Shown here one piece after another: positions 1 through 44,900 of a DNA stretch of 44,900 nucleotides. Numbering within the stretch: the first letter of the stretch is position 1; the number at the start of each line of letters is the position of its first letter. Source of the DNA: an uncultured Myxococcales bacterium (lineage in GTDB: Bacteria > Myxococcota_A > Polyangia > Palsa-1104 > JAEUJZ01); the NCBI GenBank assembly GCA_937868485.1, contig CALMML010000098.1:1-44900 (forward strand), written 5' to 3'. The translations under genes were made by a program, and so were the position numbers. The notes beneath the pieces are model-generated. The model was given only the letters and a program-made list of their open reading frames with translations, was not told the DNA's origin and made no database searches.

Positions 1-940
1 GGCTCTGAATGCCGACGCCAATCCGCGCGAAGTTCATCAGGATGAACATCTGCTTCATGCCCTGATGCTCGCTCGACGGACCACCAACGATCTGGCCTCG
101 GCACGTTCCGCCTTCACCGAAGTTTAGCACCGCCGTTGCCGACGCACGGATGCCCATCTTGTGCTCGATGCCACCGACGGCCACGTCATTGGACGCACCC
201 ACCGAGCCATCCGCCCCGACGCTGTACTTCGGCACGATAAACAGCGTCAGACCCTTGGTTCCCGCCGGCGCACCTTCCGTCCGCGCCAACACCAAGTGAA
301 TGATGTTCTCCGTCAGATCGTGATCACCCGCCGAGATGAAGATCTTGGTGCCGGTGATGAGATATGAGCCATCGTCTTGCTTGATCGCTCGCGTCCGGGC
401 CGATCCCACGTCAGAGCCCGCTTGCGGCTCCGTCAGGCACATCGTTCCAGCCCACTGACCGCTATACAGCTTGGGCAAAAACTGCGTCTTCTGCTCGTGC
501 GTGCCGAACTTCTCGATGACCTCTGCCGCGCCGATCGACAGACCGGGATACATCGCAAACGAGGTGTTCGCACCCGACACCAGCTCCTCGACGGCCATTC
601 CAAGCAGCGACGGCGCGCCCGATCCGCCCCACTCCGGGCTCAGCGAGACCTGTCGCAGCCCCGAGTCATACGCTCGCTTCCACGCTTCTTGAAAGCCCGC
701 CGGCGTCTTCACCTGTCCGTTTTCGATCCGGCAGCCTTCCGCGTCACCGCTGCCGTTGAGCGGACCGACAACCGTCGTCGCGAACTGGTAGGCCTCATCG
801 AGAACCATGTCCACGCCGCTTTCATCGAACGTTCCGGTAAACGGCGCGCTTTTCAGCAGCTCACCGAGACCGAACTGCTCGAAGAGCACGAACTGAATCT
901 CTCGGAGGTCGGCAAGATAATGGTTCTGTCCTTGTGCCAT
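1..940 (-). CDS. Acyl-CoA dehydrogenase, DmdC-like (C-terminus cut by window edge)
   Basis: The gene reads leftwards from an ATG at 940 and runs off the window, leaving about 313 residues of a family usually near 600. Residues 168-179 hold the FAD/substrate signature CLTEPQAGSDVG. A following stretch reads TGTKIFISAGDHDLTENI, which I recognise from the DmdC/long acyl-CoA dehydrogenase group that acts on 3-methylmercaptopropionyl-CoA or fatty acyl-CoAs. The expected reaction is FAD-dependent alpha,beta-dehydrogenation of an acyl-CoA in the cytoplasm. The substrate cannot be told from sequence, and the catalytic base lies outside the window. It diverges from a MerR-type gene with a 113-bp gap holding a short palindrome, so that regulator is the obvious candidate controller. 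The family call is secure; the DmdC subgroup is likely. Confidence 0.93.
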   Translation of the reverse strand, partial: MAQGQNHYLADLREIQFVLFEQFGLGELLKSAPFTGTFDESGVDMVLDEAYQFATTVVGPLNGSGDAEGCRIENGQVKTPAGFQEAWKRAYDSGLRQVSLSPEWGGSGAPSLLGMAVEELVSGANTSFAMYPGLSIGAAEVIEKFGTHEQKTQFLPKLYSGQWAGTMCLTEPQAGSDVGSARTRAIKQDDGSYLITGTKIFISAGDHDLTENIIHLVLARTEGAPAGTKGLTLFIVPKYSVGADGSVGASNDVAVGGIEHKMGIRASATAVLNFGEGGTCRGQIVGGPSSEHQGMKQMFILMNFARIGVGIQS

Positions 941-970
941 GTTCGTTCCTTCCGCGCTGGATACTGATAC

Positions 971-984
971 TATCTAGTCAGATA
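971..984. promoter_or_regulatory. Candidate operator between acyl-CoA dehydrogenase and MerR gene
   Basis: TATCT-AGTC-AGATA is a perfect 5-bp inverted repeat with a 4-nt centre. It sits within a direct repeat of GATAC (966-970 and 981-985). It lies about 31 bp upstream of the dehydrogenase start in an AT-richer patch of an otherwise GC-rich region. The position suits a binding site for the divergent MerR-type protein, but no convincing -35/-10 pair with the 19-bp MerR-type spacer was seen. The role is inferred. Confidence 0.4.
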
Positions 985-1053
985 CCTTCACTATCCAATT
1001 GCCGCACCGCGTTGTCAATCATCCGGCCTTACACCCACTAAGATGCGTCTGCC

Positions 1054-1920
1054 ATGACCAACGAAGCCAACATGCGTCGCCCTTCACTCCGCTCGAGCCA
1101 CACCCCGGCTTCTGCGCTCCAGGCCATGGAATCTCAGCCGTCCGAGTGGACCATCTCTGAAGTCGCAGAGCGCAGTGGCGTCCCGATCGCCACCATCAAG
1201 TTCTACATCCGCGAAGGTCTGCTGCCGCGTCCGCGCACCGCTGGGCGTACCGTCGGTCGCTACGATGCCGCCTTCATGGTCCGACTCGAAGTGATCCGCG
1301 AGCTACGCAACCGCTGGCGTCTGTCCTTGCGCGAAATCGCCGAGCTGCTGACCGAAGCAGGACCGATGGCTACGCTCAATGAGCTAGAGCTTCGACTCGC
1401 CGCGCGTGAGCGTCTCGATGAGGCCATCGATCCAACCAACGCCGAGCCGCCGATTTCTGAGCAGCGACTCCAAGAACGCTCCGGCCTGCCCAGCTCCGAC
1501 ATTCACGACATGACGCGTTATGGACTGATGACGCCCATCAAAGTAGATGGTGCGACCGTCTACGCCGAGCGAGATGCTCGCATTGCCGAGGTCGTCGGCG
1601 CCCTACGCAGCTCTGGCTATAACGATCACTTGGGCTTTGCCATCGGCGATCTTCAGCGTTACGTCGAAGCGCTGCGGGTCTTGGTCGTCCGCGAAGTCGA
1701 ACAGTTCGACAGCCCTGCCCTGCGAGGACTCGGTCGGGACGAGATGCTCCGCCTCATCGGTCAAGGTGTCGCTCAAGTCGATGTGCTGCTCGGGCTGCTT
1801 CACAAAAAGCTGCTGCTTGCAGCCGTTCATGATCGGCTCGATGCAGCCGCTTCCCGCCGACATCCCGACGTCAAACCGCCGCGCCCACGCTCGACTCACC
1901 GCAGCAAAGAGCCCAAGTAG
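1054..1920 (+). CDS. MerR-family regulator with a second MerR-like helix-turn-helix
   Basis: Residues 32-100 form a standard MerR DNA-binding domain: WTISEVAERSGVPIATIKFY, the EGLLP wing, then a ring of Arg and a LSLREIAELL helix. Residues about 133-180 look like a second, degenerate MerR domain (ISEQRLQERSGLPSSDIHDM followed by RYGLMTP and a wing ending VYAERDARIAEV). The C-terminus is helical and ends in a basic tail. No metal-binding cysteines are seen, so an organic effector such as an acyl-CoA is more likely than a metal; this is inference from the divergent acyl-CoA dehydrogenase. The 30-residue leader is unusual. Starts at 1072 or 1126 (MESQPSEW) are possible, and no strong ribosome-binding site decides between them. 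Confidence 0.85.
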   Translation: MTNEANMRRPSLRSSHTPASALQAMESQPSEWTISEVAERSGVPIATIKFYIREGLLPRPRTAGRTVGRYDAAFMVRLEVIRELRNRWRLSLREIAELLTEAGPMATLNELELRLAARERLDEAIDPTNAEPPISEQRLQERSGLPSSDIHDMTRYGLMTPIKVDGATVYAERDARIAEVVGALRSSGYNDHLGFAIGDLQRYVEALRVLVVREVEQFDSPALRGLGRDEMLRLIGQGVAQVDVLLGLLHKKLLLAAVHDRLDAAASRRHPDVKPPRPRSTHRSKEPK

Positions 1921-2157
1921 AGCAAAAGGCAAAAAAAATGCCCCGGCGGGCAGCTTGGCGCTTGGGGGGGCGAACGCTTCAGCTGAACGACGGGGCAATT
2001 GGGAAGCTATCATAACGAAAGTCCCTGGCAACAAAAAACGTGCACGCGGCTCGTTTTTCCTCCCAACGGGACAGCGAGCGCCGCACGATGCATCAAGCCA
2101 AGGACCCAAGTGCCCGAGACACTTGCTGCGCAAGGAAGCAAAAACTACCATGGCGCG

Positions 2158-3666
2158 GTGACGCTGCGTCGAGCTGTGATGGTATTCGGTGTTGCGCTGG
2201 GCATTGGACAGCCAGCGACGGCGCTCGCCTATCCGTACCTTGCGCTGCGTCCAGCGGATCTGGTCTTGGCTGGGCCAGCCGACGGACACTTGTCCTCCGC
2301 GTTTTATAATCCGGCGGCGATCCGTCTCGTCTCAGGCAGCCAGGTCATGTTTTCCGGCGGTGCCTACGGCTACGTTGGACAATATCAGCGCGCCGCGTCA
2401 CTGCCCGCCGGCTACGGACCCGGACAGAGCGCAGGCCCAGCCAGTCCCACCACGATCCGCTGGGTCAACCCGCAGGCGCAAGCCGGGCTCGCCTGGGATC
2501 TGCGCAGCGACTCAGTGACGCTCGGTCTTGCCTTTTCGACGCCCGTGCTCGACCTAAGCGACTACCGAGGCAGCGGTCAGCCCATCGAGTCGCTCTCGAC
2601 TCGCTATCACGCCGTCTATGACCACAGCTACAGCCTCTGGGGCACGATCATCGTCGCGCTCAAGCTCAAGAGCTGGCTGCTTCTCGGTGGCAGCTTTCAC
2701 TTTGGCTACACCCACAACGCCGCGCAGTTTCTACGCGATGGCGACGCACAGGGACGTGACACCTTGGGCTGCGGCGGCGGGCCCTGCGAGCAGTGGACCA
2801 ATCGCAGCACCGTCGAGCTAGACGTCGGTGGACTCGGCTACGGCTTTTCCGCCGGAGCCATCATCGAAGCGCTCACCGACCGGCTGTGGCTCGGACTGTC
2901 GTACACAAGCCCGCTCTTTACCAACCAGGGCGACATCGTGCCGCTCGAAGGACAGCCATCCGAGCTGCGCTGGAACGACGGCACCGGCTGCTCTGGCGAT
3001 CGCAGCGGCGCACAAATCACGGATCAAGATGCCGCGCCACGCTGCGGAGCCGCCCGACTCACCGTGGGCATGCCGCACATCATCTACGTGGGAGGCCGAC
3101 TCCGCTTTGCGCTCTCTCCCAGCGTGGACAAGACCACCAACAGCCGCCGTCCCCGCGCACTCGAGCTAACGAGCTGGGCCCGGCTGCTCATTCCCGGCCA
3201 CCAAAACCAAGAGTTTCAGGTCGAGCGGTGGCTGCTTCAGCCAAGCTTGTACACACGACCGCTATCGGCGATCCCCTCATTCGCGGTAACATTGGGATTA
3301 AGACAGTACTTTCAGCAGGTTACCTTGGGTGAAGAGCTGCTCTACGAGAGCCCACGCAGTGAAGCAGGCACGGTGTCGCCATCCAACTTGGAAGGACACA
3401 AGCTCGACGTTTCACTTTCGGCACGCGTGGCGCTCCATCGAAGACTCTCGCTGCTGCTAAGCGTCGGGGCAACCTGGACGGTGTTTTCAAGCGACGCCGG
3501 ACAGAGCTTCCGCCCCGAGCTGGCCGATGAGTGTCGTCAGAGCGGCTACGACGTAACCAGCCCCGCGTGCCAAGGCGTACAGCAGGGTCTGGCCATCCCC
3601 ACCGCAGCAGGCAGCTACACGCTCGGTATCCCACACGGAAGCGCTGGTCTTGAGATCAACCTGTGA
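2158..3666 (+). CDS. FadL/OMPP1-like outer-membrane beta-barrel protein
   Basis: An N-terminal signal peptide (TLRRAVMVFGVALGIG, then ATALA before YPYLALRP) precedes about 480 residues of alternating polar/hydrophobic strands. Near the mature N-terminus the motif SSAFYNPAAIRL matches the NPA element of FadL/TodX long-chain fatty-acid and hydrophobic-compound channels. Two Cys pairs occur in loop regions (CGGGPC and a later C...C pair). The likely role is passive uptake of a hydrophobic substrate across the outer membrane. The GTG at 2158 starts just ahead of the signal peptide; GTG 2176 and ATG 2179 are alternatives. A longer frame upstream lacks signal-like character. It is 10 bp ahead of a lipoprotein gene, so the two are probably co-transcribed. 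The family call rests on topology and the NPA motif. Confidence 0.68.
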   Translation: MTLRRAVMVFGVALGIGQPATALAYPYLALRPADLVLAGPADGHLSSAFYNPAAIRLVSGSQVMFSGGAYGYVGQYQRAASLPAGYGPGQSAGPASPTTIRWVNPQAQAGLAWDLRSDSVTLGLAFSTPVLDLSDYRGSGQPIESLSTRYHAVYDHSYSLWGTIIVALKLKSWLLLGGSFHFGYTHNAAQFLRDGDAQGRDTLGCGGGPCEQWTNRSTVELDVGGLGYGFSAGAIIEALTDRLWLGLSYTSPLFTNQGDIVPLEGQPSELRWNDGTGCSGDRSGAQITDQDAAPRCGAARLTVGMPHIIYVGGRLRFALSPSVDKTTNSRRPRALELTSWARLLIPGHQNQEFQVERWLLQPSLYTRPLSAIPSFAVTLGLRQYFQQVTLGEELLYESPRSEAGTVSPSNLEGHKLDVSLSARVALHRRLSLLLSVGATWTVFSSDAGQSFRPELADECRQSGYDVTSPACQGVQQGLAIPTAAGSYTLGIPHGSAGLEINL

Positions 3667-3676
3667 GGACCCCACG

Positions 3677-5065
3677 ATGAGCAGTCTTTCCGACCTACAC
3701 CGGACGCGGCACGGCTTGGCCTTGGCACTTCTGCCCTTTTCTTGGCTGCTCTCCTGCAGCGCTACGTCGGATCAAAGCAGTAGCTGCCGCACCGTTGCCA
3801 ACTGCTTGCTCGACAGTGCGCCCATCTGCGACGCAGCCACCCTAACCTGCCGTCCCTGCACAATGGGAGCCGACGACACCGCGTGCAAAAACGGTCGTCC
3901 CACAACGCCACGCTGCGGTCCGCAAGGAGCCTGCGTCGCTTGCGTAACCAACAGCGACTGCGCAGGCCGAGATCCGCTGAGGCCAACCTGCCGCGCCAAC
4001 GCCTGCACCCCGTGCAAGGGCTCGGTGGACTGTCAGAGCAAGCTCTGTAGCGCCGATGGTAGCTGCGCCCCCGTCAACGAAGTCCTGTACGTCGATAACA
4101 AGAACGGAACCTGCACCGGCATCGATCACAAGGGCACCATCGACGATGGCTTTTGCACCTTGCGCGACGCCGTGCTGGCCGCAACCGCAGGTGGCAAGAC
4201 GCTCATCAGCGTGATTCCGTCCACCAAGGCCTACTCCGCACTCAAGATCACCGCCGCAGATGGCGTATCCAGCTTGACCATCGCAGGCGGCGGCAGCAGT
4301 CCCACCGAGACGCGCATCGAAGGCCAGAGCGGCGAAAGTGCCATCTCTGTCAGCGGTGGAGGCAGCAAGCTCGCGCTCTCGCTGCGCAACCTCGATCTGC
4401 AAGGCGGCACCGGCAAGACCAGCGGCATTGCCTGCGACACCGGCGCCGAGCTGACCCTGTCCGGCGTCCGCATTCACGACAGCGGCAGCGACGGACTGAG
4501 CGCCAGTGGCTGCACCGTCCACGCCGATGCCAGCCAGATCTACTCGAACAAGAGCACCGGCCTGTCGCTCACCAGCAGTCAGTACACGCTCACCAACCTG
4601 ATGATCTGGAGCAACACGGTGTCCGGCATCTCCTTCGGCGGTGGATCGAGCGGCACCATGCGCTATCTGACCGTCTACGGAAACGGCACCCAGACCAGCA
4701 GCGGCACACCCGGCATCGACTGCGGCGCGAGCCCTCTGCTTGTCGAATACTCCATCGTCTTTGACAACCTGGCGCGCGCCAGCAGCGGCACCATCAGCCT
4801 CGACCAGCAGCTCACCGGCTGCATGCTAAATGGCGTCGTCACCAATGACAAATCGACGGCGAGTGGCACCTACAAGACCGCCATCGAGTTCGTAAACTCC
4901 GTCGGCGATCCATCCAGCATCGATCTGCACCTCGTCCGCGACAGCGCCAAGAACCGAGACTGCTGCGTCGACAAGGTGACGCAGACCCCCGTGCAGACCG
5001 ACTTTGATGGCAGCACGCGCCCACAAGGTCCCGCCTCAGACATCGGCGCGCACGAAGTTCAGTAG
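3677..5065 (+). CDS. Cys-rich lipoprotein with C-terminal parallel beta-helix domain
   Basis: The ATG follows a GAGGAC ribosome-binding site overlapping the end of the preceding gene. A signal peptide ends in LLSC, a lipobox. Residues about 35-135 carry a cysteine-dense region of short repeats of the C-x(n)-C-x2-C type (for example TCRPC, CVACV, NACTPC), a style common in myxobacterial surface proteins. From YVDNKNGTCTG onwards the sequence has the look of a right-handed parallel beta-helix (pectate-lyase-like/CSLREX type): CTLRDAVLAA, then short rungs rich in G, S and T, ending in DIGAHE, typical of such proteins. No catalytic residues for a lyase were recognised. It is probably a surface-anchored adhesin or polysaccharide-binding protein; function unknown. 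Confidence 0.78.
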   Translation: MSSLSDLHRTRHGLALALLPFSWLLSCSATSDQSSSCRTVANCLLDSAPICDAATLTCRPCTMGADDTACKNGRPTTPRCGPQGACVACVTNSDCAGRDPLRPTCRANACTPCKGSVDCQSKLCSADGSCAPVNEVLYVDNKNGTCTGIDHKGTIDDGFCTLRDAVLAATAGGKTLISVIPSTKAYSALKITAADGVSSLTIAGGGSSPTETRIEGQSGESAISVSGGGSKLALSLRNLDLQGGTGKTSGIACDTGAELTLSGVRIHDSGSDGLSASGCTVHADASQIYSNKSTGLSLTSSQYTLTNLMIWSNTVSGISFGGGSSGTMRYLTVYGNGTQTSSGTPGIDCGASPLLVEYSIVFDNLARASSGTISLDQQLTGCMLNGVVTNDKSTASGTYKTAIEFVNSVGDPSSIDLHLVRDSAKNRDCCVDKVTQTPVQTDFDGSTRPQGPASDIGAHEVQ

Positions 5066-5080
5066 CCCTGCTGCCGATAC

Positions 5081-5116
5081 AAAAAAGCCCCCGCGTTCGA
5101 TTTGAACCGGTGGCTT
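5081..5116 (-). terminator. Rho-independent terminator of tRNA-Gly
   Basis: Read on the minus strand just after the tRNA, AAGCCACCGGTTC pairs with GAACGCGGGGGCTT around an AAATC loop. The stem is about 12 bp with one A/G mismatch and one bulged G, and is followed directly by a run of T. The hairpin starts 3 bases after the tRNA discriminator base. The plus-strand lipoprotein ends at 5065 but the T-run is only on the minus side. Confidence 0.75.
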
Positions 5117-5119
5117 GCG

Positions 5120-5191
5120 AGCGGGAGACGGGACTTGAACCCGCGACTTTCAGCTTGGGAAGCTAACACTCTACCACTGAGTTACTCCCGC
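5120..5191 (-). tRNA. tRNA-Gly(CCC)
   Basis: The minus strand folds as a full cloverleaf. The acceptor stem GCGGGAG pairs with CTCCCGC. The D arm reads ACTCAGTGGTAGAGT. The anticodon stem TTAGC/GCTGA closes loop TTCCCAA with anticodon CCC. The T arm is GCGGG-TTCAAGT-CCCGT and the discriminator base is T. No CCA is encoded. It reads GGG glycine codons. It stands alone, on the strand opposite to both flanking genes, with its own terminator. Confidence 0.95.
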
Positions 5192-5401
5192 GAGACAGTC
5201 AGAGGATCTACTGCGCCAGCCGACGCTTCGTCAACAAAAACCATTCGCGGCGCCGACTCAGCCGACTCACACTGAGTAATCGACGCATCCAGCCCCTGCG
5301 ACACCGCCGCCAGCAAGTCCCACGCCTGCGCCATCTGCTCCGTCCAGCCTACCGCCGCACGACGACCAAGCCCTCGCCATGTCGTGATACGCTAAGGAGC
5401 C

Positions 5402-6085
5402 ATGCCAGAAAGCCGCAGCACGCGCAAAGCGACCCGAACCAGCGGCACCATGCGGATCGAGACCATCAGCGCCAAGGACCGCGCGTGGCTCCGCACTGGT
5501 GGCTTGGTCATCGCGGTCGCGCTGGGAGGAGCAGCCGTTGGAAGCATCGGCTCACAGCTGCTCGCACGGCTGACGATGCAAAACCAGGCCCGAGGCACCA
5601 CGCACAAAGCACCGCTGCTGCTGCTGCGTGCGACCACTTCCGCAGGCCAGCTGGCAGAGATCGACAAAGCCTTGGTCGCACACGACGCCGCCACCGCGAT
5701 CATCTTGTGCGATGAAGCGCTGCGCGGCAGTCCCGGCGACCCTCAGCTGATGGCCCGCCGCAAGCGCGCCGAAGAGGCCCAGCTCGATCGATTCCGCTTG
5801 GAGATGATCGAGCAAGCCATCTCTCGCCGCAACTACGCCGCAGCCACCGCACTGGCGGAAGAGATCTCGGCAGGTTCCCCGCTGCGCACGCAAGCCACGA
5901 CCAAGATTCAGACCGTGCTGGAGCCATTCCTCGATTCGCTGCTGGCCGAAGCCGACCGCGCCGCCAAGCTTGCGCTGTGCAGCGAAGCCCGCGCGCTGCT
6001 TGTACAAGTGCTCCAGCTCAGTCCGCAGAACAGCCGCGCCCAAGCCATCCTCGCCGCCTGTCCCGTCAATCCCGGGGGCGGATAA
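5402..6085 (+). CDS. Membrane-anchored TPR-like helical protein, unknown function
   Basis: A good ribosome-binding site (AAGGAG at 5394-5399) fixes the start. The N-terminus is basic and is followed by one hydrophobic helix (LVIAVALGGAAVGSIG), which reads as a signal anchor with the rest probably outside the inner membrane. The remaining 170 residues are Ala/Glu/Arg-rich helices with TPR-like spacing: AEIDKALVAHDAATAIILCD, ALRGSPGDPQLMARRKRAEE and ARALLVQVLQLSPQNSRAQA. TPR-like folds bind partner proteins. I do not recognise a specific family. It may stand alone; glutamate dehydrogenase follows after a 285-bp gap in which I see no gene and no convincing promoter. Confidence 0.65.
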   Translation: MPESRSTRKATRTSGTMRIETISAKDRAWLRTGGLVIAVALGGAAVGSIGSQLLARLTMQNQARGTTHKAPLLLLRATTSAGQLAEIDKALVAHDAATAIILCDEALRGSPGDPQLMARRKRAEEAQLDRFRLEMIEQAISRRNYAAATALAEEISAGSPLRTQATTKIQTVLEPFLDSLLAEADRAAKLALCSEARALLVQVLQLSPQNSRAQAILAACPVNPGGG

Positions 6086-6370
6086 CGCACGCAGCCAGTC
6101 GCTTCCAGTTTCCCAGCGTCCGAACCATCCATCCTTGACGCAGCTTGGCGTCGCAGAGCGTCATTTCCGCGCGTCCCATCCGATCTCTGTCAGGAGAAAC
6201 CGGGTCATGGCCTCAGCGTCGGCTCCGACGCACTGCGTCGTCGACAATTTCTCAATGACGCGCCACCGCCCGTAGTAAGATGGCCTCCTCTTTGGGGTCA
6301 TGTCCCTGCGCAAAGCCGAGGCCCACGACCCTTCAGCCATCACCCATCAGCCCCACAGCTGGAGCTTCCG

Positions 6371-7603
6371 ATGTCGAACGCATTTTCCAACGTCAACCGA
6401 TACTTCACCAAGGCCGCACAAGTCCTCTCGCTCAGCCCGGACACCGCTGAGCAGCTGATGACCCCGTTTCGTGAGCTGCGCGTCGAGTGCACCATCCGCA
6501 TGGATGACGGTCGCGTCCGCACCTTCGTCGGCTACCGCGTCCAGCACGACAACGCGCGCGGACCGTTCAAAGGCGGTCTGCGCTACAGCCCTGAAGTCGA
6601 TATCGACGAAGTGCGCGCCCTCGCGTCGCTGATGACCTGGAAGACGGCGGTGGTCGGCATTCCGTTTGGCGGTGCCAAGGGCGGCATCAGCGTCGATCCC
6701 TCGCAGCTTTCCACCGACGAGCTAGAGCGACTGACCCGTCGCTTTGTCCAAGGCATCCACTTGGTCATCGGCGACAACGTCGACATCCCCGCGCCCGACG
6801 TAAACACCAACGCGCAGGTCATGGCCTGGTTCATGGACGAATACAACAAGTTCCATGGCTTCCATCCTGGCGTCGTCACCGGCAAGCCCGTCGATATGTT
6901 CGGCTCGCTCGGTCGCGATGAAGCCACCGGACGCGGTGTCATGATCGCCACCGAAGAGTTCCTGCGCACCCAAGACCGCAAGATCTCGGACTCGACGTTC
7001 GTGGTGCAGGGCTTCGGCAACGTCGGCAGCCACTCGGCCCGCCTGTTCCATGAGCGAGGAGGCAAGGTCGTCGCCATCGGTGATCACACCGCCGCATATT
7101 ACGACCCTGAAGGGATTCATATTCCCGCCGCACTCGCCTGGGTCAAAGAGCGCAAAGTCCTGGCTGGCTGGACCGGCGCGCCCAGCATCTCCCGCGAGGA
7201 TCTGCTGTTCCAGGAGTGCGATGTCCTGGTTCCCGCCGCGCTCGGTGGTGTCATCACGGCTGAAAATGCCCTGCGCCTACGCTGCAAGGTGATCGTCGAA
7301 GGAGCCAACGGTCCCACGACCCCGGAAGCGGACGATCTGCTGCACGCACGCGGTGTCGTGGTCCTGCCCGACATCTACGCCAACGCAGGCGGCGTGACCG
7401 TCAGCTACTTCGAGTGGGTCCAGAACATCCAGCAGTTCTACTGGGAAGAAGGCCGCGTCCGCAGCGAGCTAGAGCGCATCATGCGCCGCGCCTTCGCCGA
7501 TCTGTATGCCACCGCCCAGAGCCACCGCATCGACCTGCGCACCGCTGCCTTTGTCGTCGCCATCCAGCGCGTCGCCAAGGCCACCGCCCAGCGCGGCATC
7601 TAG
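6371..7603 (+). CDS. gdhA: Glutamate dehydrogenase (Glu/Leu/Phe/Val dehydrogenase family)
   Basis: At 410 residues it matches the hexameric NAD(P)-dependent enzymes of about 410-450 residues. Visible landmarks are GPFKGGLRYSP (substrate lysine), the family signature around VVGIPFGGAKGGI with catalytic Lys103, DIPAPDVNT with the catalytic aspartate, and the Rossmann motif VQGFGNVGS near residue 215. The reaction is reversible oxidative deamination of L-glutamate to 2-oxoglutarate and ammonia, linking carbon and nitrogen metabolism in the cytoplasm. Coenzyme preference cannot be fixed by eye. Leucine or other branched-chain dehydrogenases share the fold but are usually shorter (about 350-370 residues), so glutamate is favoured. 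Confidence 0.93.
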   Translation: MSNAFSNVNRYFTKAAQVLSLSPDTAEQLMTPFRELRVECTIRMDDGRVRTFVGYRVQHDNARGPFKGGLRYSPEVDIDEVRALASLMTWKTAVVGIPFGGAKGGISVDPSQLSTDELERLTRRFVQGIHLVIGDNVDIPAPDVNTNAQVMAWFMDEYNKFHGFHPGVVTGKPVDMFGSLGRDEATGRGVMIATEEFLRTQDRKISDSTFVVQGFGNVGSHSARLFHERGGKVVAIGDHTAAYYDPEGIHIPAALAWVKERKVLAGWTGAPSISREDLLFQECDVLVPAALGGVITAENALRLRCKVIVEGANGPTTPEADDLLHARGVVVLPDIYANAGGVTVSYFEWVQNIQQFYWEEGRVRSELERIMRRAFADLYATAQSHRIDLRTAAFVVAIQRVAKATAQRGI

Positions 7604-7627
7604 CGACCTGTACGTCCGCATGGGAAG

Positions 7628-8626
7628 ATGCTCAGGATGCAGCTTCCCCCCGCAACCTTCCTTCTGTCCTTTCTTCGCGCACTCAAGATCACAGCGACCG
7701 GACGACTGACCAAAGGGCCACGGCTCCCCAGCTGGTCGCCCCTGTTTGAGCTGTGTGTCGAAGCGCTGCGCGTAAACTCCGAGAGCCTGAGCGCGCTGTC
7801 CATCCAAGCCGCCCGCGCGAGCTGGGATCGCAGCTCCAGCTTCGACCCGGCCATCAAGCAGGTCGTCCGTCAGCCCACCACCATCGCAGGCATCGGCTGC
7901 GAGTGGTTTCGGCCCACCACCAGTGTGCGGAGCGATGCCCAGACGCTGCTGTATCTCCACGGTGGCGGCTACTGCATCGGCTCGACAGACACCCACGCCG
8001 GCCTTATCGCACGGCTCACCCTCGCACACGGCGGCCCGACACTTGGCGTCAACTATCGACTAGCCCCCGAGCACAAGTTCCCCGCCGCACTCGAAGATGC
8101 CCTGGCGGTCTATCGCGGCCTGCTGGGCAGTGGGCAAGCACCGGACCGGCTCATCGTCGGAGGCGACTCCGCAGGTGGCGGACTGACGCTGGCACTGCTG
8201 CTCAAGCTCCGCGAGCTAGGACTGCCCCAGCCACGCGCCGCGCTGCTGCTCTGTCCGTGGGTCGACATCATGGACAGCGAAGGATCGGTTCAGCGCAACG
8301 CGGCCTACGACTGGATGAAGCCTGGTCAGCCGCAGCTCTGGGCGGAGTACTACCTGCCGAGCGGCCACGACGGCAAGGCCCCGCTTGTCTCTCCGCTCTA
8401 CGCCGATCTGACGGGACTGCCACCGCTCATGGTGCAGGTCGGAACCGCCGAGATGCTCTACGACCAGGTCATGCGCTTTGCCCAGCGTGCCCGCGAAGCC
8501 GGAGTGAAGCTGACTCTCGACGAAGCGCAAGACATGATTCACGACTGGCACCTGTTGGCTCCGTTCTTCCCGCACTGCCAAGCCGCCATCGATCGACTGG
8601 CCGCTTTTATGCGCAAGCCGGACTAA
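7628..8626 (+). CDS. Alpha/beta-hydrolase, hormone-sensitive-lipase-type esterase
   Basis: The oxyanion-hole motif YLHGGGYCIGS and the nucleophile motif VGGDSAGGGL define the HSL (family IV) esterases. A charge-relay acid follows in VGTAEMLYDQ and the histidine in MIHDWHL. At 332 residues it is full length. It should hydrolyse short acyl esters of an unknown substrate in the cytoplasm; the N-terminus shows no signal peptide. It starts 24 bp after gdhA and may be co-transcribed. An alternative ATG lies three codons downstream. In this family, related enzymes are acetyl esterases and lactone or carbamate hydrolases. Confidence 0.9.
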   Translation: MLRMQLPPATFLLSFLRALKITATGRLTKGPRLPSWSPLFELCVEALRVNSESLSALSIQAARASWDRSSSFDPAIKQVVRQPTTIAGIGCEWFRPTTSVRSDAQTLLYLHGGGYCIGSTDTHAGLIARLTLAHGGPTLGVNYRLAPEHKFPAALEDALAVYRGLLGSGQAPDRLIVGGDSAGGGLTLALLLKLRELGLPQPRAALLLCPWVDIMDSEGSVQRNAAYDWMKPGQPQLWAEYYLPSGHDGKAPLVSPLYADLTGLPPLMVQVGTAEMLYDQVMRFAQRAREAGVKLTLDEAQDMIHDWHLLAPFFPHCQAAIDRLAAFMRKPD

Positions 8627-8702
8627 CTGCCCGACTGACCGCACGTCCCCCGCCAAAAAGTTCTATACAGCCGCCGACCTGCTGGCATCATCCCGCGCCG
8701 AC

Positions 8703-10322
8703 ATGATCGCGCTGACCAACGTCACCAAGCAGTATGGGGGCCAAATCCTCTTTGTCGATGCATCGTTCCAGATAAACTCCGGCGAGCGCGTCGGACTGGT
8801 CGGGCCCAACGGTGCAGGCAAGACCACCATCTTTCGCCTGATCATGGGCCAAGAGTCGCCCGATGAAGGCTCAGTCGAGCGGCCTCGCAAGCTGACCCTG
8901 GGCTACTTCAACCAAGACATCTCCGGCATGCGTGGACGCAGCGTGCTTGGCGAAGCCGTGGCTGGCGCGGGGGAAGTCGCCCAGCTCGGAGAGGACATGA
9001 AGATCCTCGAAGAGCAGATGGCCCAAGGCTGCGACGATCTCGATGCGGTCGTCGCTCGGTATGGCGAAGTCCAAGCCCGGTTCATGGAGCTGGGCGGCTA
9101 CGATGTCGAAGCCCGCGCCCACACCATCTTGGCCGGACTCGGCATTTCCGCTGAGCAGATCGCAGCCGATGTCGGCAACCTGTCCGGCGGATGGAAGATG
9201 CGCGTCGCGCTCGCCAAGATCCTGCTGCTCAAGCCCGATGTGCTCCTCCTCGACGAACCGACCAACTACCTCGATATCGAGTCGATCCTGTGGCTAGAGG
9301 AGTTTCTCCGCTCGTATCCCGGCGCGGTGGTCATGACCAGCCACGATCGCGACGTCATGAACCGCGTCGTCAAAAAGATCATCGAGATCGATGGCGGTCA
9401 GGTCCGCAGCTACACCGGCAACTACGACTTCTACGAGCAGATGCGCGCCCAAGAAGCCGTTCGCCGCGAAGCCGAGTACGAGCGTCAGCAAGCCATGCTC
9501 GCCAAAGAGATTCGCTTCATCGAGCGCTTCCGCGCCCAAGCCGCCAAGGCTGCGCAGGTCCAGAGCCGCGTCAAAAAGCTCGACAAGATTGAGCGACTGG
9601 AGCCACCCCGAAGGCTCATCGAGCGCGAGTTTGACTTCCGCAAGCCCTCGCGATCCGGTGATGACGTCGTCAAGGTCAGCGAGCTGCGCAAGGCCTACGG
9701 TGATCGCGTGGTCCACCAAGGGCTCAGCATGCTGGTCCGTCGCGGTGAGCGCTGGGCCGTCATGGGTGAAAACGGAGCGGGCAAGACCACGCTGCTCAAG
9801 ATGGTCGCGGGTGTGCTCACCCCAGACAGCGGCGAAGTCACCGTCGGCGCGTCCGTCAGCATGGGCTACTTTGCCCAACATCAGATGGAACAGCTCGACG
9901 GAAGCTCGACCGTGATCGAAGAGCTACAGGCCCACGCGCCCACCACCGGCCTTGGCGTGCTGCGCAACCTCGCCGGGGCGTTTGGCTTCCATGGCGACGA
10001 TGTCGAAAAGCCAGTGCGCGTGCTGTCCGGTGGGGAGCGCTCACGGCTGGTGCTGGCCAAGCTGCTGTTTGATGCCCCCAACCTGCTCGTGCTCGACGAA
10101 CCGACCAACCACCTCGACATCGCGACCAAGCGCGCGCTCATGAAAGCGCTCAGCACCTATCAAGGCACCGTGCTGTTTGTATCCCACGACCGCGCCTTCC
10201 TACGTGCCGTCGCCACCCGCATCCTGGAGCTGACCGCAAAAGGACCGCACATCTATAACGGCAGCTACAGCGAGTACGTTGCCACGACGGGTCGCGAAGC
10301 CCCCGGCATGCGGGTCAGCTAG
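8703..10322 (+). CDS. ABC-F family ATPase (translation-associated, YbiT/EttA-like)
   Basis: Two nucleotide-binding domains sit on one chain without membrane segments. The first has Walker A GPNGAGKTT and signature LSGGWKMR, then LLLDEPTNYLD. The second has GENGAGKTT, LSGGERSR and LVLDEPTNHLD. Between them is the charged helical interdomain linker (residues about 240-300, ERFRAQAAKAAQVQSRVKKL) that reaches the ribosomal P-site tRNA in ABC-F proteins. The length, 539 residues, fits YbiT. Members resolve stalled ribosomes or protect them from antibiotics; which of these applies is unknown. It converges on the DUF3604 gene with only 7 bp between. Confidence 0.93.
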   Translation: MIALTNVTKQYGGQILFVDASFQINSGERVGLVGPNGAGKTTIFRLIMGQESPDEGSVERPRKLTLGYFNQDISGMRGRSVLGEAVAGAGEVAQLGEDMKILEEQMAQGCDDLDAVVARYGEVQARFMELGGYDVEARAHTILAGLGISAEQIAADVGNLSGGWKMRVALAKILLLKPDVLLLDEPTNYLDIESILWLEEFLRSYPGAVVMTSHDRDVMNRVVKKIIEIDGGQVRSYTGNYDFYEQMRAQEAVRREAEYERQQAMLAKEIRFIERFRAQAAKAAQVQSRVKKLDKIERLEPPRRLIEREFDFRKPSRSGDDVVKVSELRKAYGDRVVHQGLSMLVRRGERWAVMGENGAGKTTLLKMVAGVLTPDSGEVTVGASVSMGYFAQHQMEQLDGSSTVIEELQAHAPTTGLGVLRNLAGAFGFHGDDVEKPVRVLSGGERSRLVLAKLLFDAPNLLVLDEPTNHLDIATKRALMKALSTYQGTVLFVSHDRAFLRAVATRILELTAKGPHIYNGSYSEYVATTGREAPGMRVS

Positions 10323-10329
10323 CTTCGGC

Positions 10330-12270
10330 CTACGAGCCGGGGATGTAGTAGATCGGCGACGCCCAGGCCCGCTCTTGGATCGTCCTTGGCACATCTGGAT
10401 CGCTACAGGGAGCCGGTCGCGACCCCACTGGCAGCGCGTTACACAGGTAGCTGTTCCAGCGGCAGCTTGGGTTTTCCAGCACCCGCACGTAGTAAAACGC
10501 CGGCTGGCTCGGGTCAAACGAAGGGTCCGTCCACGTCCCGCACAGGCTGTCGGCCCCTTCCCCACTGCGCACACACGTAGCGACATCCACCGACGCACCG
10601 TTTTTCCGGTCCCCGGCCACGTCAAACACCATCGTCTGCGCCACCCCGCCCACCAGCGTGCCCTTTACGATCTGCACCACTTGCAGCGGCGTGCCTCGCT
10701 GCGCCCCCTCGCCCGGATCGCGAAACGCCTGCACCACAAAGCGCGGCGCTTTGCCGCTGGGCACAGACAGCGTCCCACCCATGGGAACCCCAAGCTGATA
10801 GGCCTTTTCCACCAGGCTTGGGTCGCTGCACAGACCGCTCGGCAGGTCAGCGCCGCCAAAGAAGCGCACCGTGATGCGCGGCCCGCTCGTCCCGAACGTC
10901 TCTCGCCGCTTCATCGCGTCAAACAGCGCCGGTCGCGAGTTCTCCTCCGCCCATACGCCCACAAGTCCACCGGGCGAAAACTCCATCCCGCCAATCGTGA
11001 TCCCACCTGGACCCAGCTGCTTGTCCGGCGTGTCATCGTCGAGACCGCGATGGCCGACAAAGCGCGACTCGTCCACATAGCCAGGGCTGCCGTTGTGGGT
11101 GTCGGTGCTGGCAATCAGACCAAGCTGTAGCGGGTTTACCCCCAGGCGCTGCTGCTCTTTGAGCCCCTCGGCCAGTGCATTGCGCACAAAGTCCCGCCGC
11201 GACACGCAGCCCGTTCGCGCCACGCCAGAGCTGCCCGTCCCTTCGCCGCAGTCTGGCACCGTCTTGCGCAGCGTCTTTTCAAACCCGCACTGCTCATCCG
11301 GTGCCCCCAGCACACCCGACAGACCATTGCGGCACTCCGAATCCCCCTTGTGCTGATAGATCTCGAACAGCGGCTCCATGCTCCGCCGCAGCTCCGCCAG
11401 CTTGCGCTGCTCATCGAGGCTCGCTCCCTCGGGATACTCGATGCGGAACATCTTGCCGTTGCTCTCGTTCGAGTTGTGCGGAATCGCCAGCACATCACAG
11501 CCCGTCCGCGCATGCCGACACGCCGCATCCAGCGCCTGCCACAGCCCCTGCGGCGTTGGCTCTTCGTAGTTTGTCACCGGCAGCGGAACCCGGTCGTTGC
11601 GGAAGATCACGTTGCGATGCATCGTCGACAGAGCCGGTGCGCTGGAATACTCGTAGGCGACGAAGCTGGTGAAGCGACAGCTTGCGCTCTTGTCGTAGGC
11701 ACTTCGCGCCGCCGCCTGAAGCCGACTCCAGGTTGCCGACATCAGCTCCGCACAGCCGCTGCCATCGGGTGGACAGATGTCCTCGAACCGCTGCCGATTG
11801 TCGAGCGCGAGCTGAAAGCCCAGGTTGGTGATCGCGCTGTTGCCGCCCTGGCGATAGCGCTGACAGGTCAGCGAGCCGTAGCCCTGCGCACTCGGTGTGA
11901 TGCACGCCTGCACTTCCCCCAAAAACTCGGAGTGATCCGTCACCGCCGCAAAGTCGAGCGGCCTACCCAGCCGAATCTTGCGCGTCCCCTGCCCCATCGC
12001 ATCGAGCGGCGGCAGCCCGATCTCTTCCCCTTGCGCGAAGCGATAGGCCTGCTCAGGCGTCACCCGTACGTCGAACGCATAGGCATCAAACGACAGGCTG
12101 GTATGAACATGCAGATCCCCAAAGTACGCCTGCCGCAGCGGGCTGTGCGCGGCGCACGGATCGCGCGGCTCGACATACACCACGTCCGGCTCCGCAAGCG
12201 GCTCCGCACAGGACGCCGCAAGCAGGCCCACCGGCAAAAGAAGCAGTCGCAACGAGCAGTGTCTCGACAT
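10330..12270 (-). CDS. DUF3604 lipoprotein (PHP-like putative metallohydrolase)
   Basis: The signal peptide ends LLAASC, a lipobox. The metal-site pattern of PHP-like hydrolases follows: FGDLHVHTSLSFDA near residue 50, FAAVTDHSEFLGEV near 107, IPHNSNE in the middle, and TDTHNGSPGY later. These are the hallmarks of the DUF3604 family, about 600-700 residues and of unknown substrate. Many Cys pairs in the region suggest an oxidising extracytoplasmic location. It is the third gene of a tight operon with a HupE/UreJ-type membrane protein 3 bp upstream and a parvulin isomerase before that. I recall this trio co-occurring in other Proteobacteria, but its role is unknown to me. Confidence 0.85.
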   Translation of the reverse strand: MSRHCSLRLLLLPVGLLAASCAEPLAEPDVVYVEPRDPCAAHSPLRQAYFGDLHVHTSLSFDAYAFDVRVTPEQAYRFAQGEEIGLPPLDAMGQGTRKIRLGRPLDFAAVTDHSEFLGEVQACITPSAQGYGSLTCQRYRQGGNSAITNLGFQLALDNRQRFEDICPPDGSGCAELMSATWSRLQAAARSAYDKSASCRFTSFVAYEYSSAPALSTMHRNVIFRNDRVPLPVTNYEEPTPQGLWQALDAACRHARTGCDVLAIPHNSNESNGKMFRIEYPEGASLDEQRKLAELRRSMEPLFEIYQHKGDSECRNGLSGVLGAPDEQCGFEKTLRKTVPDCGEGTGSSGVARTGCVSRRDFVRNALAEGLKEQQRLGVNPLQLGLIASTDTHNGSPGYVDESRFVGHRGLDDDTPDKQLGPGGITIGGMEFSPGGLVGVWAEENSRPALFDAMKRRETFGTSGPRITVRFFGGADLPSGLCSDPSLVEKAYQLGVPMGGTLSVPSGKAPRFVVQAFRDPGEGAQRGTPLQVVQIVKGTLVGGVAQTMVFDVAGDRKNGASVDVATCVRSGEGADSLCGTWTDPSFDPSQPAFYYVRVLENPSCRWNSYLCNALPVGSRPAPCSDPDVPRTIQERAWASPIYYIPGS

Positions 12271-12273
12271 GGC

Positions 12274-13257
12274 CTACAAGCTCCCAAACAGCAGCCCGGC
12301 TCGCTCCAGCGTCCACGCCGCCGCAGTCGATCCGAGCAGGTATCCCATCACCGGCAACAGCCTGGCCCGATGCAGCCAGCGGACCGGATACAGCAGCGCC
12401 AGCACAAACCCAAGCTGACCCAGCTCGACCCCCAGGTTGAACGACAGAAGCGACAGTGGCAGCTGCCCGGCTGGCACGCCCACTTCTCGCAGCGCCGACG
12501 CAAAGCCCAGCCCGTGCAGCAGCCCAAACAGGACCGCCATCAGCGCCGGATGACGCAGCCTGCGCTGCGGCGCAGACGCAGCCTGCGCAAAGCGGACCAC
12601 CTCTCGCGCCAGGCACACCACACTCAGCGCAATCAGCGACTCCACCAGCTGAGACGGCGGTGTCACCCAGCCGATCGTCGCCAGCACCAGCGTCACACTG
12701 TGCCCCACCGTAAAGGCTGACACCGTCCACAAAAGACCCTGGGTCGTTCGCGCCAGCAGCAGCAGCCCCGCCAGCAGCAGCAAGTGGTCGATCCCCGCCA
12801 AGATGTGCGAGATCCCCAGCCGGACAAAGCGCGTCAGCGTCTCGCGCGCGGTGCGTTGCGTGGCCACAGCAGGCACGGGAATGTGCAGCGGGTCTTTGTG
12901 GAGAAGCGCACTCAGCGGCTCTCCGTTCAGGAACTGAATCGACACCATCGCTTCGCCATGAGACACGTCCCACAGCGCGAGCGGCTGACCACGCAGCCCC
13001 AGCGAACCACAGTCGAGCACGCCCGACACCCGCTCTGCCTGCGGGCTTGGCTCAAGCTGAAGCTGACAGTGCCCTGGATAACGCAGCCGCGCCGACTCCG
13101 CGAGCGGCACTCCGGGCGGCGGAACCAGATCGAGTACAAACCGTCCAGGCACAACCTCATGCAGGGAAATCACCGTCGGCACAAAGGTATGAGCCCGCGC
13201 CACGCCCGCAGCGCACAGCCACAGCCCGAGCAGCCACAGAAGTCCGCGCGCAGTCAT
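12274..13257 (-). CDS. HupE/UreJ-family membrane protein
   Basis: A signal peptide (LLWLLGLWLCAAGVARAH) begins a mature protein with an N-terminal His. An extracytoplasmic domain of about 125 residues follows, then six or so membrane helices. The membrane part carries the HupE/UreJ signatures GISHILAGIDHLLLLAG and FTVGHSVTLVLA, whose histidines and aspartate are thought to carry Ni2+ or Co2+ in that family. The ATG overlaps the stop of the upstream isomerase gene (ATGA), so they are translationally coupled. No hydrogenase or urease gene is nearby. Metal transport is inferred from the family, and the substrate is open. Confidence 0.85.
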   Translation of the reverse strand: MTARGLLWLLGLWLCAAGVARAHTFVPTVISLHEVVPGRFVLDLVPPPGVPLAESARLRYPGHCQLQLEPSPQAERVSGVLDCGSLGLRGQPLALWDVSHGEAMVSIQFLNGEPLSALLHKDPLHIPVPAVATQRTARETLTRFVRLGISHILAGIDHLLLLAGLLLLARTTQGLLWTVSAFTVGHSVTLVLATIGWVTPPSQLVESLIALSVVCLAREVVRFAQAASAPQRRLRHPALMAVLFGLLHGLGFASALREVGVPAGQLPLSLLSFNLGVELGQLGFVLALLYPVRWLHRARLLPVMGYLLGSTAAAWTLERAGLLFGSL

Positions 13258-14138
13258 CGCTCGGCTCGCTCGATGACGACCTGATAGCGCCGTCGCAGCG
13301 CGTCCAGGGCTTGCCGACGCCGCTGCACCTGCTGCGACTCCTCCACGTCCAGTCGGAGCCGCTCGCTAAGCTGTGCAAGCGGCGGAAGCTGCCCTGGCTG
13401 CCGCGCCGTGACCCAGATCAAATGCAGCCCATGCGCGGACGGAAGGGGCATCGACCACTGCCCCTCTGCCAGCCGAAACGCGGCCTCGGCCAGCTCCGCC
13501 GAAAACAGCTGCACAAGCTCGCTCTGGCTGTGTAGCGCCAGGTCCATCCCCAGCGGATGCGGGTCGCCCAGCGTCCGCGCCGCCACCTCAGGCTCACTCG
13601 ACCGGGCCACCAGCAAGCCCCGCAGCGACTCCGCCACCGCTTGCAAATCGCGCGGATGCCGATCTCGGCTGACAAAGACCTGTCGCAGCGCCACCCGAGC
13701 CGGCAGCCGATAGCGCGCCTCATGCTGGGCCAGCCACTCACGCAGCACTGCATCACTTGGCACCGGCCTCGGCTGGAGCGCTTCGGCCAGGTACTCCATC
13801 TTCTGGATGAGCCGCCGCCGCACGATGATGTCGCCTTCCCCCAGCCGCCGCCGCACCGCCTCGCGAAACAGCACCTCGCCATCGACGTCATCCTGCAGCG
13901 CGGCCTGCAACAGCGAATCGCTGGGTGGACGGCCATCACGCCGGGTCAGTGCCGCCTGACGCGCAGCCACCAGATCCTTGGGAATCACGATCCGCTCGAC
14001 CGGCGAAGGCCGCCACAGCCCCCACGCGCCGCACAAGAGGCTCCCGAGCAGTGCAAAGTGGACCAGCGGCTCGCCAAGCACCTGCCGAAGCAGCGTGACG
14101 TACGGAAAACGGGACGGTGCAGCGGCTCGCCGACTCAT
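13254..14138 (-). CDS. Membrane-anchored parvulin-type peptidyl-prolyl isomerase
   Basis: After a basic start there is one hydrophobic segment (LVHFALLGSLLCGAWGLW), then an extracytoplasmic part. That part has a SurA/PpiD-like helical region (EVLFREAVRRRLGEGD) and a parvulin-like domain: ARVALRQVFVSRD, then EAAFRLAEGQWSMPLPSAHG and LHLIWVT. Such proteins isomerise prolyl bonds and help fold exported proteins. The C-terminus is helical. ATG 14138 puts the anchor in the usual place; a TTG frame 15 codons upstream adds nothing recognisable. Its overlap with the HupE-like gene suggests it may fold the DUF3604 lipoprotein or the loops of the membrane protein. Confidence 0.82.
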   Translation of the reverse strand: MSRRAAAPSRFPYVTLLRQVLGEPLVHFALLGSLLCGAWGLWRPSPVERIVIPKDLVAARQAALTRRDGRPPSDSLLQAALQDDVDGEVLFREAVRRRLGEGDIIVRRRLIQKMEYLAEALQPRPVPSDAVLREWLAQHEARYRLPARVALRQVFVSRDRHPRDLQAVAESLRGLLVARSSEPEVAARTLGDPHPLGMDLALHSQSELVQLFSAELAEAAFRLAEGQWSMPLPSAHGLHLIWVTARQPGQLPPLAQLSERLRLDVEESQQVQRRRQALDALRRRYQVVIERAER

Positions 14139-14250
14139 GGCTGCGCATCGTTTGCCAAACCGCACACCCGGTGCAAGTCCCAATCCCCCGCTTGGCCCCG
14201 GTCAGCCCGCGTGGTTGCCGAGGCCGCGCAAAGCATGTTACGAGCCAGGC

Positions 14251-15000
14251 ATGCGCCTTCGCTGGTCACTCGCTCTGCTGCTGCTGCTCTGGGTGCCCAC
14301 CGTGTCCGCGCATCCGCAGTTTGCGCTCTCGACCATCAACCGCTACGGACGACTGGTGCTGATGCCGGGCAAGCTGCTGCTCGACTACTCGCTGATGGTG
14401 GGCGAAGTTCCGGCTTCGCAGCTGCTCACGCGGGCAGACACAAGCGGCGATGGCCAGCTCTCGCAGCCCGAGCTTGACGCGCTCTACGCCGAGCTGCGCC
14501 GCGCAGTGGAAAAGGACCTGACCATCCAGATCGATGGTCAGCCGCTGACGCTGCACCTTCGCCAGACCCAGCAGCCACCGAGCCGTCCGGTCGCCCCCGC
14601 CACCTCTTTCGCCGTCGAGCTGTCCGCCGAGGCCACCTGGCCAGACCCAGGGGAAGCGCACCAGCTTCGCTATGAAGATCGCGCCGACCTACCGCCCGTT
14701 GGAGAGGTCGAGCTACGCATCGAAGACAGCCCAGAGACGATGCTACTGGAAACCCGCAGCGGCAACCCGACGACCGCGCCCGATCCCAAGCAGGCCCCTA
14801 CCGACAACGTCCCGACCTTGTTTCGTCAGTTTGGCCCGCCGCGCTCGCTTGTGTCTGACCGCTCGGTCACGGTGCGCTTTGCCCAAAGACCATCGCCCAC
14901 GCCGCAGCCCACCCTGCCCTGGCGCGCCCTGCTGGCACTTGCCACCCTGGCCCTGCTGGTCGCCATCCCGCTTGTTACCCGTCGCTTGCTGCGCAACTAA
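14251..15000 (+). CDS. Secreted/anchored EF-hand protein resembling the N-domain of NicO-type transporters
   Basis: The signal peptide (SLALLLLLWVPTVSA) is followed by a mature start HPQFALSTINRYGRLVL. This resembles the HPLGNFTVN-type start of the periplasmic domain found ahead of NicO/RcnA-like nickel-cobalt transporters; that comparison is from memory. Residues 62-73 are a canonical EF-hand loop, DTSGDGQLSQPE. A beta-rich region follows and a C-terminal helix (LLALATLALLVAIPLV) with a basic tail anchors it. It diverges from the isomerase-HupE-DUF3604 operon with a 112-bp gap, so a joint role in metal handling is plausible. No transporter domain is attached here. Function is inferred. Confidence 0.72.
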   Translation: MRLRWSLALLLLLWVPTVSAHPQFALSTINRYGRLVLMPGKLLLDYSLMVGEVPASQLLTRADTSGDGQLSQPELDALYAELRRAVEKDLTIQIDGQPLTLHLRQTQQPPSRPVAPATSFAVELSAEATWPDPGEAHQLRYEDRADLPPVGEVELRIEDSPETMLLETRSGNPTTAPDPKQAPTDNVPTLFRQFGPPRSLVSDRSVTVRFAQRPSPTPQPTLPWRALLALATLALLVAIPLVTRRLLRN

Positions 15001-15083
15001 GTCAGCCGACAGAATTCCAAACAAGTTCACCTACTTAGCGACGACAGTCCCACCAGTGGACGGCTAGGCTATGATGTCCGGCT

Positions 15084-16328
15084 ATGCAAGAACAAGCAGC
15101 CGCCCCCTTGGTATTCAATCCCTACGACCCCGCGTTTAACCGAGATCCGTTCCCCACGCTCAAGCGCTTTCGCGAGGAACAGCCGATCTACTACTACGAG
15201 CCGGTACGGGGCTTCATCTTCTTCCGCTTTCGCGACATGATGGCGCTCTACCGAGAGCCGCGTCTTGGTCACGATCCGATGCTCGGCGCAGGCTTTCCCC
15301 CTGAGCTGCGCGCCGCCTTCCCGGACTTTGTCTCCCTGCGGGAAAGTGACTTGTTTCTGATTGGTGACGCAGCGCATGCGCGGATTCGACGACTGATTAA
15401 CCCGCTGTTCGGACCGCGTGCCGTCGAAGCCCACCGCGAGCGAGTCACCCAGGTCATCGCCTCGGTGCTCGACGAGCTGCCCCAGCACGGCGTCATCAAC
15501 TTCTTCAAGGATGTCGCGCAGAAGTATCCGGTGCGGGTCATCTCCGCGATGCTCAACATCCCAAGCGGCAGTGAGTCGGTGTTCCTGGGCCTGGCCGATG
15601 CGCTGATCGCCACGGTCATTCCTGGTCTGCCCCAGGAGCTGTTTGTGTCGTATCAGCCTGCGATCTCGCGCGGGCTGGCGCTGGTCCGCGAGTGCATCGC
15701 CGACCGCCGGGTCCATCCCATCGAAGGCGACCTGTTTAGCCAGCTCATCGCCGCCTGTGACAACGAAGACAAGCTAAGCGATGCCGAGCTGATCTCGCTC
15801 ATCGCTGCGCTGCTCACCGGTGGATCCGACACCACCGTCCACCTGACCACTTACGCCGTGATGGAGCTGCTGCGACACCCCGACCAGCTCGCCCTGGTTC
15901 GCAGCGATCCGCAGCTTGCCCGCCAGACCTTCGATGAGACGCTGCGCTACAACTCGTTTGGCCGAGGCGCCGGACTGCCCCGCTTTGCCACCGAGAGCTT
16001 TGTCTACGAAGGCGTCCAGATTCACCGCGGCCAGCCGGTGTTCTTGAACATGCTGTCAGCCTTCCGCGATCCTGAGTTTCTGCCCGATGCCGATGTCTTT
16101 GACGTCCGTCGCCGCACCAACGCCAGCCCCTGGTTTGGGTTCGGACCGCACTTCTGCATCGGCGCCTCGCTCGCACGGATGGAAGCCGACATCGCGCTCC
16201 AGCTGTTCCTCACCCGCTATCCCCACATTGAGCTGGCTGGCGAGCCCGAGTTCGGCAACCACCCGGTCTTCCGCGACATCGCCAACCTGCCGATTCGGGT
16301 TAGCACCGGCACGCAAGCAGCAGAGTAA
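15084..16328 (+). CDS. Cytochrome P450
   Basis: This is a soluble bacterial class I-like P450 of 414 residues. Landmarks are the C-helix DAAHARIRRL, the I-helix oxygen-activation motif ALLTGGSDTTVH at about 242-253, the ExxR pair E285/R288 in ETLRYN, and the heme-ligand loop FGFGPHFCIG with Cys358. It would need a ferredoxin and reductase, none of which is in the window. The substrate is unknown. A TATGAT hexamer lies only 9 bp ahead of the ATG and no ribosome-binding site is obvious, so leaderless translation is possible. The 3' end overlaps the convergent sensor kinase by 29 bp. Confidence 0.95.
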   Translation: MQEQAAAPLVFNPYDPAFNRDPFPTLKRFREEQPIYYYEPVRGFIFFRFRDMMALYREPRLGHDPMLGAGFPPELRAAFPDFVSLRESDLFLIGDAAHARIRRLINPLFGPRAVEAHRERVTQVIASVLDELPQHGVINFFKDVAQKYPVRVISAMLNIPSGSESVFLGLADALIATVIPGLPQELFVSYQPAISRGLALVRECIADRRVHPIEGDLFSQLIAACDNEDKLSDAELISLIAALLTGGSDTTVHLTTYAVMELLRHPDQLALVRSDPQLARQTFDETLRYNSFGRGAGLPRFATESFVYEGVQIHRGQPVFLNMLSAFRDPEFLPDADVFDVRRRTNASPWFGFGPHFCIGASLARMEADIALQLFLTRYPHIELAGEPEFGNHPVFRDIANLPIRVSTGTQAAE

Positions 16329-17871
16329 AGGTCGTCCCGCTCGGTCCGGTTACAAAGCTCACTTCTCCGCCGGACCGCTCTGCCACCGCCCGCACGATCG
16401 CCAGCCCAAGGCCTGTGCCACCGCTGTCTCGGCTGGTGGTAAAAAAGCGCTGAAACAGCCTGCTCTGGTTGGCGACGCTAATCCCCGCACCTTGATCCTG
16501 CACCTCGATCCGCAGCCGGTCGTGGTCCCGCAGCACCCGCACCTGCACCGGCTTGCCCGCACCATGGCGCAGCGCGTTTTCCAGCAGGTTCACCACCGCC
16601 GAGCGCAGGTGGTCAACGCTGATCAAGATCCGAGGCGGCGGGTTATCGATCACAAACTCCGCCCCCGCATAGCGATCCTGGAGCGCTGAAAAGAACTCGA
16701 CCACTGACACCGACTCGGTGGGCTCGGGTGCGTTTTCGATCTGGGCCAGCTGAAGCAGCCGCATCACCAGCCGCTGCATCCGCGCCGCGTCCGCATCAAT
16801 GTTGTCGGCGAACTTCTGGCGCTGCTCGCTCGTCATGCCTTCCCACTGATCGCGCAGAAGCTCGGCGGCCCCCCGAATCGCAGTGATCGGGGTCTTCAGC
16901 TCATGGCTGACGTTGGCCGCCAGCTCGGCAATGTAGTCGGCGCGATCCCGCAGCTTGCGGGTCATGACATCCAGCGCGGCCCACAGCGTCTGGATCTCAC
17001 TAGGCGTCCACGGCCTGTCAGGCAGCGCCGCAGCCGATCCACCCTGCGCAATCAGCTGCGCCGCTCGTGTAATCGCCCGCAGCGGCCTCACAATCAGGGC
17101 CGCGAACACAAAGCTCACCGCGAACGCCGCCAAAAGCGTCGCCGACAGCCCCACCAGCAAGCCGCGCCGGTTGTGCCACAGCGACGTGCGAGCATCCAAG
17201 CTGGTCCGCGACGCCCGCACCACCGCCACCACCTGCCCATCGGAAAAGATCGGCAGCGCCGTAAACAGCCGCACCGATCCACGACTTCGCACATCGGACA
17301 GCGGAGGCAGCGGCTCATCGCTGATTCGCTCCCGCAGCACCGATCCATAGCGACCGGACAGCGCGCGCGCCACCTCGGGCAGGCTCTCCATGCACAGGCC
17401 GCCTTCACTGCGCGTCGTCGCGACCACACAGCCCTGCCCATCCAGCACCCGCACCGCACTCAGGTTGTAGACCTGCATCCGCTGGAGCATCGCCGACAGC
17501 TTCCGTCCTGCCCGACGCTCTGGGGTATCCAGCTCTTTGGCCACCCGCAGCGGCTCGGGCTGAGGCGGCAGCACCCCGTTTCGCAGGTTGCTGGTCGGCT
17601 CAATCGGAATAAACGCCGCGCTCTCTTTGCCCGGCTGACGAAACGGCGGCGCCGCAACCAGCGGATCGATCCCCCGCTCAAGCAGCCACAGCTCCCGCCA
17701 CATCTCGCCCACCGCAATCGACTGCGCGATCAGCTGTCGCTCCGTCTGTCGCACCAGATAGTTTTCGTACACCCGCAGCGCGATCACCGCGAGCAGCGGC
17801 ACGAGCAGCACAAACGCATTGGCCCCAAGCAAGAGCAGGTGGATGCGAAGTCCGCGCCCTCGGACCGTCAC
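16300..17871 (-). CDS. CreC-like sensor histidine kinase
   Basis: The order is TM1 at about 12-31, an extracytoplasmic sensor at 32-237, TM2 at 238-260, HAMP at 262-312, the H-box ANVSHELKTPITAI with His323, an N-box LLENALRHG and a G-box GTGLGLAIV. The sensor's second half (VRVLDGQGCVVATTRSEGG, a LSGRYGS element, then TALPIFSDGQVVAVVRA) has the PAS/Cache-like pattern I recognise from CreC. The start is a GTG inside the stop of the response regulator (GTGA), so the two are coupled. A CreD-like gene lies 2 kb further on. The ligand is unknown; E. coli CreC responds to carbon source and penicillin-binding-protein stress. Confidence 0.88.
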   Translation of the reverse strand: MTVRGRGLRIHLLLLGANAFVLLVPLLAVIALRVYENYLVRQTERQLIAQSIAVGEMWRELWLLERGIDPLVAAPPFRQPGKESAAFIPIEPTSNLRNGVLPPQPEPLRVAKELDTPERRAGRKLSAMLQRMQVYNLSAVRVLDGQGCVVATTRSEGGLCMESLPEVARALSGRYGSVLRERISDEPLPPLSDVRSRGSVRLFTALPIFSDGQVVAVVRASRTSLDARTSLWHNRRGLLVGLSATLLAAFAVSFVFAALIVRPLRAITRAAQLIAQGGSAAALPDRPWTPSEIQTLWAALDVMTRKLRDRADYIAELAANVSHELKTPITAIRGAAELLRDQWEGMTSEQRQKFADNIDADAARMQRLVMRLLQLAQIENAPEPTESVSVVEFFSALQDRYAGAEFVIDNPPPRILISVDHLRSAVVNLLENALRHGAGKPVQVRVLRDHDRLRIEVQDQGAGISVANQSRLFQRFFTTSRDSGGTGLGLAIVRAVAERSGGEVSFVTGPSGTTFTLLLACRC

Positions 17872-18554
17872 AGCGACTCCTTCAAGCGGTAGCCCAGGCC
17901 GTAGACTGTCTCGATTGGGTCCGCCCCGATGGCACCGAGCTTCTGACGAATCCGGCGAATGTGGCTGTCCACGGTCCGCTCGGTGATGACGTGTCCGTGT
18001 CCATAGGCACGATCCACCAGCTCGCTGCGCGAAAAGACCCGCCCTGGTGACTGCAAGAGCGACTGAAGCAGCGCAAACTCAGTCACGGTCAGCACCACTT
18101 CCTGACCGACCCAGGTGCAGCGATGCCGGTGTAGATCCATCTCCAGCGCGCCGCGCCGCTGAATCGCCCCTTTTTCCGGGGTCGCAGGCTCCGGCGACAG
18201 CCGCCGCAGGACCGCTTTGACCCGCGCCAGCAGCTCGCGCGGGCTAAACGGCTTCACCAAGTAGTCATCGGCCCCCAGCTCCAGGCCCAGCACCCGGTCT
18301 AGCTCTTCATCCCGGCTCGACACAAAGATGATCGGCAGTCGGCTCTGTGCCCGGATCTTGCGGCAGACCTCTAGGCCATCGGACTCCGGCATCACGATGT
18401 CGAGCACGACCAAGTCGATCCCGCCTGCCGAAAACTGGCTGAGCGCCTCTGCACCGTCTTTGGCCTCGACCACCTGAAAGCCGCCCTGCTGAAGCGTAAA
18501 GCGCATCACGTCACGGATGTGCCCGTCGTCATCCACCACCAGGATTCGGCTCAT
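17868..18554 (-). CDS. OmpR-family response regulator, CreB-like
   Basis: The receiver domain carries the acidic pocket VVDDDGHIRD, phosphoacceptor Asp52 in VVLDIVMPESDG, the Thr/Ser switch in IIFVSSRDEE and the lysine in DDYLVKPFSP. A winged-helix DNA-binding domain follows (VLTVTEFALLQSLLQSPGRV, then RTVDSHIRRIRQKL). At 228 residues it matches OmpR/PhoB proteins. It is translated just before its kinase. Assignment as CreB-like rests mostly on its partner and the nearby CreD-like gene. Confidence 0.93.
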   Translation of the reverse strand: MSRILVVDDDGHIRDVMRFTLQQGGFQVVEAKDGAEALSQFSAGGIDLVVLDIVMPESDGLEVCRKIRAQSRLPIIFVSSRDEELDRVLGLELGADDYLVKPFSPRELLARVKAVLRRLSPEPATPEKGAIQRRGALEMDLHRHRCTWVGQEVVLTVTEFALLQSLLQSPGRVFSRSELVDRAYGHGHVITERTVDSHIRRIRQKLGAIGADPIETVYGLGYRLKESL

Positions 18555-18679
18555 GGGCTTACCTTACCGTGCGCACCGGCAACGCTTGACGACAATTGCA
18601 GACGCAGCCACCTATTGTTCCCCCGCCACGATGACCCTTGGGCTGGGTCGCCAAACGGTGTAGAACCTTGGGACTTGTG

Positions 18680-19252
18680 ATGACCAAAAGTGACACGGAC
18701 AAGATGCGGCGCTGGGAAGTGTGGCAGCGAGACGACGGAACGACCTACCTGACCTGGGGCACCAAAGCGACCCCAACCGACTCGGAAAAGCTGGTCAGCA
18801 CCTTCTATTCGGCCAACTGGCTGAGCGCGGAGCGGGAAGCGTTTGGCAGCGACCCAGAGATCGACGAAGGCATCCAGCCGCTCGTGGAAGTGGTGCATCA
18901 GTTCCCCGGTGTGATGGCGATGGCCGCCTGCCAGGGACACCCCGAGCGAGGAGACGACTGCGCAGTGATCGGGCTCACCTTTGATGACCCGCTGTCCCTC
19001 AAGACCTTTGCGGCGGCGCTGTGTCAGCTGGCCAAGCTGGACCCGCCCGTTAGCTGGGACCTGCGACTGGACGAAGAGCGAACCCAAGACCTGCCCCCGG
19101 AAGCGCTCGCGTTTGAGCTGACCCTGTTCGACGACCATGGCGTTCCCTCCCCCTTGCTGCTGATGGCGTTTTCGCACTCCCTGCTCGCCGTCTCTGGCGT
19201 GGCGGGACTGTCGGCAGTCCCAGCCTTCCGCAAAGATCCCGTCGTCAACTAG
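18680..19252 (+). CDS. Conserved-looking hypothetical protein
   Basis: This is a 190-residue soluble protein that I do not recognise. It starts at MTKSDTDKMRRWEVWQRDD; a longer frame begins 14 codons upstream but looks non-coding. Features are a Trp/Tyr-rich start, the stretch VMAMAACQGHPERGDD in the middle, and a hydrophobic patch near the C-terminus (LLLMAFSHSLLAVSGVAG) that could be a buried helix or strand. There is no signal peptide. It sits alone on the plus strand, divergent from the two-component operon with a 125-bp gap, and ends 6 bp before the convergent partner of the CreD-like gene. Confidence 0.6.
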   Translation: MTKSDTDKMRRWEVWQRDDGTTYLTWGTKATPTDSEKLVSTFYSANWLSAEREAFGSDPEIDEGIQPLVEVVHQFPGVMAMAACQGHPERGDDCAVIGLTFDDPLSLKTFAAALCQLAKLDPPVSWDLRLDEERTQDLPPEALAFELTLFDDHGVPSPLLLMAFSHSLLAVSGVAGLSAVPAFRKDPVVN

Positions 19253-19258
19253 ACCCCG

Positions 19259-20536
19259 CTACGGCGCCACCCGAGCCGCCTGCGGATCAGACCCGGCAGC
19301 CCCACGGTAATACTGGCCGGTCAGGTCTACGGTATAGGCGACCCGCACAGTGGCTGCGCTCGATAGCAGCTGCTGGTGCAGGTGGATGCTCTTGCCCGGC
19401 GTCGGAATGCGCTGGGTAAACTCCACCTCACTGCCGGAATCGACGGTGCCCAGGCTGCCGCCCTCCCACTGATAGTTGAACACCTGCGGCAGGCTCAGCG
19501 TGACGAACAGATCGTTTACGTTCCAAGACGCTGCCGGGAAGCTGTAGTCGAGCCGCCCTGACAGTGCATAGCCGCCTTGCTGCTCAGACAGGACCAGCTC
19601 GACCCGCGCCGACTCATCACCCGTTCGCGCTGGGGTCACGGGCAGCGACAGCGTACCGCCCTTGACGTGAAACGGGACGCTTGCGCCGTTGACGAACACC
19701 TTGTCCAGGCTCTGCCGAGGCGGCAGCGCAAAGTCGATGGTGCGCGCCCCTTCAAACTGAAGGGCATACAGCACCCGGAAGATGCGACGACCTTCCAGCG
19801 TAGACACCACGGAGGCATTGGCGGTCGTCACCACCGGCTCAATCGGGGGTCGCGCCGCTGCTTGGCGAGTCACAGCTGCTGCTTTGGGGTGGCGATCCCA
19901 CACGACCTCGAAGCGATTCGACTGGGGATACAGGGTGTAGCCGTCTCCTTCTTCGATGCGATCGCTGTTTCCCAAGATGAACAGGTTTTCGTCAAAGCGA
20001 AGCCGCAGCTGGGCGAGAGCCGCCGCCGGATAGACCACCTCGGCGGTGCGACGCGTCCCCTTGCCTTGCGCGGTCGAAAGGAAGCCGAAGTCAAACGAGT
20101 AGCTCCCCGGCTTGTCCGTCATAAACGACAGCATCCCATCGACCACCGCCAGCACCCCGTTTTGCACGGTCGGCAGCTTGGTGATGCGAATCGCGGCATC
20201 TTTGCGCAAAAGCCGCACCGTGACCCAGCCCTCCGCCTCCAGCACCGACAGCTCGACGTGTGCAGAGACATCCACGGCGTTTTCCAAAAGACGACCCGAT
20301 AGCTCCAGCTTGCCGACGCTTGCGGTCAGCGGTGGCTTGGCTGCTTGGGTCGTTTCCTTGGCCTGGCTTTCTTTGTAAAGGCGCAGCACCTCACTGAGCG
20401 GCAGCGTCGCAGTGGGCGAACCGGCAGACGCCGAAGGGCCGCCATCGGCCTTGGCCTTCCCCGCATCCACAGAACCCAGCAGAAGCACACCACACAGCCA
20501 AGCAAGCGAGCGGCGACTCACGATGTTACGCAGCAT
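19259..20536 (-). CDS. Secreted beta-rich protein, partner of CreD-like protein; unknown function
   Basis: The start at 20536 is fixed by a GGAGAG ribosome-binding site; a longer frame starts inside the upstream gene. The signal peptide is SLAWLCGVLLLGSVDAGKAKA. The mature protein of about 395 residues is mostly beta: LELSGRLLENAVDVSAHVEL, a repeat-like sandwich of valine- and leucine-rich strands, then SRFEVVWD-type and LSLPVTPART-type segments. No catalytic motif was seen. It overlaps the 3' end of the CreD-like gene by 11 bp, so the two are coupled and likely act together at the outer face of the inner membrane. Confidence 0.65.
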   Translation of the reverse strand: MLRNIVSRRSLAWLCGVLLLGSVDAGKAKADGGPSASAGSPTATLPLSEVLRLYKESQAKETTQAAKPPLTASVGKLELSGRLLENAVDVSAHVELSVLEAEGWVTVRLLRKDAAIRITKLPTVQNGVLAVVDGMLSFMTDKPGSYSFDFGFLSTAQGKGTRRTAEVVYPAAALAQLRLRFDENLFILGNSDRIEEGDGYTLYPQSNRFEVVWDRHPKAAAVTRQAAARPPIEPVVTTANASVVSTLEGRRIFRVLYALQFEGARTIDFALPPRQSLDKVFVNGASVPFHVKGGTLSLPVTPARTGDESARVELVLSEQQGGYALSGRLDYSFPAASWNVNDLFVTLSLPQVFNYQWEGGSLGTVDSGSEVEFTQRIPTPGKSIHLHQQLLSSAATVRVAYTVDLTGQYYRGAAGSDPQAARVAP

Positions 20537-21773
20537 GGGACTCTCCTTCCACGGACGCAGGGGCAAGCATGCGGTCAATCAGCGCGCGGACAGTGGGACG
20601 GGTGGTCAGCACCATCAGGGTGGTGAGCAGCGCCAGGATCTCCAGCGTGTAGATAAGCCCGGTGTAGCCCTGCAAAAACACCGCAGCGGTCGGAACACAC
20701 AGGGACGACACAATCAGGCCCAGGACGTAGCGCACTGCCGCCGGGGACAGCACCCAGCGCAGATAGAACAGGAGCAGTCCGCCCGAGATCCCGAGCGACA
20801 GCGCCCAGGCCGCGTAGAAGCTCAGGAAGGCGGCAAAGTAGCCGAGCAGGACGAAGAACAGTCCGTAGCTGGCGGCAATCAGATAGCTCTCATAGATGCG
20901 CAGCGGTCGTCCAAAGTAGATGCACAGCGCGGTAAGCCCTGCGAAGAACAGCAGAAACGGGGCCCAGCAGCGACGAACCATGGTCGCAATCAAGTTGTCG
21001 TAGGACTTTTCAGACGGCAGGATCACGCCGACCGGAATGCCCGACTGCAGCGACTGGTAGTTCCAGGTCAGCCAGACCTCATCGCCTTGGGTTCGGCTTT
21101 CGCTCGCAGGCACGACCCCATCGGCGTAGTCGAAGTTTGCACCACCACTGATGTGCATCGCGAGCCGCAGGTTGCGAACCGGGGATGCTGGATCGAGGCT
21201 GTAGGTAAAGGCATCCAGGCCACGACCCCGGAACACCACCCGAAACGCCACCTTGGCCCCGGCCTTGAGCCTTCCCGTCCACAGCAGCCGGTCGGTGCCG
21301 TTTTCGAGCTCGGCCTTTTTGGGCTGACCGTCCACCGTAAAGACCAGGTTGGACAGGAGCACCTTGTTCTTTTCCATGTTGATGGGAAAGACAAAGGCGA
21401 TGTCGATGTCGCGTCCCTGGTCGTTTTCAGCGGTGTAGTCGCCTTGGAAGGTGAAGTCGAACCCCGAAAAGTAGACCAGGCCGCGCTTGCGGTAGTTCAT
21501 CGCGGCGTCCACGGTCACTTCTTGGGACTGAAGCGGCAGCGCAGTCAGGCTGTTGAACACCGCGCCACTTGGCACAAAGCGCACAGAAGGGCCTGGCTGC
21601 ACAATCGGCGCGCCCCAGCGATCCATGACATCGCTGTACAGCTCGCTGCTGGCAAAGTTGCGGCGGTCGGTCATCTGGCTCGAGATGGTCGAACTCACCA
21701 ACAGGACGATGAGCAGGCTTCCCACAAAGTGGTAGCGCGCCGGGATCTGAAGCAAGGCAAGCAGTCGTCTCAT
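20526..21773 (-). CDS. CreD-like inner-membrane protein
   Basis: An AAGGAGA site sits 8 bases ahead of ATG 21773 and decides the start. The topology is one N-terminal membrane helix (FVGSLLIVLLVSSTI), a 230-residue extracytoplasmic beta-rich domain, then five C-terminal helices. This is the layout of CreD/CetA (about 450 residues). Local matches include PLRIYESYLIAASYGLFFVL against the CreD LRIHPVQYLLVG helix, and a final helix ending MVLTTR like the CreD LTRR end; both comparisons are from memory. CreD affects envelope stress and beta-lactam responses under CreBC control. The CreB/CreC-like pair 2 kb away supports the call. The 43-bp repeat array lies directly upstream. Confidence 0.65.
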   Translation of the reverse strand: MRRLLALLQIPARYHFVGSLLIVLLVSSTISSQMTDRRNFASSELYSDVMDRWGAPIVQPGPSVRFVPSGAVFNSLTALPLQSQEVTVDAAMNYRKRGLVYFSGFDFTFQGDYTAENDQGRDIDIAFVFPINMEKNKVLLSNLVFTVDGQPKKAELENGTDRLLWTGRLKAGAKVAFRVVFRGRGLDAFTYSLDPASPVRNLRLAMHISGGANFDYADGVVPASESRTQGDEVWLTWNYQSLQSGIPVGVILPSEKSYDNLIATMVRRCWAPFLLFFAGLTALCIYFGRPLRIYESYLIAASYGLFFVLLGYFAAFLSFYAAWALSLGISGGLLLFYLRWVLSPAAVRYVLGLIVSSLCVPTAAVFLQGYTGLIYTLEILALLTTLMVLTTRPTVRALIDRMLAPASVEGESHAA

Positions 21774-22209
21774 TGCGGTCTCCTTCGTCACGCGGGCTGT
21801 TCCGCCGTGATGAACAGAAGCCTAGCGACCGACTTTTGAGCACCTGCGACAGCAAGAAGGAAAGACCAAGGACAAATCGTGCAAAACCTGTGAAGACGAT
21901 CCCCAAGCGGCCTGCGAAGTCCCGCGCAAGCCGCCGTCCAAGGGTCAAGACCCTGACCAAGCTGGGGTCACGGCCACTTCGTCAGGGTCGCGACCTTGCG
22001 GCACTTGGTCCGCGTGGCACTTGGCAAGGTGCGCGACCTGCCTGCACCTGGTCGGATAGGCAGTCGGGAAGGGTCGCGACCTTGGGCCATCTGGTTGGCA
22101 GGCCAGTTCAGAAGGGGGAAGACCCTGGGCCGACTCAGCGCGTGGGGTTTAACAAGGGGAAAGACCCTGACAAGACGGGATGACGAGGGGATGCACGAGG
22201 GTGAATCCG
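21774..22209. other. Intergenic region with tandem-repeat array; no gene
   Basis: The 436 bp between the CreD-like start and the hydrolase stop contain no credible gene. Frames across it are interrupted or change phase with each repeat. The right-hand 270 bp are the 43-bp repeat array listed separately. The left-hand 170 bp are purine-rich on the plus strand and may hold a decayed unit. The promoter of the CreD-like gene must lie here, but I could not place it. Confidence 0.7.
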
Positions 22210-22210
22210 T
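21941..22210. repeat. Degenerate 43-bp tandem repeat array, 6-7 units
   Basis: Units begin at 21941, 21984, 22027, 22070, 22113, 22155 and 22198, so the steps are 43, 43, 43, 43, 42 and 43 bp. Each starts with a GC-rich partial palindrome: AGGGTCAAGACCCTG, AGGGTCGCGACCTTG, AGGTGCGCGACCTG, AGGGTCGCGACCTTG, AGGGGGAAGACCCTG and AGGGGAAAGACCCTG. The rest of the unit is also partly shared (CTGGT followed by GGCA). As 43 is not a multiple of three it is not a protein repeat. Its right end runs up to the hydrolase stop. Function is unknown. Confidence 0.85.
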
Positions 22211-23049
22211 CAGCCGATGCGCGAAGCGACCCACTTTTGCAGGCGCGGCACCGACCCGGGCCCCGGTCCAGGCTGCACATGCGGAGCATCCGGCTTGTGG
22301 GAAAACGACAGCGTCTCGCCATCTTCGGGAATGAAGACCTTGCCGCCAAGCCCTTCGGTGGTCAGCCGCTCGCGCAGAGCCCGGCGCGTGGTCGGGCAGT
22401 GATCCAGCGCTTCCAGGTGATTCAGCAGGACGGCATGCGGGGCCTTGCGGATGAGGGTCATAAGCTCGTCCTGGGAAAACAGGATGCTTGGGCCGACACC
22501 AAAGTTCGCGGATCCTGCCGGTGCGATGACCAGCTCGGGCCGCAGTCGCGAAAGGGCATCCAGCACGCTGTCGCACATCACCGCATCCGAGGTCATATAG
22601 ACGCTCGGCTCACCGGGATACGACAGGTAAAAGCCCGCCACCGGGCCCATCAGCCAGCCGATGAGCCCAGGTCCGTGACGCGACGGAATGTGCTCGACCA
22701 ACAGGCCCAGCTCGCCCGAGCGTAGCTCGCTTACGTTGAGGCCCTTTTGGCGCAGGCTCGGCACATCGGTTGGGCTGGCCCACACCGGCAGCTTGCGCTC
22801 CTTGATCCAGGCGATCCCGGCGGCATCCAGGTGATCGGGATGCTCGTGGGTGATGATGACGCCCGTCACCTTGTCGAGCAGCGCGGAGGTGCCTTCCGGC
22901 AGTGGCACAAGCGGGTTGTTGCGACGTCCGCCGCCAAACATCTTGAAGCCGGGCATCGCCCCCGGTGGGGACAGCATGGGATCGACCAGCAAGTGGTGCG
23001 GACCGATGGAAAGAACCAGGGTGGCGCTACGGATGTGATGGACCTGCAT
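22210..23049 (-). CDS. Metallo-beta-lactamase-fold hydrolase, UlaG/RomA-like
   Basis: The start MQVHHIRSATLVLSIGPHHL resembles UlaG-type proteins, followed by LLVDPML. The zinc motif ITHEHPDHLD (HxHxDH) follows, then a late His in ALLNHLEALDHC. Such enzymes are Zn- or Mn-dependent hydrolases; substrates range from lactones to phosphodiesters. ATG 23049 has an AGGAG site six bases upstream. A longer frame from 23148 would add a signal-like leader (VRLCALASVFAAAIQG), but it has no ribosome-binding site, and a promoter-like pair lies inside it. It diverges from a LysR gene that is a natural regulator. Confidence 0.85.
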   Translation of the reverse strand: MQVHHIRSATLVLSIGPHHLLVDPMLSPPGAMPGFKMFGGGRRNNPLVPLPEGTSALLDKVTGVIITHEHPDHLDAAGIAWIKERKLPVWASPTDVPSLRQKGLNVSELRSGELGLLVEHIPSRHGPGLIGWLMGPVAGFYLSYPGEPSVYMTSDAVMCDSVLDALSRLRPELVIAPAGSANFGVGPSILFSQDELMTLIRKAPHAVLLNHLEALDHCPTTRRALRERLTTEGLGGKVFIPEDGETLSFSHKPDAPHVQPGPGPGSVPRLQKWVASRIG

Positions 23050-23083
23050 AAACGACTCCTGCCCGGCTGAAGTGGCTTCACCC

Positions 23084-23112
23084 TGAATAGCGGCTGCGAA
23101 AACGGATGCCAA
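23084..23112 (-). promoter_or_regulatory. Candidate promoter of UlaG-like hydrolase gene
   Basis: On the minus strand TTGGCA (23112-23107) and TATTCA (23089-23084) are separated by exactly 17 bp. The predicted transcript starts near 23077, about 28 bases ahead of the ATG at 23049 and its ribosome-binding site. The -35 is 5/6 to consensus, the -10 only 3/6. It lies in the gap shared with the divergent LysR gene, where LysR proteins usually bind. Confidence 0.4.
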
Positions 23113-23160
23113 TGCGCAAAGTCGCACACCTGTCATCCGCTTTTGCATGATGATCGGGCG

Positions 23161-24027
23161 ATGCAGTGGGATCTCCTTCGGACGTTTGAAGCGGTGACGC
23201 GCCTGGGAAGCCTGACGGCTGCGGCCCGCGCCTTGGGTGTCAGCCAGTCGACGATCAGTCGGCAGCTTGGCAAGCTGGAAGAGCGGGCGGGATCGCCACT
23301 GCTGCTGCGAGAGGCCCCGCTGCGGCTGACCGAAAAGGGGGAAGCACTGCTCGGGGCGGTGCGGCCCATGGTCGATGCGGCGCTGGCCGTCCAGGCGGCA
23401 CTGGATGACACCCCACAGCTACACGGCGAAGTGACCCTAGCGACCGTGGGAGAACTGCTGCGCTGGGTGTTGGCCCCGGCACTGCCCTCGTTTTATGCGG
23501 CCTATCCGAGCCTGCGCCTGCGCATCCTGGCGGACAACCGGACAAGCAGCCTGGCGGCAGGCGAAGCGGACCTGGCGCTGCGGGTGTTTCGTCCAGAGCG
23601 TGGAGAGCTGATCGGGCAAAAGCTCCACAGCGAGTCGTACGGGCTCTATGTCGCGTCCAAGCTGCCGCTGCATCCCGAGGTGCCGTGGCTGGGTCTGTGC
23701 GGCTCCCTGGCCCTGATTCCAGAGCAGCGCTATGCCGAGCGAGCCTTCGCGCACCGTCCGGCCCGGCTGCTGCTGGAAGACATCGAGTCGCTGGCCCTGG
23801 CGGTCACGCAGGGTCTAGGGGTCGCCGTGCTGCCGCAAGGGCTGGCTGGTAAGCAAGCAGGCCTTGTGCAGGTATCGCCCAGTCAAGTCGGCGCGGTGGA
23901 CCTGGGGCCGATACCCAGCCGAGACTTCTGGCTGGTGGTGCATCACAGCAAGCAGCGGCTGCCGAAAGTGCGCGCTGTGATGGCGTGGCTGCGCAGCATC
24001 CGCACGCTCTGCACGCTCGGCGACTGA
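23161..24027 (+). CDS. LysR-family transcriptional regulator
   Basis: The N-terminal winged helix begins QWDLLRTFEAVTRLGSLTAA and continues ARALGVSQSTISRQLGKLEE, the standard LysR pattern. An effector-binding domain with two lobes follows (GEVTLATVGELLRWVLAPAL onward). Its length of 288 residues is normal. An in-frame TTG six codons upstream is less likely. It diverges from the UlaG-like hydrolase and lies 102 bp ahead of the EutB-EutC fusion, so it could control either or both. The inducer is unknown; ethanolamine or a lipid-derived amine would be a reasonable guess from context. Confidence 0.93.
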   Translation: MQWDLLRTFEAVTRLGSLTAAARALGVSQSTISRQLGKLEERAGSPLLLREAPLRLTEKGEALLGAVRPMVDAALAVQAALDDTPQLHGEVTLATVGELLRWVLAPALPSFYAAYPSLRLRILADNRTSSLAAGEADLALRVFRPERGELIGQKLHSESYGLYVASKLPLHPEVPWLGLCGSLALIPEQRYAERAFAHRPARLLLEDIESLALAVTQGLGVAVLPQGLAGKQAGLVQVSPSQVGAVDLGPIPSRDFWLVVHHSKQRLPKVRAVMAWLRSIRTLCTLGD

Positions 24028-24070
24028 TCCCACGGTCCGCCACGCGGCCAGACTGCCCGCAGGAATAAGG

Positions 24071-24123
24071 TTTGGGGGTTCGTTCAATGTTTGGATAATT
24101 GACCAACCTTTGACTGCAAGGAG
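24071..24123 (+). promoter_or_regulatory. AT-rich promoter region and ribosome-binding site of the EutB-EutC fusion
   Basis: The gap is markedly AT-richer than its surroundings. GATAAT (24094-24099) could serve as -10 with TTGGGG (24072-24077) as a weak -35 at 16 bp. TTTGG and CCAAC flank the -10 as a short inverted repeat around ATAATTGA, a possible LysR half-site arrangement. AAGGAG at 24118-24123 is a strong ribosome-binding site seven bases before the ATG. Confidence 0.4.
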
Positions 24124-24129
24124 TCTCCG

Positions 24130-26454
24130 ATGAAGAGCGCGTCTTGGTTCAGTCTCCGTCGCCGTTCGTTTCTGGCCGCGATGCTGGGAGGAGCCGCCAC
24201 CGCAGCGCTACCGTCCTGTAGCAAGTCCGAAAATCCCCCACCGGGCGTGTTCATTCCCAACGTCTACGCCGAAGAGGATGTCTTTGGGTACATGACCCGG
24301 ACGGTGGGCCGCTTCGATGAAGCGCTCTATCGGCAGCTGATCGGTGCCGCCAACGACTACAAAGAAGGCGACCAAGCGATTGGCGTAGCGGCAGCGGATG
24401 AAGGCTCGCGACGCAATGCGCGCCACCTGCTTGCCAACACCAAGGTCATGGACCTGACCGCCCGCCCGCTGCTGGCCGATCAGCAAGGCACGCTGATCAG
24501 CCAGACCACGGACCCTGCGGCACGACGGATCAGCGCGGGCTGGACGCTCGGCTTTCTGAAGTCCTACCTGCTCGGGGCCAGCGAAGACTACATCCGACAG
24601 ATCATGGTCGGCCTGCACAGCGATGTCATTGGCTGCTTGGTCAAGCTGATGACCAACGCAGAGCTTGTCGCGCTGTCGCAGAAGATCTGGAACCCGCTGC
24701 CCGGCAGCAAGGTCGGCAGTCGCGGCTACATGGGCGCACGGATTCAGCCGAACTCACCCACCGACAACGTAGACGACATCAAGTGGCAGGTGTTTGACGG
24801 CTTCTCGTATGCAGTCGGCGACGTGGTGCTGGGCTGTAACCCGGTGTCCTCAGAGGTCGAGTCGGTCGGCAGCATCGAGCGGATGCTCTATGACCTGCTG
24901 GAGACCTTCGGGCTGCTTGAGGTGCTGCCGCACTGCGTCCTTGCGCACATCGACGTGCAAGCCGAGGTCGAGAGCAAGTATCCCGACCGCACCGGCATCT
25001 GGTTCCAGAGCATCGCGGGGACGGACGGAGCCAATGGCACCTTCGATGTGTCGGTCGAAAAGATGCTGAAGTACGCCGACCAGCGCACCGGCAGATACGG
25101 CCTGTATTTTGAAACCGGCCAGGGCGCGGACTTCACCAACGGTCAGGACTTCGGCGTCGACATGGTGGTCCTGGAGTCGCGCAAGTACGGCTTTGCCCGT
25201 GCGCTGTCTCAGCGTGTCGCCGATGCGCAGCGCAAAGCCGGAAAGCCAGTGGCTCCGTGGGTTCACGTAAACGATGTCGCGGGCTTTATCGGCCCGGAGG
25301 TCTTCCGCTTCCGCGATCAGCTTGTCCGCTGCTGCCTGGAAGACATCGTCATGGGCAAGCTGCACGGGCTGACGATTGGTCTGGATGTCTGCTCGACGCT
25401 GCACATGGACGTGTCGCTCGACGACCTGGACTACTGCCTGGACCAGATCATGCCCGCCAATCCGGCGTATCTGATGGGGCTGCCGACCAAGAATGACCCG
25501 ATGCTGGGCTACTTGACGACGGCCTTTCAGGACCATGTCCGCATCCGCGACAAGTTTGGGCTCAAGGTCGATGACCGGATGTGGGCGTTCTTTCAGCAGC
25601 TCGGCGTGATCGACAGCACGGGCAAGCCCACCGACAAGTTTGGCGACCCTCGCTGGGTGTACTTGCAGTACCTGCGACGCAAGGGCGACAAGCGCACCGA
25701 AGCGGTGATCTACGCCGAAGCGGACCAGAAGATGAAAGAAGTGAGGGATCGCGGCGTGTGGCTGGCCCAAGGCTACGGAAAAGCGCCGTGGAACCTAGAA
25801 GCCAAGCTCGATGCCGAGATTCGCGCGCTGTACGAAGACTCTCGCAAGGCCATCTGGACGGAGTTTACCGATTCATTTGTGGCGTCGGTACCGATGGTCG
25901 AGCCGCTCCGAACCCAGTCGCTCGATCGCAAGGACTACGTCTGGCATCCGGTGAGTGGGGAGACGCTCGATGAAGGGTCAAAGAGCGCGGTGGCTGCGAT
26001 GCGAATGCGGCACGGGGAAAAGTACAACGTGCAGATTGTGATCTCAGACGGCCTGTGCTCGCCTGCGCTGTCGGACATGAACCACCTTCAGCCGTACCTG
26101 GAGTCGCTGCGCAGTGAGCTGACCAGCCAGGGCTACAAGGTGTCGCCTGACCATGCGCTGCTGCGCAGCGGGCGGGTGCGGGCTGGCTATCACCTGGGCG
26201 AGCTGCTCTATGCGGGTCGAAGCAACCCAGCGGCAACCGTGGCCATCATTCATCTCATTGGTGAGCGTCCAGGCTCGGGGCATCACGCCTTTTCGGCGTA
26301 CATCACCGCACCGGCAGTCAGCGTCTGGTCCAAGCCCGGCACGGTCGATCACAACATCACGCGGGTGATCTCGGGGATTGCCGATACGGCGTACGATCCG
26401 CGTGGTGCAGGCATCGAGACGGTGAAGATCCTCAAGAACATCGCCCCGCCATAA
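24130..26454 (+). CDS. EutB-EutC fusion ethanolamine ammonia-lyase with Tat-type export signal
   Basis: Residues about 45-515 align with EutB, the large subunit of adenosylcobalamin-dependent ethanolamine ammonia-lyase (ethanolamine to acetaldehyde plus ammonia). Residues about 570-774 align with EutC. Active-site residues known from the E. coli enzyme appear kept: R204 and Q206 (ARIQPN), N237 (GCNPV), E328 (YFETGQG) and D419 (GLDV). The EutC cobalamin loop is present as GERPGSG (711-717). The two subunits are normally separate genes. The N-terminus, SLRRRSFLAAMLGGAATAAL then PSC, is a twin-arginine signal, possibly a lipoprotein one although Pro is odd at -2. No EutA reactivase, EutT or microcompartment genes are near. 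A LysR gene lies upstream. Confidence 0.9.
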   Translation: MKSASWFSLRRRSFLAAMLGGAATAALPSCSKSENPPPGVFIPNVYAEEDVFGYMTRTVGRFDEALYRQLIGAANDYKEGDQAIGVAAADEGSRRNARHLLANTKVMDLTARPLLADQQGTLISQTTDPAARRISAGWTLGFLKSYLLGASEDYIRQIMVGLHSDVIGCLVKLMTNAELVALSQKIWNPLPGSKVGSRGYMGARIQPNSPTDNVDDIKWQVFDGFSYAVGDVVLGCNPVSSEVESVGSIERMLYDLLETFGLLEVLPHCVLAHIDVQAEVESKYPDRTGIWFQSIAGTDGANGTFDVSVEKMLKYADQRTGRYGLYFETGQGADFTNGQDFGVDMVVLESRKYGFARALSQRVADAQRKAGKPVAPWVHVNDVAGFIGPEVFRFRDQLVRCCLEDIVMGKLHGLTIGLDVCSTLHMDVSLDDLDYCLDQIMPANPAYLMGLPTKNDPMLGYLTTAFQDHVRIRDKFGLKVDDRMWAFFQQLGVIDSTGKPTDKFGDPRWVYLQYLRRKGDKRTEAVIYAEADQKMKEVRDRGVWLAQGYGKAPWNLEAKLDAEIRALYEDSRKAIWTEFTDSFVASVPMVEPLRTQSLDRKDYVWHPVSGETLDEGSKSAVAAMRMRHGEKYNVQIVISDGLCSPALSDMNHLQPYLESLRSELTSQGYKVSPDHALLRSGRVRAGYHLGELLYAGRSNPAATVAIIHLIGERPGSGHHAFSAYITAPAVSVWSKPGTVDHNITRVISGIADTAYDPRGAGIETVKILKNIAPP

Positions 26455-26476
26455 GCCCGCGCCCAGCGAAGGTCGG

Positions 26477-27367
26477 TCAGTCGTTACACAGCGCCTGACC
26501 CGTGTCCCAGCGTCCGGTTGGGGTATCGGGCACAAACTCCCACTCATACGAGCCATCGCGCAGCGCAAAGCGGATCACGCCAAAGGTGCTGTCGATGCGG
26601 ACTTCACTGTTTGGCTGGGGCGCGGCGAAGGAATACGGGCTGGCACCGCCAGTGCCGACCACGAACTCGCGGATGCCGTGGCGAGGGTCGGGGGCTGCGT
26701 CAAAGGCCTGCGGTGCAAAGCGCTCGTAGCCGTGATCGTGACCCGACAGGACAACGTCGGCCCCAAACTCCTGCAAGGTGCGCCACAGGTCGGCCATCTT
26801 GGGGTCGTTGCCATGGGCAGAGGAGCTGGAAAACACAGGATGATGCCAGTAGGCCAGCGTGCAGCGCTTGTCGCGGTGGCTGGCGAGGTCGGCGCGTAGC
26901 CACTGTTCCTGGGCAGAGCCAAACGCGGCGTCGATGTTGCTGTTGAGTGAGACGATGTGCCAGCTCCCCAGGTCGTAGGAGTAGTAGCCACGACGGTCTG
27001 GCCCCGCGCGATCACCGAAATAGGTAAAGTAGCCCTCCGCGTCGGGGGTCACGTACTCGTGGTTGCCAGGGGATGGATAGGTGCGGATCCGAAACGCGCC
27101 CCAGGTCGGGTCGTAGCAGCCCTGGTATTCATCCAGAGAGCCACTGCTGTACGCATTGTCCCCGAGGGTAAAGACCGCCGCATCGGGAGTTCGCGCAACC
27201 AGGGCCGCAGTCCGAGCCGCCGTACTGTCAGACGCGGGAAGCGCGCCGCAGATGGCGATATCCCCGGCGCCGACCAGCGTCACGGTCGACAGCATGCCAC
27301 TGGTGTTTGTTTGGGAGCAGCCAAAGAGCCCGCACAGGACAAGCCAAGCGATGGGACGTGTAGACAT
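26477..27367 (-). CDS. Secreted calcineurin-like metallophosphoesterase (lipoprotein)
   Basis: A GGAGG-type site precedes the ATG. The signal peptide ends in GLFGC, a lipobox. The five metallophosphoesterase motifs follow in order: GAGDIAICG, FTLGDNAYSSG, SPGNHEYVTP, YWHHPVFS and LSGHDHGYER. The pattern and size (296 residues) fit the small purple-acid-phosphatase/alkaline phosphatase-like branch found on bacterial surfaces. It should hydrolyse phosphate esters outside the inner membrane with a bimetal centre. It converges on the EutB-EutC gene with a 22-bp gap, and I see no terminator there. Confidence 0.92.
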   Translation of the reverse strand: MSTRPIAWLVLCGLFGCSQTNTSGMLSTVTLVGAGDIAICGALPASDSTAARTAALVARTPDAAVFTLGDNAYSSGSLDEYQGCYDPTWGAFRIRTYPSPGNHEYVTPDAEGYFTYFGDRAGPDRRGYYSYDLGSWHIVSLNSNIDAAFGSAQEQWLRADLASHRDKRCTLAYWHHPVFSSSSAHGNDPKMADLWRTLQEFGADVVLSGHDHGYERFAPQAFDAAPDPRHGIREFVVGTGGASPYSFAAPQPNSEVRIDSTFGVIRFALRDGSYEWEFVPDTPTGRWDTGQALCND

Positions 27368-27431
27368 AAGCAGCCTCCGTTAAGTGCGCAGGGGGAGGAG
27401 ACTGCGTGACGCTGCGAGGCCGAATGCAGGA

Positions 27432-28844
27432 TTACCAGCCGCTAAACAGCTTCTTCGCCCCCGAGGCCAGGTTGCCAATCGCCTTCCCTGCGCCGCTAGC
27501 CATGTTACCAACGGTCTTGGCTGCGCCCTTGGCAAACTGACCGACTGGGCTGTCTCCGACGGCTTTGACGGCGCTGCCGATGGCCCCACCGACCGACGAA
27601 ACTGCGCTCGTGGCAAACTCACCGATCTTTTTGGCACCGCCATCTTTGAGCCAGTGCGCCGCGCCCGAGACGAGATCACCGCCAAGGCCGATGAGACCAG
27701 CGCCCGGAATCGGCAGACCACCGGCAATGTTGGTGAGGGTGTGAAAGCCTTCGATCACCGCACCGCCGATGTCGCCCTTCTTGAAAGACTGGTAGGCGGA
27801 CTTGCCGCTCTCGAAGGCCGACAGCGCAGCGGTGGCCATGTTGAGGCCCGGCAGGATCTTGCCCGCGTACTTGCCGACGATCTTGGACCCACCCGCGACG
27901 GCTTCTTTTTCGAGCAGGTTGCCGAGCGGACCCGCGAGCAGCTTCTCGCCACCCTTTTCCAAAAAGCCATGCAGGGGCTTGAGGACCGAGCCAGCCTTTT
28001 CGGCGATCATCGATTCCTTCAGCACACCGCCCGACAGCTTTTCGATCATGCCCGCGCCGGGAACGCCTTCGGTGATGACCTTGCCGATGGTGTTGGTGAT
28101 GTTCGAAAACTTCTCCGGCAGCGAAATCAGGCTCTTGAGTCCACCAACGCCGGTCTTGGCCATGCCTACGGCCTTGTCGACGCCGTCTTTTTCCTCTTCT
28201 TTGCCGTGACCGCCTTCGCCGCCTTGGCCCTCTTTGCCGTCTTTGTCCTTGTCGCCGCCAAACAGCTCCTTCATCGCTTTGAGGCCGCCTTCGCCGACCT
28301 TTTCAAAGTCCTTGAAGGAAGTCTTGCCGTGCATCAGGTCCCAGGCTCCCTTGGCACCACCAAACAGGCCCTTGCCGACGCTGAACGCCTTGGCGAGTGG
28401 CGAGATGCCCTTGCCTAGCTCTTTGCCGCCCGCAAGCAGATGCGACAGCATGCCTTTTTCGCCACCGATGAAGTCCTGCGCGCCGTGCATCAGGCCGCCG
28501 CCGATGTGGCCCAGTCCATCCATCAGCCCGTGACCGATGTCTGACCCGGCGTGCATCATGCCATTCATGGCACCACCGGCGAGGTCTCCCAGTGCCGCAC
28601 CAAAGTGACCGTGGCTGGCGTCCTCCCATGCGTGGTGCGCGCCATCGGCGACATCGTGGGCTGCGTCCATCACGCCATGCCCGACTCCGCTGGCCATATC
28701 GCCTGCGCCATGAGCAAACCCGCCCATGACGTCGCCCGCACCGTGCATGAGCCCACCGAAGTGACTGCCTGCGGCTTGACCCAGCTCACCCATGCCACCC
28801 ATCAGATGACCTGGCGCGTCCCCCAGAGAAGATACGAACGACAT
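27432..28844 (-). CDS. Gly/His-rich protein of 11-residue repeats, unknown function
   Basis: I do not recognise a family. The protein has no signal peptide, no cysteine and about one Gly in five residues. Residues 30-128 fall into nine consecutive 11-residue units without a gap (for example GGLMHGAGDVM, GGFAHGAGDMA, SGVGHGVMDAA, LMHGAQDFIGG), rich in His and Asp. Residues 414-468 form five more (QFAKGAAKTVG, NMASGAGKAIG, NLASGAKKLFS), rich in Lys. Between them are a charged Lys/Glu/Asp/Gly hinge near 195-220 and amphipathic segments. Eleven-residue periodicity is known from membrane-surface helices such as synuclein, perilipin and LEA proteins. A coat, protectant or membrane-active role is inference. 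It is monocistronic with an inverted repeat upstream. Confidence 0.75.
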   Translation of the reverse strand: MSFVSSLGDAPGHLMGGMGELGQAAGSHFGGLMHGAGDVMGGFAHGAGDMASGVGHGVMDAAHDVADGAHHAWEDASHGHFGAALGDLAGGAMNGMMHAGSDIGHGLMDGLGHIGGGLMHGAQDFIGGEKGMLSHLLAGGKELGKGISPLAKAFSVGKGLFGGAKGAWDLMHGKTSFKDFEKVGEGGLKAMKELFGGDKDKDGKEGQGGEGGHGKEEEKDGVDKAVGMAKTGVGGLKSLISLPEKFSNITNTIGKVITEGVPGAGMIEKLSGGVLKESMIAEKAGSVLKPLHGFLEKGGEKLLAGPLGNLLEKEAVAGGSKIVGKYAGKILPGLNMATAALSAFESGKSAYQSFKKGDIGGAVIEGFHTLTNIAGGLPIPGAGLIGLGGDLVSGAAHWLKDGGAKKIGEFATSAVSSVGGAIGSAVKAVGDSPVGQFAKGAAKTVGNMASGAGKAIGNLASGAKKLFSGW

Positions 28845-28862
28845 GTAATAACCCCTGCCAAA

Positions 28863-28880
28863 AATCGAACTACTTCGATT
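28863..28880. promoter_or_regulatory. Perfect inverted repeat over putative -10 of the 11-mer-repeat gene
   Basis: AATCGAA-CTAC-TTCGATT is an 18-bp sequence with perfect 7-bp arms in an AT-rich leader, 19 bp upstream of the start codon. A minus-strand GATAAT (28883-28878) overlaps its end. That position suits a repressor operator, or a short hairpin at the 5' end of the message. No T-run follows on either strand, so it is not a terminator. Confidence 0.5.
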
Positions 28881-28931
28881 ATCGGATGAGAGGTTACAAA
28901 GTTTCTATCGCTACCGAAGCGCACGCAGGCG

Positions 28932-29387
28932 CTAGGCCGCAGCCAAGCGCCGGTGGGCTTCGCGGGCAAAGTAGACCATCGCCCACGCCGACACACTGTC
29001 GAGCACAAAGACCGCCAGAAACGCACGGTAACGCAGCGCCACAAAGTAGACGACCAGGTAGGAGATCGCGCTAAAGCCCTTCAGAAACACGAGCGGCACA
29101 AGCACGATGTAGTACTTGCGGACATCCCACAGGATGAGCCCGCACATAAACGCCAGCGTCATGACGTTGCCCGCCGCGAGCACCCGCCAGACCAGCCCCA
29201 GCTCGCTTGCACGCAGTGGATACAGCCCATCGCCGAGCGCCTGACCGACCTGCTGAAACTGATCGATCGCAAAGCCGGGCGTAAACAGATAGGTCACAGC
29301 AGGAAACGCGAAGTTTAAGACGAGGATCAGGTAGACCAGGCGAAAGGGCAGCCAGGGCGAAGACGGGGCAGTCGCTTGCGTGCTCAT
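28932..29387 (-). CDS. Small four-helix inner-membrane protein, unknown function
   Basis: The frame is open further upstream, but membrane-protein character starts at MSTQATAPSSPWLPFRLVYL (ATG 29387; ATG 29399 is an alternative). Four hydrophobic helices follow: LVYLILVLNFAFPAV, VLAAGNVMTLAFMCGLIL, YYIVLVPLVFLKGFSAISYL and AFLAVFVLDSVSAWAMVYF, ending in a basic tail. The layout resembles DoxX-like or other small four-helix proteins, but no diagnostic motif is seen. It diverges from a small lipoprotein gene and is 87 bp upstream of, but not obviously coupled to, the 11-mer-repeat gene. Confidence 0.6.
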   Translation of the reverse strand: MSTQATAPSSPWLPFRLVYLILVLNFAFPAVTYLFTPGFAIDQFQQVGQALGDGLYPLRASELGLVWRVLAAGNVMTLAFMCGLILWDVRKYYIVLVPLVFLKGFSAISYLVVYFVALRYRAFLAVFVLDSVSAWAMVYFAREAHRRLAAA

Positions 29388-29508
29388 GCGGCAGGACATA
29401 CCGCGCGGTCGGCACCGCTCGCAATCACCTCGCGATGGAGTCCGTGCAGCCGAAAGACCCGACGCCACGCTGCGGCTCCATGGAACGAAGCTGGACGCAG
29501 CGAAAATC

Positions 29509-29907
29509 ATGGTAAGAAGTCGCATGCGAGCACACTGGGCAACGATTCTGTCGCTGGTTTTCGCAGGCTGTTCGTCGGTCAATGGCCATCCGCTCAAGCT
29601 CATGACACAGGTGGCGACGCCGTGTAATCCCGCCAAAGAGCCGGGGTGCCGTCCTGTGTATGTGTCCTGCGAACAGCTCGACCTACGTGAGCTGACGATT
29701 CAGGTGGGTGTATTCGATACGGAGAGCACCACCGTACCGTGTCCCCCTGCGCTGAGCGAAGGCCCCGTGACGGTAGAGATAAGCTACCGAACCGGCGAGC
29801 CTTTTTACATGGTCGACACGTCGTTTGTGCGGGAAGGTTTGACGCAAAACGTCAGCGCAGGACCGTTTTCGGAAACGGACCCGGACTGGCGCATGCTGAT
29901 CCGGTAG
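29509..29907 (+). CDS. Small lipoprotein, unknown function
   Basis: From MVRSRMRAHWATILSLVF the chain reads into AGC, a lipobox-type signal peptide; ATG 29524 five codons later is an equally good start. The mature part is about 110 residues with further cysteines (TPCNPAKEPGCRPVYVSC and VPCPP), probably disulfide-bonded, and beta strands near the end. I do not recognise the family. It ends 42 bp ahead of the transmembrane kinase gene in the same direction, so it might be co-transcribed and act near the kinase's extracytoplasmic sensor; that is inference. Confidence 0.6.
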   Translation: MVRSRMRAHWATILSLVFAGCSSVNGHPLKLMTQVATPCNPAKEPGCRPVYVSCEQLDLRELTIQVGVFDTESTTVPCPPALSEGPVTVEISYRTGEPFYMVDTSFVREGLTQNVSAGPFSETDPDWRMLIR

Positions 29908-29949
29908 AGCGCTCTTGATAATGCGCGCAAAGTCTCAGATCATGTTGCG

Positions 29950-32520
29950 GTGAGTAGAACCCCAGAGCGGCAAGGGGAGGCGCCGGGCGGTGGCAGTTCC
30001 GGTGACTCATCGCCAGGCTCAACGATGTCGTTGCGCCAAGGTGGTTCCGTGCCGTCTGATAGCGGAGAACTTGGACGTCCCGGCTCGCCATCGGGAAGCG
30101 GTAAGAACCAAGCGATTTCGTCACGAGAGCAAGATCAGCGCTCCAAAGAAACGAGTGACGAAAAAGACCCACGCATCGGGCAGCGCTTCGGCAAGTACCG
30201 ACTGACTCGTCTGATTGGGCTCGGCGGAATGGCGCAGGTCTATGAGGCGGAAGACACGCTGCTCAACCGCCGCGTCGCCGTAAAGTTCCTGACGGAATCC
30301 CGTCGTCAGCAGTCCACCGCAGTCGAGCGCTTCATCAACGAAGCGCAGGTCGCTGGACGCCTCAATCACCCCAACATCATCGCGATCTACGACATCGGCT
30401 TCGAGCACGATACCTATTACATCGCGATGGAGCTGCTGAACCCTGGCTCGGCAGGCTCGTTCATCAAGCAAAAGGGGCGCATGACCTGGGTGGAAGCAGC
30501 CCAGACCATCATGCAGTGCTGCAGCGCGCTAGACGCAGCGCACAAGGCCGGGATCATCCACCGGGACATCAAGCCCGACAACATCCTGTGCTCTCCGGCA
30601 GGAACCGCCAAGCTGGCCGACTTCGGGCTGGTCAAAGAGCTACACATCGAGGACAACGCCGGGCTCACGCAGTCCGGTGTGGTGGTCGGTACGCCCCTGT
30701 TTATGAGCCCCGAGCAGTGCACCGCGCAGCCACTCGATCCGCGCAGTGACATCTACTCGCTGGGCTGTACGTTCTATGCGCTGCTCACCGGGAGCCCACC
30801 GTTTCCGACAGGAAGCGTGCCGCAGATCATGCTCCAGCACTGCAAGAGCAAGGTGCCTGATCCGCGTGTGCTGGCCCCGGATGTCCCCGATTCAATCGTG
30901 CGGGTGGTCGAGCGGGCCACCAGCAAGCGTCCCGAGGAGCGCTATCAAACGGCAGCCGAGATGCAAGTCGCGCTAACTGCTGCGCTCGATGAGGCACCTC
31001 GACCGACGTTCGAGTTTCTTGTGCTGGGCGCAGCGTCGCGACCCGGATCACGTCAGCGTGGCAACGGTGCAGCCCGGCTCCGCAGCGAAAGCGGACCGCG
31101 CAGCCCAGACTCGCAAGGCAGTCCCGGTGGCAATCGACTGACGGAAGGCGCACCGACACCGAACCAGCAGACCTCGATGCCAGATGCGCCGACGCCGAGC
31201 AACATGTCGCGTCGTGCCGCACTGCTCGGTGGTGTGGGTCTGCTGGCGGCGGCAAGTGGCATCGCCTTTTGGCGTCTGCGCGGTGGTCATCCGATTGACG
31301 GAACCAACACCAGCGCGGGCAATCAGCTGGCGAATAAAGAGCCGCTGTTCGTCGGTGTGCTGAACTCGCTTTCGGGACCGCTGTTCGATAGTGGTCGTCC
31401 GGTCATCGACGCAACACTGCTGGCCATCGAAGAGCTAAACAGCCGTGGCGGCGTGCTGGGCAGACCGATTGAAGCCATCGTCGCAGACGGAAAAAGCGAC
31501 AACGCGACCTTCGCCAAAGAGGCCGAGCGGCTGCTGGTCGAAAAGAAGGTCGTCACGATCTTCGGAGGCTGGTCTCCGTCGAACCGGCGCACGCTCAAAA
31601 AGGTCATCGAGAAGTACAAAAACCTGCTGATGTTCCCGGCCCGCGACGAGGGCATGGAGGACTCGGAGTACATCATCTACTGCGGCAGCACGCCCAATCA
31701 GGTGGTGACTCCATCGATTCGCTACTTCATTGAGCAGGGGCTGCTGCGACGGCTGTTCGTGATCGGTACGGACGGACTGTCGTCGAACATCTCGGCCCAG
31801 CTGATTCGCGATGAGCTAAAGGCATTCCCGCAGGTGAGCGTGGTCGGCGAGCACTTCGCGCTGCTCGGTGAGACAGGATTTAAGAAGGCGATCGAGAAGA
31901 TCCGCGACAGCAAGCCCGATCTGATCTTCAACTTCATGATCGGCGTGTCGAATCCGGCGTTCTTCCGAGAGCTGCGCGCAGCGGGCATCACCGCGAAACA
32001 CACACCGACGGCCTCGTTCGCCGTTGGTGAGCCGGAGCTTCAGCAGACCGCCGACCTCGACATGGTGGGCGAGTACCTGGCAGCGAGTCACTTTCACTCG
32101 CTCAAGACGCCGCAGAACGAAGAGTTCGTGAAAAACATCCGTCGCAAGTACGGAGACTATCGCGTCACCGGATCGGCGATGGAAGCGGCCTATGCGAGTG
32201 TCTACTTGTGGGCACAAGCGGTCCAAGCGGCGGGCACCGACGAGGTTGCGCGCATTCGCGAGCGGCTGGCCGGTCAGACGTTTGAAGCGCCCGGCGGCAA
32301 GATTCGCGTCGATCCGGGCAATCACCACTGCTACAAGCCGTTCTATCTGGGTCGGATCTCTGACGTGGGCACCGTCGAGCTGGTCAAGAGCATCACCGAT
32401 CCCATCCGACCCGAGCCGTTCCCCGCCACCCGCACCCGCGCCGAGTGGGAAGCGCTCGTCGAATACCTCTCGAAGAGCTGGGGCGGATCGTTTGTAAACC
32501 CTGGCAAGCCCAGTCCGTAA
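29950..32520 (+). CDS. Transmembrane Ser/Thr kinase fused to urea/amide-type substrate-binding sensor
   Basis: Domain order: a low-complexity Gly/Ser-rich leader (1-75); a Hanks-type kinase at about 83-346 with glycine loop LIGLGGMAQVYE, Lys112, catalytic HRDIKPDN (Asp206), DFG at 224-226 and GTPLFMSPEQ; a Pro/Ser linker; one membrane helix at about 422-440; and an extracytoplasmic UrtA/AmiC-like periplasmic-binding domain (465-840, starting FVGVLNSLSGPLFDSG). The last is the ABC-transporter substrate-binding fold for urea or short amides. The helix is preceded by SRRAALLGG, a twin-arginine-like relic. The protein should phosphorylate cytoplasmic targets on ligand binding outside. The GTG start is weakly supported; ATG 30025 is possible. 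Confidence 0.92.
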   Translation: MSRTPERQGEAPGGGSSGDSSPGSTMSLRQGGSVPSDSGELGRPGSPSGSGKNQAISSREQDQRSKETSDEKDPRIGQRFGKYRLTRLIGLGGMAQVYEAEDTLLNRRVAVKFLTESRRQQSTAVERFINEAQVAGRLNHPNIIAIYDIGFEHDTYYIAMELLNPGSAGSFIKQKGRMTWVEAAQTIMQCCSALDAAHKAGIIHRDIKPDNILCSPAGTAKLADFGLVKELHIEDNAGLTQSGVVVGTPLFMSPEQCTAQPLDPRSDIYSLGCTFYALLTGSPPFPTGSVPQIMLQHCKSKVPDPRVLAPDVPDSIVRVVERATSKRPEERYQTAAEMQVALTAALDEAPRPTFEFLVLGAASRPGSRQRGNGAARLRSESGPRSPDSQGSPGGNRLTEGAPTPNQQTSMPDAPTPSNMSRRAALLGGVGLLAAASGIAFWRLRGGHPIDGTNTSAGNQLANKEPLFVGVLNSLSGPLFDSGRPVIDATLLAIEELNSRGGVLGRPIEAIVADGKSDNATFAKEAERLLVEKKVVTIFGGWSPSNRRTLKKVIEKYKNLLMFPARDEGMEDSEYIIYCGSTPNQVVTPSIRYFIEQGLLRRLFVIGTDGLSSNISAQLIRDELKAFPQVSVVGEHFALLGETGFKKAIEKIRDSKPDLIFNFMIGVSNPAFFRELRAAGITAKHTPTASFAVGEPELQQTADLDMVGEYLAASHFHSLKTPQNEEFVKNIRRKYGDYRVTGSAMEAAYASVYLWAQAVQAAGTDEVARIRERLAGQTFEAPGGKIRVDPGNHHCYKPFYLGRISDVGTVELVKSITDPIRPEPFPATRTRAEWEALVEYLSKSWGGSFVNPGKPSP

Positions 32521-32555
32521 GTCGGATCGCGCAGCGCGAGCGAGAAGCGACTGGC

Positions 32556-35500
32556 TCAGGGACAGAAGGTCGCGACCGTGCGGAAGTCCGGCTGATAGCG
32601 CAGCAGGTTGCACGCATCGGTGAGCGTTCCCGACAAGTTGCTGCGATAGTCGTCGGGATAGACCAAGGTCTTGCCATCCGCCGTGCTGAGCAGGAAGTAG
32701 CGTCCGTCGGGCGCCGCAAAGTTCGTATCGGACAGCTCAAACGGCAGGCTGGGCCAGCGCATCAGCGGCATCTCGGCGGCCATGTCCCACAGCAGCAGCG
32801 AGTTGTCGGTTCCCACCACCAGCAAGTGATCGCCGCTTGGGGACAGCACCGCCATCTGCACCGGGCTCGGCAGCGTCAACAGCACCTTCTGCTGGCCGGT
32901 TTCAAGGTCCCAGGTACTGACCACGCGCTCGGCGGTGGTAATGAGGCTCTGACCTTGCGGCGTCTGCAAGAACACAGCGGAGCTAACGACCTGACCGCCA
33001 CTTGGTAGCGTTCGCCGCACCGCCAGCGTGTAGCCATCGCGAATCACCGTCTCGCCTTCCGAGCCCGCCGTCACCAGCAGCTTTCCGTCGGGCGAAAACA
33101 TCGCTTGCACCAGGTTGCCGTGATGTCCGCCTTCACTTCGCAGAAGCTGACCCGTCGAAGGGTTCCACAGGCGCAGCGTCTCATCGAGCCCACCACTTAG
33201 CAGGCGCTGACCATCGGGCGAAAACGTCACGATCTGCACCGAGCCCTTGTGCCCACGCAAAGGAGGCAGCAGCAGCCGTCCCGAGCGCCCGTCCCACAGT
33301 CGCACGGTGCCATCAGAGCTTGCCGTCGCCATGCGCGTTCCATCAGCCGAAAAGACCACGCTGTTGACGACGTGATCATGACCGACCAGCGTCGCAACCG
33401 GCTCGCCACTTGGCCACTTCCACAGCTTGGCGGTGTGATCGTGGCTGGCGGTCGCAATGTGGGTTCCGTCGGGCGAAAACGCCGAAGCCGAGATGTAGCG
33501 ACTGTGACCCGGCAAGACCAGCAGCGGCTGACCGGATCGGACATCCCAAATGCGCGCCGTTCGATCATGGCTCACGGTGGCCACCTTGCCGCCTTTGGGT
33601 GCCACTGCGACGCCGTAGATCGGTCCCGAGTGGCCGCGCAGGACGGCGATCTCCATCTTGCTGCCCACGTCCCAGAGCCGAACGATGCGATCGTGACCGG
33701 CGGTGACCAAGTACTTGCCGTCGCTCGTGAAGCTGAGCGCATCGACCACGCCGACGTGACCATAGAGCGTGCCGCGTAGCTCTCCCGAGCGTCCGTCCCA
33801 CAGCTTCACCACACCATCGGCGCCCGCGCTGGCCACCAGTCCTCCGTCGGGCGAAAACTGAAGGGAGTGCAGCGGTGTTCCTTGGGACAGCTCCAGCCCT
33901 TGTTCCGGGATCGGCTGCGATGGATCCAGCGGCCACAGACGCACGGTGCCATCCCAGCTTCCCGTCGCTGCGCGCTGACCATCCGACGAAACGGCAACCA
34001 AGTTTACGCGATGGCGATGACCGTGAAAGGTCTTCAGACAGCTTCCCGACGCAACGTCCCACAGCCGCACGGTCTGGTCGAAGCTGCCCGAGACAACCTG
34101 CTTTCCCGACGGAATGAAGACCGCCATGGGAACGCGCTCCAGATGACCGCTGAGCACACGCAGCTCAAGTCCCGTCGCTGCATCCCAGATCCGAATCGAG
34201 TGATCCTGCCCCGCCGTGACGATGCGATCGCCGCTCTGGGAAAACGCGCCCATCTCGATCGGTTCAGAGTGACCACGCATCGTGGCCTTTAGCTCGCCGG
34301 TTTCGACTTCCCACAAGCGTCCGAGTCCGTCGGTGCTCGCCGAAAACACGCGCCGCCCATCGGGAGAAAACACCGCAGCCGTCAGCAGTCCTGCGTGGCC
34401 AGTCAGCGCCCGCAGCGGTCGTCCCGTTCGCGCGTTCCACAGTCGCGCCGTCTGATCCTGGCTGCCGGTCAGCACCAGCTCACCCGTCGGATCGAACGAA
34501 ACCAGCTCGACCCGATCGCTGTGCCCATGCAGCGGCAGCGAGTTCTTCGCCGTCCCATAGGTCAGCATCAGTCCTTCTTTGGCCTCGGGCGGAACGGGCC
34601 GCGCACTACGCAAAGAAGGTGCCGTCGCCGAGATCGCCAGCGCCAGCGCCGCACCGTCTTGGCCTGGCTGCTGCACCAGCAGCGCCGCACGCGCACCCTG
34701 CTCTGCTGCGATCGCATCATCATGTCGCGCGGATAGAAGCGTCTGCCGCTGTCGCTCCGCCAAGAGTCCCAGCGTCAGCACCAGCAGCGACGCCACAATC
34801 GCCCACGGAACCCAGCGACGACGAACAGGCTGCTGCGTCACCGGAACCTGCGGTCGTCGGCTCTGCGCCTGCGCACTCGCCTTGATGAGCCGCGCCACCT
34901 TTAGGTCTATCTGCGACGGACGCTCAGACAGCCAGCGCTCTGCTTCGGCGAGCTTATAACCAGCAAGCTGCGCATGAGGCTGGCTCAGCGACACACCGCC
35001 TAAGCTGCTCAGCCCCGACAGGCTGCTGCCTTCGCGCTGAAGCGAGCCAAGCAGCTCCGCATGCCACTGCTCAAAGCGTCGCTCTTCGTCGGGCCAACGT
35101 CCAAGCTCAGGCCAGACCGACAGCAGGATCGGATGCATCAGCTCGACGACATCGCTGCCTGGTGTCTCGCGAATCAGCTCCGCCGCCACCAGTCGACTGA
35201 GCGCTTCGACATCGCTCGCCGACGCAGGATCATCGCCTCGATCGGGGGAAATCAGCGTCAGCAGCTCACTTCGTCGCCGGGGACGAGAAAACAGCACCTC
35301 GCCTTCGCTCAAGGTCTGACGATGCAACAGCGACAGCAGGGCCCGACGCTGATGAAGCTGAAGCGCGGGCGGCTGACTGCGCCAGCTTGCTTCGACGGTA
35401 TCGGGCAGCGAGCGAAGAAGTCCGCCCGACGACTGATAGTCATCCAGAGACAGCACGCGCGGCGTCGGACCAAGCCGAGCCACATGAAGCGTCCGACGCA

Positions 35501-36236
35501 GCATCGAAACGAGCAGTGGCAACACCGCCGCCGAGCGCTGTCCCGACGCAACCGACACTGCGTACGCATCCAGGTCTTTCCCGAGCGCAGCCAGCATCGA
35601 CTCTTCCACCCGCAGACCTGCTTGGCGCGCCGGGCTCCTCACGATCTCGGTCCACTCGCTCACGTCGAGCAGCGGAGCAAGCCACAGCGTCTGCCGACCG
35701 AGCAGCCCGAGCAGCCCCTTGGCCACCACCGCCAGCGCCGACAGCGCATCCGAGTGAGCCACCAGCACGATCTGCAGCGGTGCACCGTCGTCGATCGCCT
35801 TCCCGAGCGCTTCCAGCTGCGCCACCAGGTTTTGCCGACTGTACGGCTCCGCAAACAGCAGCTCTTCCAGGTGATCGCAGATCAGTACGACCTTGCGCCC
35901 AGTCTTGGCCACCGACAGCAAAGACAGCACCAAGTCATCCGACGCCGATCGCAGTCCTTGGGTCGCCAGCTCCGCAAACGGATCCAGCCCCGGGTGCGAG
36001 ATACAAAACACCGCCACGCCGTCCTGAAGCTCGCGACGAAGCTGATGCCACAGACCCGCACGCACAAGCGACGACTTGCCCGTCCCACACGCGCCCAGCA
36101 CCGACACGATGCGATGCGCATCTAGGAGCTGTCGCAGCCGCTCTACTTTGCGTAAGCGACCACAGAAGCGAGCCTCATCCTCGGGCCCGAGCGGAGCCAG
36201 CGTTGGATAAGGAGATGCATCACTTAGCGGCACCAT
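32556..36236 (-). CDS. STAND-type NTPase with transmembrane helix and double WD40 propeller
   Basis: The start SPYPTLAPLGPEDEARFCGR matches the entry motif of the nSTAND1 group. Walker A GACGTGKSS (48-56) and Walker B VVLICDHLEELL (about 115-126) follow, then a helical STAND region. One membrane helix (IVASLLVLTLGLL, near 478) separates this from about 650 residues of WD40 repeats. I count 14 clear units plus a weaker fifteenth, such as LTGHAGLLTAAVFSPDGRRV ending RLWEV, enough for two seven-bladed propellers. STAND proteins are ligand-gated signalling or conflict switches. No effector domain is seen at the N-terminus. The start lies 17 bp inside dapF. It converges on the kinase gene. Confidence 0.9.
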   Translation of the reverse strand: MVPLSDASPYPTLAPLGPEDEARFCGRLRKVERLRQLLDAHRIVSVLGACGTGKSSLVRAGLWHQLRRELQDGVAVFCISHPGLDPFAELATQGLRSASDDLVLSLLSVAKTGRKVVLICDHLEELLFAEPYSRQNLVAQLEALGKAIDDGAPLQIVLVAHSDALSALAVVAKGLLGLLGRQTLWLAPLLDVSEWTEIVRSPARQAGLRVEESMLAALGKDLDAYAVSVASGQRSAAVLPLLVSMLRRTLHVARLGPTPRVLSLDDYQSSGGLLRSLPDTVEASWRSQPPALQLHQRRALLSLLHRQTLSEGEVLFSRPRRRSELLTLISPDRGDDPASASDVEALSRLVAAELIRETPGSDVVELMHPILLSVWPELGRWPDEERRFEQWHAELLGSLQREGSSLSGLSSLGGVSLSQPHAQLAGYKLAEAERWLSERPSQIDLKVARLIKASAQAQSRRPQVPVTQQPVRRRWVPWAIVASLLVLTLGLLAERQRQTLLSARHDDAIAAEQGARAALLVQQPGQDGAALALAISATAPSLRSARPVPPEAKEGLMLTYGTAKNSLPLHGHSDRVELVSFDPTGELVLTGSQDQTARLWNARTGRPLRALTGHAGLLTAAVFSPDGRRVFSASTDGLGRLWEVETGELKATMRGHSEPIEMGAFSQSGDRIVTAGQDHSIRIWDAATGLELRVLSGHLERVPMAVFIPSGKQVVSGSFDQTVRLWDVASGSCLKTFHGHRHRVNLVAVSSDGQRAATGSWDGTVRLWPLDPSQPIPEQGLELSQGTPLHSLQFSPDGGLVASAGADGVVKLWDGRSGELRGTLYGHVGVVDALSFTSDGKYLVTAGHDRIVRLWDVGSKMEIAVLRGHSGPIYGVAVAPKGGKVATVSHDRTARIWDVRSGQPLLVLPGHSRYISASAFSPDGTHIATASHDHTAKLWKWPSGEPVATLVGHDHVVNSVVFSADGTRMATASSDGTVRLWDGRSGRLLLPPLRGHKGSVQIVTFSPDGQRLLSGGLDETLRLWNPSTGQLLRSEGGHHGNLVQAMFSPDGKLLVTAGSEGETVIRDGYTLAVRRTLPSGGQVVSSAVFLQTPQGQSLITTAERVVSTWDLETGQQKVLLTLPSPVQMAVLSPSGDHLLVVGTDNSLLLWDMAAEMPLMRWPSLPFELSDTNFAAPDGRYFLLSTADGKTLVYPDDYRSNLSGTLTDACNLLRYQPDFRTVATFCP

Positions 36237-37125
36237 CTAGCGCCATTATCGACGAAGTTTCGACTTCTCCGAAGAATACTGTCTCGGCAGGTCCACGCAT
36301 CCAGACTGCGGACAAGTCTTCGGCACACACAATGTCGAGCAGTCCGCCCGGCAGCCGCACCGAAGCCCGCGTCCCCAGCGGAAGCCAGCCGCGCAGTCCC
36401 GCCGCCACCACTGCCGCACACGCGCCCGTTCCGCACGCCTGCGTCACACCACAGCCGCGCTCCCAGACCACTACGTCCAGACCGAGCGACGACTCGGGAC
36501 TCCGTCTCACAAACTCAACATTGGTTCGCTGCGGAAACAGAGCGTGATGCTCGACCTGCGGCCCAATGTCTTCCGCCATGCGTCGCAGCGCGTCGTAGCT
36601 GTCCGCCTCTTCGCAAAACAGCACCGCGTGCGGATTCCCCATCGATACCAGCGTGAGCGTCAGCGTCGTAGACGCAAGCACAAGCTGCGTCTGCGCCGGA
36701 TTCGCCACGATCGGACGACCCATGTTGATCTCGATCGCAGTGACAGCTTGATCCGGCGAAAGCGTCAGCTCACAGCGCAGCGTCCCAGCCCCGGTGTCCA
36801 CCAGCAGGAGCGAACCCGCAGAGTTCCCGATCCGATCGCACAGATAGCGAGCCACACAGCGGAGCCCGTTGCCACACATCTCGGCACGGCTGCCATCCGC
36901 ATTGTGAACATGCATCGTCGCCATCGAGTCAGCATGCAGTGGATCCAGTACCGCCAAAATTCCATCGGCACCGATTCCAATGTGACGATCGCACAGTCGG
37001 CGAACCAGCGATGGCTGTGCGAGAACGCGCGCCCAAGCTGGCTCCGTCTGAAGATCAGCGATGATGAAGTCATTCCCGAGGCCGTTCATCTTCACAAACG
37101 GCAAGCGACGGGGAAGGTAGGTCAC
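36220..37125 (-). CDS. dapF: Diaminopimelate epimerase
   Basis: This enzyme interconverts LL- and meso-diaminopimelate for lysine and peptidoglycan synthesis. The two catalytic cysteines are present: Cys84 in EMCGNGLRC and Cys231 in QACGTGACA. Other family landmarks are KMNGLGNDF at the start, NADGS before the first Cys, and SMGNPHAVLF. The length of 301 residues is slightly long. The start is a GTG without a clear ribosome-binding site; family members usually begin near PFVKM, so a TTG or GTG 8-10 codons downstream is possible. It lies 29 bp after secG. Its 3' end overlaps the STAND-WD40 gene by 17 bp. Confidence 0.96.
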   Translation of the reverse strand: MTYLPRRLPFVKMNGLGNDFIIADLQTEPAWARVLAQPSLVRRLCDRHIGIGADGILAVLDPLHADSMATMHVHNADGSRAEMCGNGLRCVARYLCDRIGNSAGSLLLVDTGAGTLRCELTLSPDQAVTAIEINMGRPIVANPAQTQLVLASTTLTLTLVSMGNPHAVLFCEEADSYDALRRMAEDIGPQVEHHALFPQRTNVEFVRRSPESSLGLDVVVWERGCGVTQACGTGACAAVVAAGLRGWLPLGTRASVRLPGGLLDIVCAEDLSAVWMRGPAETVFFGEVETSSIMALDGAAK

Positions 37126-37154
37126 GGGAAGGTTCGAGCGAGAAGCGGCGTACG

Positions 37155-37916
37155 CTACGGATTGGCAGGACGAGGCGCGGCAGCAGGAACTGCCGCCGGA
37201 ACAACCGGCTTGGCTGCCGTCGGTGCGGCTGGCGCTGCAACGGGCGTCGCGGGCTTGGCTGCCGTCGGTGCGGCTGGCGCTGCAACGGGCGTCGCAGGCT
37301 TCGCTGCAGCAGGAACCGCCGCTGTCGTCGGCGCTGCAACGGGCGTCGCGGGCTTGGCTGCCGTCGGTGCGGCTGGCGCTGCAACGGGCGTCGCAGGCTT
37401 CGCTGCAGCAGGAACCGCCGCTGTCGTCGGCGCTGCAACGGGCATCGCGGGCTTCGCTGCAGCAGGAACCGCCGCTGTCGTCGGCGCCGCAGCATCTGCC
37501 CCACCATCGACCGACGCAGCAGCTGCAGCAGCAGCCTTGGCTTTTTCTTCCAGGGCCTTTTGCTCAGCCGCACGCTCTTCTGCCGCACGCTTTTCGACCT
37601 GCTGCTTGAGCGTATCTTCGGCCTTCTTTTTGGCCGACTTCTCGTCGTTCTTCTTCTTCGCCGAGAGCTTGGCCAGCTTGTCCGACTCGGACTGGCTGTT
37701 GATGTACGACAGGGTCACAGCCGTCAGCATGAACACAACGGCGGTCGCTGTGGTCAGTCGCTCCAGGAACGAGCTAGCGCCTCGTCCGCCGAAGACTTGC
37801 TGGGTCGCGCCCGACCCAAGAGCGCCCATGCCTCCGCCTTTGCCTGCCTGGAGGAGAATCACCAGCATCAGGAACAGGCAGACGAGGACGTGGATGGTGT
37901 AGAGGAGGGTCATCAT
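37155..37916 (-). CDS. secG: SecG preprotein translocase subunit with long Ala/Pro repeat tail
   Basis: Residues 1-75 are a normal SecG: TM1 LLYTIHVLVCLFLMLVILLQ, the conserved loop GKGGGMGALGSG, FGGRGASSFLERLT, then TM2 ATAVVFMLTAVTLSYI. SecG assists SecYE in protein export. Most SecG proteins stop near 75-130 residues. Here a highly charged Lys/Glu/Ala helix (78-130) and then about 100 residues of Ala/Pro/Thr repeats follow (two unit types, 18 and 15 residues). The tail ends ANP. It overlaps the tpiA stop by 4 bp (ATGA). The gene order tpiA-secG is common in bacteria. Confidence 0.95.
   Translation of the reverse strand: MMTLLYTIHVLVCLFLMLVILLQAGKGGGMGALGSGATQQVFGGRGASSFLERLTTATAVVFMLTAVTLSYINSQSESDKLAKLSAKKKNDEKSAKKKAEDTLKQQVEKRAAEERAAEQKALEEKAKAAAAAAASVDGGADAAAPTTAAVPAAAKPAMPVAAPTTAAVPAAAKPATPVAAPAAPTAAKPATPVAAPTTAAVPAAAKPATPVAAPAAPTAAKPATPVAAPAAPTAAKPVVPAAVPAAAPRPANP
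37188..37481. repeat. Tandem repeats encoding the SecG tail
   Basis: Six units alternate in the coding frame: three of 54 bp encoding TTAAVPAAAKPATPVAAP (one with M for the second T) and three of 45 bp encoding AAPTAAKPATPVAAP or a close variant. Order in the protein is 18, 18, 15, 18, 15, 15. Near-identity of the units at DNA level points to recent duplication or slippage. The count may vary between strains. Confidence 0.88.
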
Positions 37917-38692
37917 GATGTTGCGGGAGCCTCGTGAAAGCGAACGATCTGCAGGAATTCCTCTGCCCGAAGAGAAGCACCGCCGACGAGAGCACCGTCG
38001 ACATCGGGCTGCGCCATTAACCCGGCGATATTATTTGGTTTTACCGAGCCACCGTACAAGATTCGTACGGATTGCGCTACTTCGCCGAGCTGTGCGTGCA
38101 AGTACTGACGGATGAGCGCATGGACTTCTTGTGCTTGCTCCGTGGTGGCGACCCGACCGGTGCCAATGGCCCAGACCGGCTCATAGGCAATGACGCTGCG
38201 AGCCATCATCTCCGACGTGAAGCCAAACAGTCCTTCCGCGAGCTGCGCCATGATGCGACCACGCATCTCACCAGCATCGCGTTCCTTTTCGGTTTCACCG
38301 ACGCAGATGATGGGCGACATACCCGCTTTGAGGATCGCTTTGGACTTCAAGTTCACCGCCGCATCGGTCTCGCCAAACAGCTGACGACGCTCGGAGTGAC
38401 CGACGATCACAAAGCGACAGCCTACGTCCGCAAGCATCGCCGTCGATACTTCGCCCGTAAACGCACCTTGTGATTCCCAAAAGCAGTCCTGCGCGGCCAG
38501 CGCCACCGTCGAACCTTCGAGTCGCTTGCCGATCGGATACAGCGAAGTAAACGGCGGTGCAATCGCGACAGAGATCTCTCGACCGCGCACGGTGGGAGCC
38601 GTTGCGTTCTTGATCGCTGTCGCCAGCTCCAGTCCCTCGGCAACGGTCTTGTACATCTTCCAGTTGCCGACGATCAGGGCAGATCGGCTCAT
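37913..38692 (-). CDS. tpiA: Triosephosphate isomerase
   Basis: This TIM-barrel enzyme interconverts dihydroxyacetone phosphate and glyceraldehyde 3-phosphate. Landmarks are the substrate lysine in VGNWKMYKT, the catalytic His in IVGHSERRQLFGE, the catalytic Glu in AYEPVWAIGTG, and the phosphate-binding YGGSVKPNN and LVGGASL near the end. The length of 259 residues is standard. The ATG shares one base with the stop of pgk (TAATG), so they are translationally coupled. Confidence 0.98.
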   Translation of the reverse strand: MSRSALIVGNWKMYKTVAEGLELATAIKNATAPTVRGREISVAIAPPFTSLYPIGKRLEGSTVALAAQDCFWESQGAFTGEVSTAMLADVGCRFVIVGHSERRQLFGETDAAVNLKSKAILKAGMSPIICVGETEKERDAGEMRGRIMAQLAEGLFGFTSEMMARSVIAYEPVWAIGTGRVATTEQAQEVHALIRQYLHAQLGEVAQSVRILYGGSVKPNNIAGLMAQPDVDGALVGGASLRAEEFLQIVRFHEAPATS

Positions 38693-39900
38693 TACTCGCT
38701 CTCCGGTTCATACAGCGCGGCAATGCCAGGAAGCGTCTGTCCTTCGACAAACTCCAGCGAAGCACCACCGCCCGTCGACACATGGCTGACTTTGGCTTCG
38801 ACGCCCGCTTCGGTAATCGCCGCCACGGAGTCACCACCACCAACAACCGTCGTACCGGACGACTCGGCCATCGCACGCGCAATCGCAAAGGTTCCAGCCG
38901 CAAACGGCTTCTTTTCAAACAGCCCGAGCGGACCGTTCCAGAACACCGTCTTCGCATCGTGAATGTGCGACGCAAACTCGCGCGCAGTCGCCGGCCCGAT
39001 GTCGAGTGCCATCTGATCAAGCGGCACCGCATCGACATCCACCACGCGACCGTCGAGCGCATCGATCGACGGAGCCACGATGAGATCGGTCGGAAGCACA
39101 ACATCCACCGAGTCACGCGCACAGCGTTCCATGAACTGCTTGGCGACGTGAAGCTTGTCGGCTTCGAGCTTCGACTTCCCGAGGTTTTTCCCCTGCGCAG
39201 CCAGGAAGGTATTGGCCATCGCACCGCCGATCAGAACGGCATCAGCGACGCTCGCCAGGTTGGTCAGTACGTTGATCTTGTCGGAGACCTTGGCACCACC
39301 GATGACGACGACGTAGGGTCGCTCGACGTTGTGGATGAGCCGCGACAGAAACTCGACCTCGCGCAGCATCAAAAAGCCCGCGCCGCGCTTGCCCGGGGCG
39401 AAGTGCTTGACCATGCCCACCGTCGAGCAGTGCGCACGGTGAGCGGTGCCAAACGCGTCGTTTACATAGACCTCAGCGAGCGACGCCAGCGCTTTCGACA
39501 GCGCCTCGTCGTTCTTTTCTTCGCCTGGCTCCCAGCGCAGGTTTTCGAGCAGCGCGATCTCCCCGTCGCGAAGATCGCTCACCACCTTGCGCGAGCCATC
39601 CCCGACAACCTCGTCGCACAGCTTGACCTCTTTGACTTGCGGCGCGAGTAGCTCTGCGAGTCGAGCCGCCACCGGCAAAAGCGACAAGCTCGGCGTCTTG
39701 CCTTTCGGTCGTCCCAGGTGTGAGCCCAGGATCACCCGCGCGCCACGCTCCACCAAGTTGCGGATCGTCGGTAACGCCGCACGAATGCGGGTATCGTCCG
39801 TCACCGCGCCTTTTTCGTCTTGCGGGACGTTGAAATCGACGCGGACGAAGACACGCTTCCCAGCCACGTCGAGGTCGGACACCTTGCGAATGGTCGCCAT
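38692..39900 (-). CDS. pgk: Phosphoglycerate kinase
   Basis: This converts 1,3-bisphosphoglycerate plus ADP to 3-phosphoglycerate plus ATP. Landmarks are RVDFNVPQ, the substrate-binding ILGSHLGRPKG, YVNDAFGTAHRAH, VIGGAKVSDK, and the nucleotide-loop GGGDSVAAI with TGGGASLEF. The length of 402 residues is normal. An AAGGAG site lies ahead of the ATG. It follows gap by 18 bp and is the second gene of the glycolytic operon. Confidence 0.98.
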   Translation of the reverse strand: MATIRKVSDLDVAGKRVFVRVDFNVPQDEKGAVTDDTRIRAALPTIRNLVERGARVILGSHLGRPKGKTPSLSLLPVAARLAELLAPQVKEVKLCDEVVGDGSRKVVSDLRDGEIALLENLRWEPGEEKNDEALSKALASLAEVYVNDAFGTAHRAHCSTVGMVKHFAPGKRGAGFLMLREVEFLSRLIHNVERPYVVVIGGAKVSDKINVLTNLASVADAVLIGGAMANTFLAAQGKNLGKSKLEADKLHVAKQFMERCARDSVDVVLPTDLIVAPSIDALDGRVVDVDAVPLDQMALDIGPATAREFASHIHDAKTVFWNGPLGLFEKKPFAAGTFAIARAMAESSGTTVVGGGDSVAAITEAGVEAKVSHVSTGGGASLEFVEGQTLPGIAALYEPESE

Positions 39901-39918
39901 GGTCAGCTCCTTGCTCGA

Positions 39919-40944
39919 TTACGCCGACTGAGCTTTTTCGGACACGAACTTCGCCAGCTCATAGAGCCGCGTCGCGTAGCCCATCTCGTTATCGTACCAA
40001 GCCAGCACTTTCACCATCTCTCCGACGATCTGCGTCGAGGTCAGATCAACCGTCGCCGAGTGGGAGTCGCCGTTGTAGTCGCACGAGACCGTCGGCTCCG
40101 TGCTCACCGCGAGCACGCCTCGGAACGAGGGATCAACCGAGGCCGCACGGAAGGCCGCGTTCACCTGTTCCACCGTCGCTGGCTTTTCCAGACGAGCCGT
40201 GAAGTCCACCACCGAGACATTCGGCGTCGGAACACGCATCGCATAACCGTCTAGCTTGCCTTTGAGCGCCGGAATGACTTCCGACAGCGCTTTGGCCGCA
40301 CCGGTCGTCGTCGGAATCATCGACAGCGCCGCCGCGCGAGCCCGTCGCAGATCTTTGTGCGGCAGGTCCAAGATGCGCTGATCGTTGGTGTAGCTGTGAA
40401 TCGTCGTCATCATGCCGCTCACGATGCCGAAGTTGTCGAGGAGAACCTTGGCAACGGGCGCGAGACAGTTCGTGGTGCACGACGCATTCGAGATGATGTG
40501 ATGCTTGTCGTGCTGATACTGCTCTTGGTTGATGCCGAGTGCGACGGTGAGGTCTGGACCCTTGGCAGGAGCCGAGATGAGAACCTTCTTGGCGCCACCG
40601 ACGTCAATGTGCGAACGCGCCTTGGTTGCTTCGGTAAAGACGCCCGTGCACTCGAGGACCACTTCGACGCCGTGCTTGCGCCAGTCGAGCTTGGCCAGAT
40701 CCTTCTCAGCGGTCACGACGATCGGCTTGCCATTGACGACGATGTTACTTCCGTCGACAGCAACGTCTCCGTCGAAGCGACCGTGGACCGAGTCGTACTT
40801 GAGCAGGTGCGCCAGCGTCCCGGTGTCCGTGAGATCGTTGATTGCAACGATCTCGTAGCCAGCCTTTTCGGCGTCCTTTTGCCAAGCGCGAATCACGCAG
40901 CGACCAATGCGACCAAAGCCGTTGATGCCAATGCGAACAGCCAT
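39919..40944 (-). CDS. gapA: Glyceraldehyde-3-phosphate dehydrogenase, type I
   Basis: The start is ATG 40944, where MAVRIGINGFGRIGR gives the NAD-binding Rossmann motif, with a GGAGG site at the right distance. The frame is open 20 codons upstream but that part covers the leader. The catalytic Cys lies in SNASCTTNCLAP, the catalytic His region follows in MTTIHSYTNDQ, and the C-terminal WYDNEMGYATR is typical. The reaction is phosphorylating oxidation of glyceraldehyde 3-phosphate with NAD(P). It is the promoter-proximal gene of gapA-pgk-tpiA-secG-dapF. Confidence 0.98.
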   Translation of the reverse strand: MAVRIGINGFGRIGRCVIRAWQKDAEKAGYEIVAINDLTDTGTLAHLLKYDSVHGRFDGDVAVDGSNIVVNGKPIVVTAEKDLAKLDWRKHGVEVVLECTGVFTEATKARSHIDVGGAKKVLISAPAKGPDLTVALGINQEQYQHDKHHIISNASCTTNCLAPVAKVLLDNFGIVSGMMTTIHSYTNDQRILDLPHKDLRRARAAALSMIPTTTGAAKALSEVIPALKGKLDGYAMRVPTPNVSVVDFTARLEKPATVEQVNAAFRAASVDPSFRGVLAVSTEPTVSCDYNGDSHSATVDLTSTQIVGEMVKVLAWYDNEMGYATRLYELAKFVSEKAQSA

Positions 40945-41021
40945 CGTTTTGTCCTCCGTATCGACTGGGGCAGAGCCCCCGGTTGGCCGAAGATAATAGC
41001 GCATCGGCCCGAGAGCGGCGA

Positions 41022-41050
41022 AGGATAGTGAGGCAGCCCAACCCCGTCAA
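41022..41050 (-). promoter_or_regulatory. Sigma-70-type promoter of the gapA operon
   Basis: On the minus strand TTGACG (41050-41045) and TATCCT (41027-41022) are separated by exactly 17 bp, 5/6 and 4/6 to consensus. The leader would be about 70 nt and contains a small GGGGC-TCT-GCCCC hairpin (40967-40979) just ahead of the ribosome-binding site, which could modulate translation. Confidence 0.65.
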
Positions 41051-41054
41051 GGTC

Positions 41055-41084
41055 TTGCCAAGGAGCGTGGCAATTCGACATAAA
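41055..41084 (+). promoter_or_regulatory. Candidate promoter of truA with inverted repeat over its -35
   Basis: TTGCCA (41055-41060) and CATAAA (41079-41084) are 18 bp apart and would start transcription about 20 bases ahead of truA. TTGCCA and TGGCAA (41068-41073) form a perfect 6-bp inverted repeat with a 7-nt centre. It lies directly upstream of the gapA -35, so a protein bound here could affect both directions. Confidence 0.4.
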
Positions 41085-41112
41085 GCCGGGCGAGCGCGTC
41101 CTCGACAAATCC

Positions 41113-41874
41113 ATGCCAACCTATCGCTTAACCGTTCGATACGATGGAACCGACTTCTGTGGCTGGCAGCGACAAGCCAACGGGCCGTCGATTCAAGCCT
41201 CACTCGAGGATGCGCTGAGCAAAGTCGCCAAGCAGCCGGTGATCTGCCGCGGCGCAGGCCGAACCGACGCGGGAGTTCATGCCCTGGCACAGGTCGTTTC
41301 GATTGAGCTACCGCGCGTGCTGCCCGACAAAGCGCTGGTGTACGGCGTCAACAATCACCTGCCCGACTCGGTGGCTGTGATGGACGCGCAGCTCGTCGAC
41401 GATGACTTTGACGCACGGCACTCGTCGAGCGGCAAGCTGTATCGCTATCAGATTTGGACCGGGAAGATTCGCTCGCCGCTGCACACGCGCAATCACTGGC
41501 ACGTTGGCCATCCGCTCGATCGCGATTTGATGCGTCAGGCGGCGGCTGTGCTCGTCGGAAGACACGACTTTCGAGCCTTTCGCGCGGCGGACTGTGAGCG
41601 TCAAACCACGGTGCGCTGGATGAAGCGAATTGACGTCGTGGTTCCGTCGAATGATCCCGAGGTCATTCACATCGAAGTCGAAGGCACGGCGTTTCTGAAG
41701 AACATGGTCCGAATCCTGAGCGGCACGATCGTCGCAGCGGGACGAGGCAAGCTCACACCCGCGTCGATAGCAGATCTGCTACACAGCGGCGATCGCAGCA
41801 AAGCCGGTCAGACGGCACCGGCGCTGGGACTGGTTCTGGTTCGGGTGGACTACGGACGACGAGAAGGGCCGTAG
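41113..41874 (+). CDS. truA: tRNA pseudouridine(38-40) synthase TruA
   Basis: The enzyme makes pseudouridine at positions 38-40 in tRNA anticodon arms. The catalytic Asp52 lies in GAGRTDAGVHALAQ, the family signature. The start YRLTVRYDGTDFCGWQRQ is also typical, as are FDARHSSSGKLYRYQI and FLKNMVRILSGT. At 253 residues it is full length. It diverges from the gapA operon and ends 48 bp before the convergent ribonuclease gene. Confidence 0.97.
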   Translation: MPTYRLTVRYDGTDFCGWQRQANGPSIQASLEDALSKVAKQPVICRGAGRTDAGVHALAQVVSIELPRVLPDKALVYGVNNHLPDSVAVMDAQLVDDDFDARHSSSGKLYRYQIWTGKIRSPLHTRNHWHVGHPLDRDLMRQAAAVLVGRHDFRAFRAADCERQTTVRWMKRIDVVVPSNDPEVIHIEVEGTAFLKNMVRILSGTIVAAGRGKLTPASIADLLHSGDRSKAGQTAPALGLVLVRVDYGRREGP

Positions 41875-41875
41875 C

Positions 41876-41909
41876 CAGCGACGCTCAGCAACGAGCAGCG
41901 ACGCTCAGC
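41876..41909. repeat. Short direct repeat after truA
   Basis: CAGCGACGCTCAGC occurs twice with a 20-bp step (41876-41889 and 41896-41909) in the 48-bp gap between the convergent truA and ribonuclease genes. No hairpin with a T-run is formed, so it is not a standard terminator. It may be slippage only. Confidence 0.6.
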
Positions 41910-41922
41910 GACGATCGATGGC

Positions 41923-43779
41923 TTAGGTCGATCCGCTCGCTGCGTCTGCTTTTCGACGGAACTCGACGTGCAGCGTCAGCTCAAAGTCATCCAGGTGCGC
42001 GATGTCCACAACGACCTGCGTCCCGGCGGGCAGCTCTGGCAAAGACGGCACACGCTGCCAAATCGGCACCATGTCAAAGCGCAGCAAGTTGTCGCGAACC
42101 ACCGTCGCTGTGGTCTGCGTAATCGACTCTTGCTGAAGGTAGCGAATGCCGAAATAGCGCTCCATGTTGCGCTGAAACTCGTCGTACGCAGCATAGGTCG
42201 TCTCGAAGTCGCGCATCAGCTTCAGCAGCTCACCTTCGTTATCGGCGTACGGCGACGGCTCCTCGAACAGGCGCGCAATCAGAATCCACTGATTGACCAA
42301 GTCGCAGTAGCGACGGAGCGGTGAGCTAGACCACAGATACTGCGTCACCCCAAGTCCCGCATGCGGCGCCGGATAGAGCGACAGACGGACTTTGCCACTG
42401 TCTTGCACACGGAACAGCGCCCGAATGTCGCGATCGCCGAGCAGCTTGCCCCACGCACTGTTCACGTAAATCATCAGCTCCGCGACGACCTTGTCAGGCG
42501 GTCCACCACGCAGCCGTCGCGAGATATCAATCTTTCCGTCGACAAACGAAAAGATATAATCGACCTGTTCTTGCTCTGGCTTGCCTCGCAGCGACTGCAA
42601 ATGCCCGGCCAGCTCGTACAGGAACAGCAGCTCTTCGCCGAACTCGAAGTCGAGCTGCCGCGACGCAATGTTCGCGAGTGAAAACTGACTGTCAATCGCC
42701 GGATAGCGCAGGTTGCGTCGAATCGGAACCAGCTCCAGACGACTCTCTTCGCCCAAAATCCGATACGAACCATCGCCCGCCACCGTCAGATACAGCGACA
42801 CCGCCGGGCAGTTTCGACCCTCACCGAGCGTAAACGGATAGATCGCCTGCGACGGCAGCATCGTGATCTTATCGCCCGGCATATACACCGTCGACAGTCG
42901 CTGACGAGCAAGCTCATCCAGCGGCGAGCCTGGCTGAAACCCAAGGGCCGGAGCCGCAATGTGAATGCCAACTCGCACCGTTCCGTCGGGAAGATGGGTC
43001 ACGCTGAACGCGTCATCAATCTCTGTCGTCGAGACATCGTCGATGCTAAACGCAGCCACGTCAGCCAGCGGCAGATCCGGCAGCGGATCCACTTTCGCCG
43101 TCGACTCAATCGCCCTGCCCTTCGGAAAGTAGTCGAGCAGAAAGCGTCCCAAGTGATACGCGTGGCTGTTTTCGATCGCGCCACAGCGCAGCAGCAGCTT
43201 CGGCGCCGATAGGTGCGTCTGTTCGCACGCTTGCTGGATCGCTTTGTACTCAATCCAACTTGGATCGGGCTTGTACAGGATCTGCGGCATCCGCATCGCG
43301 ATCTCTTTGGGAAGCTCTCCAGCGACGAGCTGTTCCGCCAAAGCCGTCTGCTTCTCGAGCTGCTTTTGCTTGCGCGCCGCTGCCTTTTCCGCCGCTTGTC
43401 GCGCTTCCAGCGTTACAGCTTGAAACCGACCAACACCTCGACGGGAAAAATGCGAAGACGAGCCAATCAGCGTCGTTAGCATCGCGGTCGACTCGACGGG
43501 ACTTGGAGTATGTCCAAAGTAGTCACGCGCCAGGTCGGCGAACTCAAACTCCGCGCTGCCCGCACATTCCCACAGAAACTCGATGTCGATTCCGGTCGCA
43601 AGCTTGCCCGCGTCGCTCAGTAGCTCCGTCGGCAGAGGCTTGGGAAAGTGCAGAAGAACCCGATCAGCCCGAACTTTCTCTCGGCGTCCGCCCGGCAGCT
43701 CGACCTGGAAAGCTCCAGGCTGCTCCGAGAGTATGGCCCCGGCGCGCAGCGCACCGCCGTCTTCAAACAGTACGTTCAT
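41923..43779 (-). CDS. RNB-domain (RNase II/R-type) ribonuclease
   Basis: The central RNB catalytic domain carries the metal-binding aspartates in FSIDDVSTTEIDDAFSV, and MPGDKITMLPSQ, then a late YCDLVNQW element. These enzymes degrade RNA 3' to 5'. The N-terminus (MNVLFEDGGALRAGAIL) is a small beta-barrel-like domain rather than the usual paired cold-shock domains. A helical region with a Lys/Ala/Gln-rich coiled coil (130-155) follows. The C-terminus lacks an obvious full S1 domain. At 618 residues it is shorter than RNase R. I recall this layout from betaproteobacterial proteins of similar length. It stands on the minus strand, 55 bp after the DUF4340-like gene. Confidence 0.9.
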   Translation of the reverse strand: MNVLFEDGGALRAGAILSEQPGAFQVELPGGRREKVRADRVLLHFPKPLPTELLSDAGKLATGIDIEFLWECAGSAEFEFADLARDYFGHTPSPVESTAMLTTLIGSSSHFSRRGVGRFQAVTLEARQAAEKAAARKQKQLEKQTALAEQLVAGELPKEIAMRMPQILYKPDPSWIEYKAIQQACEQTHLSAPKLLLRCGAIENSHAYHLGRFLLDYFPKGRAIESTAKVDPLPDLPLADVAAFSIDDVSTTEIDDAFSVTHLPDGTVRVGIHIAAPALGFQPGSPLDELARQRLSTVYMPGDKITMLPSQAIYPFTLGEGRNCPAVSLYLTVAGDGSYRILGEESRLELVPIRRNLRYPAIDSQFSLANIASRQLDFEFGEELLFLYELAGHLQSLRGKPEQEQVDYIFSFVDGKIDISRRLRGGPPDKVVAELMIYVNSAWGKLLGDRDIRALFRVQDSGKVRLSLYPAPHAGLGVTQYLWSSSPLRRYCDLVNQWILIARLFEEPSPYADNEGELLKLMRDFETTYAAYDEFQRNMERYFGIRYLQQESITQTTATVVRDNLLRFDMVPIWQRVPSLPELPAGTQVVVDIAHLDDFELTLHVEFRRKADAASGST

Positions 43780-43834
43780 CTTGGAAAAACCTTACACAGG
43801 GGGCCAGTGACGGCAGGAAGGCAGCGACGGGAAA

Positions 43835-44900
43835 CTACCACGACGTGGTATCGTTTACGACCGCTTCAGCAGAGCCCGCAACGATGCGGACCAAGGAAAC
43901 GCTGGTCTCGGTACGAGCATAGAAGTCCAGCTGACCAGTCTTCGGGTTCGGATAGCGATAAAGAACCATCGTGCCCAGCTCTTTCTTTCCGTCGAAAAAT
44001 CGCACGGACATCCGCTCACCGATCTCTGGCGAACCAGACATTGCAGTAGCGCTCGTCGACGGATCTTCGCCTTGTGCCAGGTAATCCGAAACCGACAGAC
44101 GAAGCAGCTTTTCGACCCAGTTCTTCAGTGAGTCATCGCGCTTGTCCGGCGTCGTCGCATCCGCGAAGAAGAACGCCTGCGGATTCTGACGAGCCGACTG
44201 AATGATCGTGCGCGACTTGCTACCCGCTTTGACCTCGATGCGATCGAAGTCCGCACGCTCGAAGCGATGAATCCGTCGCTCCAGCAGACGTGACTCGAAG
44301 AACTCGAAGTCCGCGATGATGCGCTGCGAGAGCAAAAAGACCTGACCTTGCGCGTCGCGAGCGTAGTAATCGCCGCTGCCGTAGCTGGTTCCGCCGATCA
44401 CGAACTTGTAGCTAAGCCCTTTGACGTTCACCGTCAGGCTCTTCTTGCTGTCGGTCAGCCCAAGCTCTTTGGCCTTTGCCTCGTCCACCGTGCCAAGCGC
44501 CCGCAAGGCCCTGAGCGGACCAAACAGACCCAGGAGTTCCATCGCAGCATCGCTTCCACGGATTTCCTTGATCGTCGTCACTTCCTTCATTTCAACCGGA
44601 GCAGCCGTCGGTGCAGGTGCAGGCATCGACGCAGCAGGAGCCCCGTGCGGATCGCCATGAACCATTCCGTGCGGATCGGCTCCCGGCAGCGGAGGATGAC
44701 CCGCAGGCATCGGTGGCTCACCACTCTTTTCTCCACCCTTTTTCGACGCCGGAGCCACCGGAGCCACTGGCGCAGCTGCCGTCGGTTTTGCACCCGGAGC
44801 CACTGGCGCAGCTGCCGTCGGTTTTGCACCCGGCGCAGCAGCTCCCGCAGGACCCGGGGACGGAGCCGTCGGACTTGCGGGTGCCGCAGTCGGAGCAGCC
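43835..44900 (-). CDS. DUF4340-like protein with Ala/Pro-rich region (N-terminus beyond window)
   Basis: The frame is open to the right edge, so the true N-terminus is missing. The visible part begins with about 90 residues of Ala/Pro/Gly/His-rich low complexity (including PAGHPPLPGADPHGMVHGD). A folded beta-rich region follows: a VKGLSYKFVIGGTSYGSGDY strand pair, YYARDAQGQVFLLSQRII, and LLERRIHRFERADFDRIEV. Those patterns are what I recognise from DUF4340 proteins, which often neighbour gliding-motility-type ABC transporter genes. In those systems it is envelope-associated. A possible upstream partner is outside the window. The family call is tentative. Confidence 0.7.
   Translation of the reverse strand, partial: AAPTAAPASPTAPSPGPAGAAAPGAKPTAAAPVAPGAKPTAAAPVAPVAPASKKGGEKSGEPPMPAGHPPLPGADPHGMVHGDPHGAPAASMPAPAPTAAPVEMKEVTTIKEIRGSDAAMELLGLFGPLRALRALGTVDEAKAKELGLTDSKKSLTVNVKGLSYKFVIGGTSYGSGDYYARDAQGQVFLLSQRIIADFEFFESRLLERRIHRFERADFDRIEVKAGSKSRTIIQSARQNPQAFFFADATTPDKRDDSLKNWVEKLLRLSVSDYLAQGEDPSTSATAMSGSPEIGERMSVRFFDGKKELGTMVLYRYPNPKTGQLDFYARTETSVSLVRIVAGSAEAVVNDTTSW
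44760..44831. repeat. Perfect 36-bp tandem duplication in the DUF4340-like gene
   Basis: Two identical 36-bp units lie head to tail (44760-44795 and 44796-44831), each encoding 12 residues of the form GAKPTAAAPVAP. The lack of any mismatch suggests a recent duplication in the low-complexity linker. Confidence 0.9.

Follow-up and report, generated by a model that had tools for sequence, protein, structure and literature searches.

This locus raises the question of why genes for a HupE-type membrane protein, a parvulin and a DUF3604 lipoprotein stand together on one strand, and whether the divergent gene that faces them belongs to the same set. The four genes of a preliminary description are all present where it had placed them, with small corrections elsewhere, in the window (the whole stretch of 44,900 nucleotides that was analysed, from an uncultured Myxococcales bacterium). 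The minus strand carries the gene for the membrane-anchored parvulin (Rotamase_2; 13254..14138, 294 aa from ATG; PF13145 at 52.7 bits against a cut-off of 27), followed by those for the HupE_UreJ_2 membrane protein, here called HupE (12274..13257, 327 aa; PF13795 at 152.5 bits, cut-off 24.5), and the DUF3604 lipoprotein (10330..12270, 646 aa; PF12228 at 562.7 bits, cut-off 20.4). The parvulin stop and the HupE start overlap by 4 bases, and 3 bases separate HupE from DUF3604. The plus strand carries the fourth gene (14251..15000), which encodes a His-first ectodomain protein of 249 aa with an EF-hand-like loop and one C-terminal TM helix, and whose start lies 112 bases from that of the parvulin gene. 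It had also been claimed that no hydrogenase or urease is present; this is correct for the window, but elsewhere in the genome, on a different contig, there is a gene for the large subunit of a [NiFe]-hydrogenase; a search of the genome for urease alpha found none.

How exported enzymes come to carry the right metal beyond the cytoplasm is a question still unanswered. The module offers a small, tractable example, in which a single operon encodes an enzyme, a folding helper and a metal protein; it recurs in two or more phyla and has HupE and DUF3604 in one frame at one locus. In the open-access literature (subscription papers lay outside the search) no description of the three-gene module was found, and DUF3604 was found only in an unrelated table row, the 2025 study of anglerases (PMC12537917) not being among the results of that search.

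The three minus-strand genes are a recurring module, co-located more often than expected by chance. Of the best 150 listed HupE places, at least 30 have one of the 150 listed DUF3604 places within 6 kb, where chance would give 1.2 to 2.6; both lists hold the best matches, and the adjacency counts are lower bounds. Around 91 HupE genes with flanks, both partners are near in 26 cases, only the parvulin in 6, only DUF3604 in 2 and neither in 57, an association of parvulin with DUF3604 that gives a Fisher p of 7e-15. For this survey, 80 regions were drawn by rank from the 150 listed HupE places (L101-L180: both 19, parvulin only 6, DUF3604 only 1, neither 54), the remaining 11 genes coming from 13 hand-chosen regions, eight of them chosen as apparently linked. 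The module is found in Myxococcota-type and in Pseudomonadales genomes, with the parvulin in 15 of the 17 Pseudomonadales regions examined, and at least five gene orders occur (P-H-D, D-P-H, H-D-P, H-P-D and divergent, with P for parvulin, H for HupE and D for DUF3604). All three genes are also present in Microbulbifer variabilis SaN7-12 (L015). At one locus (L083), HupE and DUF3604 form one continuous open frame of 982 aa, with DUF3604 attached on the side of the HupE C-terminus. An apparent H>P>D order at another (L007) arose from a long frame that overlaps the genes and is spurious; HupE lies between the parvulin end at 7072 and DUF3604, and the locus was thus counted as P-H-D. At L131 the parvulin is split and listed twice. 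Loci that had truncated flanks and showed no partner were left out of the tree of 66 sequences.

A similar picture is present at the level of whole genomes. In a one-phylum sample of 140 genomes, DUF3604 occurs in 73, with up to 43 candidates per genome (both among the matches listed), and the parvulin (E<1e-30) in 41. Strong DUF3604 matches (E<1e-100) are found in 38 of these 41 against 12 of the 99 others (p 3e-20), in line with the earlier proposal that the isomerase is a dedicated partner, and HupE in 40 of the 41 (p 2e-7); ancestry is not fully corrected in either test, and the thresholds were set after viewing the lists. The parvulin therefore follows DUF3604 more tightly than it follows HupE. 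The families also occur apart: many DUF3604 genes have neither partner, and six DUF3604-parvulin pairs are without a nearby HupE.

For DUF3604, a very large family whose function is not known, this analysis provides a predicted fold, two partners and a candidate for the active site. The window protein is predicted to be an exported lipoprotein and a PHP-type metallohydrolase, composed of a lipobox (LLAASC), a predicted PHP-type domain at about residues 41-460 and a C-terminal beta-sandwich. When its AF2 model (pLDDT 91.1, pTM 0.91) was compared with the PDB by VIA-align, the only matches above Z 8 were five PHP entries (3E38 at Z 16.1, 2ANU at 14.9, and three at 9.9, 8.4 and 8.2), the next and unrelated row standing at Z 4.5. 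VIA-align was needed as a second look, as Foldseek with the whole model returned no PDB entry at E<=0.001; its best match, at E 0.018, was a PHP domain. Pfam PHP profiles gave no match at E<=10, and a PDB sequence search with the DUF3604 profile found no relative. H54, H56, D62, H113, E207, H218, H265, D390 and H392 are invariant in 46/46 aligned DUF3604 sequences, and the codons 54-392 that span these candidate metal ligands lie at 11095..12111 on the minus strand. By analogy, for example with the ligands of YcdX, we take the nine residues to be the PHP metal-ligand positions. The predicted fold and the invariant ligand set thus favour the original suggestion that DUF3604 is a metalloenzyme. 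Its predicted fold is like that of the PHP phosphoesterases (3E38, 2ANU, 3O0F, and RNase AM 7UG9 and 9ETK), with which it has in common the ligand pattern HxH(5)D ... H ... E ... H ... H ... DxH; unlike them, it would be exported as a lipoprotein of about 600 residues, it has long insertions, a C-terminal beta-sandwich and ten cysteines that are each conserved in at least 42 of the 46 sequences, and it lacks a Pfam PHP profile match. The model for CehA/McbA metallohydrolases (NF038032) matches weakly and around the HxH motif only, with 17.2 bits, far under its curated cut-off of 80 bits.

HupE comprises a signal peptide, a His-first (H23) ectodomain predicted to be a beta-sandwich and six predicted TM helices with the C-terminus outside, a topology estimated from hydropathy and the structure model (pLDDT 84.1). 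The His stands directly after the cleavage site inferred from the sequence (ARA followed by H), and the column of the first mature residue holds His in 97 of 103 HupE sequences (Asp in 5, a gap in 1). In the membrane part, residues 151-158 (12784..12807, minus strand) form the HX5DH motif of HupE transporters, in which H151, D157 and H158 are invariant in 103/103 sequences. The ectodomain and this motif speak for HupE being an envelope metal protein, as had been supposed. Its profile search matched PF13795 only and did not place it in the TerC family, and a PDB sequence search with the HupE profile found no relative. A Foldseek search with the whole model found nothing in the PDB at E<=0.001; in VIA-align, used as a second look, the ectodomain resembled the Cu-bound Ang-1 domain 9GCE (Z 7.2, rmsd 3.3, 102 residues), a match below Z 8 and tied with other metal-binding beta-sandwiches. 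The membrane part also matched major facilitator transporter halves, at up to Z 8.6, a likeness that was set aside because helical bundles reach such Z by chance. Anglerases, the HupE proteins described in 2025, bind Cu or Ni and are proposed to catch these metals and feed an importing permease, HupE proteins being regarded there as metal importers (PMC12537917). The anglerases of that work (Ang-1, Ang-2; RbAng-1a, 9GCE) are like the window HupE in having a His straight after the signal peptide and, C-terminally, a HupE_UreJ_2 membrane part in which His is conserved; a beta-sandwich ectodomain, as predicted here, would be a further likeness. The gene neighbours reported for them are DUF4198, indigoidine A-like, PfkB, metallophosphatase and DUF916, and the words 'parvulin' and 'isomerase' are absent from the main text (PMC12537917).

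The third protein has one N-terminal TM helix and a parvulin domain (PF13145 Rotamase_2). SurA/PrsA-type relatives were found among PDB sequences (SurA at E 3e-10), and the domain is common to parvulins of the NifM, SurA, PrsA and PEB4 types; the NifM model matches at E 4e-7, with a score far under its cut-off of 168.2 bits. PrsA is itself a parvulin, and the two conserved histidines of parvulins are catalytic. The window protein differs from these types in its single N-terminal TM helix and in a Gln that replaces one His: the first is Gln153, while the second, His239, is retained. Gln occupies the first-His column in 23 of 58 parvulin sequences. Since one conserved His is missing, the protein was classed as a parvulin-fold protein and not as an active isomerase, and the Gln, where parvulins usually have His, counts against the module reading given below.

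That at least two phyla keep the three genes together suggests a dedicated set to build or feed an extracytoplasmic enzyme. Judged from sequences and structure models, it is just about probable that the three genes make up a dedicated envelope module, in which an exported metallohydrolase has its own foldase and HupE as metal supplier. The genes, their recurrent linkage, domain architecture, predicted fold and ligand conservation are what was observed, and from them we infer metal loading, the client relation and the direction of metal movement. DUF3604 would leave via Sec unfolded, become a lipoprotein and, aided at the translocon exit by the anchored parvulin, take on its periplasmic fold, that of a PHP-type hydrolase needing several metal ions. 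HupE, with a putative metal-binding His at the mature N-terminus of its periplasmic domain and HX5DH in its membrane part, would handle the metal on that side of the membrane and pass it to DUF3604. Against such a module stand the 57 of 91 HupE genes with neither partner near and the six parvulin-HupE pairs without a nearby DUF3604, as do the DUF3604 genes lacking one or both partners and, for the two structure models, the Foldseek result and, for DUF3604, the Pfam PHP result. A known system offers a parallel: in Bacillus subtilis, exported enzymes are metalated by the TerC proteins MeeF and MeeY, with which PrsA co-purifies, and a membrane metal transporter, a membrane-bound foldase and exported metalloenzymes, among them the Mn-dependent LtaS, come together there as they may here (PMC10550928). 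In contrast to TerC-PrsA, the three genes are encoded together, a predicted PHP lipoprotein takes the place of the enzyme, HupE matches PF13795 only, and any metalation is putative; the module could work like TerC-PrsA without being of the TerC family. A more specific and tentative idea, on balance doubtful, is that the three proteins, HupE, parvulin and DUF3604, assemble physically at the translocon and there load metal into the Sec-exported metallohydrolase, as a Gram-negative, operon-encoded counterpart of TerC-PrsA. If true, some anglerase-type HupE proteins would hand metal to an exported enzyme and not merely import it.

Direction matters, since HupE acting as an importer would remove metal from a periplasmic enzyme, which counts against the supply reading. 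DUF3604 might serve acquisition, cleaving by hydrolysis a bond, such as a phosphoester, in a periplasmic molecule that holds metal or is a nutrient, with HupE and its His-first domain importing the freed metal and the parvulin folding one or both proteins. The proposed catching of Cu or Ni for an importing permease (PMC12537917), the predicted PHP hydrolase fold and the dozens of DUF3604 candidates that a genome can have, which would fit a set of enzymes for different substrates, agree with this account; we nevertheless consider it rather unlikely, as most HupE genes are without DUF3604 and the tight co-occurrence of parvulin and DUF3604 points to folding or maturation. The parvulin and HupE could also be the core unit, the isomerase maturing HupE or its ectodomain and DUF3604 being one of several cargoes. 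HupE is found in nearly all parvulin genomes, six HupE loci have a parvulin without DUF3604, and a second, divergent type of pair lacks an adjacent DUF3604 in six regions (L230-L235). The six loci with parvulin and DUF3604 but without HupE, together with the closer tracking of DUF3604 by the parvulin, make such a core distinctly unlikely; moreover, 59 of the 91 HupE genes are without a parvulin, so that HupE does not generally need one.

Mere co-location, in which shared regulation or joint travel keeps together genes that do not act on one another, would explain why family copies are not always linked and why outer neighbours vary freely between loci. It is very improbable in view of the five gene orders, the four-base overlap, the single HupE-DUF3604 frame, the two phyla and the genome-level co-occurrence. 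The envelope module of three genes remains the favoured reading, and of the originally proposed set the roles of DUF3604, the isomerase and HupE find support while the fourth gene drops out. Membership of the EF-hand protein would accord with its divergent position beside the module here and in L002 (about 2 kb away in L003), its His-first end like that of HupE and its resemblance to a NicO ectodomain. Yet the gene occurs in 8 of the 140 genomes, of which 3 have strong DUF3604 (Fisher p = 1), adjoins the module in this genome only among the 140, and has no match at the other module loci of a 48-locus set found by likeness to the window DUF3604. A four-part module is therefore extremely improbable, failing by the preliminary description's own measure because the fourth gene does not co-occur elsewhere; the gene is a lineage-specific neighbour encoding a separate His-first protein. 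A profile link to the HupE ectodomain reached an hhalign probability of 0.1, and therefore no homology is claimed. The alignment of ten sequences of its family starts at a His placed by eye after the signal peptide. The protein had been called NicO-domain-like, which did not hold: PF03824 is not matched, and the likeness is to the N-terminal ectodomain that precedes NicO in two homologous Ni/Co transporters (L096, L097), from which it differs in having one TM helix and no NicO domain. Pfam EF-hand models gave nothing over cut-off (EF-hand_5 at 11.2 bits against 25.9), and a PDB sequence search gave only weak EF-hand and dockerin-like matches (best E 0.03). The loop read by eye from the sequence, DTSGDGQLSQPE (residues 63-74; 14437..14472, plus strand), is canonical but not the perfect one first described, as position 3 is Ser and it is thus not DxDxDG; in two sister species the corresponding protein has DxDxDG or DxDxDG-like loops.

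In the window, which comes from a Myxococcota-type genome, three minus-strand genes encode a parvulin with a membrane anchor (13254-14138), a HupE_UreJ_2 protein (HupE; 12274-13257) and a DUF3604 lipoprotein (10330-12270), with the Pfam families Rotamase_2, HupE_UreJ_2 and DUF3604, respectively, over cut-off. The parvulin and HupE genes overlap by four bases and the HupE-to-DUF3604 gap measures three, while 112 bases separate these genes from a divergent fourth gene (14251-15000, 249 aa), for whose product the Pfam search returned no family above cut-off. The closest named locus, L002, comes from a Myxococcales MAG and has a DUF3604 identity of 91%.

Among 48 loci picked by similarity to the window DUF3604, those with full flanks (n = 30) held parvulin and HupE near DUF3604 in 9 cases, parvulin alone in 5 and neither in 16, and those with cut flanks (n = 18) both partners in 3, parvulin alone in 1 and neither seen in 14. 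Since this set is biased by its selection, a second survey was begun from HupE. DUF3604 is present in 73 and HupE in 95 of the 140 genomes of the phylum sample, and among the matches listed (150 for each) at least 30 HupE places, spread over 24 genomes, have a DUF3604 place no more than 6 kb away, on the same strand in 29 of the 30, against a chance expectation of 1.2 to 2.6. The flanks of 91 HupE genes held parvulin and DUF3604 in 26 cases, parvulin only in 6, DUF3604 only in 2 and neither in 57 (parvulin-DUF3604 association, p 7e-15). Where HupE has both partners (37 genes in L002-L180, window excluded), the commonest order is DUF3604-parvulin-HupE (19), followed by parvulin-HupE-DUF3604 (9, plus L007); further arrangements include divergent forms, HupE-DUF3604-parvulin (L090) and loci carrying two DUF3604 genes. 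Linkage of the module has been gained or lost repeatedly, since the label "both partners near" changes 10 times on a 66-sequence DUF3604 tree, with at least 7 changes forced by well-supported branches.

At the genome level, the parvulin family (E<1e-30) occurs in 41 of the 140 genomes; strong DUF3604 matches (E<1e-100) are found in 38 of these, compared with 12 among the remaining 99 (p 3e-20), and HupE in 40 of the 41 (p 2e-7), both values being uncorrected for ancestry, which was considered within ten families. All three parvulin genomes without DUF3604 belong to a single family, f24, and a parvulin gene, lower-scoring or incomplete, adjoins DUF3604 or HupE in three of the 12 DUF3604 genomes below the parvulin threshold (G070, G094, G130). 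A large expansion is seen in three genomes of 4.4 to 5.1 Mb (G084, G065, G110), each with more than 40 DUF3604 candidates. In the Pseudomonadales, the order of Microbulbifer, DUF3604 is found in 71 and HupE in 146 of 244 genomes, with at least 18 HupE within 6 kb of DUF3604 among the 150 and 150 matches listed. Parvulin was found in 15 of the 17 regions read there (order HupE-parvulin-DUF3604 in L218) and not found in L214, where HupE is short, or L216; 30 loci with HupE-like matches, mostly short and without the ectodomain, gave no parvulin match within flanks of only 1.5 kb. Collectively, DUF3604, HupE and parvulin form a real, recurring module, a description of which was not found in the open-access literature searched; known kinds of protein are here combined in a way that makes exoenzyme metalation testable.

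The fourth gene had been counted in this set by the preliminary description, a placement that does not hold: homologues occur in 8 of the 140 genomes, they lie near the module only in the window, L002 (adjacent) and L003 (about 2 kb off), and their co-occurrence with DUF3604 shows no association (p = 1). The gene is a neighbour of the module. Its description as EF-hand and NicO-like was right in kind. Indeed, all ten family sequences compared are alignable from a His located after the signal peptide and carry an EF-hand-like loop, degenerate in some, and in two loci (L096:562-1902, L097:409-1890) the ectodomain precedes a NicO nickel-transporter domain in a fusion protein, linking the stand-alone His-first proteins with nickel transporters. 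In a sister species, genes for a cytochrome c-like and a TPR protein separate the fourth gene from the parvulin gene (L003:4117-6031). Other homologues (L094:1236-2537, L095:1-1404) have as neighbours lipoproteins that carry a putative copper-binding motif of MopE type (PF11617).

DUF3604 is a predicted PHP metallohydrolase. When its predicted model (mean pLDDT 91.1) was searched with VIA-align, the top five PDB entries were all PHP (3E38, Z 16.1, rmsd 3.5 over 230 residues; 2ANU, Z 14.9; 3O0F, 9.9; 7UG9, 8.4; 9ETK, 8.2), and the following row scored 4.5. Foldseek alone also gave a PHP domain as best match, at a non-significant E of 0.018. No Pfam PHP profile matches DUF3604, and thus the family link is invisible to a sequence profile. 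All 46 sequences aligned share nine unchanged residues (H54, H56, D62, H113, E207, H218, H265, D390, H392); their order, and in the first three also their spacing, agrees with that of the nine PHP metal ligands, which makes them candidate ligands. Ten cysteines conserved in at least 42 of 46 sequences are consistent with an exported, disulfide-bonded protein.

In HupE, the predicted mature N-terminus after the signal peptide is His (ARA|H) in the window, and this column holds His in 97 of 103 sequences, while H151, D157, H158, H186, H248 and E278 are invariant (103/103). The ectodomain model superposes on the copper-bound Ang-1 domain 9GCE with a Z of 7.2 over 102 residues, a Z that alone is not decisive; the zinc-binding ZrgA and PA4063 score level with 9GCE. 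With this predicted His start, the HupE of the module is probably of the anglerase type. According to PMC12537917, Ang-1 and Ang-2 bind Cu and Ni in the nanomolar range and uptake is proposed; the gene neighbours it lists differ from those of the window-type HupE. A second, divergent parvulin and HupE-like pair is adjacent in each of seven regions (L230:1869-3994, L231:4974-7180, L232:5176-7295, L233:4893-7030, L234:4555-6686, L235:4437-6535, L237:1149-3109), its HupE-like protein having about 400 aa and a mature start like HTRSTSYSTW; no DUF3604 lies next to it in these regions, except a fragment in L237.

In a single genome assembled from contigs, a continuous frame of 982 aa (L083:5694-8780) encodes HupE together with DUF3604, both Pfam domains being well above cut-off. 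A parvulin of the module family was not found near this fusion, and a divergent FKBP-type isomerase gene (L083:4911-5405) adjoins it in place of parvulin. Hydropathy and charge counting give an estimated HupE topology of six helices with the C-terminus outside; therefore the joined DUF3604 would be periplasmic.

The window parvulin has one N-terminal membrane helix and a SurA/PrsA-like domain, PrsA being itself a parvulin. It has Gln at one of the two histidine positions of parvulins (Gln in 23 and His in 29 of 58 relatives), and thus, judged from sequence, its activity may be weak and its role chiefly chaperoning. An enzyme that is exported through Sec and has a site for several metals must acquire them outside the cytoplasm. 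A transporter that binds metal at a periplasmic tip, together with a co-encoded anchored foldase, would be suited to supplying them. Alternatively, the module could serve the uptake of metal released by DUF3604. Maturation of an exported metalloenzyme is the role we prefer by analogy, because of this need for metal outside the cytoplasm and because Bacillus TerC proteins, as reported in PMC10550928, metalate exported enzymes and co-purify with PrsA.

As for the metal, the window organism likely uses nickel, since contig C96 of its genome holds a [NiFe]-hydrogenase gene cluster, with small and large subunit genes (L228:4690-6896) bearing the motifs RICGICP and DPCISC and presumably resembling group 3; no HupE gene lies beside them within the stretch read (L228).

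Elsewhere in the window, EutB and EutC, the large and small subunits of ethanolamine ammonia-lyase, form a single open frame of 774 aa (24130-26454), one protein joins a Ser/Thr kinase domain to a periplasmic-binding-protein receptor domain (29950-32520), and a 1226-aa nSTAND1 NTPase carries a long WD40 repeat array (32556-36236).

Follow-up and report, generated by a model that had tools for sequence, protein, structure and literature searches.

The window, by which we mean the whole 44,900-nucleotide stretch analysed here, carries on its forward strand a gene for a single-chain ethanolamine ammonia-lyase (EAL), in which the large-subunit (EutB) and small-subunit (EutC) domains are joined and preceded by a predicted export signal. 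The features of the locus are listed by position, strand and the evidence for each.

23143–24027, + strand: LysR-family regulator (Pfam HTH_1 and LysR_substrate), directly upstream of the EAL gene and in the same direction
24089–24107, no strand: imperfect inverted repeat GTTTGG-ATAATTG-ACCAAC in the gap between the LysR and EAL genes (read from the sequence)
24118–24123, + strand: Shine–Dalgarno sequence AAGGAG, 6 nt 5' of the ATG, identical in the sister-genus locus L001
24130–26454, + strand: single-chain EutB-EutC EAL gene, 774 aa (open reading frame; Pfam EutB and EutC)
24130–24216, + strand: predicted Tat signal peptide, residues 1–29, MKSASWFSLRRRSFLAAMLGGAATAALPS (conservation of RR, codon changes, rule test)
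24217–24219, + strand: lipobox cysteine Cys30, predicted lipidation site (aligned-column comparison)
24220–24264, + strand: proline-rich tether SKSENPPPGVFIPNV (read from the sequence; PPPGVYIP-like in relatives)
24331–25635, + strand: EutB domain, residues 68–502 (Pfam, active-site alignment, fold match)
24739–24741 (R204), 24745–24747 (Q206), 24838–24840 (N237), 25111–25113 (E328) and 25384–25386 (D419), + strand: active-site codons
25636–25812, + strand: inter-domain linker, residues 503–561, largely helical in the AlphaFold2 model
25813–26442, + strand: EutC domain, residues 562–771, with SDGL (639–642), R682 and GERPG (711–715)
26477–27367, − strand: calcineurin-like phosphoesterase whose start is of the lipoprotein type; the gene converges on the EAL gene and was matched only in the sister genus

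A first-pass annotation of this DNA had read the gene as one 774-residue chain with both EutB and EutC regions, and profile searches agreed. Pfam placed EutB at residues 68–502 (E = 6e-133) and EutC at residues 562–771 (E = 9e-28; 97.6 bits against a cut-off of 25.8). With the NCBIfam models, the EutB half passed its cut-off (588.8 versus 554 bits) and the EutC half stayed below that of the EutC equivalog model (70.8 versus 230 bits); by these scores we take the EutC domain to be genuine, though divergent. In the PDB, a 37-homologue profile matched EutB chains (E = 9e-85, 1e-81) as well as EutC chains (E = 3e-14 to 5e-14). An AlphaFold2 model built from the same 37 sequences had a mean pLDDT of 86.2 and a pTM of 0.85, with residues 1–35 at low confidence. 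Foldseek matched this model to E. coli EutB (3abo_A; TM 0.86) and EutC (3abo_D; 0.75, both by target length), and diol dehydratases were the next-best matches.

We examined the active site in an alignment of E. coli EutB, 12 classical myxobacterial EutB and 45 fused proteins. R204, Q206, N237, E328 and D419, previously proposed as the counterparts of the E. coli active-site residues, align with E. coli R160, Q162, N193, E287 and D362. All five are invariant in the 12 classical proteins and, together with S247 and F329 (E. coli numbering), in 45 of 45 fused homologues. The same residues are kept in five of five rhizobial fused proteins, and the catalytic residues are conserved alike in members with and without an export signal. 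In the E. coli structures, these residues are assigned to substrate binding. R160 is called critical in the title of a work cited in PMC10440813.

The EutC half retains SDGL, R206 and the GERPG loop that had been noted earlier, the last of which is invariant. Overall it keeps 22 of the 40 positions that are invariant in classical EutC; the other 18 are replaced, including R136 (by His), R141 (by Glu), D211 (by Tyr) and R256 (by Thr), as well as N261. The substitutes at these named positions are fixed or nearly fixed across the fused family. Replacement of residues that are otherwise invariant suggests that cofactor binding or assembly may differ, through an altered cofactor pocket or oligomeric state, and is the main reason why we do not equate this protein with the E. 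coli enzyme.

The classical two-subunit enzyme of E. coli (PDB 3abo) nonetheless shares with EAL both domains, their folds, the active-site residues and the GERPG loop. EAL differs in being one chain, with about 32–34% identity over EutB, a divergent EutC and an export signal; no EutA was found for it, and no microcompartment genes lie nearby. The EutB-EutC fusion is not new, because it has been published for Pelobacter carbinolicus, whose EutBC1 and EutBC2 also join the large and small subunits in one chain, in a genome described as being without eutA (PMC3543383). The lack of EutA is thus not peculiar to the exported form. The first-pass annotation had taken a two-gene enzyme in need of EutA as the norm; this precedent shows that a fusion without EutA is not unique to EAL. 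Compared by description only, the P. carbinolicus genes differ in lying within a cobalamin-biosynthesis cluster, and the available part of that description mentions no export signal (PMC3543383). A second fused EutB-EutC family (genomes G294, G339, G369, G371 and G185; loci L081 about 7390–11072, + strand; L085; and L082 8393–10501, + strand) is also single-chain, but it has about 30–33% identity to EAL, forms a separate deep branch and has an EutC nearer to the classical one. In G294, G339, G369 and G371 it directly follows a true eutA.

Residues 1–30 of EAL are MKSASWFSLRRRSFLAAMLGGAATAALPSC, and they contain a twin-arginine motif (R10–R12, RRRSFL), an uncharged h-region and a lipobox (L27-P-S-C30, LPSC), as in the initial reading, with homologues backing the predicted targeting. 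Relative to L001, a copy from the sister genus with 93% identity to EAL, codons 1–40 show 19 changes at third, 3 at first and 0 at second positions (17 synonymous, 3 nonsynonymous). Because changes fall mostly on third positions and never on second ones, these codons appear to be translated and constrained; by this pattern, the N terminus is genuinely coding.

Single-protein signal models were weak on EAL, and the case for an export signal therefore rests on homologues. Tat-signal prediction, which had been proposed as a check, came out positive for three relatives, L024 (17.2 bits), L025 (20.5 bits) and L034 (18.9 bits), which passed the cut-off of TIGR01409. It did not for EAL itself: PF10518 stayed below its cut-off (E = 0.3; 11.6 versus 22.7 bits) and TIGR01409 gave no match. 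Failing curated Tat cut-offs lowers confidence without excluding export; such short models miss many signals. We also applied a rule that asks for RR followed by 13 residues that lack charged and amide side chains and average above 0.9 in hydropathy. This rule picked out 20 of 23 exported-type, 5 of 5 rhizobial and 0 of 23 signal-less proteins. It was satisfied by 0.4% of shuffled sequences (0.04% when the lipobox was added) and by 24 of 349 neighbouring genes, 9 of them with a lipobox. The Tat machinery is present in the source genome, with TatC at G000:C497 (E = 8e-62), and TatC was found in 12 of 14 genomes checked.

The fused family, assembled from 40 homologous loci in one genome scan and more from whole-genome searches, has two kinds of N terminus: exported-type (n = 23; Myxococcota and MAGs) and signal-less (n = 23). 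The start codons of L046, L047 and L049–L051 were chosen among several candidates. RR precedes the hydrophobic stretch in 22 of the 23 exported-type proteins, and a cysteine occupies the lipobox column in 20 of 23, compared with none of the 23 signal-less proteins; no other column divides the two sets cleanly. L022 has the cysteine without RR and is Sec-like, which leaves about 19 true lipoboxes, and L024, L025 and L034 lack the cysteine and resemble ordinary Tat signals. Across several Myxococcota families, RR, the h-region and the cysteine are retained while the flanking N-terminal residues vary. Most signal-less proteins begin at about residue 37–40 of EAL; a few have a hydrophilic extension without an RR-hydrophobic stretch. 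Homologues starting downstream of residue 40, raised beforehand as possible evidence against a signal, were seen only among these separate signal-less paralogues, and the nearest relatives of EAL all bear the signal.

Signal-less fused lyases (L008–L021, L027–L033 and others) come from Myxococcus, Corallococcus, Pyxidicoccus, Archangium, Nannocystis and a planctomycete. They share the architecture and catalytic residues of EAL at about 54–61% identity but have neither the RR-hydrophobic stretch nor the lipobox cysteine. The conserved cysteines of the exported form are common to the signal-less forms too, so we see no sign of disulfide adaptation. A phage origin was also rejected; phage records match only EutB alone, at 30–34%. 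Of 379 Myxococcota genomes, 113 had a match, about nine of these being of EAL's family and most classical. Exported and signal-less copies occur together in G382, G383, G384, G396 and G399, which are Archangium, Myxococcus and Pyxidicoccus species and one Myxococcaceae MAG. The exported copy is the only match in M. vastator (G379), Myxococcus sp. CA023 (G380), M. xanthus AM003 (G381) and a record titled Comamonas (G397). The locus from the record titled Comamonas sp. KCTC 72670 (L040; BNCN01000010.1) lies in a 9-Mb genome and has a gene that shares 88% identity with Myxococcus copies; this record is probably a mislabelled or contaminated assembly.

In a tree with classical enzymes as the outgroup, the fused family is a single clade set apart by a very long branch. 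With the signal columns included, the exported set is one clade with a support of 93. Without them it falls on one side of a branch with a support of 45 (1 change, against a shuffled mean of 15.5), and the support is 28 when rhizobia are added. A single gain of the signal, or a single loss, would be enough to explain this, and the tree does not tell the two apart; because support falls to 45 and 28 once the signal columns are removed, we do not claim a single origin for the exported form.

The fused family is also found on 25 plasmids of Sinorhizobium, Ensifer and Pararhizobium in a plasmid collection. Copies on the S. meliloti pSymA of many strains are 99–100% identical to each other (Tat-signal fused lyase at L120 11965–14313, + strand). 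The rhizobial N termini are Tat signals of the type TRRDLLLMAG or SRRDLLVMAG, followed by small-residue stretches, for example ARAA or AAKSA, and they contain no lipobox. The Ensifer canadensis copy (L124 7821–9911) is frame-broken, with an open frame of 697 residues and its EutC end lost. The gene adhP lies a few genes upstream of the lyase in S. meliloti and S. terangae, and as fragments elsewhere; we considered this functional link too weak to lean on. One annotated rhizobial record labels the gene merely 'subunit EutB', a name under which both fusion and signal are easy to overlook. The pSymA of the reference strain S. meliloti 1021, in the plasmid collection searched, gave no match to the fused lyase, and studies of strain 1021 would therefore not have revealed it. 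MetH, MCM and NrdJ were named as the cobamide-using enzymes of S. meliloti in work that used Rm1021 derivatives in growth tests (PMC12013260), a list in keeping with the missing gene. Wild-type S. meliloti synthesises its own cobalamin (PMC12013260).

A genome-wide search for eutA, adenosyltransferase and cobalamin genes, suggested alongside the first reading, returned adenosyltransferase genes but neither EutA nor cobS. The source genome holds a stand-alone classical eutB on contig C399 (L079 9164–10564, + strand), apart from eutC and directly after an AcrB efflux-family gene. A stand-alone eutC lies on C474, its matching eutB being on the other contig, and directly downstream of it is a BMC shell-type domain fused to a cobalamin adenosyltransferase (L080 8024–9364, − strand). 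A fusion of this kind is also present at L083 10164–11534 (+ strand). A second adenosyltransferase, of the PduO type, is encoded on C340 of the source genome. Profile searches did not find EutA in the source genome, where the match was FtsA, or in 22 other homologue genomes, where partial matches of the same kind were the only ones. These matches were mostly short (45–65 residues), and the one examined in full was FtsA. As cobS was found in just 1 of 14 genomes tested, with the source genome among those without it, most of these bacteria, the source included, probably import cobamides and depend on an outside supply; cobS represents one step, and some of the genomes are incomplete.

Ethanolamine ammonia-lyase is a textbook cytoplasmic or microcompartment enzyme with ATP-dependent cofactor repair. 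For the EAL gene product we lean towards a different setting, that of a Tat-exported, probably lipid-anchored, single-chain ethanolamine ammonia-lyase that is loaded inside the cell and cleaves ethanolamine outside the cytoplasm. Folding would take place in the cytoplasm, with the cobamide cofactor bound where EutB and EutC meet, and the chain would pass, folded and loaded, through the Tat translocase. The signal would then be cleaved and the chain lipidated at Cys30, leaving the mature protein tethered, either within the periplasm or on the outer membrane. There it would act on ethanolamine released, for instance, from the phosphatidylethanolamine of prey or of the bacterium's own envelope, and the products, ammonia and acetaldehyde, would re-enter the cell. 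Each molecule would stay active until its cofactor is damaged and would be expendable, because no EutA was found and there is no ATP outside the cytoplasm. For EAL, the domain architecture, the conserved active site and export signals and the failure to find EutA are observations, whereas cofactor loading before export, lipidation, location, substrate and product use are inferred. The fusion would allow one signal peptide to carry both enzyme halves, placing the whole active unit behind it, and the signal-less fused relatives indicate that fusion occurs in other settings too. Respiratory reductive dehalogenases, Tat-exported corrinoid enzymes that are presumably cofactor-loaded first, offer an analogy only; they differ from EAL in fold and have no adenosyl radical chemistry.

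Predatory myxobacteria and root-nodule symbiosis plasmids also carry Tat-tagged relatives, and on this basis it is probable that a radical B12 enzyme is at work outside the cytoplasm. The broader proposal is of an extracytoplasmic family of adenosylcobalamin radical enzymes, Tat-exported in loaded form, lipoproteins in myxobacteria and predicted to be free in the periplasm of rhizobia, which would be expendable, undergo no reactivation or re-adenosylation, and turn envelope ethanolamine into ammonia and acetaldehyde; we give it an even chance of being correct. In the literature searched, a scope outside which most subscription papers fell, there was no report of an exported ethanolamine ammonia-lyase, and the Tat-exported form thus appears to be unreported, the fusion alone being known. 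A conserved exported lineage, if true, would move radical B12 chemistry to the periplasm, without ATP, and would make the loading, protection and replacement of such an enzyme directly testable. Export would also offer a reason for the EutB-EutC fusion, with one signal for two halves, and suggests a possible new step in predatory and symbiotic bacteria, the release of ammonia from membrane lipids.

Another reading, which we regard as possible but rather unlikely, retains Tat export and changes the task: the main substrate would be another amino alcohol or an ethanolamine-containing fragment, or the protein would be an extracytoplasmic cobamide binder for B12-salvaging bacteria. The strong alteration of the EutC half at classical-invariant positions would suit such a role, as would the probable need of most of the 14 genomes for outside cobamides, and a reactivase-free radical enzyme outside the cytoplasm seems wasteful. 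However, the ethanolamine-contacting and radical-chemistry residues are fully conserved, whereas their loss would be expected in a protein that only binds cobamides; S. meliloti, moreover, makes its own cobalamin (PMC12013260), yet many strains have the exported copy. We consider it improbable that the N terminus is not a working signal, which would leave the protein cytoplasmic and its RR-hydrophobic stretch a remnant or a membrane-side anchor. The weak scores of single-protein Tat models on EAL and the signal-less members of the same family would agree with this, but the signal elements persist amid changing flanks in several Myxococcota families, rhizobial members again have Tat signals, though no lipobox, and codons 1–40 are constrained. 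We give very little credence to a weapon or signalling device whose surface ammonia and acetaldehyde act on prey or neighbours rather than feeding the cell: its presence in predatory myxobacteria, for which phosphatidylethanolamine is also a chemoattractant (PMC9131029), would fit, but plant-symbiont plasmids carry it too, secretion past the envelope is not predicted and the annotated neighbours include no linked effector or immunity genes.

No conserved gene neighbourhood of the putative exported lyase points to a specific role. A scan of ten neighbouring genes found no eut gene, EutA or shell protein among them, in line with the earlier remark that the window holds no other eut gene; the separate eutB and eutC lie elsewhere in the genome. 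In Myxococcota, we found no gene that adjoins the exported lyase and is common to several genera, and the compared loci contained no conserved neighbour that handles ethanolamine or acetaldehyde. The LysR gene was matched solely in the sister genus among the compared loci, as was the lipoprotein-like phosphoesterase, and we rejected functional linkage through either. It is possible that the LysR-family protein regulates the EAL gene. The inverted repeat in the gap between them, which is perfect in L001 (GTTGGG-ATAATTG-CCCAAC), is a possible candidate for the regulator site. Farther downstream, the window encodes a 470-aa Gly/His/Ala-rich protein with no Pfam match that is 94% conserved in the sister genus (27432–28844, − strand). 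Also encoded is a Ser/Thr protein kinase of 856 aa that has a likely membrane stretch as well as a full periplasmic amide/urea-binding-type domain (29950–32520, + strand; Peripla_BP_5, E = 6e-107), a eukaryotic-like kinase and an UrtA/AmiC-like sensor in a single chain. At 32556–36236 (− strand) lies a 1226-aa nSTAND1 NTPase with WD40 repeats, a type frequent in signalling or defence.
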